DNA of 64,000 nt, from assembly GCA_001599915.1 (NCBI GenBank), contig BCIG01000021.1:124001-188000 (forward strand), given 5' to 3'. A program made the position numbers and the translations under genes. Numbering within the stretch: position 1 is the stretch's first letter; every line of letters starts with the position of its first letter. Origin of the DNA: Symbiotaphrina buchneri (taxonomy: Eukaryota > Ascomycota > Symbiotaphrinales > Symbiotaphrinaceae). The notes under the pieces were generated by a model. The model saw only the letters and a list, made by a program, of their open reading frames with translations, did not search any database and had not been told where the DNA came from. Below, piece after piece: positions 1 to 64,000 of the stretch.

Positions 1-2680
1 TATGGTATGGTATGGTATTTGGACCTTTTAAGCTTGTCTGCCAAGAAATTTGACTACATGTGGTAGTTCAGACCCCTAGTACCAGATACCACTAGTTACG
101 AATACGAATACTACCACCAAGTATTTATTATATATTATTTATACTGTTTACTAAGCGCTTAGTAAGCAACTTTAAGCGAAACTTAATTTTATCTTGGTGA
201 ATAATCAACCTTTTAGAATAATAAAAATACCCTTGTATAGCAAATTCTTTGCTGAGTAATACGTTTTTTTAAATTTCAAAATCTGATTAGGAATGGTTGA
301 GATATTAGCATTTTCCTGTTCTGAAGTTCTACGGTGGCCAGGAACTGCAGGATAGCAACGAGTTGGAAGTGCAAAAAGGACTTGGGACAGCAGCTCGGTC
401 AGGCTTGCCGCTGGTATGGTATATACCACTGAATACAAATATACCACACTGGCGCTAAATGTGGTCTGGTATCAAAGTTTGGTACCAGTGGTACTTAGTC
501 ATGATACCATATTCTACCGGCGCTAAATGTGGTATAATACCAGATCACCAGATCAAAAAGATAAGATAAGAAATTTTTTTCTTTTGGAAATGCTATTTTT
601 GGAAGGGGTATAGAACTAGACCTCGGTAAGTTCCGTTTATGGATTTGTCAGTATACACTATACCTAATTGGGTTTAGTTTACAAAGTGGCTTACATTAGT
701 GTGCATTAGTGTGTATTAGTGTGCATTAGTTTGCATTAGTGTGTTTCACTAATTGTTAGTGCTTATAAATACAAGGTAAGCTAGGTCCAAATAGGCAGGT
801 CGGTTGCAAATTGTTCATATTTCGTAAAATCTTGTATTCTAACCGAGCTGGCAGCAAGCTGCTGTCCCAAGTCCTTTCAGAGCTTGCAGATTGTTGCTAT
901 CCTATAGTTTCTTGGCTATTGTATATAGAAAATAGTAATATCTCAACCATTCCTAATCGGATTTTGGATTTTCAAAAAGGGTATTACTTAGTAAAGAATT
1001 TGCTATACAACCATGTTCTTATTATTTTAAAAGGTTGATTATTCACTGAGATAAAATTAGGTTTCGCTTAAATTTGCTTAGTCAAGGTTTAACATGAATA
1101 CTTGGTGGTAGTAGTCGTATTCATAACTAGTGGTATCTGGTACTAGGGGTCTGAACTACCATGTGTATTCAAGTTTCTTGGTGGGCAAGCTTAAAAGGTC
1201 CAAATACCATACTATACCATACCAACAGCAAGCCTGAGCTCGGTTAGAATTCAAAGAAAATATGAAATATGATCATATTCCAACCAACCTGCCTCTTTCT
1301 ACCTAGCTTACCTTGTATTTATAAGCATTAACAAATAGTACAACATACTAATACAAACTAATGCACACTAATACACACTAATGTAAGTCACCTTGTAAAT
1401 CAAACCTAATTAGGTATAGTACATGCTAATAAATATACAAACGGAACTTACCGGGCTCTAGTTCTGTACCCCTTCCAAAAATAGCATTTCCAAAAGAAAA
1501 AAAATTCTTATCTTATCTTTTTGATCTGGTGATCTGGTATTATACCACATTTAGCGCCGGTAGAATATGGTATCATGACTAAGTACCACCGGTACCAAAT
1601 TTTGATACCAGACCACATTTAGTGCCAGTGTGGTATATTCGTATTCAGTGGTATATACCATACCAATACCAACGGCAAGCCTGCCTGCAGTTCCTAGCCA
1701 CTGTAGGACTTCAAAACAGGAAAATGTTAATATCTTAACCATTTCTGATCAGATTTTGAAATTTCAAAAAAGGTATTACTTAACAAAGTATTTGTTATAC
1801 AACCGTGTTTCTCTTATATCAAAATGTTGATTATTCACCAAGATAAAATTAGGTCTTGTTTAAAGTTATTGACCAAGTGTTTACTAAACACTTGGTCAAC
1901 TGTATAGGTAATACACAATAAATACTTGACGGTGGTATTCGTAGTCATAACTAGTGGTATCTGGTACTAGGGGTCTAAACTACCACATGTAGTTAAGTTT
2001 CTTGACAGACAAGCTTAAAAGGTCCAAATAGCATACCATACCATACCAATAGCAAGCCTGAGCCTGGTTGTATAACAAATTTATTGTTGAATAATATCCT
2101 TTTTGAAATTTTAAAATCTGATTAAAAATAGTTGAGATATCATTATTTTCTAGTTATAACCCTAGTCCTAGGTTCTACAGTGGCCAGAAAGTATAGGATA
2201 ACAACAAGCTGGAAGTGTTAAAAGAACCTGGGATAACAGCTTGGTTAGAAATTCAAAATTTAAGAAAATATAAAATATGATTATATTCTAACCAACCTGT
2301 CTTTTTCTACCTAGTTTACCTTGTATTTATAAGTACTAATAAATAGTAAAACATATTAATACAAACTAATATATACTAATATATACTAATATAAGCTACC
2401 TTGTAAAATAAACCTAGTTAGGTATAGTAAGCTATTATAAATAACTAAAACAGAACTTGTTAAACTTTAATTCTATATCCTTTTTAAAAATAGTAATTCT
2501 GGCCAGAAAATCTTATAATGTCATCTGGTTATTGGTAAAAAGACTGAATTAAAACCTACTGGTTTTTAGTAGATTTTTTTAAAAAAAAAACTACACCAAC
2601 CTACAGGTCTTGGTAATTAGGTTTAAGAAGACCAAAAACCAAATTATACCATACCAATGGCAAGCCTGGTTTTATAGTCT
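1..2680. repeat. Cluster of alternating copies of a ~0.75-kb non-coding repeat unit
   Basis: One unit recurs in several orientations. A full copy lies on the minus strand at about 780-1. The right half recurs on the plus strand at about 838-1225. A full plus copy lies at about 1310-2050, and further partial copies, both strands, at about 2060-2500. Landmarks are the ends reading AAGCTTAAAAGGTCCAAATA followed by CCATA repeats, a tract of CACTAATGCA-like short repeats, and paired blocks reading GCGCCGGTAGAATATGGTA. Copies to the right are progressively poorer in G and C, as expected for RIP. The short open frames here (205-447, 811-1038, 1630-1830) are the same repeat read in equivalent frames, so I do not treat them as genes. 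Family unknown; no transposase or LTR structure seen. Confidence 0.8.
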
Positions 2681-4140
2681 TTTTAAAAACAATAATTTTA
2701 CCTAAGAAAAAAACCTATAATCTTATCTAATTACTTGGTAAAAACCCAAATTAAAAACCAATAGTTTTTGGTAAAATTTAAAAAAACCAAACTAATCTAT
2801 AGGTTTTAACAATTAGTTTTTAAATAATCAAAAGGTAAATTATATAGTATATTATATTAACAACAAGTTTAAATATAATAAAAACAATTAAAACCTAACT
2901 TTATAAAAAAGTGTAAAAAAGGAATTAAATAGTGTAAACTTAAGAGAAACCTGAGACTGAAGCTTTTAAAAAGGAATTTAATAATAATATTAATTTGAAA
3001 ATTAATATTAACCTATTTTTGTTTTTAATAACTGACACGATATATGGGCCTTACTCAGTGACTGTTCGCTAGCCAGTCAGTCGCTACCTCATGACCTTGC
3101 TTATAGCTAGCATTCACTTTATAGCTCTGCACCTTAGCTAGATAGCTTTCTCAATCAACACCATCACTATAAATCCACAAGTTCCTACCAATAACTATGT
3201 TTATTATATATAAAGAAATAGATTTAACAAATTATATTAATTAAAATTTTATTTAAAATTAATGTTTTTTAATTTAAAGTTATAATTTAGATTATTTAAT
3301 ATTTATTATTAAATAATAATTTTCTTTAAAAATTTTTAAATATTTATATGATATAAATTCTTTAAAAGAAATAGTTATATATATTGAATCATAATCTATA
3401 AGAATATAAAGTTATTATTGTATTATTTAAAATATTTTTATATTAAAGAATATATAATTATTAATAAGAAAAACATGTTTATATATTATAAATCTAATTA
3501 ATTCAATTAATAATTATAATAAATATAATTTTCTATTAAAATTATATTAAGGTTTTATTATATTATTATTATTTAAATCATTTAATAATTTTAAATATAA
3601 TATTAAAGAGTTATATTTATTATTTAATAATAATAAAGATAAAGGTTATTTTAGTTATTAAATCATAAAAAAGTTATATTCCCTAATCTAATTCTATATA
3701 TTATTAATAATATTAAATTAGGAAATATTATATATTAAAATTTAAATAAATATTATATATAAATAATTATATTAGAAATGTTAAAATAATTATATATTTT
3801 AATTTTATTTTAATTGTAATTTTTTATCAATAGTAATATAATTAATAAGTAAAATTATTCTTATATATTAATTTTTTTTTAAAATAAACTAGTTAAATAA
3901 TTAACTTTTTAAATCAAACAAAAATATATAAGTTAATATATAAATTAAAACAATATAATATTATTCTTTTTAAGTTAAAGTCAACCCTTTTCTATTCTAA
4001 TATATTGTTATAATCTATCTTTAATAATCTATAGACTATATTAATCATAGTACTTTAATAGTGACAGACTAATCAGTAAATCATAGATTCAAGTTGATAT
4101 TGATAGTTTAATTGGCTTGGTTAATGATTTCAATAGTGGC
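2681..4140. repeat. Very AT-rich, decayed sequence
   Basis: This stretch is dominated by TTA/TAA/ATA runs and has no frame longer than a few dozen codons. It looks like repeat DNA degraded by RIP. The only less AT-rich part is about 3030-3205, described separately. The composition changes sharply near 4140 to ordinary genic DNA. Nothing codable is seen. Confidence 0.7.
3035..3205 (-). mobile_element. LTR-like fossil fragment related to the Ty3/gypsy LTR at 50.6 and 57.7 kb
   Basis: Read on the minus strand, this segment contains GTTGATTGAGAAAGCTATCT and then a GCTATAAAGTGAATGCTAG-like stretch. These follow the same order as the LTR pair at 50631-50812 and 57742-57923 (GTTGATTAAGAAGCTATCTA, then a GCTATATAATGGATGCTAAG-like stretch). 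It has no flanking partner, so a solo or truncated LTR of a related, diverged family is likely. Old and broken. By-eye similarity only, so modest confidence. Confidence 0.4.
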
Positions 4141-4646
4141 AGAAATCTCACTGCTTCCTATTCAGGTTTGGGACTCAGGAGCATAGAAATACTCTACCTA
4201 CCTTAGGTAGGGTATTTGCGAATTTGGAGAGAAAATACGGTAACCCAAGTCCCATCCGTAAGGTAGGGTACCTACCTAAGGTAGTGGGGCCCGATGACGA
4301 CACAGGTAGCCCACAAGCCGCCCTGCAGACTCCTGCTTGTCGAGACATGTCAACTGGGGCCCCGCTACGTTCACACCAAGGTACCCTACTCTGTACACAC
4401 ACGCTTCTGCGTGCCTGCCTTTCCTATCATCCCACACAGCTTTAACCGACGCAGTATCACCTTCAGTGACAGCCACACAGTGACAAATAGGCTGTTGTGT
4501 TGCCATCTATCTCTTGACCCTCATTAGACCTCTCTCGCACGCAGCCTATTGTACCTCTACTTTCCTATCTCTTCCAAAATCGTTCGTTTCTAGTCGGTCC
4601 TATCTTTCTACCTCGAAGAGCGCGGTTCGTCTTTTCCTGAGGAGCA
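4141..4646. promoter_or_regulatory. Upstream region of the GH63 gene
   Basis: Intergenic and of normal base composition. It holds inverted TACCTTAGGTAGG-type hexamer clusters (about 4194-4285) followed by a pyrimidine-rich leader before the ATG at 4647. Small overlapping frames on both strands here show no recognisable protein and are not called. Confidence 0.5.
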
Positions 4647-7600
4647 ATGGTTTTAGGGGCTCAGAACGCATTCCTTGGTGAAGAGGAGAAGCGGCTGAAG
4701 GAAGACACAAAACGGATAAAGTATTGGAAGAAATGGGGTCCTTACGTTGCCGAGAGACAGTGGGCTACTGGTACGTCATCCAGTAAAGGTCCATCGTTCA
4801 CAAACTGACCCACTATCTCTGCAGTACGAGAAGATTACTCGTAAGTCATTGATCACTGTTTTGATGGCACAGAGGCTTACTCCATCTCTAAAGGCATGAT
4901 GGCGATGCATGGAGTCGTAAGTCTCCCTTCATTACTAGAGGGTGTTGAGATATCAACTGACGAATGGTCACAGATTTCTCGCATGAGCAGGCAAGGTCGC
5001 GGACGTTCCGCTGGGGCGAGGATGGCATCGCTGGCGTATCTGATACTCATTGTCTACAATGTGTTGCTTTCGCATTCTGGAACGAACAAGAGTAGGCTAG
5101 GTCCGTACGCCCGACGAATCCCGCTTACATGCAGCAGTGACTTCTTGAAAGAACGGCTGTTTGGTCTCTCCAACCCGCAAGGCAATCACGGAGAGAGTAT
5201 CAAAGAAGCCCATTTCCATCTGGACAATACGCCTACTGTACGTCACGACATGATTGCGCTAAAGAATGCTGGCCTAGAATTAACAATTGCTAGCATTCCT
5301 ACATGAAGTACCTTTACAAGTATCCTCAAGCCAAATTCCCTTACGAAGACTTGATAGAGGAGAACGGGAAACGGACAAGGCTGGAAAAGGAATATCAGCT
5401 AATCGATACTGGTGTTTTCGACGAGGATCGTTATTGGGACATATTCATCGAGACGGCCAAGGAATCGGATGATCCAGATGAACTATTATTCCGAGTCACC
5501 GCGTATAACCGGGGCCCGGAGCCGGCCCCCTTGCATATCATTCCGCATGTTTGGTTCAGGAATACATGGTCCTGGGGACATGAATCTCTTGAAAAGAAAC
5601 CATCCATCCGGCAAATCGGACCTACTACAGCCCATTCGAAGCATTGGAAACTTGGAGACAGATTCCTCGAACTTTCACCATCGCCAGGGGTCGGTGCCAG
5701 TGGACAGGATGTGCAACCGCGTCTAATCTTTACGGAGAACGACACCAATTTTGCCAAGCTGTATGGTGGCAAGAATTTCCAACCTTATGTGAAGGATGCC
5801 TTTCACCGACATGTGGTCGATGGTGAAAAAGATGCAATCAATCCGCAGAATCGTGGCACCATGAGTGCAGCATGGTACGCCTTCGATGAGGATGGTGGAG
5901 TGGCGCCAGGAGAGTGCGCGGTTGTGCGCTTCCGACTCTCCAAGAGGAATGACGGTTACTTGGATGAGGAGCTTTTCGATGATATAATCGAGAAGAGAAG
6001 GGTGGAAGCTGATGACTTCTTCTGGAGAGTCAGCCCGCTACCCATGTCGGACGACCTTAGGAACATACAACGTCAAGCTTTATCCGGTATGTTATGGACA
6101 AAGCAGTATTATCACTTTGTCTGGGATCAGTGGGCAAACGGAGACCCGAATATGCCCCCGCCACCCCCCGGAAGGAAGGCTATCCGGAACCAGCAATGGA
6201 GACACATGTATCTCGACGATGTTCTGTCGATGCCTGACTCATGGGAATATCCATTCTTCGCCGCCTGGGATACTGCCTTTCACTGCATTCCACTGGCCAT
6301 GGTGGACCCCGAATTTGCAAAGAAACAGTTAGATCTTCTCACAAGAGAGTGGTACATGCATCCGAATGGCCAGTTGCCAGCCTATGAATGGAATTTTGGC
6401 GACGTCAACCCACCGGTCCATGCTTGGTCGGTATTTCGAACTTTCAAGATCGAAAGGAAGATGTACGGCACGGAAGACCTGGATTTCTTGGAAAGGGTCT
6501 TTCAGAAACTTCTTCTCAACTTTACCTGGTGGGTTAACCGAAAGGATACGAGCGGAAAGAACGTATTTGAAGGTGGCTTTCTCGGACTGGACAACATCGG
6601 ATTATTCAACCGCTCAGATCCTCTGCCGACCGGCGGGGTTTTAGAACAAGCGGATAGTACGGGGTGGATGGCTTTCTATTGCCTTTGCATGTTAAACATT
6701 GCGTTGGAGCTGGCAAAACACCGCCGGACCTATGAAGACAGTCAGTTCCTTCCCATCCTTCTCGTGCAGTATTGACCATACCGGTGCAGTTGCTTCCAAG
6801 TTCTTCGAGCATTTTATCCTTATCAGCGACGCCGTGACTTATCGGAAAGGTGGAGAAGAGAAATCGCTTTGGAATGAGACTGATGGGTTAGTTTCTATCT
6901 CCCTTTAAGTGAAGCAATCACTCACTGTTCAGTTTCTACTATGACGCCATTTCCTGGGGCGGGCCATGGTCCCAACAACTTCCAGTTCGCTCTCTGGTTG
7001 GCCTCATTCCCCTCTATGCTGTGCTCACCCTCGAACCTGAACTTGTCAACAAATTCCCATCGTTCAAAAAGCGGCTAAACTGGTTCATTGAAAACCGTAG
7101 CGATGTGGCTGAACGAAACCTTGCCAGTATGAAACGTCGTGGCAAAGACGAAAGGCTTCTGCTGGCTCTCGTGAACAGGGACCGCCTCGAGCAGATTCTT
7201 AGGCGGATGCTTGATGAGACAGAGTTCCTCTCCGAACACGGCATTAGATCGCTATCGAAATACCACAAGGACCACCCGTATTCGATGGAGGTCAATGGAC
7301 AGGAATTCAAGGTCAGCTATGTTCCGGGAGATTCCGACAGCGGACTATTCGGGGGGAACAGTAACTGGCGCGGCCCTATCTGGTTGGCTGTCAATTTCCT
7401 CCTTGTGGAGTCTCTCCTACGTTTCTACATGTTCTATGGTGAATCTTTCAAGGTTGAGTGCCCTACCGGGTCTGGTGACTATATGCATCTCGGGCACGTT
7501 GCCGAGGAGTTGCAACATCGCATGCAGCATCTCTTCTCTCGAGATGACGACGGCCGTCGCGCCATAAACGGCGGGAATGACATGCTCGACTATGATCCTA

Positions 7601-8118
7601 ACTGGAAGGATTATCTGTGGTTTTACGAGTTCTTCGATGCCGACACCGGGAGAGGGCTCGGGGCAAGCCATCAATGCGGTTGGACCGGTCTCATTGCTAA
7701 AATGATCCATGACACTGGGTATGTTATCTGGCACAATTTTTGAAATGCCTCATGCTGACGTTTCAGTGTCAACTGCCGCCTTCCACAGACACCACGAACA
7801 CCGTCGAGCGCTGCTGCGCATTATTTCGATGATGTATTCACTCGCCCTGTGAAGAGACCATCGTTTGGAAAGCCGGGGCACATCCGACGTTCCTCTACAT
7901 CAAGGTCGATTGGTACCAGGAGCGATTTCGATGGCATCAATGGACATGCGCTTTCCAGAGCCAGCTCCGTCGGTCCTCAGACCGAAGAAAGTGAAAAGGA
8001 ACGAGAGGAGCTAGACGAGCATGTCGCTTCGTACGTGTCTGAACAGTTGCAGCGTTTGCGCAGCAACGACGGTCCGGCAGTGTATGAGGATGAGTTCGAG
8101 GCACAATTAGATTCCTAG
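4647..8118 (+). CDS. Glycoside hydrolase family 63 (mannosyl-oligosaccharide glucosidase-like) protein
   Basis: The model has nine exons: 4647-4770, 4825-4840, 4894-4916, 4974-5091, 5135-5237, 5294-6740, 6790-6886, 6933-7718 and 7767-8118. All introns are GT-AG and all phases match, giving about 1021 residues. The N-terminus reads [20 protein letters not shown], without a signal peptide, so a cytosolic enzyme like yeast YMR196W is more likely than the ER glucosidase I. The (alpha/alpha)6-barrel motifs of the family are clear: [34 protein letters not shown] and the [11 protein letters not shown] segment. The last ~120 residues are low-complexity, Ser/Arg/Glu-rich and less conserved. The family hydrolyses alpha-glucosidic bonds; the substrate of this cytosolic branch is not established. 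The short exons 2 and 3 are supported by the continuous conserved [20 protein letters not shown] sequence. Confidence 0.92.
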
Positions 8119-8482
8119 GTCGCATGTGGCACAGCCTCACTGGGCAGAGTCAGGCGACTATTCTGGTTTGTATCCAGCACCTTCTTTCATTGCTTTTCTA
8201 AGTTAGAGCTCGGCAAGCGCTCGGGAGAGCATCCGAGGTTGCATGAGCAGAATAGAGCGAGCGATAGACATAGCATAACAATGGCATGAGACCGTAGTCT
8301 CTCTAATCCAAGCTACGCTTGATAGAAATCTCGCTCAATGGAGGATTCTTCTGCGATTACACTGAAAATCCTGCTCAGACGCCCAGCACAAGACCGCACT
8401 TAGGACCCAAGTCACCAGCAGAAAGTTGGAACAGGGTGATTGGGCGAGAAAGAGATGTAGTATGTACAATGTATGAAAGCAA
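8119..8482. other. Convergent 3' spacer between the GH63 gene and ATP5
   Basis: About 360 bases between two stop codons on opposite strands. I see no gene, RNA or repeat; probably the two 3' untranslated regions. Confidence 0.6.
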
Positions 8483-9401
8483 TCATATCGCTTCCGTGAG
8501 GAGCTTGTTCATTTTGGCGATTTTGGACGAGACGCTCAAGTCGATGGTACGATCCCCGATCTCGACAATCAGACCTCCTTTGATGGCCGGGTTCACCTTG
8601 GGCGATAGTCAGTCAGATGTCCGGCGACATGGATCAACATCGACAAACCTTGTTGGTCACCTTGAGCTTCATGCCTTGCCCCACGTAGTCTGATTTTGCT
8701 ATGGCCGTCTCCAAACGGTTCAATGTCTTGCTGTCCAGTTGCTGTAAAGAGGAAGCTGGGTTAGAAAGACGGCCCGGAACTTGCAAAATCTGGCCCATCC
8801 TACATACCGAGGCGCTGGTAACAGTCAACTCAACCTCCCCCCTATGCGCACTCATCAACGTGCCAAACTGCTCGCATACATCTTTGAGCAGCCCCAGCCT
8901 GTTGTTCTGGGCCAAGGTGTCCAAAAAGTTCTTGACGGTGTTGTTCTTATCTGCGCCGCCAGTGTGCTTGGCCAGTTCCTGGACGATTTGCGACTTGTCG
9001 TTGCCGGTCAGGGCTGGTGCCTGGAGGACGTTGACTAGTTTCGGGTCCTTCTTCAATACTTCACCCAGAGTCGACATGGCACGAGAGACACCGTCAAGCG
9101 CTTGTGTCTTTACCGCAGCCGTATACTACCCGTCTTCTGTCAGTCCATCGTCTCCTCCAAAACAAGCCCAGGCATAGGGAGCAATCGGATAGCTACCGGT
9201 AGGGGGAACCGGGCCGGCTAGACGCACCAAAGCACTTGCATAAGTCCCATCGAGGCCGTATAGTGCGACAGGAGGCTTGACTGATTCGTTCGAGGCTGGT
9301 TGGGCGTAGTTCCTGATCCCTCCGAAAGCGGCGATGCGAGGGGCAATTGAGACAGAAGTTGCAGCCCTGGAGGCGCGCAAAGCCAGTCTTGAGGACGACA
9401 T
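8483..9401 (-). CDS. ATP5: Mitochondrial F1Fo-ATP synthase subunit 5 / OSCP
   Basis: Four exons on the minus strand: 9401-9228, 9125-8808, 8741-8649 and 8596-8483, all joined in phase 0, giving 232 residues. Residues 1 to about 35 ([20 protein letters not shown]...) are an Arg/Ser/Ala-rich presequence with no acidic residues, typical of matrix import. The mature part has the OSCP hallmarks [14 protein letters not shown] near the start, [18 protein letters not shown] in the middle, and a C-terminal domain that includes [24 protein letters not shown] joins the F1 head to the peripheral stalk and confers oligomycin sensitivity. The length is normal for fungi. The first acceptor is a TAG, chosen because it restores the conserved GTYASAL-YTAAVKT junction. 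Confidence 0.95.
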
Positions 9402-9969
9402 TTCAATCTTGAGGAGCTTGGCAAGATGCGTCGGGGAACGAGGCGGAATGGTAAAAGTTTCGATGATCCAAAGTAGGAGTCGAAGGAAGTGTAGAAGTGG
9501 TAGGGGATTCGTCCTTGGTAGTCCTGAACTCGGCTGACTAAGCCTACCTTAGGGGTGGACTGGCACCGTGGCTCACCGGTCGATGACGATCGTTTAAGGA
9601 TTTATTATGCATGAACGAAATCTACGTGGGCATTGCCATAATCACATATTCATCATAGAATGCCCATATAAGGGTGATGGCCGTATGGTCAATCATTGTC
9701 GTTATCGATTCTAGTCTTCTATCATTACACACGTGTTTGTTTCATGGGCAAGAAGGCTCCCGACCCAACGGCCGTCATGAATACGCCTCGAGCTGGTCCC
9801 AGATAATCATACGCCCAGCCAGCCAGGCAGCCAGCTTAGCAACTGCATCATCCCTCGTAAGAAATCAAGCCAAGCAACGCCCGAAATAGGATGATCGCTG
9901 CCAGGCTATGGAACGCCCTCGCAAGACGACACCTTGCAATCCTAGAATTCCCATTCTTGATCTTGGTAC
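9402..9969. promoter_or_regulatory. Spacer: ATP5 promoter and MOB1 3' region
   Basis: About 570 bases between the ATP5 start and the MOB1 stop, both on the minus strand. It should hold the ATP5 promoter and the MOB1 3' untranslated region. No repeat, RNA or supported frame seen. Confidence 0.5.
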
Positions 9970-10998
9970 TCAGTCGCTCTTCAGCATGTTCTCCACGAGT
10001 TCGCCCAAGGGGCCCCAAAAGTCCTTTCCACTCGCCAAGCCATGCTCATCAATGAAGAGCACGTAATGCTTGAAGCTGGTGTTGAGATGAGGATCCAACC
10101 CAAGCTGCACAACGACCGGATAGTGGTGACAGTAGATGTGGGCGTACACGCGGTACAGCCGCTTGAAGATCTGCCGTAAAACGGCGGGAAAGGACTTTGG
10201 AAAGGGAACACCTGCAGGGATCATCAGCGACCAGTGACATGCGCGAGCGGTCCCCCGTACCTATCCTGCTTGGAAACATCTGCTCATTGTCAATGTTACC
10301 CTGCACCCAGGCCATCAGGTGTTCGATATAGTCCGGCGCCGGCATCTTCGTCGGCCTCTTGTACTTCTCGTTATCCTGCCACAAGTACTCGAACCTAGAA
10401 AAGCCAATCAGCTGGACTCAAAAGAAGTCCATGCGGGGCCGTATTGTGGCGTACTCATCGGTAGCCTTCATCTCGGGGCAGGTCTGCGGGGAACAGAATT
10501 CTGTAATGGAGCCGTAGAGGAGATTGATTTGATTGTAGAAATCGACCACTGGTGGAACAACATGAGCCATGACTCCCGGCAAAAGACTGACTGGGTTTGT
10601 GGGCATTGCGTACTGTTCACGGCGAGCCACTCATTCAGATCTTCTCCTTCAGGGAGCTTGACAGCTTTGCGCAGGCTGCCGCTGCCCAATGTAGCTTCGG
10701 CAAACTGCCGTAGCTGATAGCTGCTCGTGCCCTTGTTCGCATTTCGAGGCTTGAATGGCGCGCGTGTTCTGGCATTGCTGGAAAGAGGATCTGGTGAGCA
10801 GCCCGATTCCCGAAGAGCGGCTGTGACAGGGGAATAGTAGGTAGGCTCGGGGAGAGAGGGGAAGGGGAAATCAGGTCGCGTGTTGATTGTCACGCATGAG
10901 GGTGAGCCCACAAGCGTCGTGATTGGCGTCGGTAGGTCTGGGGAGCGGGGAGAGAGCAGGGAAGTAGAGACGAACATTGTGTTGATGAAGGAAGTCAT
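9970..10998 (-). CDS. MOB1: Mob1 kinase activator of the mitotic exit / septation network
   Basis: Five exons on the minus strand: 10998-10976, 10777-10614, 10548-10455, 10394-10261 and 10211-9970, giving 218 residues, the normal Mob1 length. The tiny first exon is supported because it gives [19 protein letters not shown], the canonical N-terminus. The conserved core is complete: [40 protein letters not shown], the zinc-site segment [10 protein letters not shown] with the later HIYCHHY, and the ending FIDEHGL...[12 protein letters not shown]. Mob1 binds and activates Dbf2/Sid2-type NDR kinases to drive cytokinesis and septum formation. The first intron (198 nt) is longer than the others. Confidence 0.97.
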
Positions 10999-11872
10999 CC
11001 TCGCGCCAGCTCTACAGAGAGCAGTACCTCTTTTAACGGGCGGATGACGATTGTTGACAACTGCATTCCACTCGTTAGCACAGAGACGGGCTGCGGGCAC
11101 GAGTCCTGATGGAATGTCAGGCCGCCTAAGGTAAGGTAGTCAGTTACCTCAACCTCCCGCGTGACGTAAAGGAGCAGTGGATTGACCGTAACACTCTGGC
11201 CTTTGTTGTCGTTGTTGTCGTCGTGTCCGCTATAATTCCATACGGAGCAGAGGAGCAAGTATCTAAGCATAAAAGCATCTCTGTATGAGGAGTACATACA
11301 AGGTGCGTACCAGGGTAAACATACGCCAAGAGAAACCCCAGTCCCGCCAATGATGCCCCGATCCAGCTTTACTGAACTCGGCATAAATAAGGTACCTATC
11401 TTTAAGGTCAGGCGTGTAGCATTACCCGAAGTACCCAAACGTAAGGTACGAATGAGTAAGGTAAGGTAATATAAGGTACTTTAGGTAAGATCTTACCGTA
11501 CCTTACCTTTCCTTACTGACGGCAGCTGTAACTGGATTCTCCTAATAATATTATTGATACCGACGACTGTCAGGCAAAGCGGAAAGACATCCACGCATTT
11601 ATAGACGTTTACAACTATTAAGAATCATTGAGGTGCCTAAGGTACTTAAGGTAAGGTAGGTAGGTATATTCATAGGTAGGAGGTAGATAGGTAGGTACCT
11701 TACCTCACCTCCCTGCTAACGCCGGACTGCATGCACCAGAAATGCTAGAAACGCTACCCTGTGCTATTGCACAGGCCTCGAGATATGAACGAACTCCTGT
11801 ACTGCCGCCTAACGCCTGACCGGTGCTGATCCTCCTCACAGGATGTCAGAGGGAAGGATTACGCAATGGAGT
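10999..11872. other. Spacer rich in TACCTT/AAGGTA hexamers
   Basis: About 870 bases upstream of MOB1 and downstream of RGP1. From about 11130 to 11720 it carries many AAGGTA and TACCTT hexamers, singly and in short runs, often as facing pairs (for example AAGGTAAGGTAGGTAGG and CCTTACCTTTCCTTACT). There is also a short TTGTCGTTGTTGTCGTCG tract. No supported gene. Confidence 0.65.
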
Positions 11873-14494
11873 CTAGACAGGCAAGGGCTCCGTCTTCACG
11901 TTCTCGTCTGCGCCAGTTGTGGCTCCATATACCCTCACAGGTATGGATACCTCGAAACTCTCGCATACCATCGCATCCACGGCTGTCGATATTTCTCCTC
12001 TTTCGTCTTTCGCTATTGTCTCCAGTAACGGCGGCACCTTATTATTCTCACCGGCGGCATCTTCATCGACCACGGCGGCCCTTGGCACCACAAACTCGAT
12101 GCGGATCGCCCAGCTCAAGCTTACGCCGCTGGTGACGAACTCGGGCGTTGCGTTCGACGGAATAGTAGGCGAGAATGTCAGCCGCCTCGTGTAGAGCGTA
12201 CAGGAGGAAAGGGAGGCATGGACACGCCGGGTGTGTCTAAGGATGCTCGCACTCGACCGAAGGGAGATTGCCTGGTTCACCCTTTCCGCTGTCTCCAAGG
12301 TTGCCTGAATCGAGTAGCTTGGAACGTCTGATGACTCGAAGTCCAAGACGACCGTAACCGTCTCGCCCAGCCTGTATGCAGCCCGGGCGAGCGTGACGGC
12401 CGCCACCCGTTTGCCAGCTCTCGCTATCTCGAACCGGTTCGAACTTCCATTGGAAACAGCAAGATTACTTCGAAGAATCGCCAGGTCAATAGCTTCCTTG
12501 GTAGATGCAGGCTCCTCAAAGCCGGCCCCGCCCTTCGACAGTCGTTGTTCCGTTGGGGAGAGCAGGCCGAGACTGGAGTCCTGTCTCGGCCGTTCTAGCA
12601 GACCGTCTACATACTCTAAGAAATCGTCTTGCGTGGGATCCCGTTCGAATAAGCCGGCCTGTTCCTGCGTTGGTGAACGTGATTTGGCTGGGAAAAGGCC
12701 ATCATCAACGGCTAATGTACGGGCCTCGTCTTGGAGGACTATGTATGGGGACATTAGATCGTGACCAAGTATTTCTCCTTGTCCTGAAAGAAATTAGTAT
12801 TGGTTCATGGTCCTAGTATTGACACACTCACCGTTAACACTACCAAGGACCCGAAACGGAATGTCCACGTGTCTGAATTGTTGTCCGCTCCCCTCAGAGT
12901 CTGTACGTTGGGTGCCTATGGTCAGACTGTATGAGATCTTGATCACCTTGCCCTTGTGTGTCGGCGGTAATCCTTTAGGTAGCTTGAAAGCGAAAGAATA
13001 TCTCTTGCATTCCCCAGGGGCCAAATGAAGATCCACAAACAAAATTGATTTGGGTGTCGAGAGTAGGGGAATAGATTTGGAGCTGGCAGTAGCCCTCATC
13101 TCTTTGATACTGCTCAGTTCCCCTCCGCTGAGGATATCTCCAAGCGAAGCGCCGATACTGCCCCATCCGAAAGCTCCGAGGAGTCCACTTTCACGTTTGC
13201 TTTTCTCAACCCCAACTACGCCACCACCGGCTAGTCCTCCTACGATACCCTTCCGTTTGACTTCTTCAAATGGCGCCTGGTTGATTAATGACCCGTCGAG
13301 AGTGAAGGAACCCATGATTTGTGCGTAGCACATCATGATAGTCTCCGAAAGTTTCTTAGAAGCTGTCTCAGGAAGATTATATGACTGATTTCTTTTGTGG
13401 TTGTATTCAATGTTTAGGCCATTTGCCGGCTGAATGACATATTCAGAAGCGAGAGTCTCAGTGGAGTTATTACTGATAGAATAGAATTCCCCACTACTCC
13501 GTGGGGTTGGAGAAAGACTCGAACCTCCGGAAAGGATGCGAGTCACTGGGGGAAGGTTCTCGCTGGCTGCAATGTCCCGTCCCTTCATAGAGTGTTCTTT
13601 TGGTAAGTCTCCCTCCCTGCCAAGGCCAAGCGGTGTTTCGGAATGAGCCTGGCCGTTATATAAACGAACATTTCGCGATGTGGATGAAGACGGAAACTGA
13701 AAACTTTGGGACAGAGAACTGGCTGCCCTGCGATGGCCTGCGGAAGGACCAACAGCTGTATTCGGGCCGAGGATTCCCGCGGACCGAGGTAAGGGACGTG
13801 AGGGAAGCTTGAAGTCATGCTGTTCTCCAGAGCGTCCCGAAGCAGGTGCTGAAATGGGAGGCGAGTGCGCTGTCATTGATCGGTTTCCGAGTGGAGCTGA
13901 CAAGAGTTAATCGGAAGTAGGGAAATTCGACAGTTTAGCTATCGTACCTGATGGAGGCCTCTGGCTGACGTTCTCCCGGCCCCTCGGAATGATTTGTAGA
14001 CTAGCAGAACGTATATGGGCTCGTGGGGCCCGCTTCGACATGGTCGTCATATTATCTCCACGAGTGTCCTCTGTACGTTGCCTCGAGGAAACGTCTCCTG
14101 AACCCATGGAAATGATTGAGATGGATCTTTTGTGTCCCTGCTCAGGGTGCGTCTTGCCACTCTGGTCTCCAAACCACGACGCTTTCTTCCCCGAGTCCAC
14201 CGGAACGTTCAACGACAAGGCCGGCCTGTGACCTCTCTGTTCGGGCCCGGCTGAATTATAGTGAGCTGCGCCATGAGCCCAGTTTGTCGTGAGTGATCGA
14301 GCAGGCGTTCTCCTCTGCGTATCAATGGAACCTTTTAGCCCGCTGGATGATGTTGTCTGTAAGCCCAATCCGTTACCGTTTGCAGCGTTGGCGATATTTT
14401 CGAACACTATGATGCATCGAACGTCTTCGCCTGCAAAAACGGTCTGCTCTTGCCATTGAATTGAGACCCGGATTTTGGACGGATTGGCCGGCAT
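11873..14494 (-). CDS. RGP1: Rgp1 homologue, subunit of the Ric1-Rgp1 exchange factor for Ypt6/Rab6
   Basis: Three exons on the minus strand: 14494-13948, 13896-12832 and 12783-11873, with phases matching at both introns, giving about 840 residues. The N-terminus MPANPSKIRVSIQWQEQTVF, followed by AGEDVRCIIVFENIA, is the typical Rgp1 opening, an arrestin-like beta fold. A long Ser-rich disordered segment lies at about residues 45-240. The central part contains a secretion/beta domain with FAFKLPKGLPPTHKGKVIKI and FRHVDIPFRVLG. The C-terminal part continues the fold (SPYIVLQDEA..., RIEFVVP) and ends in an acidic tail. With Ric1 the protein activates the Golgi Rab Ypt6 for retrograde endosome-to-Golgi traffic. 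Ric1 is not in this window. Fungal homologues are similarly long because of the disordered insert. Confidence 0.88.
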
Positions 14495-15176
14495 CGCGAC
14501 ATTCGACCTCGGGGTCGAGCAGGGTCACCACCATGGATCTACCTGTAGATGACCAAACAGAACAGGCTGGCACAGCACACCATACCGCAGCGCTACGAGC
14601 AAGCAGGGGAGCTAGACATGATCTAGCACCACTGTGCCGTAGTTGGTGAAATGTAAGCCTACCGTCACTCTGCCTGTCCAGCAGCCCTTATGATTCAGCC
14701 GCGGATAGTGATGAAAACTGACAACGACGACGATGAATAAGTAGCAAGATCGGGTCAGGAACGAGAGCACTTGGGATTGGTAACAGGCGTATGAGATATA
14801 CGGTAAAAATAGTAAGGTAAGGTAAGATAAAAAAAGATTACAGTACCAATTACCGATATCTTGCCTTACAGGCACCTTATCTTACCTACAGTAACGGTAT
14901 TTGTACCTACAGCGCAGCTATTAGTCGAGGTTTGAAACCTACCTTACCTCATGCCTGGACGTCATGTCCTGTCAAGATTCCAGTAAGGGGATGATATGCT
15001 AAGATAACTCAATGAGTCTTACCAGAGCGATTGCCTGCTGTGTCGCTGCATTTGTCACAGATCCGACGGCCAAAGTCGACAATCGTTTAAACAAAGCTAT
15101 TCATATCCATAATCGTACGCCCACATACTGCAACTCGTATGCATCGTTACTCCGCGCCATCCATAGCTAAGGTACC
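14495..15176. other. Spacer: RGP1 promoter and 3' region of the DUF2236 gene
   Basis: About 680 bases. It holds the RGP1 promoter and, at about 14812-14950 and again near 15168, more AAGGTA/TACCTT hexamers. No supported gene or RNA. Confidence 0.55.
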
Positions 15177-16800
15177 TTATCCACCAAGGCGCGAAACTAT
15201 GCTTGCGAGCATTTTCAGGAAGCAGAGACAGATAAGAATGAAGAAGCTCGAACCATATACAAGTGCACGAAGGTTCCTTCTTTCCACACCGGGCTGTGAT
15301 CCATGAGGTGTAGCACGTGTTCCCGGTGCTGACCTTGTATCCAGCTCGGGGACGTACTTGAACTCGAAGTCTGTCTCCTTCCCGAGCCCTTGCTCATGCG
15401 TGACAATCAAGAAATAGAAGATCCTCCGTAAAGCCTGAACGAGATCAGTACCGGGCCAAGTCCTGGCGTTGACCGACTCACACTTATCTTCTTCCTATCC
15501 CATGATGGAATGCTTCTATAGACGTAACATATCGAACAGAAGAATATGCATTGGCCAGCCATTAAGGCTCGATACCAGATCCCCGGTTCCGCGAGACCAA
15601 GTCGATCCGATAGCTCACGTCCGTTCAGCCATCTTGCCTGCGCGCATAAGAACGCCCTTGATGCATGCAATGGTGCTTGACCTTCGAGACTACTAATGAT
15701 GTTATTCGCCAACAATTTGGACGTTTCCGTAGGATCAATCTCCGATATTAGGATCGATTCCATCATCTCCCGCGCACGCTCTGGACTTTCGAAGTATTGA
15801 GTAGGTGTCCCGACGTAGTAGGCGATCAAGCGCCATAAGGCCATATAATCCACGATCTCTTGTCTCCGCATCCATATTCCTTGGCGTGGTAAGCTCAACC
15901 AGATGAGTGTGGCAGAGAACGTGCCAATTGTAGCAATACAATCAAGATCATTGCTGCATTCGACCACCTGTTAGCTAGTCGTCGGATCATTGGAACACAG
16001 CCCATCATTACATTGGTATACCCAGTTCTTCAACACTATAATACTGAGGGTTCTGCTGTGCCAACTTCAGAATGCGCTGACGGACGGCAGCATGCAGAAG
16101 GCGGACGCGGATTGACGATATATGGCCGGGCCCTCCAGGCTGAATAGATGCGACAGAAGCTGTACATTGCAGTATGTGCTGAGTAGTCTCAAACATGCGC
16201 CTTCTAGCCGCGCTCACAGAGAATCCACCAGTACGCGCAAGGGTCTCCACAACCCTGGTGGCGCCCTGAACGTCTTGAGTATATACCTCATACGCTATAG
16301 GATGGTGCTCACCATTCCTCCAAGAAGGCTCTGAAAGGCCAGGCCTGTCAAGGCCGGACCCCCATATCTATAAAACACATCCTGTCCCCTAGCAATTTGA
16401 TCCCAGTTGACCCAGTCAGGAACTGTATTGACCTGGATCCATAATCGGCTTAGCATGTCATGCTCAGCCCAATGCTCCTTGAGAAGCTTGTAGAGATCTC
16501 TTTTCCCGCCACTATACTCTTCGGTGGTATCAGGCCCGGAGTTACGAGACAGAACAGTCCGGCGACGAGCGGAAACCAACTCTAAGTGGTGCAGGCATTC
16601 ATCAGCCAGGCTATCAAAAGAGAATTTCAAAGGGTCGAGCTCCTTCGGTGAGAGATGCCGTGGTGTCCAGTGGAAAGTATATCCTATAAGAGACAGATCT
16701 GTTCAGCATGAAGCTATACAGGTACAGGGCGGCGGTCGTTGTCACCCCAACAAGTTCTGCGATTTTGATCACTCCCCCAAGGAGAATGCCACCATGTCAT
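15177..16800 (-). CDS. ER-bound oxygenase mpaB / rubber-oxygenase-like (DUF2236) protein
   Basis: Five exons on the minus strand: 16800-16773, 16683-16313, 16265-16012, 15953-15482 and 15434-15177, with all phases matching, giving about 460 residues. The family is recognised from the ordered blocks HWTPRHLSPKELDPL, GGPALTGLAFQSLLGGM-GATRVVETLARTGGF (haem-pocket region), RVRLLHAAVRQRIL with its conserved His/Arg, GIPINDLDCIATIGTFSATL and LPRQGI. Characterised members are haem-dependent: bacterial latex-clearing protein, and fungal MpaB, which cleaves a farnesyl side chain in mycophenolic acid synthesis. There is no biosynthetic cluster around this copy, so its substrate cannot be inferred. The C-terminal stretch LVYGSSFFILICLCFLKMLA is hydrophobic and may be a membrane anchor. 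The 28-nt first exon, giving MTWWHSPWG, is the least certain part. Confidence 0.85.
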
Positions 16801-17327
16801 TGTATCCCATGAGTGCCCGCCGAGGTTGCGTCCAGATGCACCAAACCTTAATCAGCTGGAAGAAATAGTGACTCCGCTTTCGCAAAAGGCTGCGTTCATA
16901 TGGCGTGGACGAGAGAGCGCGTTATGTCATTATTCACGTACCTTAGGGATCTTGAAAGTGTCTTACATCTTTTCGTCGAGGTAATACCGTATAGGTCTCA
17001 ATCTTAGCTGTACCTTATCGTACGATCTGCCCTAAGGGCACTGCGGTACTGTACCGCACGATACCTTACATCTTTGAGTTCAGAAGACGCTACCTAGTAA
17101 CTGTAAGGACGGCTGATGTCCCCGGGTACTACATTACCTTACGGTACTGATAAGGTTCGTACAGACGAATATTCGTACTTGAGCGCTGGCCGTCTTGGTC
17201 CTGTCCACACCTTACCTTAAGGAAAGATTTATGCTACCTTACCTACGGTACTATTTATTTTGCAGTCGCGATACTTCGGTCGGTCTCCACCAAGCGCTAT
17301 ACTTAAGATTTCACAGCCGGCGTCGTC
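16801..17327. promoter_or_regulatory. Divergent promoter region with TACCTT hexamers
   Basis: About 530 bases between the starts of two divergent genes, the DUF2236 oxygenase (-) and RRG9 (+). Many TACCTTA/TAAGGTA words occur at about 16930-17240. No supported gene. Confidence 0.55.
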
Positions 17328-18302
17328 ATGGGCGGTTACGCGGCCCAAGCAAGCCTACCTTTTGCTCGATCCCTGCGAGACTTTGTGCCTGGCTCCTCAT
17401 TTCGCTGTCACTGCCCTTCTCTGCAGTTCATTCGACGCCACTCTCCAACTTCAGGCCGTATACGTGCCATCACCAGTTCCAGTCGGGCATCATTTAACCG
17501 GAATGAATCTATCGAAAGGTATCCTGGACGGTCAAAGAAGGAGCCTGCTACACTTGCAGCCTCCATCAATAGTCTAAGAAGAGAGGCGCAAACCGTAGGA
17601 AAAGGGACCTCTGGCAAGCGGAAAGCAAGACAAGCTTCAGATGTTGCACACAGCAGTGATAAAAAGAGCTCTGCGTCTCAGAAACCTCCGCAGTCCCCAA
17701 ACATCGCTGGGCGGTCAAGTCAATATAGTGAACCTTGGCAGGTCCAGAAGGACGCTCTCCAACGAAAATTTGCGGACGGCTGGAAACCCAGGAAGCGACT
17801 ATCGCCGGATGATATGAAGCTTGTCCGAGAGCTCCATGCCAAAGACGCAGAACAGTATTCGACGCCGGTACTTGCGGAACAGTTCAAGGTGTCCCCCGAA
17901 GCTATTCGGAGAATCTTGCGGAGCAACTGGCGCCCCAGCGAAGAGGAAGATCAAGACCGGAAGGAGAGATGGGACAGAAGGGGGGAACGTATCTGGAATC
18001 AGATGGTGGAGCTGGGCGTAAGGCCGCCCAAGAAGTGGAAGTCACAGGTTCTTCCGGGGGTCTTGTCTGAGCCGGTGTTTGAAAGGTGGCAGGAGCTCAC
18101 CGACAGTGAGCCTCAGGAAATGATAGACTCAGAAGGGCATCCATTGTCACCGTCGGCGCGCAATAATCTGCTGGTTGACCAGGCGATGGCTGAGGTCTAC
18201 GGCGAGCCGAATATTGTCGTGGAAAAGACAGGCGCCGGGGTGGACAATGGTAGAGGGAACTCGGACACCTCCCACATTAGCATGGCAGAGCGTATCCTCT
18301 GA
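17328..18302 (+). CDS. RRG9: Rrg9-like mitochondrial protein required for respiratory growth
   Basis: A single exon of 324 residues. The N-terminal ~110 residues are basic and Ser/Arg-rich ([20 protein letters not shown]...), fitting mitochondrial import. The recognisable Rrg9/neugrin block is at about residues 150-205: [20 protein letters not shown], then [20 protein letters not shown] followed by RPSEEE, a helix-turn-helix-like module. After it comes a charged helix ([20 protein letters not shown]). In yeast, Rrg9 is needed to maintain mitochondrial DNA and respiration, and the animal relative neugrin acts on mitochondrial rRNA. The protein is somewhat longer than yeast Rrg9, as usual for filamentous fungi. 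The first ATG was chosen because the leader it adds looks like a presequence. Confidence 0.87.
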
Positions 18303-19152
18303 AGGCTGGACTGCGGCATCTGTGTCGAGCATACTCTTGGGGCAATCACACGACTCTGACTGGGAGCCCGACTGTCGGCGCTTATGCTTCTCTTGTCCTC
18401 TTCCCTTTCGTGTATAAGAGGTGTGAAAAGGTAGATTCTATCTGCGGTGTGCGTCTGCTTAAGGTGCTCGAAAGTGTCGCCGACCCCGGGCCGGTCACTA
18501 CTGCAGCTGCAGCTGCTCATATTACTACTGCCGGGCATTTATATTGTGTATACTCTCAAACTGATGACCGGCGAGGCCGGGTAAGGCACGGTGGACAACC
18601 AAATGGGCAAGCAAGGCTGAGTTGAGTGCGAGTACGGTACCTTAAGGTAGGTACGGTAAGTGGCCGAGGCTAAGTTCGGCATACTTCGTACTGTATTTGG
18701 TACCCGAGGTACCCCAGGTACCTGTGCCTTACCTGTACCTTAGACCCTTTGTACCTACCTTACCTTAGCTTACGCACTACGGTAATATTTGTTACTTGGT
18801 GCGTCTTTTCAAAATAAACAAGGGGGGGTGCGTGCTCGTCAGGGTAAACAAACGCCAAGCAATCCTTCTCCAGGGGAGCTCCCGTACAGACATCAGCCTT
18901 GTCATTTATACTTGCCTTACTGATTCTGATATTTGTACAAATTCTCAATTCGCCCCAGGTGCCCACCAAAACAACTCCCCCCCAACACGTTCGCTTCTTC
19001 CTCTCACTTGATCTATCTCACTGACCCCTATTCCCTCTTTTTGTCTAAACTTCTTCATCTCAAACGCCGGAGGATTTGAGCAGACACCCCGCTTCCGGCG
19101 GAGACACGGGGATGCAGTAAGCCAATACAACGTATGGCCTTTCCGATAGGTG
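18303..19152. other. Spacer upstream of the WD40 gene
   Basis: About 850 bases. It has a dense run of TACCTT/AAGGTA words at about 18636-18775 and a CAGCTG-rich stretch near 18510. Just before the next gene there is an ATG at 19134 out of frame with the main ATG at 19153, a possible overlapping upstream frame. No supported gene. Confidence 0.5.
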
Positions 19153-22100
19153 ATGGCAACAACCCCATCCACTGTGAGGGCCCCAGCAGGGCTGGGTCTT
19201 GGGATCAAGGTCACACCGTCCAATCCTTCCTATCAGCGTCCCTTCGCAGGACTCAAGCCCGCGCCCCGGTCCCCCCGATCAGACATCGGACTCTCCTTAA
19301 AGAAAATCATTGGTACCACAGCAACATCTCCTTGCGCCTTTGATTGCTGCGCCAAAGCTTCATCCATCGTCTACACCGCCGGGGCTGCGGCCGTCCTGGT
19401 ACAGTTTGACCCACAACTCGATCCAACGCAACGATATTTTCGAGCTCGGCCCACAACCACTTCTGCCGCCTCTCCGCACACTTCCTCTGCTCCGTCAACA
19501 CCAACGGGCACTTTATACGAACCTAGAAACCGAGCGATAGCCTATCACAAAGATGGTACAGCCGTCGGACAGCCGAGTGTGCCGTTCTCCTCGGATTGGG
19601 GTGATTCGCCCTCAGTACGAACGCTGGCAGCACGAGACCGCGTAAAAGCTGCGGCTTGTGTCTCACTGAGCTCTGATGGCAAGTACCTTGCCGTGGGCGA
19701 GGTAAGCAACAGCCTTAGCGGATGGCTGTCGCTGACAGTCGCTAGACAGGCTACACACCACGAGTTCTGGTATACTCTACGGCTCCGGACGGGATGACCG
19801 ACGCTCCAATAACCATCATATCGGAGCATACCTTTGGGGTGCGGGCTGTGGCGTTTGGGCCAGATTCGCGGTACCTTGCAACTCTGGGCACTATGAACGA
19901 TGGCTTTCTTTACATCTGGCAGATCAACCTCAAGACAGGTTCTGCCGTACTTTGCTCAAGTAACAAATGCACCAGCTATATCCACGGCCTGAGCTGGGTG
20001 GGCAGTTGTCTTGTAACGTACATTGTCCCCTGGCTATCCCTGCGAAGACGACCCACTAACTCCGACGTGAAGTGTTGGCACGAGGCATGTCAAAGTCTGG
20101 CGCATAGGCGAAGTGCAGGCTACGTCACCGCAGAAACAACGGTTATTGAACGATAATACGCCAGGATCAGGGACTGGAAGCCCGGCTCCCAAACCACTCG
20201 CCGGTAGGAACTGTTTGTTAGGGCCCCTAGTAGAATCAACATTCACGTGTCTCGCCGCTCTTTGCGAGGATAAAGCGATCATCTGCACGGAGAGGGGAGA
20301 TGTCTGTTTGCTTGATCTTAGTGGCGGATCTCAGCAGCTTGTGTTGGTCGCAAGCCTTGGTATCAGCATCAACACTGTGACGGTTGACGCGCCAAAGTCA
20401 GTAGCTTGGCTCGGCGGCAAGTGCGGGACGTTGAGGACATTGAATGTTTCCGACTTGCTCCAACAGAAGCTGACTGAAGGCCCTACCCCTTCCCACTTTG
20501 GTGGCTATAACCGCAATGATAAATCAGCGCATTTGGTGGCAATCGGTTGCTTGGAGGGGCATTTGGTATTGGTGGATTCCACACGTTCAATCAAACTGCT
20601 CCCTTCAGCGGTAAACATTGTCCCTACCATTCCGGCTTTGGCGGATGTTGAGTTGCTTGCTCACCCCGGAGCCGTAAATGGCGTCAAGGTCCTCAGTCGG
20701 CCCAACCGGCTTGGTGCAATGTTCTATACATGGTCCTCTGACGGGTTCGTCTTTTCCTGGGCCTTAGATGGCTCGCTCAAAGGGAGGGCAACCATTGAGC
20801 TTGAACAAATCGAAAACGCTGACGGCGAATATTCAAACGAACTAAAAGTGGTGCAGGCATCACCTGGAACCGATATGTTCGCTTCAGGCGACAAGTATGG
20901 GGTACTTAGGTAGGCTTTTCTCCGGCAGTTCAAGAGAAGGGTCCTTGCTGATTGTGATACCAGGATCACTGATTGCTATTCATCGGAAAGTAAGTTCGTC
21001 ATCAAAGCACATGAGGGGGAGATCATGGACATATCTGTTGCGGATTGCCAAGTTGGACTGCTTGTGGCGACTTGTTCCCGGGACCGCACAATACAAGTAT
21101 TTCGGCATATAGATAATTCATGGGAACTGCTGCAGACGCTCACAGACCATAATGGCGCTGTCAGCGGTGTGATGTTCCTGCAGCAAAGCAACAAGTTGTT
21201 GTCGAGGTCCTCTGACCGCACAGTGGTGATACGCGAGCTGGTGTCAAGACGAGGAGAAGGGGAGACAGTGATGGCTTTCATACCTCAGAGGACACTGAGC
21301 TTTAAGTCTACACCGATGTCAATGTTGTGTAGTGGATATACCACTGACACCCTTTTCGTCTCCACTATCGATCGGCAAATCCACAAGATCGACTTGTCGT
21401 CTGGGCATACGGTGCACTCATTCCGAGCATCGGATCCCGAGAACACTGATGGTGCCGTTATGGATGGCTTGGTGTTGTTTGAGGAGCCTTTAGGGTCCCA
21501 GGTGCTCCGTGTACTTGGTGGTGTCTCGACAACCGACAAGTCGATCAGGCTGTATGACTATCAATCAGGCACTTTGCTTGATAAAGCTTGGGGACACACA
21601 GAGGGCGTTAGCGGCATTGGCCTCGTCGAACATCAGCATGGAAATCCTGACCTCCCCGCTTCGAGTACCCTCGTTAGCACCGGGATCGATGGCACTATCA
21701 TGATCTGGGATATTTTGCTTGGGAGCCGCGAGACGCAGGGTTCGCCTGTGGGCATGAGGGAGCAAGATCATGAGACTGCACCCAGAGACACAACGCTAAT
21801 GAGGCAGCCTTTGAGGAAGGTCCTCTCCAGGAGCGAGCTATCCGAGTTTCAGAAATCGGTCGGGCCGGTAGGGAGTCGTTCTCCGCCTCGACCTCTGCGT
21901 AAAAAGATGTCCAAACCGTCGCTTGCCGCGGCTGCCAAACTCTCCCTAACGCCAAGTATACCACTCTTCCATGCCGACGGTTCAGCACGAAGAGGATCCA
22001 GTGAACGTTCTCCGAGCCCCTCCAGGCTTTGTCAATCAGCTGGAATACGGCGCCCATCTCTTGATGCTCGGTCCCGCACCAAGAGCTCTGGGAATCTCCG

Positions 22101-22449
22101 GGATTCCGAGAGCCTCAGCCTGTCAACCGAGCAACTCTGTCGGACTTTGCGGGGTTATCGGAAGAAGTTAGTGACATCGTCCGACACCCTGCGTACAGAC
22201 AGCGCACAAGAGCTGGACAAAGAGTTGCGGCTGACGGTAAAAGCCTTGAGTGGGCGGCCGAGTAAGGTACATGACATCGAGGAAGCTCTGCTGTTGAAAA
22301 TAATGGATCAGTATTCGGATAAATTTGATGAGATGATCGAAGAGAAGATAGCGCGCCGGGTTGATGTGTATGAAGGCAGAGTCGCGGGGTCAAATAAACA
22401 TGAAGAGCTCCTGTCGTCTTTGATTGAAGATAGGGGCACGGCAGCATGA
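19153..22449 (+). CDS. WD40 double-propeller protein, MAPKBP1/WDR62-like
   Basis: Four exons: 19153-19701, 19746-20017, 20073-20909 and 20964-22449, with all phases matching, giving about 1047 residues. Many WD-type repeats can be seen, for example RVKAAACVSLSSDGKYLAVG, HTFGVRAVAFGPDSRYLATL, EIMDISVADCQVGLLVATCS followed by RDRTIQVF, and HTEGVSGIGLVEHQHGN ending in DGTIMIWD. The opening block (IGLSLKKIIGTTATSPCAFD, then TAGAAAVLVQFDP) resembles the start of MAPKBP1/WDR62, which have two propellers. After about residue 800 the protein is Ser/Pro/Arg-rich and then ends in a helical, charged segment (about 940-1040) that could self-associate. The animal relatives scaffold JNK signalling and act at centrosomes; the fungal role is not known. 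The second intron uses a GAAG acceptor, chosen because it restores TVGTRHVKVWRIG. Confidence 0.87.
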
Positions 22450-22912
22450 GACGTTACGGGACAATGGAGTGGGTTCTGGGCGGGGGTTCGGCGTTATCTG
22501 GAGATTCAATGGCGATTGAGATCTCTCAACGGGACACATCGCGAGGAGGTTGAAGGTTTATGAAGGGAAGGATTGCTTGGTTCGAACTGAAGGCATGAAA
22601 GGGCGGCGTTATCTTGTTAGCACGGCCGTGCCTGGTTCACACCAACCCATCTATAGAAAGATTCAGATTATTCGACACTGCTTCTTTACGCTCCATGATC
22701 TGACCCTGGTTTGCATCAGACGACCAGGGGACGAAACTTTTATACCGACCACACACGCAGAGCATTATCTACGGTAATGGGGACATAGTTTCCATTTGCT
22801 GTGCAGTGAAATAACGATGCTCCTAGTATGTCCAATCTCCTTGCCGCCTTGCCAGGATACACAATTGACCTGCCGCATAAGTGGACCTGGCTCCTCCTAG
22901 CCCTCGCGATGT
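22450..22912. other. Convergent spacer between the WD40 gene and the unknown gene
   Basis: About 460 bases between opposed stop codons. I see no gene, repeat or RNA; likely 3' untranslated regions. Confidence 0.5.
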
Positions 22913-23881
22913 CTACCCGCTGCTGAGGCGGCTGTCATCAACATTTTCATACCAGGGGTCGCTTCGAATCATCGCTCCACTATGATGACTCGTGGATAAG
23001 ACGGGCTCGCTCTGAGCACCATTGCCTGACTGGTATGCCCGGAGCAGTAGAGACAAGGGTGCAGTCGAGTGAGGCCAGTCTCTCAAGATCCAGCTGGGCT
23101 CAGCCACGCTTGCCACAGCATGCCCGAGAAGCGGAACACGCTGATGGTGACTTGCGGGGCGCTCGGGGTTGGTTTCAATCGCTGCAAGGTCCTTGACAGA
23201 TGAAAGATGAGAGCTAAACGGATTTTCGACTCCTGTCGGCTTGCTGTTCTTTGATGGCTTCTTTTTGGCACGAACAGAGGCATTACCAGCCTTGTGACGG
23301 ACGGTCAGCTTACTGCATTGGGAGGCATCGTCGGATTGGCCGGACCCGACAGCTTGCAGCATTGCGGTTTCAACCCTGCGTCGTCTCCGGTTCTCTCGTG
23401 CTCTGACGTTCCTCCTGTGCTGCTTGCCGACGCCAGGTGCCCGCTGAACCACGAGAGGGACGCCCTCAGTGATACTCGCTGCGGACAAGATTGCTTCCGG
23501 TGTTGGAAGCTGCTGCGGCGCAGATGATCCTGCTTGATGCATGCCGCTTGGTGTTCGAACCGCACTGGCTTGCTGGATTGAAGATTGATGGGCGGCTTCG
23601 TGTGCGAGCAGATATGGAACAGAGAAGCCCTCTGACGCCTCCGCGCTTGAGTGTCCTCTGGAACTTCCTGTGTCCTGACCCACGTGGACATAGTCAGTCA
23701 CAAGCCCGGATAGCGTCTCTGAAGGCAGGTGGCCGATAAGACCTTGGCCGTCTGCAGATGGGGGCTGCGGCTGATGTTGCTGTTGCTGTTGCTGTTGATG
23801 AGAGCCATACATTGCCCACCATGATGGACAACCACAGACGTCGCCTTCCGCTGAAAAGTGTGTGAGGGGAATACGCGACAT
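22913..23881 (-). CDS. Low-complexity hypothetical protein with a polyglutamine stretch and a strongly basic region
   Basis: Uninterrupted frame of about 322 residues from the ATG at 23881; a second possible start lies at MYGSHQQQ. I do not recognise a domain. Visible are a short Gln run (HQQQQQQQHQPQPP) encoded by a CAA/CAG microsatellite, an Ala/Ser/Gln-rich middle, and a very basic segment (KQHRRNVRARENRRRRRVET) at roughly residue 160-180 resembling the basic half of a bZIP region, but with no clear leucine heptads after it. A second basic patch (VRAKKKPSKNSKP) follows. A nuclear, DNA- or RNA-binding protein is possible but unproven. The neighbours are a WD40 gene (convergent) and SPO22 (same strand). 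Confidence 0.55.
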   Translation of the reverse strand: MSRIPLTHFSAEGDVCGCPSWWAMYGSHQQQQQQQHQPQPPSADGQGLIGHLPSETLSGLVTDYVHVGQDTGSSRGHSSAEASEGFSVPYLLAHEAAHQSSIQQASAVRTPSGMHQAGSSAPQQLPTPEAILSAASITEGVPLVVQRAPGVGKQHRRNVRARENRRRRRVETAMLQAVGSGQSDDASQCSKLTVRHKAGNASVRAKKKPSKNSKPTGVENPFSSHLSSVKDLAAIETNPERPASHHQRVPLLGHAVASVAEPSWILRDWPHSTAPLSLLLRAYQSGNGAQSEPVLSTSHHSGAMIRSDPWYENVDDSRLSSG

Positions 23882-24220
23882 CCTGATCACAATAAGGATG
23901 GTGATGGGTGACAAAGGAAAGCGAGGAAAGGCCGGGGACCGCTCTTATAGTGCTGAGGGCGGATCTCGCTCAAGCGGGGTTGGGATTGCCGCATGACGAG
24001 GGGTAGAGCAAACGTGACGACTGTGGTGAATAATGCCCGGATGTGGGTCCTGTCCAAACAGCGCGGTATGTTATATTATATGAAGTGATTCACTCGGAGG
24101 ATGCATGGTACGTGAGCGAATATGTCAATGAGAAGATGAGAAGCACATGAAGTGAACAAAGAGATAAGATAGGCAAGGAAACCAGGACCCATTTGACTCG
24201 CAGGGAGCAGTATCTCAAGG
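23882..24220. other. Spacer between the unknown gene and SPO22
   Basis: About 340 bases holding the promoter of the unknown gene and the SPO22 3' region. No supported feature. Confidence 0.45.
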
Positions 24221-27200
24221 TCAATTCTCCCAGCTGAGCCCTAGATATCTCTTCTCCAATGCGCTGCGCAACTGTCCGCCATCGTCTATGAAGCCGGCTA
24301 CGTTCAGAGCCTTTTCCGCCCATTTTCTACAACCAGTATCGTCAGAACTGCAGTAGAAGTCGACAGCACGATTGAAGGTTGTTGTAGCTAGCCACTCTAA
24401 CTCATCTCTTGGATAGAGCTGACCGCTCTAGACGGGCAACTACATCAGCAAACACATAGCAGAATGAAGGGGCAAACCGTTCACCTTGGTGAGTGGTAAT
24501 AACAAACATGTCTGATCTAGCAATTGCTCTGCTATTAGTGTCTCGGACTGAAGTGCGAGCTGGAAGAGGCATCGGATCCATCGGGAGAGTTTCGTAATAT
24601 CCTGCCCTTGCAATTGCCAAGATGCGTTTACAATAATCTAGATTGAGGTCAGAAATGTTATGCGGTGCGCCACACGTGGTTTCACCTGTAGGGTGCGAAC
24701 GATTACTGCAAGCAGAGACCATGATCAGATATATTCTCTCCTAATCTTTGGGACCCTCGACTTACTGGCTGTAGGTGCCGCAGAACAAAGCGTAATGTCT
24801 GCCATGAGTTCCAGGGGTTTCAATCTGGCACAGGTGATACAATCCTAGGAAAATGCTTGAGTGCTGCTTATTCCGGGGCATGTATGCCGCGTACCTCAAT
24901 AATTGGGCCAAGATCATCCCAAGCTTTCAGACGCACTGCTGCCTCAAAATCGAGTGTTAACAGAGCAGTATACTTCTCGAGCAGGCCGTCTTTGGCTTCG
25001 AGGTCCTTGTTGTCCAGGTAAGGCCGCATGTTGTTCTTGAACTCTTTTGCATGGATACGTAGTCTTCGATAATAATCAAGCTGCTCAGGTCAGAATGATG
25101 GGAATAGCATAATCGTTAGACCGCACCTGAGCTTCAATCATATCTTCTGCCCTTGCAGCGACCGCCAGTAACGATACACAGAGGAATGTAGAATATAGAA
25201 GTCTGCGAGACATCTCTTCGCGAATAGCCTCAGTACCATGTGGGTACAGATTGATGAACTATGATGCATCAGCTACAATGCAGAATGTGCATAACCCTCG
25301 GGCCCGCACCTGTATGCACGCTTCAAGCAATCGCAACGTCTGTTGAGGCTCCCATTGCGCGCAATACTTGAGCGCAATATTATAACTATTCTTGGAGAAC
25401 CAGTCTAACTCTTCCCTGCCGAATTCTTCGTTCATGTCTTGATGTCTTTCTTTCCTTGACAACCTTGCTTGCGAGGAAGCTACCAACATATTAGACTGAA
25501 CTGGTGTGCACGGTTCACGGGAAGATTACCTCCTTCAAACAGCCTAGAAAGGCAGTCAACAGCTTGAGGGTCATGAGCCGTGTGGCACTCCAGCTGGGAA
25601 AGCCAAAGCCGGGCGGCGCATCTGTGCTTGGTTAATCGTCATTTGATCTGGGACTCAATGAGTATACAGACCTGAGCAGCGCCGGCAAGTGGACGCAGCT
25701 GGGAACGGTGCAGCCAAATTTATCTAGGACCTTCTGCAGGGCAACTGCAGCTTGCCGCTTATCACCGCTCTGCTGTGCCTCAAGAACGCAAGCGTACAGG
25801 AGGGAGCTGTCGCCAGTGGTCATATTGCACACTGCATCAAGACAGTCCTTGGCTTTGATACAATCAGTGAAACCATAGAGTGTTCAATGATCGACCTTAC
25901 CAAGTACCAAATCTCCGCTTCGAACCGCTACTTTGAACATCAAGAAACCTGTGACCGGCGAGGTTTTTGCTTCATCTGGCATGGCATCGAAGACCTGACG
26001 AGCCGCAATAAGATCTTGCTTGCCAATGGCGCATAGTATCATTTTTCTACTGGCCGTCAAGGTTTCGTAAATTGAAGGCCCCATTCTACATACCTCATCA
26101 TTTTCGCCAGGTTTATCTTTCCAGATTGCTTGAAGAGGTCGTGTACGGCCAATCGACACCAAGATTCAGCCGCATCGTACTGTGCATGATCATACAGTCC
26201 ATCGACAACTTTGAAGAGCAGCTACCAAGCTAACGTTAATCCAAGGCAGCTTAAAGCCCGGTAGGATATTCACCACTTGAGCCGCGTGGATGGCGGGGGT
26301 ACTCAGAGCGGCGGAGAGCTCTGATGATACTGTGTCAAGAAACGCTTTGGCAGATTGAAGAGTCTCCGCCTTTCCAGCTACAGTAGTGCTGATCCACAAA
26401 CGTGTGATGATAACTTTCTCGAGCAAAGGGCCATTTTGGGTGGCGAATAGCCGCGTGGTCAGAAACTGATCGAGAGCACGACATGCAATCTCTGGGCTGA
26501 TGACATTAGACCCTTTCTATCCCGTACCATTGGAGACCTGCCTGTATGGCCTAAGCTTATGGATATGATGCATGACACTGTGGAACACGTCAACTGTCTG
26601 CATGTCATGCACTTTCATCCGCATTGACGCACAGTTTAAAGTTTGCCTCAGTTAGAATGATGGTACGCAGGATCTTCTCAACCACTGACACGTTAGAAGT
26701 GCAGCGCCATTCGACCAAGTAGAGAATACCCATAAAGTAACGCTGTACATCCACCTCATCGTTGGAAGATAACAGCTCTAATCTCAGAAGGAGCACCACC
26801 AGCTTTTCTCCAAAGTCCTGAAAGAGTCAACGCCTAACGAGCTCAGAAGGGGTAAACCATTTCACATTCTCGAGTAGATTGACCAATTCAGACGCCTTTT
26901 TCTTAGCATCTTTAGTGTTTGTGCCTAATAAGGCTCTCACTGCCCCAGACACAGTCAATAATCACTCGCGCAGGATACGTCGTACGCTGTTTACCGGAAT
27001 CATGCAGGATACTGAGTCTCAGCTCCCCAGCATCGTTACTGAATAGTTCCGTGTCATGCGTGCAGAGGATATCATGGGATCTCTCGAACCACTTGATAGC
27101 TGGACCATAACGCTTTTGGTTCAAATTTTCTCTGCCGATCTCATATAATAGGTCTGCTAGGTCCTCCGCATTCCCAGGACCCAGATGGCCACCTGTGGAA

Positions 27201-28099
27201 ATGGCTTTGTTGTACCAGAGCTCGCTCAAATCCATACGACCTTGCCGCCATGTCTAGGCGCTATCATGAGCAGCAGTTGTCATTGTAAAGAAGGTGAGCG
27301 TACAAGTGCAGTCCTGGTAATGAAGTAATCCGCTGAAAGCTGCTCTCGAATGCTTGAACCGTCTGAAAACTCTTCGGCTCCCTTGGAAAGCTTCTGCTCA
27401 TACTGCTCTTATTAGTCACAGTTTGAGTATCTTCCGTAGGTAGATGAGGATACTTCGGCAGCCTTCTCGAGGATCTTCAGACAGAGGTCTAGGTCTTGGT
27501 GTTCTGCTCATATTGTGAGCCAGCAGATCTGGAAAAGCAACGGCCTAGACGAACCAAGGCAATGTTTGGCGGCCTTCAGAGCCACCTTCAACACACGCAA
27601 GGAGTCTGGAATGTGAGAAAAAAACTAAAGCGGGTTTTGCTTGGGAAAGACAGCTTACTTTGCGACGGTGTGCGATGGCCTTGGTGGGCAAGATCTAGTA
27701 AGAAAAAAGAAAAAGCGCGTACTGGAGGAGAGCAAGGCTCAGTACAACGGTCATGCAGGAGGGCAAAGTCCGAGTAACCTAGGATGACCAGGGTCGGGCT
27801 TCCCTCGTCACGCCTCAGACGTGCAGCCTGGTTCCAAAGCGCTGTGCCGGCCGCATCAAGTTGCTCCGACTTCTCCTCGACACCTAGTCCAGCCTTCCTG
27901 CTCAGGTCAGGAAACTTTTTGATCTGGTCGCTTAGCTCATCCTCGACCCGATGGTCCTCGCTGATTGTTGTCTCGAGTCGTGTCTGCAGGCTTGTGGCGA
28001 AGGCTGAACTCGAATGTTTTAGCAGCAATGGCTGCGGCAAGACATGGACTTACCGAGTAACGTCTTGACATTTCGATCCCCATCGGGCCGTGTCGACAT
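24221..28099 (-). CDS. SPO22: Spo22/Zip4-like meiotic protein (TPR-like)
   Basis: A multi-exon gene on the minus strand with roughly ten short introns. The first exon is 28099-28054 and the second begins at 28003; the joined start reads MSTRPDGDRNVKTLLAFATS, then LQTRLETT. The N-terminal Spo22 block is clear at 27235-26912: LSELWYNKAISTGGHLG, LADLLYEIGRENLNQKRYGP and AIKWFERSHDIL. Helical, TPR-like repeats follow in frames near 26426-26190, 26162-25884, 25832-25632 and 24722-24402. The C-terminus is FNRAVDFYCSSDDTGCRKWA, KALNVAGFIDDGG and KRYLGLSWEN, with the stop at 24223-24221. Spo22/Zip4 (TEX11 in mammals) belongs to the ZMM group that stabilises crossover intermediates and promotes synapsis. 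Several internal splice sites, especially around 27400-27800, are not resolved by eye, so the span is firmer than the exact exon list. Confidence 0.85.
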
Positions 28100-28484
28100 G
28101 ATCGGCGGCATTGCCCCAAAACCGTGGCGAGCAGACGAGGATGACGGACGAAAGAGAGAGATGGGAACAGGAGGCAAGAGGGAGCGAAGGGTGCGGATGG
28201 TGTGCATGTGGTGTAGTGCGCTTAAATTGCTCCAAGGCACATGTTGATACATCTCCTCACCGCCTCATCTGGAATAGGGGAGATATTTACATCCATGCAG
28301 GCCAGATATACCTGCACGCTCAAGTGGACAATCGCCGGCCCTAAAAGTATACAACACCGGACAACGTAACGCCATTCCAAAAGCCCTTTTTTTGTGTTGA
28401 TGAATCTGCCCATCTTGCCCCTGGTCCAGACTCGGACGCCATCCCTCCTGTCGTCTCCACTGGCTGAGTCGAGCAGCCCGACCA
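28100..28484. promoter_or_regulatory. SPO22 promoter / acuK 3' region
   Basis: About 385 bases between the SPO22 start and the predicted far end of acuK. Small frames on both strands are not supported by any similarity I recognise. Confidence 0.4.
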
Positions 28485-30521
28485 CTACCGCTTCGAAGGA
28501 TTTGTAGGCAGGAAATTGCCAACGATAAGAGAAGGGCTGACATTTCCGTCAGCGTCCATTGAGAACAGATTGTCGGGTCTCTAACCGACACTTACATGTT
28601 ATGGGTATCTCGCCTGATAGTGAAGGAGAAGCAACAATGTATCTCGCCCTCGGTGGAACCCTAGTCGGGGCTCTTTAGAGAGCAGCTGGTCAACATAGCT
28701 TTCTGAGTGTTGTCAAAAGCTATGGCACCAAACTTTTCCCAGTATGAGACGAGCTGATCCTCGACAATAATCTCATGGATAGCCAATTTACCCTGCTCGG
28801 CTTTCCGGTCAGTTCGTTAAGGATATTCCACAATCGGGGTGCACTGACGTCTCGAAGTTTCTCGATCGGTACATGTATCAGTTCTGCCATCTCCTTATTC
28901 CCTCTGAAGATTTCTCCGGTCCTCCTCCAACAACAGGCAGGTATGGCCATACTGGCAAATACACGATCATACTCCATGAGACTCCTTTCGAACCACATCT
29001 CTACGAGGACCAACTCGATGTCTGTCAATGTCTGCATGCGTTCCCGAAATTTGGGCCGAAACCGGTCCAGCTGCCGCAGAATTTTTTGGCGCGAGATGGG
29101 CTGCATGTGCTTTTCCATGTACTGCTGCAATCTGGCGTACCCCTTCACATAGTTGAACGGTTTGAGCATTCCGGCATCGTATTTTGCCTTCAACAACTGA
29201 TTCATCTTTTCTTCGGGTGCATCTGTGCCCTGAGGGTCCGCCGCCGTCATGTAGTAGATCTCCTGAGCCTTGTTGGCGGGCTTAGCACTGGCTGGTCGCG
29301 GGATGGCATTTCCTTGGTTGACTTGGGAAGTCGTCAGCAGCTGGGTTGGATGACCTGTTGAGAACTGATTCAGATTTGGAGGAGCCATGGCATTCAGGAG
29401 CGGGTCGGAGTAGAGCCCGGTCTGAAGGTCTTCAACCGGGTACGGTGCGCCGTCGTCTACCAGTGACTTATCGAGAAAGTCGTTCAAGAGCTGATACTCA
29501 TTCGTTACCTCTGGGGGAGCGTTGAACATGTAGGACGGGTGGAAAGTATGCATATCCTGGAATTGACTTTGAACGCCTAGGCCCCAATCATTATATCCAA
29601 GGACTTTGCTCAGGGGTCAGCCGCACTGGTCGTATGCAGGGTTGAGACCTTCTTGATGGCACCTACATGGTTCAAATCCGGAAACGGGAGTGGGCTGGGA
29701 GATCTGCGGTGGACCGTCTGCGCCGTCATTGGCGATGGTAGATGAACTCAGGCTCACACTGCCGTTGTGCAGCGACGACTGATTCGGCTGCGGATCTGTC
29801 TCATTGAGCAGGCCACCCCCCGGCGTGATCTCCTGCTTCGGCGAGGTCTCCTCGTCCACCGGCTCCGCTTCCGGTTCACTTTTCGATCGCTTGGATGGTT
29901 CTCGAGGTTCATCGTGACAGAGGTGGCCAATGTTTCGTTTTATACAACGGGCGCAAGGACGATCCTGCAGAGAATTGGGACCAGCGCCGGTCAGCAACAC
30001 GAGCTGCACATGCACCGCCGGACGGGCCAGGACAACAGAAATGAAATGATGGGTGTAAGGTCATACCAAATCACAGGTCATGTGCTTGTCCACCCAAAAG
30101 AAAGGACAATGTTAGCAAAATCTCCTGAACTGAACGAACGGCGCTACCACAACGCCTTGCAGCGGTTGGTTGCCGGGGATTGCGCCGCGAAAGATCTGTG
30201 GGAGGCTGCGGCTCACCGATCGACGACAATATATGCAAGCTGCCAGGGCATACATGCATCAGCGGGCGTCCGCTTAATTTCAACTCCGGCACAGGGTAAC
30301 GGGAGCCGGGGGATGGCGGGAGCGCGCCACTTACCATGGTTCACCTTGCGCTTTTTCTTTGGACTGCGGCTTGACGTCCTGCGAGCGGGTGCACCGGAGG
30401 GCGACTGCGTCCTGCCTGGGCGCTGATTGTCGGGCGCTTTGTTCGAGTCCATGGTCAGGGCATCGCTCTGGTGCAACTCATGCAGTCCATTGGTGCGGGA
30501 GGCTTGTGTAGCCTCGCTCAT
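28485..30521 (-). CDS. acuK: AcuK/ERT1-type Zn(II)2Cys6 activator of gluconeogenesis, with an in-frame TAG near its C-terminus
   Basis: Exons on the minus strand: 30521-30335, 30239-30217, 30084-30067, 29964-29667, 29603-28849, 28792-28596 and 28536-28485. All phases match over 1530 nt. Two very short exons complete the zinc cluster: after KKKRKVNH comes ACIYCRRSHMTCDLDRPCAR, then CIKRNIGHLC, a CX2CX6CX5CX2CX6C pattern. Downstream are the AcuK blocks QDMHTFHPSYMFNAPPEVTN and a PAS-like domain (GEIFRGNKEMAELIHVPIEK). The intron at 28848-28793 is supported because it yields LRDGKLAIHEIIVEDQLVSY. The known AcuK/AcuM pair switches on PEP carboxykinase and fructose-bisphosphatase genes. The oddity is a TAG at 28663-28661 (codon 471), followed in frame by the conserved EIHCCFSFTIRRD and PSLIVGNFLP. 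As read, the protein stops about 39 residues early. Confidence 0.9.
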
Positions 30522-31680
30522 TGACGAGTACAGGGAACTGGGAATGGGGATCTCCGCCAGCCGTGTCGACAAGCAAGGTGAAAACGGTCCTGGGCGTTAG
30601 GCCACTTTCACTTTTGGCCCGGTCCGTCAAGCGGCTGTGCGCGTCTCGGGTCATGTATGGTCTACGTGGTCCTGCAGCGGAGTCGATGAGATTCAGATTC
30701 CAACGGCGCCGACAAGGCCAGCGTGTACATACATACAGACATACATGGAAGAGGTGTCATCTGAGAGGGAAGCAAGGTGCGCTGGAAGGGCTCGACATGC
30801 AGCGACAACAACGAGCGCGCGTCTTTCAAGTGTTGATGCGATGATTGACCTGTGGGTGGACGGATGGATGGCGCGATGATGGTGGATGATGATTATCAGG
30901 TACCTTACCTTACTCCTACCGGAGCGACTGGAGTGGAGTGGGGTTTACCGTACCATACCCGAGAGTTACCTTGCCCTTTGCCTTAGGTACAGGCCTTAGG
31001 CCAAACTCAAGCGGTAAACTAGAAGGTAGGCAGGTACCCAGTACGGAGTATTTCGTATCGGATGAGTCCCTCGATGAAAATGTGGGGAAGCGTTCAAGTC
31101 GATGATGATCGATACACTCGATACAATTCCATTGATGGAATCAAATACACAAGCAAGGTAAGGTACCTAAGGTAAGGTAGGTAGTTACCTTACATACCTT
31201 GACCGCCGTGATGATTCTCAGCATGACTTGGGAGAGTCAGAGTAGACGGAGGTAGGCGGTGTTCCTTTTCCTATCACACACGCATACCATCATACCGTCA
31301 TCAAATATCTCATCAGGCGACAATGCCCAATCTGGACTCTTGTCTTGCGCCTTCACCCGCTGTGCAACGTTCCAGGTTATGTCCGCTTCCGCTTGCGCTT
31401 CCCACTGCCGCTGCCGCCAACAGGCCGCGCCCGGGATTCGGTAACCAAGCCAAGAGACCAGCGTCCTGGTGGAACGTCGCACGCTGCCTGCCCAATAGCA
31501 ACAGTCATTGATACCGGCCTACACGTAGACTGGCATCAGGATCCTTCCTTTTCTCCACCTTGATTCACCCCCATGGCGTCTCGTCTTCAAGGCTCATTCT
31601 GAGTCCCGTTATCAAAACTGACTCGCGCCTACTCTCAGCTCTGACGACCCGCAACCGTCGCACTTTGGGCAGCAATAGCT
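30522..31680. other. Long spacer between acuK and the CENP-Q gene, with TACCTT hexamers
   Basis: About 1.16 kb. Hexamer clusters lie at about 30897-31040 and 31155-31205 (AAGGTAAGGTACCTAAGGTA and similar). Between 31237 and 31563 small frames overlap on both strands; none resembles a known protein and I do not call one. The left part should hold the acuK promoter and leader. Confidence 0.55.
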
Positions 31681-32890
31681 TCATGCTTTTGTAACATCCT
31701 CCTGTTGTCTCCCCTCTATTTGCCCGCGCAGAACGTGACCCAATAATGCCCGGGTTCTGATGATCGCATCGCCAACACCTTCGATTTGGGCGGTATTGCT
31801 GCGCATGCTCTCTACATGGCTCTGTAGCTGCTTGACCAACGTGTTCAAGCTAGGATCAAAGGCCTCCTGGTACGCTCTGCATCAGTGCCACAACATAAAA
31901 AAAGGCTCTGAGACCACGCACATCGAGATCCAAAGCGGGTGGACGCTTCGCCTCGCACAGTCGCAACGCATCGACGCGTTGACTTCCCTGGCCCTGGTCC
32001 GGGGGTGTCTGGAGGAGGTGATGGCGCTGGGAGATCAGTCAGAAGGGCAGATGGATCATTTCAGGGTTGATGCACCTTCTTTGCCTGTCGATGCCTCATT
32101 CCGCTCTCGGCACGCGCATTCTTGTCAAGTTCGGCCAATCGCTCATTGTCTTCCGCCAACCGCTGCTTCTGTTTCTCAATCTCCGCCCTCAGAAGGGAGA
32201 CAGAATGGAGGGCAGGATTCAGTTGGGCCTCCAGCGAGCGCTATTGGACGTCAACACTCAACAATGGCGCACAAAAGAGCATGACCCACGTTGCTATCAA
32301 GTAGTTTTTCGTAATCGAAATGCATGTCTCTCGTCCCCGGCGGAAACGGCATACGGGGCAGCCTCTGGTTCAATCTCCTCATAATCGACGCGACTGCAGT
32401 CTGTGCCTCTGTTCTCTTTCTCTCGTCTCGATGTCCCACTACAACGGGCCTCTCCGCCGATTTCAAGAGGTCAAAGGCGCGAGACTGTGCAGGGTCGGGG
32501 AGAACGTCCCATTGCGACGTGACGATGTCCCTGGGGATCCGCTTGACGCGGGGCTTCAGAAGTGGATAGCGATACTGCACATCACTGTCGTCTGGTCAGG
32601 TCAGAAATGCCCCTTTCCACGGCTTATGGAGACCTCCGCTCACCATGACCGATGGGATCACTGTCTGTCTCGGCGTGCTTCCTTTTCCTGGGCCGCGAGC
32701 TTTGCCTTGGAGCTGCTTCGGGTTCAGCGAGTCCATCACCGACGCCGCCATCCAGATGCTGCCGTGTTGAAGTCCTCTGTTCTCGTAGCGGCTGCTTGAC
32801 GCGGCGCGTGGGTCCTGGCTTCGAGGATGCTGGCCTGGTTTTCATCGCGTAGCACCAGACAAGGGGAGACCGGGAAGCGCTTTGAGACAC
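31681..32890 (-). CDS. Probable kinetochore CENP-Q / Fta7-like protein
   Basis: Minus strand, at least four exons. The first (from 32890, or from the second ATG at 32845, MKTRPASSKPGPTRRVKQPL) is basic and contains SRPRKRKHAETDSD. The second, about 32601-32275, carries the diagnostic block: YPLLKPRVKRI, AFDLLKSAERPVVVGHRDER, then RLPRMPFPPGTRDMHFDYEK. The third, from about 32227, is a coiled coil (LEAQLNPALHSVSLLRAEIE, KQRLAEDNERLAELDKNARA). The last holds PSLNTLVKQLQSHVESMRSN and ends at 31681. This matches fungal CENP-Q (Okp1/Fta7), a partner of CENP-U in the COMA part of the inner kinetochore. The boundaries of the penultimate exon are uncertain, and the family call rests on pattern memory, not a search. 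Confidence 0.75.
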
Positions 32891-33408
32891 TGATACCTGA
32901 ATATCTGAAGGGTAAGGTACGCTTAAGAGGGTGGTCAGTAGTCAGAAAGCGAATTGGTTTTGTTTTATCTTCGTAATTTCATCGTGTTGACAACATATTG
33001 GGCCCGGCGCGTCGACGCGGAGCAACCGCTATCGTAAGCGACACCGACATGCGGGGTACAACTTCCCCGGTACCGACCACGGCGAGCCCTGGTGCCGAAA
33101 CACTACAGTGCCAAGTATCACATATACTTCACATTCACCTGGATAACACAAAGGCGGTGGGACCAAGCACAAAGGGATTGAACACAAGCTCGACAAGCCA
33201 TGAAGCAATTAAGCAGTGGAGGATAGGGAAGGACGAGGGAAGTCCCTTCCAAACGTTAGGTTTCATGATGCTAGGCACGTTTTCATCTTGCCCTTCGGAT
33301 CATATTACTGTATTATTCGCGTTTGATGCTCATGTTCCCCCCGAAGGTACTTAGGACCATTATTTGGCTTCCGCCCGCCTTGGTAAGACGCGCAACTCCG
33401 AGACCATG
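32891..33408. other. Spacer between the CENP-Q and COX11 genes
   Basis: About 520 bases; CENP-Q promoter and COX11 3' region. A plus-strand frame at 32998-33354 shows no recognisable product and is not called. Confidence 0.45.
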
Positions 33409-34371
33409 CTATTGTAATCCACCAGGGATAGGCGTGAGGTGCCCATTCTTGTCGTACCGTGCTTCTTTGCATGTCGTCAGTGCGAGTAGGACGGAAGGGC
33501 CCTGTAGACTTACTGAAGAAGGTGTAGGATAATGTGACAGTATCGATGCCCTTCATCTGAGGGTCCTTGACAAAGTCCGGATCGATGAAGAAAAACACAG
33601 GCATATCCACCGTCTCTCCCGCATTGAGTCTTTGTTCCTCGAAGCAGAAACATTGGATTTTGCTAAAGTAAGGTGCGACTTGCCCCGGACTGACGCTGTA
33701 GGTGGCTACCCCAATGATGTCCTCTTCGCTTTTGTTCGTTGCCGTGTAGAAGGCTAGAGCTGTTTCCCCTGGCAATACACGCACTTCTCTTTGCTGGGGT
33801 GTGAACTTCCAGGGGAGGACGTCTGATACCGACCCATTGAAGGTAATGCGGAGACGTCGAGCAGACGTCACAGGCTTCAGACGTTCCGATGGATCATCGC
33901 TGGAAGAGGCATGTGCCGCAGATTTGATGGGCTGTCCGCCCCAGCCGGTCTGCTGGCAGATCTAGCATGTGTAAACACCAACACCAGTATAGTAGAAGAT
34001 CTATGCGGTGCCTCCTACCATTTTATACATGGGCACTGAGCCATATGACAGGGCCACAGTGCCCAATATGATACTTATAGTATAATATCTGCCATATGAA
34101 ACCAAGATCAGCATCCGCCTCGGCTTCGAAGGATGACTCCAGAAACATCATACAGTGTAGAGCGATTCTTTGTCGCGAACGGGGCACGAAGTTGTTCCAT
34201 AGTTGGTGAAACATTCTGCGCCGTTCTTGCTGTTGCCCTGAAGTAACGAATGTGCGGCGGAGAAGAGTTTGGTCTTCGGGACTGGAGCCTCGCCGTCCTG
34301 GCGCAAGATGAGCAGATCCACGAATGACGAAATGTCGACGCTCTGAAAAGGTAGGCAGATGATCGTTCCAT
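33409..34371 (-). CDS. COX11: Cytochrome c oxidase assembly protein Cox11 (CtaG family)
   Basis: Four exons on the minus strand: 34371-34154, 34088-34019, 33961-33514 and 33464-33409, with all phases matching, giving 263 residues. The N-terminus is an Arg/Ser-rich mitochondrial presequence (MERSSAYLFRASTFRHSWIC). A single membrane segment follows at about residue 73-92 (YYTISIILGTVALSYGSVPM), then CQQTGWGG. The soluble domain has the copper-binding motif IQCFCFEEQRLNAGE and VFFFIDPDF, and ends YTFFKARYDKNGHLTPIP. Cox11 sits in the inner membrane and delivers copper to the CuB site of Cox1. The 70-nt second exon encodes exactly the membrane segment. The gene is divergent from NRK1, sharing a 189-bp spacer. 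Confidence 0.96.
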
Positions 34372-34560
34372 GCTAGACCAGGATAATTATGGTCTCATCT
34401 CATATGTGCGATAGTAGGTTGGAGTGTTGTGGTACGGTAGTTCGCAAGGTAGTCCAGCCGTGCCTCCGGAAAGCGCCGTACAAGCACCTACCGATGCGCT
34501 CCCCTCTCAACGTCGGCGCAACCTGACCGTGGCACCTGCGCGCATATTCTCCACGGAGAC
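34372..34560. promoter_or_regulatory. Short bidirectional promoter between COX11 and NRK1
   Basis: Only 189 bases separate the two divergent start codons, so both genes must share regulatory DNA here. No specific binding site is recognised. Confidence 0.55.
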
Positions 34561-35392
34561 ATGGCTTCTGGAACGAGGAATGCCATCGTTATCGGCATCA
34601 GCGGCTGTACTTCAAGCGGCAAAACGACTCTAAGCCGTCTACTGCGCGATATCTTTCCTGATACCTTCGTGCTGCACGAAGATGACTTCTATCGGCCAGA
34701 GGAGCAGTAAGCTATAGATACAGCTCCCCTCAAGAGAACCGGACTTGACTTGGCACAGGCTCCCTTTCAAGAATGGCATGCGTGACTGGGATTGCGTGGA
34801 AGCAATCGATGTCGACTTTCTACAAGAGTCTATAAAATTCATCAAGACGACGGGCGCGTCGCCTCCGGGCCTTATCTCCAAAGAGGATCAGAATGAAGTT
34901 CATCACCACGGAGTCTCGGAGGCGACCTTGGCGCGATTGCGTTCGCAGGTGCAGGATTGGTTGACCGCTGGGCCTGGTAAGGCGTTCAAAAGCCTGGGTT
35001 GCAGAGTTTGCATTTTGGATGGTTTCTTGCTCTACTCAGAGGCAATGAGGCTCGTCCGGGAGGAATTGGACGTCAGGCTGTTCCTTCGCACTGCGTCTAA
35101 GGATGCTAAGGAAAGAAGAGAAAGAAGGAACGGGTACGTTACTCTGGAGGGCTTTTGGCAGGACCCACCAGGCTTCTTCGAAAAGGTCGTGTGGGACAAT
35201 TATGTCAGAGACCACAAGTTCTTGTTCAGAAACGGCGACGTTGAAGGCGACATTAACGAAGAAGTTACCCAGCGGCTGGGCATTCGGGCACAGCCTCGTT
35301 TGGGCATGGGGCCCGAAGAGCTGCTGACATGGGCTGTAGGAGTCTTGCAAGAGGAACTGAGCACTCTTGCGGAGAAGTTCAAGATTGTCTAG
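34561..35392 (+). CDS. NRK1: Nicotinamide riboside kinase
   Basis: Two exons, 34561-34706 and 34759-35392, joining in phase as EEQ-LPFKNGMRDWD, giving 259 residues. The P-loop is at about residue 12-24: GISGCTSSGKTTL. It is followed by the uridine-kinase-like substrate block LHEDDFYRPEEQ. Later come DWDCVEAIDVD, CRVCILDGFLLYS, and the lid-like RTASKDAKERRERRNGY. The family phosphorylates nicotinamide riboside (and nicotinic acid riboside) with ATP to make NMN, part of NAD salvage. The fungal enzyme is longer than human NRK1/2 because of the insert at about residues 90-125. The ATG at 34561 was chosen because the P-loop lies the usual short distance behind it. Confidence 0.93.
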
Positions 35393-35781
35393 GACGCCTT
35401 GACAGGCATGCGTCGTGACTTTGAGATGCCGATAGGACCACTCGCGACCAAGGGTCAGTCAAATTCTCGCCGTTGCTAGTTTCTAATTCTGAACCTCGAC
35501 TGGCGGCTCGAGCAAGGGGGGAAACAACACGAGCATCGAGCGTTCTCCGAATCTCTTGGCTTTCCGAAGGGGAAGTAGGGGAAGCACTGCCCAACTCTCT
35601 ACCCAGCCGTTGTAAGAACGATACTCATCAAGCAGTCCTGATTGATGCGGAAAGGCGTCCTGAACTACCGCACATTTGCCGGACGCGATCGTTGAACCAG
35701 TGCTCGCGGCAACTGGTGTGCTTGCCTGGCGACGGCCGTCGTTCAATGGGTGATATCTTGCATCTGAGCGACCCAAGGCTT
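35393..35781. other. Convergent spacer between NRK1 and LYS2
   Basis: About 390 bases between opposed stops. Small frames on both strands are unsupported. Probably 3' untranslated regions. Confidence 0.5.
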
Positions 35782-38700
35782 CTAGCTTAATGCACCTCTC
35801 CCACCCACATTCAGCAGTGCCTCCTTGTGGCCTTCATGGAGCTCCACACGGAACAAGGTTTTAGGACCCTGCTTTTCCGGTGGCGGCAGGAATCCTATCT
35901 CAATTAGGTAGCTGATGTACTTTGCCATGATATCCTCATCTACTCCACTACCGCCTGAGGCATCCATACCTGACCACTCAGAGTCGTCCTTCAGGGCAGC
36001 AGTGGCGTTGGTATCGTCAAGTTCCGGAGCCTGCGTGTTTGCAGGGAGGTCAGACGTCACGAAGTGATAGAGGGGCATCCTACACATTCGGTGTCAGCTT
36101 CCGAACGAGTGATGCTCCTGCTCCTCGACACAGAATCGAGAAAATGAGCTTGAGACTATTGGATGACTTACAAAGCAAATTGAGGCTTCTTGCCCTCGAC
36201 TGCCTCATTGACATACTTCTCCACAGCTGTACGCCAGTCCTCGTAGTCAATTTTTGGAACCTTGTATCCATATTTGTTGAGGATCTCAAGGAACTCGTTG
36301 AGCCGTAGCATTGGATGTCCGGTCACTTGAGCAACACCCAGAGGTGAGACAGGGGGGAAGAAACCGGCTGAAGTGACAACCCGCGCGACGTGATCAACAG
36401 GCACCATGTTGACTGTGTTCGTGATGTCCGGGTATGAGCCGATCTGGATACACCCTTTCACCATCCGAACGAGGAAATCATCTGTATTCGTAACTATAAG
36501 ACAGGAGGGTCAGCACATAACTTTTGGAAGACACCTGAAAGCCTGGGATGGTACTTACTGCCTGTTTGACTATCTCCAGTGACGTAGCCTGGGCGGATGA
36601 TCGTTCCCTTGAGGCCTCTTCTGCCCGCCTCCTTTACCAAGTATTCCGCCACCCATTTACTTTGCCCATAGCCGGTCCCGAGTCCTTTGCTGCTTCCAAG
36701 GAGATCGTCAGATTCGCTGACACCTTTCCCTCCCGACTTGGCACTTTCCGCAGACAGATCGACATAGTACTCAGTATCAAGAACGCTCGTAGAACTGACA
36801 AAAGCAAACTGCTTGGGAACACCTTTGGCGCACAAAGCCAGTGCATCGATTGTGCCTTGAACATTGGCAGGCTTCAATTTCGAATAAGGATAGACCCAAT
36901 GTACCATAGCGCCGTTATGTATGACAACATCAATGCTGTTGCTCAGCTCTTCCCACTCTGCAGCCGATAGACCGAGGTTAGGTTCCCCTAGCGACCCTGT
37001 CACGCAGTGCAGCCGCCCTAACCATGAGGGTGACCAAACACCGTAAGCCTGACAACTCTGCTTGACACGATCAAACGCAGCCTTTTTGTCTCCAGCCCGA
37101 ACAAGTGCAGTCACCGTGACCTCGGGTGACCGTCGGTTGAGCAAGTCACGTAGAATATAAGCTCCGAGAAAACCGGTCGCACCGGTAAGAAAAACCCTTA
37201 TAGGCCGCGTCGAGTGACGGATGTCAAGGCCTTCTTTGGAGGAGAAAGACGTGGGCAGTTGAGCGACCAGCTTTCTAGCATCTCTGGAGTATTCTTCATC
37301 TTCCTGCACTGCATTGCTTCGCTTTTCGGTGTCGTTGGGTTCCCCAGCCACGCCTATGTTGAGATCGGCAGAATTTGAGAGCATGTCAATTTCGGCCGCA
37401 AATCCTCTCAGCGTCGGACTACGGAAGATGGCGCTCATACTGATATTCAGGCCTGGCCACTGGCGTTTCACGGCAAACAACATTTGCTGGGCGAGTATGC
37501 TGTGACCACCAAGGTCGAAGAAGGAATCGTTGGGGCCGATGCTGGCTGGTGTGATATGAGGGATTATACTTCCCCAGATGTCCGCCAACGCTTGCTCCGT
37601 ACGAGAATTCTCATAGGTAGTAGTAGAAGCTCTCCGAGGAGCAGCTGCTAGAAGTTCGGACGTGTCTGGGAAAGGCAGTGCAGGCTTGTCGATCTTTCCG
37701 TTTGGGTTTAGGGGCATCCTCTTGAGCGGAACGAACACCGTAGGGACAGCATACGAAGGTAACTTGGTCTTCAAGTGCTCTCGAGCGTCATTGCGTAGTA
37801 CCCGGAAGCGTTTCAACATCCCGACCATCCCCTCTTCTTGTATTTCTTCTTCCTTCAACCCTTTATCAATCAAGAACTGGGGCCACTTGCTCATCTCCGG
37901 CACAATGTAGCTGACCAGTGTCGGCTCCTCGTCCTTATCCCGACGCACCAAGGTGACATTTTCCCGAATGAGGGGATGCTGTGACAGGTGCGTATCGATC
38001 TCTCCAAGTTCAATCCTGAAACCGCGAATTTTAATCTGGTTGTCTGCCCTACCAGTGCATTCAACATCGCCCGACGGCATATATCTGCCCAGATCACCAG
38101 TTCGATAGAGGCGATCCCGAGGGCCCAGATAGAATTCCCTCCATGGTTCTCTGAAGCCCTGCGCTTTAACCTTATTCTGGTCCTCGATCACCCACTTCTT
38201 TGGGTCCACGAACCAATTCGTCACGAATTTGGTCGCAGTTAATTCTGGATTCCCGAGGTAGCCTTCGGCAAGCCCTCCCGCCCGAACATAGAGTTCTCCT
38301 ATCTCGCCCACCTCACACTGGCGTGAGAGATTCTCCCGGTCCACCACTAGAAGCTGAACGTCTACCATTCCCCTGCCTGCAGGTATGATATTCTTCATCT
38401 TATCTAGACATGTCGGGTCCTCTGTCCTACTCGGAATTTCGTAATAACTGACAGCCCGCTGCGTTTCAGTTGTCCCATACATATTCACAATCCTCACATT
38501 AGGTGCAAGCGCCTGCAGTAGTCGACAATCTCTTTTGATCAAAATATCTCCAACAAAGAATGCGTGATGGAGAGCCGGAAATTCGGCGCTGGCTCCGCCG
38601 ATCAAGATCTGACCCATGGCTGGGGTAAGATGGGTCACAGTTGCACCGTGCTCGCGCATCCATTCAGCTAGTCTCTCATGTTGTATGTCTTCCTTGGAAG

Positions 38701-39505
38701 GGACCAATAGCTTTGCACCGAGAAACAAAGGAGTGAAAATATCCCGTTGGATGGGGTCGTGGGCAATGCCACTTAACATGGTAAATTGGTCGTTCTCACT
38801 GAGATTGAATCGCTCAGCCATCCATGGAAAGTAGTATGCCAGTGAGAAATGACGGCCACAGACACCTTTGGGCCTGCCCTCCGAGCCCGATGTGAAGGAA
38901 AGAGTCGGCGTAGAATCCGGTCCTACCAGAACTCCAGGGGAAGTTGCCTTTAGTGATGCCTGTGGCTGTAACACATCCTTGCCTTCCATTTCACCACCCA
39001 GCAAGCCCCCATCGTCTTGAAGCAGCAGGCCGGGAACCTCGGTACGGATCTCGAGATTTGCCTTGATAAAGTCCCGGACTTTGTCGGTCAACTTGCCGGC
39101 TTCACGGCTCGCCTTTTCAATGACGACCAGAGCGCGGGGCCGGGCGACGTCTAGATATATTATCTGTCGGTCCGGAGGGTAGGCAGGATCGATAACAGAG
39201 AAGGTGGCGCCGGCCTTCAGTGTGCCCATGACGCAGACGACGAGATCAACGCCCCGATTAGAATAGATCATAACAACCTCTCCCCTTTGGATTCCCGACT
39301 GCAGCAAATGATGGGCGAGGATGTTCGAGGCTTCATTAATCTGGCGATAGGTGAACTCCCGGCGCGGAGTGGTGCTGGAGGCAGTCTCAACGACGCATAT
39401 CCGATCCGGGTGTTTTTCGGCATTCGCGGCGAACAATTCGTGAATGGCACCACGATAATCGCTCCAGTGGAGGTCGGCCGTAGGATCTGGTAAGACAGGC
39501 GCCAT
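35782..39505 (-). CDS. LYS2: Alpha-aminoadipate reductase (lysine biosynthesis), lacking the usual N-terminal region
   Basis: Three exons on the minus strand: 39505-36559, 36493-36172 and 36079-35782, with all phases matching, giving 1188 residues. The domain order is adenylation (about 20-600, with core motif LSFTSGSEGRPKGV near 200 and LYRTGDLGRYMPSGDVECTG), carrier protein (DSFFDLGGHSILAQQ at about 655, whose Ser takes phosphopantetheine) and thioester reductase (VFLTGATGFLGAYILRDLL at about 775, catalytic YGQSKW at about 945). The enzyme reduces alpha-aminoadipate to its semialdehyde using ATP and NADPH, after activation by Lys5. Yeast Lys2 has 1392 residues. Here the frame starts at MAPVLPDPTADLHW, a point that in other fungi lies some 200-250 residues inside the protein. 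The 39506-40112 spacer shows no matching exon. No product other than Lys2 is likely: A-PCP-R order and all motifs agree. Confidence 0.95.
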
Positions 39506-40112
39506 ACTTGGCCAATTGAGCCTCGAATGAGACTCCGACGAGCGCCTGCGTGCTTGTGAGGGTTCCCGCGTGTGTGCGTCTTGGAGGCCACAGTCGGTGT
39601 TTGTGTCTTTTGGGCAATAATGCGATGAGTCGACGATGATGATTTATTTCTTTAATTTTTAGACTACGGAGTATCTATCTCTCTTGCTCCGAAATCGCAC
39701 CGCGGGGCGGTACGAAGTGACATACTGTACTCCCATCTTTAAGGGGTCCGAGCTTGGCAGAAGCGTAAGGTATTCATAGCTGTACGGATGCTCGTACTGT
39801 ACAGGTAACTTACTTACTCCGTACCTTAAGGTACCTTACCTTACCTTCCCCCAGTTCGTCCGTTCGTCCTCCTTCACGGGCAAAGACGACTTGAAGCGTG
39901 AAACGGATTCCGACTTTGTCTGCTTCGCAACTCCAGACCTCTCGAGTCCCCCCATCACATTGCACGTTGCAGATTATTGCAGCTTGTACATTCCACCCGT
40001 TCCCGTCCGACCATCCGATCGAAGGACATGGTATGAGGGCCTGTGCAGAGGCCAAGGTAGTCGCCTGCCCCTGTTGTCGACTACCGTCTCCTCGACTCAA
40101 CTGGCTCCCTCC
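39506..40112. promoter_or_regulatory. Divergent promoter of LYS2 and the membrane-protein gene
   Basis: About 600 bases between divergent starts. Hexamers of the TACCTTAAGGTACCTTACCTT type lie at about 39815-39846. A frame open upstream of 40113 has no ATG and looks like a leader. No strict TGASTCA (general amino acid control) site was found; TGAGTCG at about 39625 is a near match. Confidence 0.5.
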
Positions 40113-41948
40113 ATGCCGCGGCAGCATACCGTAATGGGGAAGCCCGTCACCCTGACGCTGCCGCCCCGCCGCTTTCTGATTCTCTTCGGCCTCATTCTCT
40201 TCTTCCTTGGATCATGTACGCTCTTCACTTCTCCATCAACCAGGACAGAAATCTCGGATACAGCCCATGATGCCGCCGAGCGCCTACCCAAGCTTAGCAT
40301 TCCCGGCATCTGGAATCCGTTCAAGCTAGACGCCCATCAGCCGCAAGCTCAGGCGAACAGTACCAACGGAGAAGCCAGTTGGTTCAGCGACTGGAAGTGG
40401 CTTAACCCCTTTTCTTCGACGGTTACCCTTGATGATGACAGAGCCGTTTTGCCGCCCCTGAAGCCGCGGGCACATATATACACGTACTATGATTCCACCT
40501 CGAAGAAAGGAGACGATGTTCGAGCGGCAGAGGAGAACCTTTTGCTCACTTGGCGGAGAGCGTGGTGGGCCCAGGGGTTTCGGCCCGTCGTGCTGGGAAG
40601 AGCTGAGGCGATGAACAATCCGCTCTACGAACAGCTGCAACAGCTGAAACTAGAGCCAGTCATGGAATCCGAGATGGCAAGATGGCTGGCATGGGGCAAC
40701 ATGGGGACTGGCATCCTGGCCAACTGGTTGGCCTTGCCAATGGCCCCTTACGATGATGCTCTGCTGTCCTATCTGCGGAGAGGTGAATATCCGAAACTGA
40801 CCCGCTATGAGGGTCTCGGCGGGGGATTGTTTGCAGGCGAGAAAGATGCCATCAATGATGCGATCAAGCGCGCTTTTCGAAATACGGAGTTGGGCAATTA
40901 CAAATCGCTCGTTGACGCTGTCCCACGGGACTCCTTTGTCGTGGACCCGCAACATGACGGGATCGCCTTCTATGACGCTTCCACCATCAGCGAGAAATAC
41001 CGGCCCGTTGCGGACAAGCTTGTTGAATCCAACGTTGAAGGTTTGAAGTCGCTCAACGAGCTCATCAACTCCCACCTGCACAATACCTGGCAAAACGCCT
41101 TCTCTAGCGGGGTTGCTGTGTTGAAACCATTCCCACAGCACATGACGGCTTTGACTGAGGAAGCGATGCATATTGCGACCAATCTCTCTCAATGCTCGCT
41201 GAGCCCGGTGCCAGCGTCATGTCCTCCGAATCGTCCCAAGTGTTATCCATGTGTCTCCACCCAGCCTATGGCCATCACCACACCTGCTGTGTTCCGCAAC
41301 AAATCATCTCTCTATACGATCGGCACGTTCCCGCATCCCTACACGTTTGTCTCACTGAACGGTGAGCGGGAGAGCCTGGACGTTAGCTACATCCGCCGGC
41401 AGACGGAGAGAGACCTCTGGCTGATCACGGTGACCCAAGAACTGCTTGGCACCGGGATGAGCGGGCCGGCGCGGCTGACGACCTTCAAGGAGATGGTTGC
41501 CGGGGACTACGGCGCGGCGCGATCGCTCTGGATGGTTGCGGAGCGGGAACCCCCCAAGGACCTAGACTGGCGATTTGGTTTCGCCCTGCCCCGCACCGGC
41601 AGCGACCGCGGTGAGTCCGAGACACCGGTGCCCGGGCCAGAACGGCGACCGCCTCCGCCGAAGCCGGACGGCCCGGTCCCGACGGAAGCGCAGCTCACGA
41701 GCGAACGCAAGCTGTTTAAGAAGGCCAAGACGGCGCTCAAGAGCAAGGTGCGGCAGCAAAAGGCCATCCGCAACGTGGTGGAAGCGTGGAACCTGGCGGA
41801 CACGGAGGCGTGGAAGTTTGTGCGGGCATTCTCGGCCCGACGAAGGATGGAGCGACTGCGGTGGGAGGAGGAGGAGGAGCATTACGCGGGCGGGGAGGAG
41901 CGGGTGCAAGGACGGGGCGACGGGAGATGGTATGACTGGAGGAGATAG
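40113..41948 (+). CDS. Conserved-looking type II membrane protein of unknown function
   Basis: Single exon of 611 residues from the ATG at 40113 (MPRQHTVMGKPVTLTLPPRR). The basic N-terminus is followed by one hydrophobic helix at about 21-40 (FLILFGLILFFLGSCTLF), then Ser/Thr-rich luminal sequence: a type II topology typical of Golgi proteins. The central ~330 residues look folded, with AHIYTYYDSTSKKGDDVRAA, TWRRAWWAQGFRPVVLG, MARWLAWGNMGTGILANWLA and a cysteine-rich CSLSPVPASCPPNRPKCYPC. The opening of the luminal domain is reminiscent of glycosyltransferase-like proteins, but I see no DXD motif and do not assign an enzyme. The C-terminal ~120 residues are Pro-rich, then a basic/acidic helix. 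It is divergent from LYS2. Confidence 0.8.
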   Translation: MPRQHTVMGKPVTLTLPPRRFLILFGLILFFLGSCTLFTSPSTRTEISDTAHDAAERLPKLSIPGIWNPFKLDAHQPQAQANSTNGEASWFSDWKWLNPFSSTVTLDDDRAVLPPLKPRAHIYTYYDSTSKKGDDVRAAEENLLLTWRRAWWAQGFRPVVLGRAEAMNNPLYEQLQQLKLEPVMESEMARWLAWGNMGTGILANWLALPMAPYDDALLSYLRRGEYPKLTRYEGLGGGLFAGEKDAINDAIKRAFRNTELGNYKSLVDAVPRDSFVVDPQHDGIAFYDASTISEKYRPVADKLVESNVEGLKSLNELINSHLHNTWQNAFSSGVAVLKPFPQHMTALTEEAMHIATNLSQCSLSPVPASCPPNRPKCYPCVSTQPMAITTPAVFRNKSSLYTIGTFPHPYTFVSLNGERESLDVSYIRRQTERDLWLITVTQELLGTGMSGPARLTTFKEMVAGDYGAARSLWMVAEREPPKDLDWRFGFALPRTGSDRGESETPVPGPERRPPPPKPDGPVPTEAQLTSERKLFKKAKTALKSKVRQQKAIRNVVEAWNLADTEAWKFVRAFSARRRMERLRWEEEEEHYAGGEERVQGRGDGRWYDWRR

Positions 41949-43632
41949 GGGCGCCTTCAGGTCAGTGCCGCATCATATATACGTCGGCTCGACGGTTCAG
42001 GAATCGGTGAGAGAGCATGGGAAGCGTTTTGTATACCAAAGTAATTGGGTGATGTAGTTATCCTGGGTTGTCACGGTGGTAGAGTTGAAGCAAATCCTAT
42101 GTCTGTATGTACCAAAGAATGCAAGGTACCTTACGTTGATTTGCCTTTTTATAAGCCAAGATAGGTACCTAAGGTAACTAAGGTGCAGGTGGTCAGCCAT
42201 TGAGGATGATCGGCATCCAGGATCGTGGTTGAAGCTAAGAAACTTAACTATGTACCTACCTTACTCTTATCTTTAAAATTGTGGCTTAATTTGAAAGGAC
42301 GATAAAATAACTCGTCGGGCGGTCAAATGGTTTCAAAAGAGCGAGCATGGAGCTGTGTGATTGGCTCCCAGTATCAAATAGACTGAATTGGAGCCGTGTG
42401 GCACTGTGGCGCCCACTCCACCCCAGCCGCCAGGTTGTGAATGAAACGGGAAGTGACGGTTTGACGATAAGAAAGACAGATGAGATGTGAAACGGTCACC
42501 GCTCAGCCCTGCCACAGGCGCCAGCTGTCAGTCGTACCGCCAACGCCAACCTTAATTTCCTAGCGCTGCATCCACATCCGCCAGTAGTGTGGGTACGACA
42601 GCACCCTGCATGCGCGACGGGCCCCGGGCCCGGATGAGTCACGAGTCATCGAGGTCGGCGTTTGGGAAAGCCACTTCTTTGTTTCTTTTCCAGTTCATTC
42701 TGCCCAAAAGGCGGCCAAACCAGGACAAAGAGAGGACCGACTCTCCTCCACCAATGATCACGATGTCCACCATGAAGGAGAGCAAGGGTACATCGTTAGC
42801 CAGCTGGTCTGTGCGAGGCACGTGCGTCATGGTTCGAGATGGACAAAGAAACGACTGGCCCCTAGGCGTCGAGGCAACGCAGGCGCCTAAGAAAAGGTGT
42901 GAATGCTCGAGGTGAAAGGTACGAAGTAATCCTTTGTCGCCATGTGCATACTCCACGTACCCGTACTCATACCCGTACCTTATCCATCGACCTGGAAGGG
43001 GCGGACCGATTCACTCCAATGGCGGCTCAATGGCGGCGGCCAGACCACCTCTCTTACCTCTCTCCTCGACCTCGCGAGAATAGAACTGAAACGGGCAGCC
43101 ACTTCTCTTTGTACAAACATGTTTCGGGCGAACCGAACAAAAGGAACGTGGAAGTGAAGGGTGAGAATAAAAAATAAAAAATAACTTATTAAAAACAAAA
43201 GAACAAAGGAAATTCACTGAGTCATAGTCGACTACCTCTTGAGGCCTTCAGTGATAGTCGCTGTCTCCGTCCTCCGCGCTCACGCTACGCTATGCCCTCG
43301 TGCGCCGTCATCCTCCTCCTTCTCCTTCTCCTTCTCCTTCTCTTTCTCCTTCTCCTTCTCCTTCTTCTTCTTATTCTTGCTCCTTCCTTCCTTCCTACTC
43401 TTGACTCGCTCTCGCCTTTATTCATGCCTTGTCCGTTCCTCTTTCTGCTCGAGGCCCTCCTCGAATAGATTGTACTTTTAATGAACATCAACTTCTCTCT
43501 GGCTCGGACATCTTTCTCACTTGCTCACGTTATCCCTCTGCACTCCATTTCTTCTGCTTCATACTACGCTAATTGTACCTCTCAATAAATAACTTGCACC
43601 ACGAACACCACTTCATACGACTTCATTACTAG
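41949..43632. other. Long spacer upstream of PRM1
   Basis: About 1.7 kb without a supported gene. It contains TACCTT/AAGGTA words at about 42124-42262, an exact TGAGTCA (AP-1/Gcn4-type) site near 42635, an A-rich patch at about 43165-43205, and a long pyrimidine tract at 43311-43373 close to PRM1. Overlapping small frames at 42589-43217 are not supported. Confidence 0.5.
43311..43373. repeat. CTT/CCTTCT pyrimidine microsatellite
   Basis: An almost pure C/T tract built of CTCCTT units, 260-320 bases before the PRM1 start codon. Pyrimidine tracts like this are common in fungal promoters and leaders; it also creates a false Arg-rich frame on the opposite strand. Confidence 0.85.
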
Positions 43633-45957
43633 ATGTCTCCACTGGCTGGACTTCGACGCTTAATCCAACACTCCACCCAGATGTCCTCCTCAGGACAGCA
43701 GCGATCCCATGGCTTCCCCCGGTTGCCGCAGTCTCTGTCCGCTGGCGGCTACGAGATGCACGACTACGATACAACCGGGCACCATCGAGGGCCCACAGCA
43801 CCCAATACAGCCCCCGAGTTGACACCATACCTCGGCCTCCGCGCCCGCCTCTCGCAGACATGGATCAATCGCTGGACCATCCTCTTGGCCCTCGTGCTGG
43901 CCAGGGTCCTTCTAGCCGTCAACAACCTGGACAACGACCTGGCCTCGGCGCAAGCTCAAGCCCTGTCGGCTTGTTCGGACGTCGAGAGCATGGGCAGCGC
44001 CATGGCGTCGATGCCCTACTACCTTTCTCAAGGCGTCAACGAGCTCGCGGCCACGGGCATCGAGAAGACCGTCCATGGCCTCACCGACATGCTCATGCTC
44101 ACCGTGACCGGCGTCGAGGAGCTTCTGCTCTTCTACATCGAATATCTCGTTGGCACTTATGCCTGCCTGATCACCCTCGCCGTCGACGGAAGCCTGCACG
44201 TTGCTTTTCAACTGCTGGAAGATGCCACAAACTTCGTCAACAAGACCATCGGGGGCATCGAGTCGGACTTGGTCAGCGGCCTCACGGATCTGCAGAACGC
44301 TATCAACAAATTGGAGAACACAGTTGACGGCATCCCGCAGCTCTTTGGAGCCACCGGCCTTTCACCGGTCAATCTCACCTCGACGGCGCAGGAGCTCAGC
44401 AACGTGACCATCCCGGCAGACCTCATCGATGCGAATTCTCTGCCGGATTTTGACCAGGTCAAGACCGCCATGTCCAACCTCATCAGCGTGCCTTTCGATG
44501 ATGTGAAGGGCCTCATCAATCAGAGTTTCTCGGGCTACACGTTTGACCGGTCCGTCTTTCCCGTACCACAGAGGGAACAGCTGACGTTTTGCTCTGACAA
44601 CGACGACATCAATGACTTCTTCAATGAGCTCGGAAAGGTGGCGAACACGGCCAGAAAAGCGTTCGTTGCCATAATGATCATCCTTGCTATCGCTGCTTGC
44701 GTGCCTATGGCATATCGCGAGATCTGGGGATGGCGTACCACAAAAAACCGGGCTCAGCTCATCAGTAAGAGCCTCATTTCCAAGAATACGTTTTGATCAA
44801 TTAATGTCCTTTTGTTGAACAGTTTTACTACCACGAATTCATTCGACCCCATCGACGTTGTCCAGATTGCCAGTCGCCCATACTCGAGTACAGTCGGTAT
44901 CAAGGCAGCCTCTCACTTCGCTTCGAGCCGACGCCAGATTCTTGTGAGGTGGTTTGTGGCATATTGTACGACCACGCCTGCGCTGTTCGTCCTCTCCCTG
45001 GGAATTGCAGGTCTGCTGTCATGCTTGCTGCAATACATTTTACTCAAAGCCGTCGAGAAAGAAGCCCCAAAATTGGCCAACGAAGTAGGAGACTTCGCAG
45101 GGCAGGTCGTCGCTGCTTTGACCAAGGCGTCCGCCGAATGGGCAAATGGAACCAACTCGGTCATTATCGATACCAACACGGACATCAACGACAAAGTCTT
45201 TGGCTGGGTGAATACCACAACCAGCGCCTTGAACAACACGCTGAACGAAGGTATGGACGAGATGAACAACTTCATCAATAGCACCTTTGGCGGGACGGTG
45301 CTGTATGATCCCATCCAAGGTGTCTTGGGCTGTCTCATCGGCCTCAAGGTCGCCAGTATCGAGAAAGCCTTGACCTGGGTCTCGGACAATGCATACATCA
45401 GTTTCCCTCTGCTTCCTAACAATACATTCAGCCTTGGTGCTCAAGCTAGCATTTCAAACACCTCCGACCCTAGCCAAAGCTTCCTCGCAGATCCCAGCGG
45501 CGCGACAGCCGACAAGATCACGGATGCGGTCGCGACAATGACGAACGCACTGGCCAAAGGCATCAAAGATGAAGCCGTCATTGCCAGCGTGCTCGTCGCT
45601 GTGTGGCTACTTGTCGTTCTCATTGGCCTCATCCGTACTTTACTGATGTTCTTCGGACGGGACAAGGTGCGCGGTGAAGGAGGACCGACATACTACGACC
45701 CCGACGAGAGCGTTCATGCCGCTCCGTCCGAGCCAGCGCCGGCATACAGGCCGAGCACGGCACCACGGGTCTCTGTCTTCTCTCCCGTCTCTCCAGAGTC
45801 CGACATGATCACTAGGACATCACCGGATGACGGCTTGTCGCCATGGAACAGAAACGAAAAACTCGGCTTTGCGGGGCAACGGAAAGTGGTCGAAGGTAAC
45901 CCCGGGCTACATGTCCGGCAGAGTAGCTACGGGCAGATGGGAAATGAGAAGAGCTGA
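43633..45957 (+). CDS. PRM1: Plasma membrane fusion protein Prm1
   Basis: Two exons, 43633 to about 44765 and 44823-45957, giving about 755 residues. The Prm1 pattern is clear: a cytoplasmic N-terminus, a first membrane helix (WTILLALVLARVLLAVNN), a luminal domain with conserved Cys and many Asn-X-Ser/Thr sites, a membrane helix before WGWRTTKNRAQLIS (AFVAIMIILAIAACVPMAY), then in exon 2 FDPIDVVQIASRPYSS, another helix (ALFVLSLGIAGLLSCLLQYI), a second luminal domain and a last helix (VIASVLVAVWLLVVLIGLI). The tail is Pro/Ser-rich. Prm1 stabilises plasma-membrane fusion during mating and hyphal fusion. The oddity is the splice junction. The only GT donor (after ATCA, GTAAGA) leaves phase 1, but the acceptor TTGAACAG requires phase 2; one more G before the GT would fit. 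Confidence 0.92.
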
Positions 45958-46582
45958 GCGAACGACAGGGATGAACGACGCGTCATGACGGTACGACTCT
46001 TGGTCTATAGAAAATTGGCGCGGTTTTGCATGAAGCGTCGACGTTTGGTCCTCTGTCTCTTTGAACCTCATGGCAGGTCGTGTCTTGCATTATTTGGCCG
46101 TTTCGGCCGTTGGCAGTTGGAGGCGTTGGCTCCATGACTAGCTAAAAAAAGAACATAAGTAGTTTGACTTCAAAAAGAATTGAAAGTCTGGCAGACATTT
46201 CGATTCCTGCATGATTCCCTTTTGAGCTGCGTGCTGTCGCCATATTTGATCGACCGTGAGCTGCCTGCCTGCCGCCCAGGAACGTCACAGTTTAACGCCG
46301 CAGGAGCCTGCTTCAAGAAATCAATTCTGAGCAACGAGGCCGCGATGCCATACACATGTACTCCTTGTTATCCGCGCCACTAACTCCTTTGACTCCGACG
46401 CGTCTTTTTTCGACCGCGATAAACGTAGCCTTCATCCAGCCATGAAATACCATTCAACTTGCTGCTCCATTGTGTAGATAATTAGCTTTGGGAAGGCAAA
46501 CTTCGATCGGCAAGGTAGCTCAAGGCGGGGCAGGACCCAAATCCCGTCGTGGAACTCTTGCCCACGGAGTGCTCAGGGGAGA
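45958..46582. other. Convergent spacer between PRM1 and ERG9
   Basis: About 625 bases between opposed stops. No gene, RNA or repeat seen; the short frames near 46170-46383 are unsupported. Confidence 0.5.
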
Positions 46583-48041
46583 TCACGAGCGGGCCGTCAT
46601 GAGCCAGGCCGCTCCTGCCACCAAGATTGCGATGACTGCTGAAACGGCAAACAGTCGACCAGTAGTGGACCAGTCTCCTTCCTTGAAGCCGGCAACCACA
46701 GCCTTCTCCTTGTTCTCGCTCCTGGAGCGCTCGACGCTCTGCATTGCCAGGGCTTCAGCAAAACTCTCAATCTGGACACGGTCAGCTGCTGCCTGATAAT
46801 ACACCGTTAGCAGCTGCGAGAGCACCGACCTCCTTGCACGCAGTGCTGATATTCAAGAAATTGGGGTCCTTGGGGTCGTTCTTTTGCCGAATTCTGCGGG
46901 CATAGCGACAAAAGACCTTGCAAACCCGCTCGAGGTCTTGGCTGGACTCGAGCATAAGCTGGAACGCATCACCCTTGGTGATCTTGACGTTTCGCTTGAA
47001 GATGGCCGGGTTACGGAATGTTAACTCCAGCGTGGCCATGGCCATGGATTGGGGGATGGCGCAAAAGTTGAAGACGCTCTGCTCGCGCAAACCAACAAGA
47101 TACGACAAGCAGTCGGTTGCATGGCCCAGAGCATTCAAGACCATCTCGGAGCTGCAGTTGAGGGCGAGCTCGAGATTCTCAGGCTCGAACAGGTCTTCGA
47201 ACTTATCGACGTGCTTGGACCAAATCTCTCTGGGCCAGAACCGGCGGCCATCATCATAGTCTTCACGGACGTCGCGAATGATATTGTTCTTCTGCAGAAA
47301 TAAACCCATCGATTTGTACAGATGGAAACGGTTGATCAAGCTCGCCTCGCCCAGCCCCGCCTCGACGAAGAGGCGAGTCAGACCCTCGCCGACCACCCCA
47401 GCCACGTGCCAGCAATAGAGATCGTAGTCGTCGACGGTGTTGACGCTGGCATCACCGAATGCCGCCTTTCGGGCGAAATCGGCCATGCCGTTCCCCATCT
47501 TGTCAGTGACATCCTTGATGATCTCTTGGTAGGGACGTTTCAGATGCCTGAATTCGGTAATGACGTTGTCGAACTGCACCAATAATTCGCGGTCCTTTTC
47601 CTCCGGGCGATTGCCGGTATAGGTCCAGCCATCCTGGTCCAGGTAATCCTTGAATTCTCGAAGGCGCGGCTCCTTTTCCTCGAGAGGGATCGAGGTATCA
47701 TCCTCAATGGTATCAAGGCCACGCAGTACCAAGTAGAAGACACACACGGGCAATAGTAGCTCTGGGTGTAGCTCCTTGACTACGGAGCTAAAGCTGCGGC
47801 CGGTCTCGTCCAGGAACCCGAAGCACGCCTTCGCTGTTGGGGACTCGTATTTCTTGTTCCTTTCGTGTATAGGGCTATGCCGCAGTTTCCTGAGACGGAT
47901 CATGAACGCCGGTTAGCAAGCTTCGCCAACCACACCACGTGTGCAGGACTTGGGGGATACAGGCTGGGCCCACCATTGAACGATCATTCTTAGCTGATTC
48001 AGGTGAAGGGCAAAGTAGAGGGTATCCGATGCGAGACCCAT
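46583..48041 (-). CDS. ERG9: Squalene synthase (farnesyl-diphosphate farnesyltransferase)
   Basis: Three exons on the minus strand: 48041-47974, 47889-46830 and 46792-46583, with all phases matching, giving 445 residues. Exon 1 gives [20 protein letters not shown] and, with exon 2, the typical [14 protein letters not shown]. The aspartate-rich, magnesium-binding motifs are both intact: [14 protein letters not shown] at about residue 80 and [14 protein letters not shown] at about residue 220. [20 protein letters not shown] and KRNVKITKG also match. A C-terminal membrane anchor lies at about 422-441 ([20 protein letters not shown]). The enzyme couples two farnesyl diphosphates to squalene with NADPH at the ER, the first committed step of ergosterol synthesis. 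The linker before the anchor is less conserved, and the last intron is only 37 nt, so that boundary is a little less sure. Confidence 0.97.
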
Positions 48042-48086
48042 GGCGGCAGGTGATGGCACCAGCCGGGGAGAGAGAGGGAGAGAGAT

Positions 48087-48131
<45 letters not shown>

Positions 48132-48318
48132 AGGTGAGGAGAAAGAGAGAGAGGGAGAGGGAGAGGCTCTCAGCGGCAACGAGTATATACCCGTCGCAAT
48201 GGGTACAAGGATGAGTGAGGATGGCAACCTGAGTCGTAAGATGCGAACTTCCCTTACCGGTAGAGCGTACAAGTACATACACAGGGCGGGGATAATCCGA
48301 AGGAGGAAAAGGGGTACG
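48042..48318. promoter_or_regulatory. ERG9 upstream region with a GA microsatellite
   Basis: About 280 bases between the ERG9 start and the transposon island. From about 48066 to 48168 it is nearly pure purine on the plus strand (GA and GGGAGA units), so pyrimidine-rich in the sense of ERG9 transcription. The transposon end lies only about 290 bp from the ERG9 ATG. Confidence 0.7.
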
Positions 48319-48328
48319 GGTTAGTCCG
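48319..48328. repeat. Left 10-bp target-site duplication of the outer element
   Basis: GGTTAGTCCG, repeated exactly at 59935-59944 on the far side of the element. A 9-11 bp duplication fits Mutator-like elements. Confidence 0.85.
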
Positions 48329-48440
48329 CGCGGTGCTTCGGAAGCGTTGAAATCAAAAGTTTTTTAACCGAAAAAGTTACCGAATTTTAACTACATCGCC
48401 TATGAAAACCCCTACCAAATTAGTATGACGACCACCATCT
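48329..48440 (+). repeat. Left terminal inverted repeat of the MULE-like element
   Basis: Matches the reverse complement of 59826-59934, with only a few differences in about 108 bases, mostly at the outermost positions. Unlike the interior it retains normal base composition. Confidence 0.88.
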
Positions 48441-48562
48441 AGTACGTCAGGCCGGTCAAACTTACTTTCTGATTTGTCTGCAACCTCTTGAAAGCCGAAA
48501 TAGGAAGCCTTGAAGCTATTCAGAACATCACTCCTTGCTGTCGTCTTTACCTACCCAGGTGT

Positions 48563-48596
48563 ACAGGACAGCTGCTGTTGTTGTAACAACTGTCCT
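48563..48596. other. Subterminal stem-loop in the left arm of the MULE-like element
   Basis: CAGGACAG and CTGTCCTG form a perfect 8-bp stem around an 18-base loop that itself contains the palindrome GTTGTAACAAC. It lies about 120 bases inside the left TIR. Confidence 0.5.
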
Positions 48597-48726
48597 GCAC
48601 GTTTATAAGTCATGTACGTCACCTGGAAGCTTACTGTTACTCTAGATGATTTCTTATTACCTTGTAGCTCTTACCTGCTTTGGTCATCTATCATCATAGT
48701 CTTCTATCTCTATTATCACCGTTGTA

Positions 48727-50276
48727 ATGGACCCTACCAAGGAGGAAAAGGAGATATAATGTCTATATCATGATCTTGATCAAGAGATAGTTCTTTATAT
48801 CTAATTACTTATTAATAACCTATCTAAAAAGTACTTTATATTATTGATAAAGGAAAAGAAGTTTAAAACAATTATAAACATTATAGATTAACTTTAAAAT
48901 TACATTTTTAAAGGGTTTTATAATCTTTAAATTGTTAGACTCTAAGAAGGTAAATTATATAGTTGTTACCTATATCTATTACAATAAACAAACATTAAAT
49001 ATATAAGGTTTAAATAATTATAAAGTTTTTAAAAACACTAAATATAAACCTATAAACTATTAACAAGAAAATACCAAGGTTCTTGTTAAAAATTATTATT
49101 AAAAGATATATTTTATACTATAAAGATTTTTTTTAACATAGATATAAAAAAGATCTAAACTTTATATCTTTTTAAATAGTTAACAACTTATTTTTACAGT
49201 TATAATATATTTCTAAACCTACTGGTTTACTTTTATTATAAAAAACATAATTAAAAATAAATAACTATTATTATAAATGTTATTTTATATTAAAAAGAAA
49301 AACTATCCTTTATAAAGAATATTAAACTTTTTTTATTAAAAAAACTTTAAGTTCTTTAAAATAATTATTATAATACTATTTATTGTTTACTAAGTTAAAC
49401 TTATATTCTAAAGAATATCTTAAAAGGTTTTATATACTATTTTAATAGTTATAAACTGTTATAAAGATTTTATTAATAATACAAAGTTAATATAAATAAA
49501 AAGTTAAAGTTAAAAAAATTAAAATAGATGTTTTTTTTATAATTTTAAATAAATAAAGTTTGTTTAAAAATTCTATATAAACTATCTTTTAATAATCAAT
49601 ATAATGTTTAACATTAATAAACTTTAACTTTTATTATTAATTATAATAGATATTATTAATATAAATAAAACTTTTTTAATAACTTATAGCTTTAAAATCA
49701 ATAAATCCTATAAAGTCTTTATATTTATTAATAAATGTTTTTTTTACCTAGTATTTAAATAACTTTTAATGTATATTATTATTCTTACAGATTTTATTTT
49801 TGATTTAATATTAACCTATTTAAATTGAATATTAAAGATAATATTATAGTTTTATAAGTAATATATTGTAAAAACTATCTTAAAACATTATATAAAACAT
49901 AATTATAAAAATAACTATAAAAAAGAGATTTAAAAACTTATATAGATCTATTTCAAGTTATAAACTAAAGTAAACTTGGTTTATAACTGTAAAACTTTAA
50001 AAACCTGGTTTTAAAACCTGAAAAAGAAATATCTTAAATTATATTAGATTTTTAAAGAAAAATAAGTTATTTATTGTTATATAAAGTTATATATAAGACT
50101 AAATACAAACTTTATATAACAGGAAAAAAGATATTACTATGTTATAAAGCTGTTTTTGAATCTTTAACTTTTATTAGATGATATAATTGGTTAAATAGCT
50201 AATTAAATAAAAAAAACTGTTTAAAAGACTTAAAAAGTTAAAGATAAAAGATGATAAAACAATTTTATAATTAATT
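48727..50276 (+). pseudogene. Decayed 5' part of a probable transposase gene
   Basis: From the ATG at 48727 a coding-like stretch reads MDPTKEEKEI, stop, CLYHDLDQEIVLYI before dissolving into AT-rich sequence. The stop (TAA) is what RIP makes from CAA. With the right-hand part (58348-59445) this suggests an original gene of roughly 2.6 kb, split by the inner insertion. No domain is recognisable by eye. Confidence 0.4.
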
Positions 50277-50570
50277 ATTAACAAGGATGTATAAGGTTTA
50301 ATAAGATAGAAAATTCTTCTATACAGGTTTATAAAATATAATAATAACAAAAAAGACTATATTATAAAGGTAAAAAACAATTTTCAAAGTATTTTTTTAT
50401 ATAAGCTAAGTTTTATTATCTAAAAAGGATTAGATTATAAAAGAAAAAAAGTTTTAATAGTATTTTCTATTAAATCTTTCTTTTTAAATATAATGTTTCT
50501 TAAAAGTAAAAAGTTAACTAATTATATTTAACAATATAAGTAAAACTTATCTATATTATCAATAATAATA
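50277..50570 (+). repeat. Left arm of a near-perfect 294-bp inverted repeat
   Basis: Identical to the reverse complement of 58054-58347 apart from one base (G/A within ATAATGTTTC). It begins ATTAACAAGGATGTATAAGG and ends near TATCAATAATAATA. Very AT-rich. Together with the right arm and about 185 bases of loop it would form a foldback or MITE-like element of about 775 bp, into which the LTR element later inserted. Confidence 0.88.
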
Positions 50571-50630
50571 ATTAATATCTGTTATATTAAAGATATAAAG
50601 ATAAAAAACTTAGGTAAAAAGGAAATTTAT

Positions 50631-50812
50631 TGATAAGGATCAACATGGAGGAGTATTGAATAGTAAGAAGGTTGATTAAGAAGCTATCTAACTGCAGGGT
50701 AGCAAGCTATATAATGGATGCTAAGTCATGTGACTATAAACAAGTACAATGTTAGCAATTAGCTAGTAAGGAGCACTCAGTGAGTGACTACCCTATACAC
50801 AAGTCTATAACA
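50631..50812 (-). repeat. LTR (3' LTR in element orientation)
   Basis: 182 bases starting TGATAAGGATC and ending ATAACA, the 5'-TG...CA-3' form. Pairs with 57742-57923, same length. Confidence 0.9.
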
Positions 50813-53800
50813 ACTGTTGCAATAGTAAAAATAAAACGTCATCCTGATGTTTCTAACTAATATAAAATATGTATATCAAAGTCAGTGATTTCTGATGTGA
50901 AGGCACTATCTGTCTTGACAAACTATATATATTCCCTTTAGAATAACTGACCGATCTGACATGTCTGATAAGTGATTGCTGCAGACAAGGACTTATATCA
51001 TCATAATCCTTGATCAGATCAGAAGACAACTCCAGTAAATCCTTATCATACTACTTGTTGAACTCTAGGCCATAACCTTTCTACTTAACTAGATATTAAT
51101 ATCGCTGATATCCTCTTCATAGACGCCGGATGCATCGATCCAAAAGATACTCAATTTCAAAACTCTTCTATTCATTATTGTCATCCTTAGTCTCAACTGG
51201 ACTTGGATGATCAGGACATGGATAACGATATAGGTTATATCCTATAGCTGGTTTAAGCTGACTGATTAAGATGACCAGGTGGATGTTCTACCTAGCAGGC
51301 AGGTCAAGATGATAGACAAGGTGTCCTATTCTCTTAAGGACCTTAAAGGGTCCTATTTGTTATCCTGACAACTTCTGATTCAGCCTGTTAGCAACTTGAT
51401 AGCTATGATAGAGTTTTAGGAAGATTAAATTGCTGATATATAGGTTGATCAGGATGTGGCAGCGATTGTAATACATCTTAACCATTATATTGCTGAATGT
51501 AATCTAGTCTTAGGCCTTCTGTATATGGATTTGCCTTGTTTTAGCTATGCTGGACATGTTTGAAAGCTGTTAACCCACTAGGAGGTTAAGATCATCATTC
51601 AGCTTGTATCTATATATAACTTCATTCAGGGCTTATCCAGTAATTGTGTTTGTTGTATTATTTAGCTGTAACTCCAGCTGTTTACAGAAACTGGACCAGT
51701 CTGACTCAAGGATATTGGTTTGCTCCCTTTTATGAATGTTGTCCTTAAAAGTTTTAATTGCATATGTCAGTATCCAAGTAAACCAGAAACACAGAGCAAT
51801 TTCAATAATCTAATTCATATACTTACTCTGACCATTCATCTGAAGGTAATAGGCGATCAAAAACAACAGTTTCATACTTAGGCAGGTAAAGATAGCTCTC
51901 TATATATCAGATAAGAATTTCAGGTTATGATCAGATATGATCCTGGCTGATACTCCCCAATATACAGTCCTATCCAATAGAACATTGGTCTATTATTCAA
52001 CAAAGTAGTTATCTTATCCAGGCATCAGGATAACAGCCTTAGACAGCTTATCCATAGCTGTTATGAAAGAGTTGTATTTCATGGATGACAGTTCCGGCAA
52101 ACCTAGTATGAAATTGATAATAATCATATTAAAAGTTTATAGCAGGATCTCAAGTGGTTATAGCATTCTGTACAGTTTATATCAGCTTATCTGATTAACC
52201 TTGTATTGTGGATAATGGTATATATATTGTTTAAGATGATAAGAGAGCTTCCTGAGATATAAACTAGCAACAATCTGGCTATAAGTATAATGAAAGCCTG
52301 TATAACTGGCTTTGTTATAAGCTAGATGGAAAACATCTTATTCTAGAACTTATGGTATGTATAGCTGCTCATGATCATCATCTTCATTTTAATAGTAAAG
52401 AAGCCTGTTCTTTAAGACAAAACGGTTCTTGAATCAACACTGTTGATTTATAACAGCTGGCTGCTCTGGCTGCTCTGGCTGATCCACCTGGGCTAGCTTG
52501 CAAGATACTGAGTTGATATCAGCAGATAACTTATTATCAGAATCTGAATCTGAATCTGTTAACTTATATTTATCTGTATCTTACTCAGTTAAGTCTGTAT
52601 CTTGTTGCTTAGTCTGAACAACCTCTAAGATCTTCTACTATTGTTTATTAACAATGTAGACTTTATAAAGCTTTATCTTGAACTTATCTAATAGTTCTAC
52701 CAGGGTAACATAGTGAACAAAGACCTAGAAGGAATCAAGAACACTATCTAAGTCTTCTTCATGACTGACTGGGTTCAGATTAATAGCTTTCTCATATAGT
52801 TGAAACAGGGTATCTGGGATGATATAGTGTCTGCCTGCCTTATGTTGCATATCAAGGTTAAATTAAGACAGGAATATCAAAACTCTCACTAGCTACAGAT
52901 TCATTTTATCTATAGATATAATACCTAAGAGTTAAAACTGTTTAATTATCCTGATTATTATAGTATGATCAGTATAGATAATAACCGGATAAGCCTCAGG
53001 AACAAAAGCCTTGATTAAATGCTGGACCTTCTTGATTGCCCAGATAAATCCTGTAACTTCTAGCTCCATCGGTTAATAGTGTATTTCTAGCCTATTCAAC
53101 TCTTTACTCAAGAAGAGGATAGGCTTAATATCAGCCTTGGTACAGGGAGACTTATCCTTATTCTATTCTTTAATATGATAAATCATAATCCTGAAGCCAT
53201 GTTCCTTGGATGCATCTATGTTGACATACAGCATCTGGGAACGGTTAAAGTGTACCAGGAATAGCTTATTGTAAAATGTATCCTGAATCAGTCTAAAGGA
53301 ACAGACTTTACAGTCTGATAGCTTGGTTAGATATATATTCTAGGTATATCAATATTGTTGGTTTTGATTGTTCTTTAGGGCATTTTTGAACAAAAGGACC
53401 TTTTATTGCCTGAGTAGCTTTACAAGCTGTGAATAGTACAATATCTGTTTCCAGAGATACTCAGTCAGACCCAGATATAACTTTAAAGCCTTAAGGGTTA
53501 CAGGGAACTTAAATCTCAGTATGGCTTAGACCTTCTTATCAATAATCATAAGCCTAAAGCGATCAACTTGCTATCTAAACAGCATCATAATTAGATATCT
53601 GATAAACATCTTATTTAGTAAAAGTGTAATTCACTTGCTAGCTAGTAGCTGAAAGACTGCATCCAGGTATTAAACATGCTTATCCAGGATACAGCTAAAG
53701 ATGATGATATTGTCTATATAACAATAAGTATACCTCTGATAAGGACAAAGTATACAGTCTATATGGTACTGTATGAAAGCAATGTTGTTATAATAGCCTA

Positions 53801-56800
53801 TAGATGCTACTGAAAAGGTCTCCTAGCCATGGTAAATCATAATTGTCAGCTTATGACAATCTTGCCGGATAATAAGCTACTAATAGAAGAAAATCAGAAT
53901 ATCAATCATAGTGATATACAGACAGTCCTAAACAACAGACAGGATATCATCCTAAACAGGGAACAGGTAATTATCTGGCTTAGTGATCCGATTTAGATTA
54001 TAGATATCAACTATTACATATCTCTTCTTCTTTCTGTTGATAATCTTCCAGATAATGAACACAGGGTAGGAGAACAGAGTTAAAGAAGTAGTCCATTCTA
54101 TATGACCTTGGTCCTGTATCTTGTTAAAAACCTTGTTAATCAGCTTCTTAACATTGTAACCTTGTTAATAGATCAGGTACAACTGTCATGGTTCTTTCTG
54201 TTTCCAATTAGCGATAAAAAGGACTTGTATATACTCAGATTTGAATATGTCAACAATCTGACCATGGTTAATCCAGAGACTAACATATTGCTCTAAGATG
54301 GGAATGACTCAGCTAACAATGTCTTAAAAGCCATATATAGTGATTTTGTTCACCAGGGTTGTTTCAGGTATAGATTCCAGAGTACAATCTAAAGCAACAA
54401 GCTTAGGTAGCTGCTTGTAGGTTGGCTCTGTTATAATAGCAAAAGAATTAAGACTTTCAATTCTATTAGTTGCCCTGACTGACTAATGATAGGCAAAGAC
54501 TGCATAACATTCCTTGTTGTCATAGTCAGCTATTATACCTACTTAAATCTTATTCGGTATCTTGATTGGATAAGGAACATTGTTTTGAACTTGGACAAAG
54601 GAGAAACTTATATTGACAACATGAGTATATACTATACAGTTATAATTTTTGTAATTAGGTTTAAATACTAAGTTATGATTATCCATCAGTTTGTTTGCCT
54701 GGATAAGCACTTTAGCTATTGAATAGGCCAGGATAACGGTGTTTTTCATGGTCAGTATGGACTGATTCATTTATCCTGACTAAAGAATGATTATCAGGTC
54801 TGTCATCATATCCTGACAGCACTGGAGGGTGAGCTATTGAGTCCTAAGGTCGATTTTTATATCTTTAGGACTGAGGATATCTATGTTAATCAATATCCTG
54901 GCTTATAGGTCATCTATGATATAGGCTTCCTGAATCAGTAGACCTTTAACAGGCTTATCATTCAAGTGTCCAGGTATATGTATATACAGTAGCATATATT
55001 CAGTAGCTGAATGAATCTTTAAACCAATGTTTCAGACTGTTACTGGCTCCTTTATATGGTAGATAGTGATATCCAGGACCTCTTGATGCATAAAGTCATG
55101 ATCTATCAAGGTTATGATACAGTTGGTATCCAGATAGACGTTCTAGACAAGCCTTTTTGATGATAGCTTGATATTGACTGTTATATAATGTTAACCTTGA
55201 AAGCTGTATCCTGGGAATCGGTTCTAAAGTGCTGTAGATATGATGATTTAAACTGGAGATGTATAATTTGCGTTAACTTATTAGGTCTGTTTATCTAACT
55301 TAGTCTCTAAGACTGATTTAGTTAGAGCTACCTTGGTGGGAATCAAGGCTATTGATTCTAGGGTAGTAATATAGGGTACTGTGATCTTGAGAGTAGCACA
55401 CCGGCAACAGGTCTTATCTTGAACATATTTATAGAGTTTGTTGCCTGATGGAAAAACCTTCTCATAATGTTGATATTGGTAGGTAGCTTTGCTTAGGACT
55501 GTCCTATCATAACAAAGAAGTGATCGGTTATATACAGGTTGTTATTATAGTTATATATATCATTATGCTCAGAATAGCTGATGTCAGCTAGCCCTTAGAA
55601 GGCATTATAATCATTGTTATATGCTTCAGAGTTATAAGCACCTTGATCTAGATCAGCCTCCTGATTCAATGGCTGCTGTTTATATAGCTGGTTAGCTAAG
55701 TCTAGACCTTGGTCATAACTGTCAACTGACTCTGTTAAGTCAGCTTGGTAGGCTCTCTGAGGATGGAAGTTAGAATTGAATTATCCTGGATTAAACTATC
55801 CAGACTGTAAATAACGGTTCCTGTTGTATGAGTTGCCTCCTGAATTGGACATATAACGGTTAGGATTGTTTGAGATATTGATGTTTACTCCTGTTAGGCT
55901 GGCCATGATCTGTAGACAAGATAGCAAGGCAGGTAATGCATGTCTGTCACTCAGGTTGCCGTTAGAATAGTACTGTTGATTCTGGTAAATATTGAATCTT
56001 GACTGATATGGTTGGAAGTTAAACTGCTGAAAACAAGGGTTGAATCCTCCATGGAAAGGTGGCCTATAGAACGGATACTGACTGAATCAAGGCTATTGGT
56101 TATTACCCCTGTTCTAATTGTTGTAACTATTATCTCGGGAATCTTGTAAGTCACAAGGTCTCTTAGTATAAACATGCAAGTCTTAATAAGTAAAATCATT
56201 AAACCAGTTAGCTTATTTACACTTCAGTATCTGTATGAACTGCTGGATGGTAATGTTGTATTCAGGTTTGTTAACTATATGACATAGTGGTATATTGAGA
56301 TATATCCAGGTTTCCATAACAATGCTAAAGTTGTCTATAGCTTGGTTAACGGCTTATACAGCAGATTAGACAGCATTGATATACTCTACAACAGTATAAT
56401 TGTTTCAAACGTCCTTGATGATGTATCTGACTGAATTGAGTTTCTTTCAAACATCTGTAGGAGTAGGTCTGAAACGTATCTTTAGTTGCTGACACCATCT
56501 TTCAACCAGATTTAGGTGATTAATAATACCGATTCAAAAGATATCATTCAGCTTAAAGTTCTATTATGATTAGGTGAGATTATACAGATAAATCTCAAGG
56601 TTCTGACGGATCTTGACTGNGTCCTAAGTCAATACAGTAACTTGAATACAGTTTATAAAGCTAAAGATATCTTAATAGTATATTTTATCATCTTTATCAA
56701 TGATGTCTCCTATATTAGCTATCTAGCATGTCCGGGTAGAAGAGACCAATCTCAGCTATCTTCTAGTAGCTATTACTACCATTGGGACCGGCTGGCCCAG

Positions 56801-57741
56801 GCGGACCTGGTTTACCGGATTCACCAGGTAGACCAAAGAGGCTATAACCTTGATTATCTTAATTAGCTCATCGGATAGAAGTTTTATAACTTGCTAGATA
56901 GCAGTCTATACAGTAGCCGTCATACCAGGTAGGACTTGGTCAACAGGGTTCAGGTTATCTATATTATTATAGGGTATCTTATCTTTAACTGAGGTATTTG
57001 GACTAGGTGACAGCTAACTGAAATAACTTTGGTTTGATGCTGTTGATTGTATTGGTCTTGATTGAGATGGATGACTAAGTAGAGATTGAGCTTTAGGAAG
57101 AGGGCTTGATCCAGTAGATAATAGCTAATGCTCTTTCTTAAAACAATAATAGGTTTTAATATATTAGAAATCGGCGGTTTTGAGTTTGAATTCATCTATT
57201 GCTTAATTGAAGTCCTACTGAATAAGCAGGAACTCTGGATGGGGTAAGGTGATGAGGTCTGGAACAGATGATGACAAGGTGGAGAAGGTATACATATGAT
57301 GTGTTTGACCTTGGTTACAGCCGGCTGAGTCTTAGCTAGCTGAGGCCCTTTTACCTAATAGTAATGGATAGCAATAATAGGTTATAACTGCCTTAATGAA
57401 AAGATGCATGTCTTAATCAAGCGTACAAGCTGAAGGATGTCTGTTTTGAAATATATCATGAAGCTGATATGCAACGGTCAGGGTCTTAGATGATAGAGTA
57501 AGCAAGCTGAGTATCTCTCTGATCGCTAGATTGCTAATTAAGCTGTCTGAATCAAGAGTCTTGATTCAGGTGTTGGTTGGAGAGGTTATAGGTAGACAGG
57601 GTAGGAGGGAGCAGACATGACCGCCCAGATGGCCGTCTGTTTATGATATTTTGCTCAGAGCTAATAGAGGACTTCCTGATTGTTGTTCTAGATTGATTGC
57701 TATATACTAACTGGTATCACCTTGTGATATTGCTACCAGGT

Positions 57742-57923
57742 TGATAAGGATCAATATAGAGGAGTTTTAAATAGTAAGAAGGTTGATTAAGAAGCTATCT
57801 AACTACAGGGTAGCAAGCTATATAGTGGATGCTAAGTTATGTGACTATAAGCAAGTGCAATGCTAGCAACTAGCTAGTAGGGAGCGCTCAGTGAATGACT
57901 ACCCTATACATGAGTCTGCAACA
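57742..57923 (-). repeat. LTR (5' LTR in element orientation)
   Basis: 182 bases, a direct repeat of 50631-50812 with about 18 differences. Just inside it, on the minus strand, lies ACCTGGTAGCAATATCAC, where a primer-binding site would be expected. Confidence 0.9.
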
Positions 57924-58053
57924 TTTATATAGATTCCTTTATTAAATTTTCTTTTTAATTAATAAAACAGCTTTTAAATAATTATATTGTTAAAACAATT
58001 GTTTTTTTCTATTTCTTAGATATTAAACTTAATATATAATATATTACCTTTTT

Positions 58054-58347
58054 TATTATTATTGATAATATAGATAAGTTTTACTTATATTGTTAAATAT
58101 AATTAGTTAACTTTTTACTTTTAAGAAATATTATATTTAAAAAGAAAGATTTAATAGAAAATACTATTAAAACTTTTTTTCTTTTATAATCTAATCCTTT
58201 TTAGATAATAAAACTTAGCTTATATAAAAAAATACTTTGAAAATTGTTTTTTACCTTTATAATATAGTCTTTTTTGTTATTATTATATTTTATAAACCTG
58301 TATAGAAGAATTTTCTATCTTATTAAACCTTATACATCCTTGTTAAT
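58054..58347 (-). repeat. Right arm of the near-perfect 294-bp inverted repeat
   Basis: Reverse complement of 50277-50570 with a single difference. It lies 130 bases outside the right LTR; the left arm ends 60 bases outside the left LTR. Confidence 0.88.
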
Positions 58348-59445
58348 AGATTTATAATTTAAAAGTTGTTTTTATAACTTAAAAGTTTTAATACCATGAT
58401 TAAACTTTAAATCTTTAAGATATTATTACAAACTGTTTTACAGATTATTATCTATATTATTGTATACTTAATACTGTTTTTTAAATCATTAAAATAACTA
58501 AAGAACTTAAATAATTATAAGTTTAGTTTTTTATAGATTAATTTAAAAAGTTAATAAATATTTTTCTATTAAATACAGGATATATTCAACAGGTTAAAAA
58601 AAGCCTTTTTGTTTAACTTTTATTGTTAAAAACATTCTATAAATACTGATTTAAGTTTTATAATAAAACTATATAATAAGAATTAACTAGTTAAAAGGTT
58701 ATAAAACATAATATAAAATAACATAAGATAATAAAAACAATAATAATAAAGATCTATAAAGAAAAACAAAAGATTTAAAATATAATTAAGTTTTAATATC
58801 AATAACATTTATTATTATCTAAGTTAATTATCTAATATGTTTAATAACTAAAATATAATTATATTAATAAAATACTGATTAAAAAAGAAAAACTGAATAA
58901 AGTTTATCTAGAAATACTATTTTGATCTTTTATTAAGATCAAAAAACAAGTTTTAAACAATAAGAAAACTATAATTATTTAAGTTACTAAAACCTTAATA
59001 AAGAAACAAGTTATAAAAAAGCTAGAAATAAACCTTAATAAAGATAAAAATTATATCAAGTAATAATAATAAGAATAAGGTTTATTTAAAGAAGTTTAAG
59101 TAATTGTTAATATAAAATCTGTAATTTTTCTAACTATAAATACTAATAATAATAATATTAATAATTATATTCTTGAATTAAAGTACTATTGATATTAAAA
59201 GAAATACATCTTTTTTATACTATGATTATAACAATGTTAAAGACTTTAATATATGGTATAAAGATGTTATATTTCAAAAGCTTAAATCTATAGCTTTTAA
59301 ACTATCTTTTCTACATTATAACAGCTGTTTAATTAAATCTTCTGTAAAAGTTCAAGATAGTTTACAACAAGCTTTTAAACAACAACAACATTGACAACAA
59401 GGTACAAAGTCTACAAGGAAGTCTTCTAAGAAAAAGAAATCATGA
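58348..59445 (+). pseudogene. Decayed 3' part of a probable transposase gene
   Basis: AT-rich sequence that becomes readable at its end: a Gln-rich segment (QQAFKQQQH), then QQGTKSTRKSSKKKKS and a stop at 59443-59445 on the plus strand, a typical basic tail. Between them one stop fits a RIP-type C-to-T change of CGA. No catalytic motif could be read by eye. Confidence 0.35.
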
Positions 59446-59825
59446 AATGGTTAGTCTGGTTGTAACAAACAGGTGGGCAGGAGGTTTGCACTGACTCAAG
59501 GTGCTATTCTAAACTGCTGCTGGTGTTCTAGTATACAGTGTGCGCGTCTGAAGTGCCGACTCCTCGCTTCGTCTAGGGCTAAACCCTAGGCGTTAGGCCC
59601 GATCCGATCCCCTAGGCTGGCGCCCTTCCTCCGCGTGCAACACTGGTTGTCATGAAAGGAAATCAGTCAGAAACAACGTTTCAACAACGTTGTACATAGC
59701 ATATATAGAATCAGCAGACTTATAGGACTTATATAATTAACTACACCAAATTCCGACCGAAATTACTATCTTCAAGTCATTGGAAAAGCTTCAAGCAATC
59801 TATCTGAACAGTCTCGCTGGCGATG
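59446..59825. other. Right subterminal region of the MULE-like element
   Basis: About 380 bases of near-normal composition between the transposase remnant and the right TIR. It includes a GC-rich patch at about 59560-59635 with a CTAGGG-CTAAA-CCCTAG hairpin, and a short ACAACGTT repeat near 59680. Confidence 0.5.
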
Positions 59826-59934
59826 ATGGTGCTCGCCATACTAATTTGGTAGGGGTTTTCATAGGCGATGTGGTTAAAATTCGGTAACTTTTTCGGTTAA
59901 AAAACTTTTGATTTCAACGCTCCTGAAGCACTCC
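59826..59934 (-). repeat. Right terminal inverted repeat of the MULE-like element
   Basis: Reverse complement of the left TIR at 48329-48440; ends immediately before the target duplication at 59935. Confidence 0.88.
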
Positions 59935-59944
59935 GGTTAGTCCG
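59935..59944. repeat. Right 10-bp target-site duplication of the outer element
   Basis: GGTTAGTCCG, exact copy of 48319-48328. Confidence 0.85.
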
Positions 59945-60225
59945 TACGGGGTACAGTAAGGTTCCTAGGGCGGCGATAAGCCTTGTAAGGGTGCCCTAGT
60001 ACACTCTAGCTGATGCTTGGTAGGTTAAGGTAAGGATGCGGAACTCATACACAGGCCAATCATTGTGACGGACAAGTGAAATTTGTGTTTCCGTTGATGT
60101 AAATGACAGTCAAACCAGAAATGTCATAATTCGCCGTTTAGGCACTCCGAGAGCTATATAATCCCCAGCGAAACCTCCCCGCCAAAACCCCACAATAGTA
60201 CGCCAGCCGGCACCGTAGTCGTCCA

Positions 60226-63200
60226 CTAGATCGAGACAAAGAAGCTCTTTTCGCCCTCCTCTGGCTTGACAAATGCCCGCTTGAGGATAGGGTCGGCGCA
60301 GGAGACCCTGATGCGCTCTGGCGTCGCCGGGCTCCTGAGACTCAGGACACTCTCCTCGCCAAACTCCTTCCGGGCCGCTTTCAGCGCATCGCGGATGGCG
60401 AAGAAGACGACGCTGCCCAGAGAGGCGGCTCGCCGACGCCGCGGGACCGCTGGATGGTCCGCAGGTTCTCCCATTGCACGTCCTTGAGCAAGCTCACGTT
60501 GAAGACCTGCGGGATGTCCCTGAATCCGGGGATCTTGTACGTGCCCGGCCCGCGCGTGAAGATCTGGCCCGACGCCCGATGCCAGAGCGACTCCTCGGTG
60601 GTGAAGAGGCCCTGTCCTTGGATGAAGGCACCCTCGATCTGACCGTAGTCGATGGCCGGATTGATGGAGCGACCGACGTCCATCTTGATGTCGGCTCGCA
60701 GGCACGTCCAGTCACCGATGAGCGTATCAATCTGCACTTCGGCCGCCGCCACGCCTTGCGTGAAGTAGTAGAACATCTGACCCGTGTTCTCACCCCACAC
60801 ATAACCCACGTCGGGCGTCCGATAGAACCCATTGGCGGAAAGATTGACACGGTCAAAGTAAGCGGCGGATGCAAGCTTCGACATGGGCGCATCGGCACCA
60901 AATTTTTCGCGATACGGAGCTAGCCGCTGGTTGATCTGCTCGCACGCGTTGAAGATGGCGTAGCCGTTCAAGTCGCTTGGTGCCGATGCGGCTGTCGACG
61001 AGGTGTTAGCCACTGTGTTGGTAGCTGTCTCGGAAATGTGGACATTCTCCAAAGGCACCTTCAGGGCTTCGGCAGCGATCATTGTCATCTTTGTGTGGAG
61101 GCCCTGCCCCATTTCTGTGCCGCCATGGGCGACGAGGACCGACCCGTCGTGATATATATGCACGAGCGCGCCGGCTTGGTTGAGGAAGAGTGCGGTAAAG
61201 GATATCCCAAACTTGGTGGGAATCAATGACAAACCACGCTTCTGCCATTTGTGCGTCTTATTAAACTCATCAACAGCCTGCCGTCGTTCAGCGTACTTGG
61301 TTTCCTCTTGAACTTGCTTCCACATGATCGGTACATGGAAATCCTTCAGTTCCTGGTTGTAGTGGGTTATGTCATGATCCTCGTACATGTTGATCGTTCT
61401 CAGCTTCTCCACTGGGATATGTAGGTGGTCGGCAATCTCCTCCATGAATGACTCGCATATAAACATGCCCTGCGGTCCACCAAATCCTCTGAATGCTGAA
61501 TTCGAGACGGTGTTTGTCTTTGCGATGCGACCTCGCACGAACACATTCGGGATGTTATAGACCCCGTCCACGTGGGATAAGGCTCGCTCCACAACAGCGC
61601 CACTTAGGTCTTGTGACCACCCGCCATTGCAAAAGATATCTGCATCCAGAGCGACAAGCTTCCCATCATTATTCACGCCCACTTTCCAACGTCCAAGGAA
61701 GGGATGCCTTTGGCCGGATGTCATGATGTCCTCATCACGATTCAGCATGCAGCGAACAGGGCGCTTATGCTTGTTCGCTGCCGTGGCCACGATTGAAGCT
61801 AGTTGAATGGACCGCGTCTCCTTGCCTCCAAAGCCACCTCCAAGACGCTTAACCCTAGAAACCACCTTGTTCGCTGCTACATTACATACCTGAGCAACAT
61901 AGGTTTGGCTGTCATATCGTTAGCGTGGGTCTGGCAGACGCGGCTGAGTTGCTTACGTCTCGGTTGGGTTCTGAGTGCTACTCCAAACCTCTACCTCGCC
62001 ATCTTCTGGTTTTGGGATAACAACGCATGCCATAGTTTCGAGGTAGAAGTGTTCTTGGCCGCCCATGCGGGCGACACCCGTAAAAACATGATCTGCATCC
62101 TTGAAAGCAGCTTCTGGGTCGCCATTCTTGATAAACTTGTAATGGCTGAAATAGCTGTCGTGTTCGATAGCTTCCTCTATCGTAAAGATGGCTGGAAGTT
62201 CCTCGTAGTCTACCTTAACGGCGCGTGCGCCTGCAGCTGCATGTTGCGCGGAATCTGCTAGAATGAGTCCAATTGGTTGTCCCGCTGTATAAACTTCATC
62301 GACGGCGAAGAAAACTTCGTCCCGAGAAGGAGCTCCCCACCAGTTGGCATCGGCGGAGGGGAGATCAGAATGATTGACAAAATCAACTACACCCGGAAGT
62401 TCCAAGGCGGGAGCATAATCGATGTTCAGTATCTTTGCATGAGCTTTGGTGGACAGCACCAAGCAGCCGTACAGCTCATTCTTCTGCACAGGAATGTCAT
62501 CCGTATACTGAGCCTGGCCGGTGCACTGCTTCAGTGCAGCGACGTGTTCATGGGGCTTTCCAAGGATTTGTTGTTGGTATGCTACCGTCGAGTCATGATC
62601 TTTCTTGCCGAAAGATATTATTCTTTCAATTTCACCAATAGCTTGCGCGTCGAGATCTGCTTCTGTTACCTGCAATTCCGCAAGCACTTCGTGATAGAAC
62701 TTGTAAAAGAAACTGAATGCAAGCGACTTCCGATAGATTGCCATGCCTCCCGGCACGCCGAACCTTAGGTTGAAGTCTTCTTCCAAGGCGTTCATTGTGC
62801 CTTCCAAAGTCGCAGGATCTGTCCATTTCTTTCCGATAAGATATGCTTGAGCTTTTTTTGCGGGGATCGTAACAGGAGCCATGCCCCCATAGATCAAATT
62901 AACGTTCTGCACAACATGCTCGTCGTCCAAGGCAACTCGGAGAGCGGCGTTGACTATGGCGATGTCGTCATCCTTCCGCTTCGCCTGTTTGTAGGCTCGC
63001 ATGTATTCGCCTTTATCATTTGTGACAGGAACACGAATGCTGGCAATGATCGCATCTGGATCAAGGGCAGTAGCTCGGTAGCCCTTGAAGAACTGAGACA
63101 TAGGAATTTCAGTTTCGCCTCTCACCGATTTAGCGAGGAGGATTGCATTAGCAGCCATGAATACAGGGTTGAGATCGGAAATGGGGGATGCAGTGGCCAG

Positions 63201-64000
63201 GTTTCCTGCAGGAGTGCCCACATTCCGGATCTGCCTTCCAGCAAAATAGCGCAATTGCTTATGGATGGCGGCAAAGACCTGCCCTCTCACAGGACCATAG
63301 TGCTCTTCTGCTTCCTTGGCGATGTTCTCCAAATCGGTCAGGGTGACATTTCCTCCAATTTCAAGATGGTCGTCATGGAGCGAGTATTGCCGCAACTCAT
63401 GAATATCACCAACGAAAACCGAGGCAGTGTATTGCATGGCCTTGAACTTGATCTCAATCTGTGTTTCGGTGCTTCCTCCAATAACCTTTGCCCCTGGATA
63501 GGCGCTCTTGATCTCTAAGAGCTGTTGCAGTGTCACTGGGCGAAACCACTTCTTGCGCTTGTTTCCGAAGGCTAATGGTTTGAACTCATGTTTGCGTAGA
63601 GCGGTGGGAATATGAGCTCCGTGTCTGGCTTATACTCAATGAAACCCGGGGGCGTGAAGCTCTTAATCGGTTGGTCTTCGAACGTGCCATTACTGCCGTC
63701 TTTGCAGCAGGCACCGTCTATTTTGCGGCTACCGCTGTCCATACAGCAACCAGAACCTCCGTTCTGTTTCGCCATGCCGCAGCTCCTCTTGTTACTGAAC
63801 GTCTGCGCCGCGTCCAGGATAGGACGGTAACCAGTGCATCGACACAGATTGCCATCGAAAGCCTCCTCTACACGGTGTTCCGATGGATCGGAGTCATTGC
63901 GCAGGAGGGCATACATGCTCTGTTGTTGGAAGGGTCAGCTCTCCATGATAGCAACGGACGGATGTTCTAACCATGACGATGCCTGGTGTGCAGAACCCGC
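60226..64000 (-). CDS. Xanthine dehydrogenase (purine catabolism), partial at the window edge, with two frame disruptions
   Basis: Minus strand. Exons: beyond 64000 to 63972, 63919 to 61957, and 61908 to 60226, with introns 63971-63920 and 61956-61909. Seen in order: the end of the 2Fe-2S domains (GFCTPGIVM-SMYALLRND, FDGNLCRCTGYRPILDA), the FAD domain (AKVIGGSTETQIEIKFKAMQ, GTPAGNLATASPISDLNPVF) and the molybdopterin domain (GGGFGGKET, FRGFGGPQGMF, the catalytic Glu in RGVGEPP). The enzyme oxidises hypoxanthine and xanthine to urate with NAD+; A. nidulans hxA is the relative. Two oddities: near 63605 and near 60428 the frame shifts by one missing base each, and homology continues in the other frame (LRKHEFKPLAFGNKRKKW; LGSVVFFAIRDALKAARKEF). 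No intron explains either. So the copy is either damaged or carries assembly errors. Confidence 0.93.

Follow-up and report, generated by a model that had tools for sequence, protein, structure and literature searches.

The locus lies in a 64,000-nucleotide stretch of the Symbiotaphrina buchneri genome (the window), and consists of a DNA transposon holding a decayed Ty3/gypsy retrotransposon, a pair of near-identical inverted arms and a short solo-LTR-like insert (Table 1). Nested dead transposons are ordinary, and the one odd point is the presence of near-identical arms in decayed DNA. An initial annotation, made from the sequence alone, had described three nested levels. Its MULE-like outer element and the Ty3/gypsy element inside were supported. 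No support was obtained for a middle level formed by a mobile foldback element, and the 182-bp insert near the right end had been overlooked.

Table 1. Positions of the features at the locus, numbered from the first nucleotide of the window
Feature	Position	Strand	Remark
Left target duplication, outer element	48320..48328		GTTAGTCCG, 9 bp
Outer Mutator-type DNA transposon	48329..59935	+	11,607 bp with inserts
Left TIR	48329..48439	+	inverted match 48333-48439
Possible start of decayed reading frame, weak	48727..48765	+	ATG 48727 then stop; edge of A+T-rich tract
A+T-rich decayed interior, left	48765..50275		G+C ~0.145; no Pfam match
Left arm, near-identical inverted repeat	50276..50571	+	295/296 agree
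Left TTTAT duplication of Ty3/gypsy	50626..50630		5 bp
Ty3/gypsy LTR retrotransposon fossil	50631..57923	-	coding strand minus; no intact frame
3' LTR of minus-strand Ty3/gypsy	50631..50812	-	182 bp
5' LTR of minus-strand Ty3/gypsy	57742..57923	-	182 bp
Right TTTAT duplication of Ty3/gypsy	57924..57928		5 bp
Right arm, near-identical inverted repeat	58053..58348	-	1 mismatch of 296
A+T-rich decayed interior, right	58349..59365		G+C ~0.155; no Pfam match
Possible end of decayed reading frame, weak	59182..59445	+	70 open codons, stop, basic tail, final stop
Left CTGGT duplication	59456..59460		5 bp
Solo-LTR-like insert	59461..59642		182 bp, TG...CA
Right CTGGT duplication	59643..59647		5 bp
Right TIR	59825..59935	-	inverted match 59825-59931
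Right target duplication, outer element	59936..59944		GTTAGTCCG, 9 bp

The outer element is bounded by TIRs that match as inverted copies over 107 nt with 5 mismatches (previously given as ~108 bp), and the limits of these TIRs moved outwards to the element's ends once they were set by the family members. The sequence GGTTAGTCCG flanks the element on both sides and had been taken as a 10-bp target duplication; the repeat itself was confirmed, but comparison with the family showed that the duplication is 9 bp (GTTAGTCCG) and that the tenth base is a chance extra G. By coordinate arithmetic, the element measures about 4.1 kb once its LTR insertions are subtracted, and counting the inverted-arm unit as a further insert brings this down to 3.35 kb; the original estimate had been ~3.5 kb.

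A genome search with the outer TIR, which had been proposed as a check, found nine complete short copies with the same ends (406-584 bp), each at a different site in this genome. A perfect 9-bp duplication (9/9) was present in eight of the nine. The existence of other copies that share these ends, with 9-bp duplications of their own, excludes a chance match of the outer ends. Copies C7, C5 and C2 were 99% identical, as were C16 and C17, while C29 and C76 were 96% and 97% identical to C7, respectively. Past the TIR at the right end, the outer element was 71-74% identical over 164-176 nt to short copies, and 74% identical over 235 columns to a relic on C1. The short relatives have the attributes of MITEs, being short and multiple, with TIRs common to a longer element and target duplications of their own. 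A lone TIR at 308,869 on C17, followed by low G+C, was considered as a possible second long copy and rejected; no right TIR was present within 29.7 kb and the low-G+C stretch was composed of other repeats. Judged by these sequence comparisons, the outer element is a member of a real Mutator-type family, and a fungal family of this type is thereby documented whose miniature copies, up to 99% alike and at different sites, appear to have been recently mobile. A working transposase was not found in the assembly.

The MULE-like nature that had been proposed for the outer element is supported by the family, the long TIRs and the 9-bp duplications, perfect at the window copy (9/9) as in the short relatives. 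Long TIRs are not universal among MULEs. The target duplications of MULEs are described as 8-11 bp (PMC6446971). No Pfam match over the cut-off was found in six frames (stops as X) of either A+T-rich part of the heavily decayed interior, where the sub-threshold listings were only PKD_2 (E 0.054) and ODV-E18 (E 0.97). The single match in the genome to the MULE domain (PF10551) lay on C18, outside the outer element and unrelated to it in ends and sequence, and the interior is too decayed for the absence of this domain to count; pieces of the C18 MULE, used as tblastn queries, matched with an E of 0.60 at best. The label 'Mutator-type' rests on the ends and duplications, as no transposase domain is readable and the C18 match is unrelated. 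An origin from another superfamily that makes 9-bp duplications would accommodate the unreadable domain, and also the outer ends, which read CGCGG and CGGAG without the GGNAA terminus given for Hop1 and the VdMULEs (PMC3441728). Such an origin is nevertheless improbable, as ~107-bp TIRs with 9-bp duplications fit the range of the fungal Hop-group MULEs (TIRs of 85-99 bp, PMC6446971; 99 bp and 9 bp in Hop, PMC2725143).

Among the MULEs described in these sources, Hop of Fusarium oxysporum is active and 3,299 bp long (PMC2725143), and the outer element resembles it in its ~100-bp TIRs, its 9-bp duplication and its ~3.3 kb minus inserts; it differs in having no readable transposase, in that the long copy is dead, and in termini unlike the GGNAA of Hop1 (PMC3441728). 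VdMULE1-3 of Verticillium dahliae (3.4-3.6 kb, TIRs of 73-86 bp, an 8-bp duplication seen once, GGNAA termini; PMC3441728) are of similar length and also represent the Mutator group with long TIRs in an ascomycete, but the element here has 107-bp TIRs, a 9-bp duplication and no GGNAA. The short copies, like the Tc1/mariner-superfamily MITEs mimp and mFot5 of F. oxysporum, of which one mFot5 is split by a retrotransposon (PMC3599309), are non-coding and have TIRs common with a larger DNA transposon, and differ in their long TIRs and 9-bp duplications.

The contrast noted initially between TIRs of normal composition and a degraded interior was evident, with a G+C content of 0.40 in the left TIR and 0.145-0.155 in the interior. 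Beside the two ends G+C was 0.42 and 0.44 (the right figure includes the 182-bp insert), and in the LTR element it was 0.36. The long copy, with its interior of ~15% G+C and no recognisable transposase, is dead. The interior TA/AT ratio was 1.25-1.28 and the (CA+TG)/(AC+GT) ratio 0.47-0.60, compared with 0.53 and 1.27 over 43633-48300. This is the CpA-to-TpA signature of repeat-induced point mutation, the process to which the degradation had been attributed. At the thresholds applied to the two indices, the first was also passed by the TIR and its neighbourhood, and so is not specific here, and the second was not passed by the Ty3 element. A second interior copy that might have triggered the process was not found when the left interior and its left flank were searched in the genome, apart from a weak match on C1. 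The latter (at 501,570) scored above a reversed control; the locus was matched better still by an unrelated A+T block, as A+T-rich sequence matches it indiscriminately, and it is not convincing as a second copy. The attribution remains the likeliest on the dinucleotide ratios; the unspecific index and the failure to find a convincing second copy speak against it.

General mutational decay, or foreign A+T-rich sequence, would account for the low interior G+C without a second copy and would be in keeping with the lack of leftover coding periodicity (period-3 z of 1.12 in the left interior and 0.17 in the right, compared with 32 for a gene control). It is a doubtful alternative to repeat-induced mutation, since the dinucleotide ratios are those expected from CpA-to-TpA change and A+T-rich blocks also surround other repeats of this genome, as at the flanks of the Ty3 copies (0.18-0.25 G+C). 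The ATG at 48727 and the basic tail before a stop at 59443 are only a hint of a reading frame, because domain, tblastn and period-3 support were all lacking; the open 70-codon stretch (59182-59391) matched itself only.

The Ty3/gypsy fossil that had been recognised, with 182-bp LTRs and a 5-bp duplication, was confirmed. Its LTRs end in TG...CA and differ at 18 positions, and the duplication is TTTAT. On the minus strand, the Pfam matches followed the Ty3/gypsy order of reverse transcriptase (weak; E 0.011, below the cut-off), RNase H and Tf2-1-like SH3 (PF24626), the latter two above their cut-offs. In these features it resembles Ty3/gypsy elements with the Tf2-1-like SH3 domain, from which it differs in having no intact frame, a weak reverse transcriptase and no Pfam match to an integrase core. 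Further copies on C6 and C11 retain both LTRs, likewise with TG...CA ends, and each is flanked by a 5-bp duplication of its own.

The overlooked 182-bp insert has TG...CA ends and is flanked by CTGGT. The sole other copy found is on C16, flanked by TAGTG/TAGCG, where it interrupts a repeat that is uninterrupted on C17. At the level of sequence, the CTGGT duplication and the uninterrupted paralogue of the sister's site establish the 182-bp piece as an insertion, which is probably a solo LTR; the genome contained only these two matches and no full-length element with such an LTR.

The inverted arms, earlier given as 294 bp, are present and measured 296 nt, with a single mismatch at 50495, in a C-to-T context, and are 7.5 kb apart. 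A search of the 23.4-Mb genome with the arm sequence, in which the search tool skipped common words, returned only two matches, both at this locus. In the 18 stretches scanned for inverted repeats of at least 80 bp, at least 95% identity and G+C below 0.3, the arms were the sole case. The divergence of the arms (1/296) was lower than that of the LTRs (18/182; Fisher 2e-7 per site, 0.001 per G/C base). The difference held for non-CpA changes (0.0004 per site, 0.019 per C/G site), and for CpA changes alone there was none (p = 0.26). The low divergence of the arms may be due merely to a small number of mutable sites.

The arms had been read as a mobile foldback element, which would be a unit of ~775 bp without the Ty3 element that entered the outer element before it. 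The 9-nt word TTTATAATT is directly repeated just outside the arms, 3 nt ahead of the left one and 2 nt past the right one (chance ~0.012), which would fit a mobile unit, and removal of the 775 bp leaves ~3.35 kb, near the 3,299 bp of Hop (PMC2725143). This reading is unlikely: the arms were found only here, and the flanking duplication is marginal, the flanking words having been sought with free offsets after the sequence was seen. Moreover, the unit shares the 15% G+C of the DNA around it, so it would have had to decay alongside that DNA and its arms should differ, yet 295 of 296 positions agree. An assembly error in the A+T-rich stretch is very improbable. Assemblers can fail at near-perfect inverted copies in DNA of 15% G+C, and one N at 56620, inside the Ty3 element, marks the data as imperfect; against this, a complete LTR element with matched TTTAT duplications lies within the 7.5 kb that separate the arms, and a one-base difference in a C-to-T context is not expected from a copied read.

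The preferred history, which we regard as probable, is one of Mutator-type insertion, decay, separate LTR insertions and local duplication. A cut-and-paste transposon of this type entered between two genes and duplicated 9 bp of target, as its ends and family show. Its interior would then have fallen to ~15% G+C, with repeat-induced point mutation, which the fungus directs at repeats, as the most likely cause. A Ty3/gypsy retrotransposon, as TTTAT and its LTRs show, entered the interior and decayed too, and a second insertion took place independently near the right end, presumably of an LTR element from which LTR-LTR recombination left the solo LTR. The arms would have arisen by local inverted duplication once the DNA had decayed, and not as a mobile element in its own right; template switching or arm-to-arm gene conversion would have made or maintained their identity. 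The long copy would encode nothing usable, and the short relatives were presumably mobilised in trans by some transposase that this analysis did not find.

The claim that the order of insertion could be read directly fails at the level of the arms, because they are much less diverged than the LTRs between them. Nesting therefore does not by itself yield the order of events. We tentatively consider, as possible though not favoured, that template switching or gene conversion, reaching across the 7.5-kb element, created or rewrote the arms at a time when the transposon had decayed and the Ty3 element was in place, and that they are actively kept identical within silenced A+T-rich DNA while the LTRs drift. 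If so, decayed heterochromatic repeats would not evolve freely. Homogenisation of inverted repeats by template switching is described for short coding repeats in yeast (PMC8604942); the arms here are likewise far more alike than age would suggest, but are 296 bp long, 7.5 kb apart and in decayed transposon DNA. As a separate observation, similarity past the arms was compared with that of random interior pairs; the outer flanks were better at 0.037, and the value for the inner flanks was 0.28.

The nesting is real and goes one level beyond what the initial annotation had: the ends of all the proposed levels were recovered, together with a 182-bp insert that had been missed. The middle level, described as a foldback element, probably does not represent a transposon. 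Taken together, this is a dead transposon nest of an ordinary kind in a fungal genome (23.38 Mb in 82 contigs; the window is C21:124001-188000). Its neighbours are a gene at 46.8-47.9 kb, which we take to be squalene synthase, and one from 60.2 kb onward, presumably xanthine dehydrogenase (both reading frames by eye); in appearance these genes are of filamentous-ascomycete type.

Coordinates and properties of the features of the nest and of the comparison repeat
Feature	Position	Type	Details
Outer terminal inverted repeats (TIRs)	48333-48439 and 59825-59931	inverted	107 nt, five mismatches
Low-G+C tract	start near 48,765, end near 59,365	boundary estimate	
Inverted arms	50276-50571 and 58053-58348	inverted pair	295/296 positions match
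Ty3/gypsy LTRs	50631-50812 and 57742-57923	182 bp each	18 differences between the two
Solo-LTR-like insert	59461-59642	182 bp, TG...CA	CTGGT both sides
Uninterrupted repeat copies on C17	L034 about 5640-5680 and 8130-8170	local coordinates	

The outer element with inverted ends was borne out, as the same ends are present elsewhere in the genome. With the left TIR as query, 21 matches were obtained: the window's own two ends, three single relics, of which C1 carries two and C17 one, and, for the remainder, the ends of short elements. A further short element, on C79, was added by searching with two of the short elements. Nine short elements of 406-584 bp, at different sites, were complete at both ends (C2, C5, C7, C8, C15, C16, C17, C29 and C79), and a tenth, on C76, was cut off by the contig end. 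The element ends were set from the terminal sequence common to the family before the flanks were compared. Identical 9-bp flanks, a different 9-mer each time, were present in nine of the ten complete elements (the window copy and eight of the nine short ones); the exception was C8, with an 8-nt word out of register. The outer element thus duplicated 9 bp of target; the tenth base of the 10-bp duplication first proposed is due to chance. The check suggested with the initial annotation, a genome-wide search for further copies with duplications of their own, accordingly came out positive.

The family moved recently, since several short copies are 96-99% alike: C5 and C2 are 99%, C76 97% and C29 96% identical to the C7 copy, and C16 and C17 form a separate pair (99%). 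No functional transposase source for these elements was found in the assembly. The similarity continues past the TIR: approximately 165-175 nt of the right end are common to the short copies and the window copy (71-74% identity), and a C1 relic likewise shares sequence there.

The 9-bp duplications, combined with TIRs close to 100 bp, are in keeping with a fungal Mutator-like element. According to PMC2725143, Hop is 3,299 bp long, has TIRs of 99 bp, duplicates 9 bp of target and codes for a transposase of 836 aa, and a table in PMC6446971 gives TIRs of 85-99 bp for a fungal Hop subgroup. By arithmetic the window element measures about 4.1 kb without its LTR insertions, and about 3.35 kb once the inverted-arm unit is taken out too. 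The element is at most a candidate for the Hop/VdMULE group: it lacks the GGNAA terminus reported for that group in PMC3441728, and no transposase was readable by Pfam in either interior part. The one genome match to PF10551, on C18 with three stops, was rejected as a relative, having neither these ends nor detectable similarity.

The G+C content was 0.145-0.155 in the interior, 0.40-0.44 at the ends and 0.55 in the neighbouring genes (43633-48300). The interior TA/AT ratio was 1.25-1.28 and (CA+TG)/(AC+GT) was 0.47-0.60, compared with 0.53 and 1.27 over 43633-48300. These values fit repeat-induced point mutation. Counting against this process, the short TIR regions are likewise high on the first index (TA/AT), the Ty3 element fails the second, and the genome search gave no further copy of the interior. 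An ATG at 48727 and a stop at 59443-59445 lie a little outside the two edges of the low-G+C tract. They could mark where a transposase frame, now lost, began and ended, but this is no more than a hint: the interior has no coding periodicity and the candidate frame no homologue in this genome.

The normal composition noted near the outer ends is, at the right end, partly explained by the overlooked 182-bp insert. The genome has one further copy of this segment, on C16 (95% identity), between TAGTG and TAGCG. There (L050, a C16 stretch) it interrupts a dispersed repeat, of which C17 has two copies without the segment (L034, a C17 stretch). Because an empty site within the same genome can thus be compared directly, the segment is an independent insertion. 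Its likeliest identity is a solo LTR; no full-length parent was found by genome search.

The Ty3/gypsy fossil inside the outer element was confirmed by its LTRs, by TTTAT on either side, and by minus-strand matches above cut-off to RNase H (E 8e-10) and a Tf2-1-like SH3 domain (E 1e-12). A reverse transcriptase match on that strand was weak and below cut-off (E 0.011); the domain matches follow the Ty3/gypsy order. Seventeen of the 18 LTR differences are transitions, and ten are in CpA context. Elsewhere the genome has two copies that retain both LTRs (C6 and C11), each with its own 5-bp duplication and A+T-rich flanks, and two weak LTR matches. A weak minus-strand match to the Ty3 LTR at window 3108-3159 (80% over 54 columns), beside an A+T-rich block, may be what is left of an old LTR. 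Within the Ty3 element, the first part includes a short glycine-/proline-rich stretch (56790-56850) with a weak, below-cut-off collagen match, and the assembly has a single N at 56620.

Had the inverted arms been foldback ends that decayed together with their host, the two should have decayed differently; had they been older than the Ty3 element, they should be diverged at least as much as its LTRs. They are not as diverged (1/296 versus 18/182; Fisher test, 2e-7 per site and 0.001 per G/C base). When changes were split by context, the difference was not significant for CpA alone (p = 0.26) but was so for non-CpA changes (0.0004 per site and 0.019 per C/G site). There are three possibilities: the arms were spared the repeat-induced mutation to which the multi-copy Ty3 element was exposed, they arose at a later time, or they are being homogenised. 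According to PMC8604942, inverted repeats can have their arms homogenised by template switching, and PMC10294615 reports higher gene conversion rates in H3K9me3 chromatin in a fungus. A 9-nt word adjoins both arms (chance about 0.012), as might be expected of a mobile foldback unit, but the arms were found only at this locus in a genome search that skips common words, and their near-perfect match also argues against such a unit. We favour, not strongly, a local inverted duplication made after decay. No other comparable inverted pair in A+T-rich DNA was present among 18 stretches (the window and 17 fetched ones).

A large inverted repeat touches the edge of the window (1-2045; arms 1-849 and 1237-2045, 82% alike), and similar sequence was seen by eye in L034, itself in inverted pairs at 80-83%.
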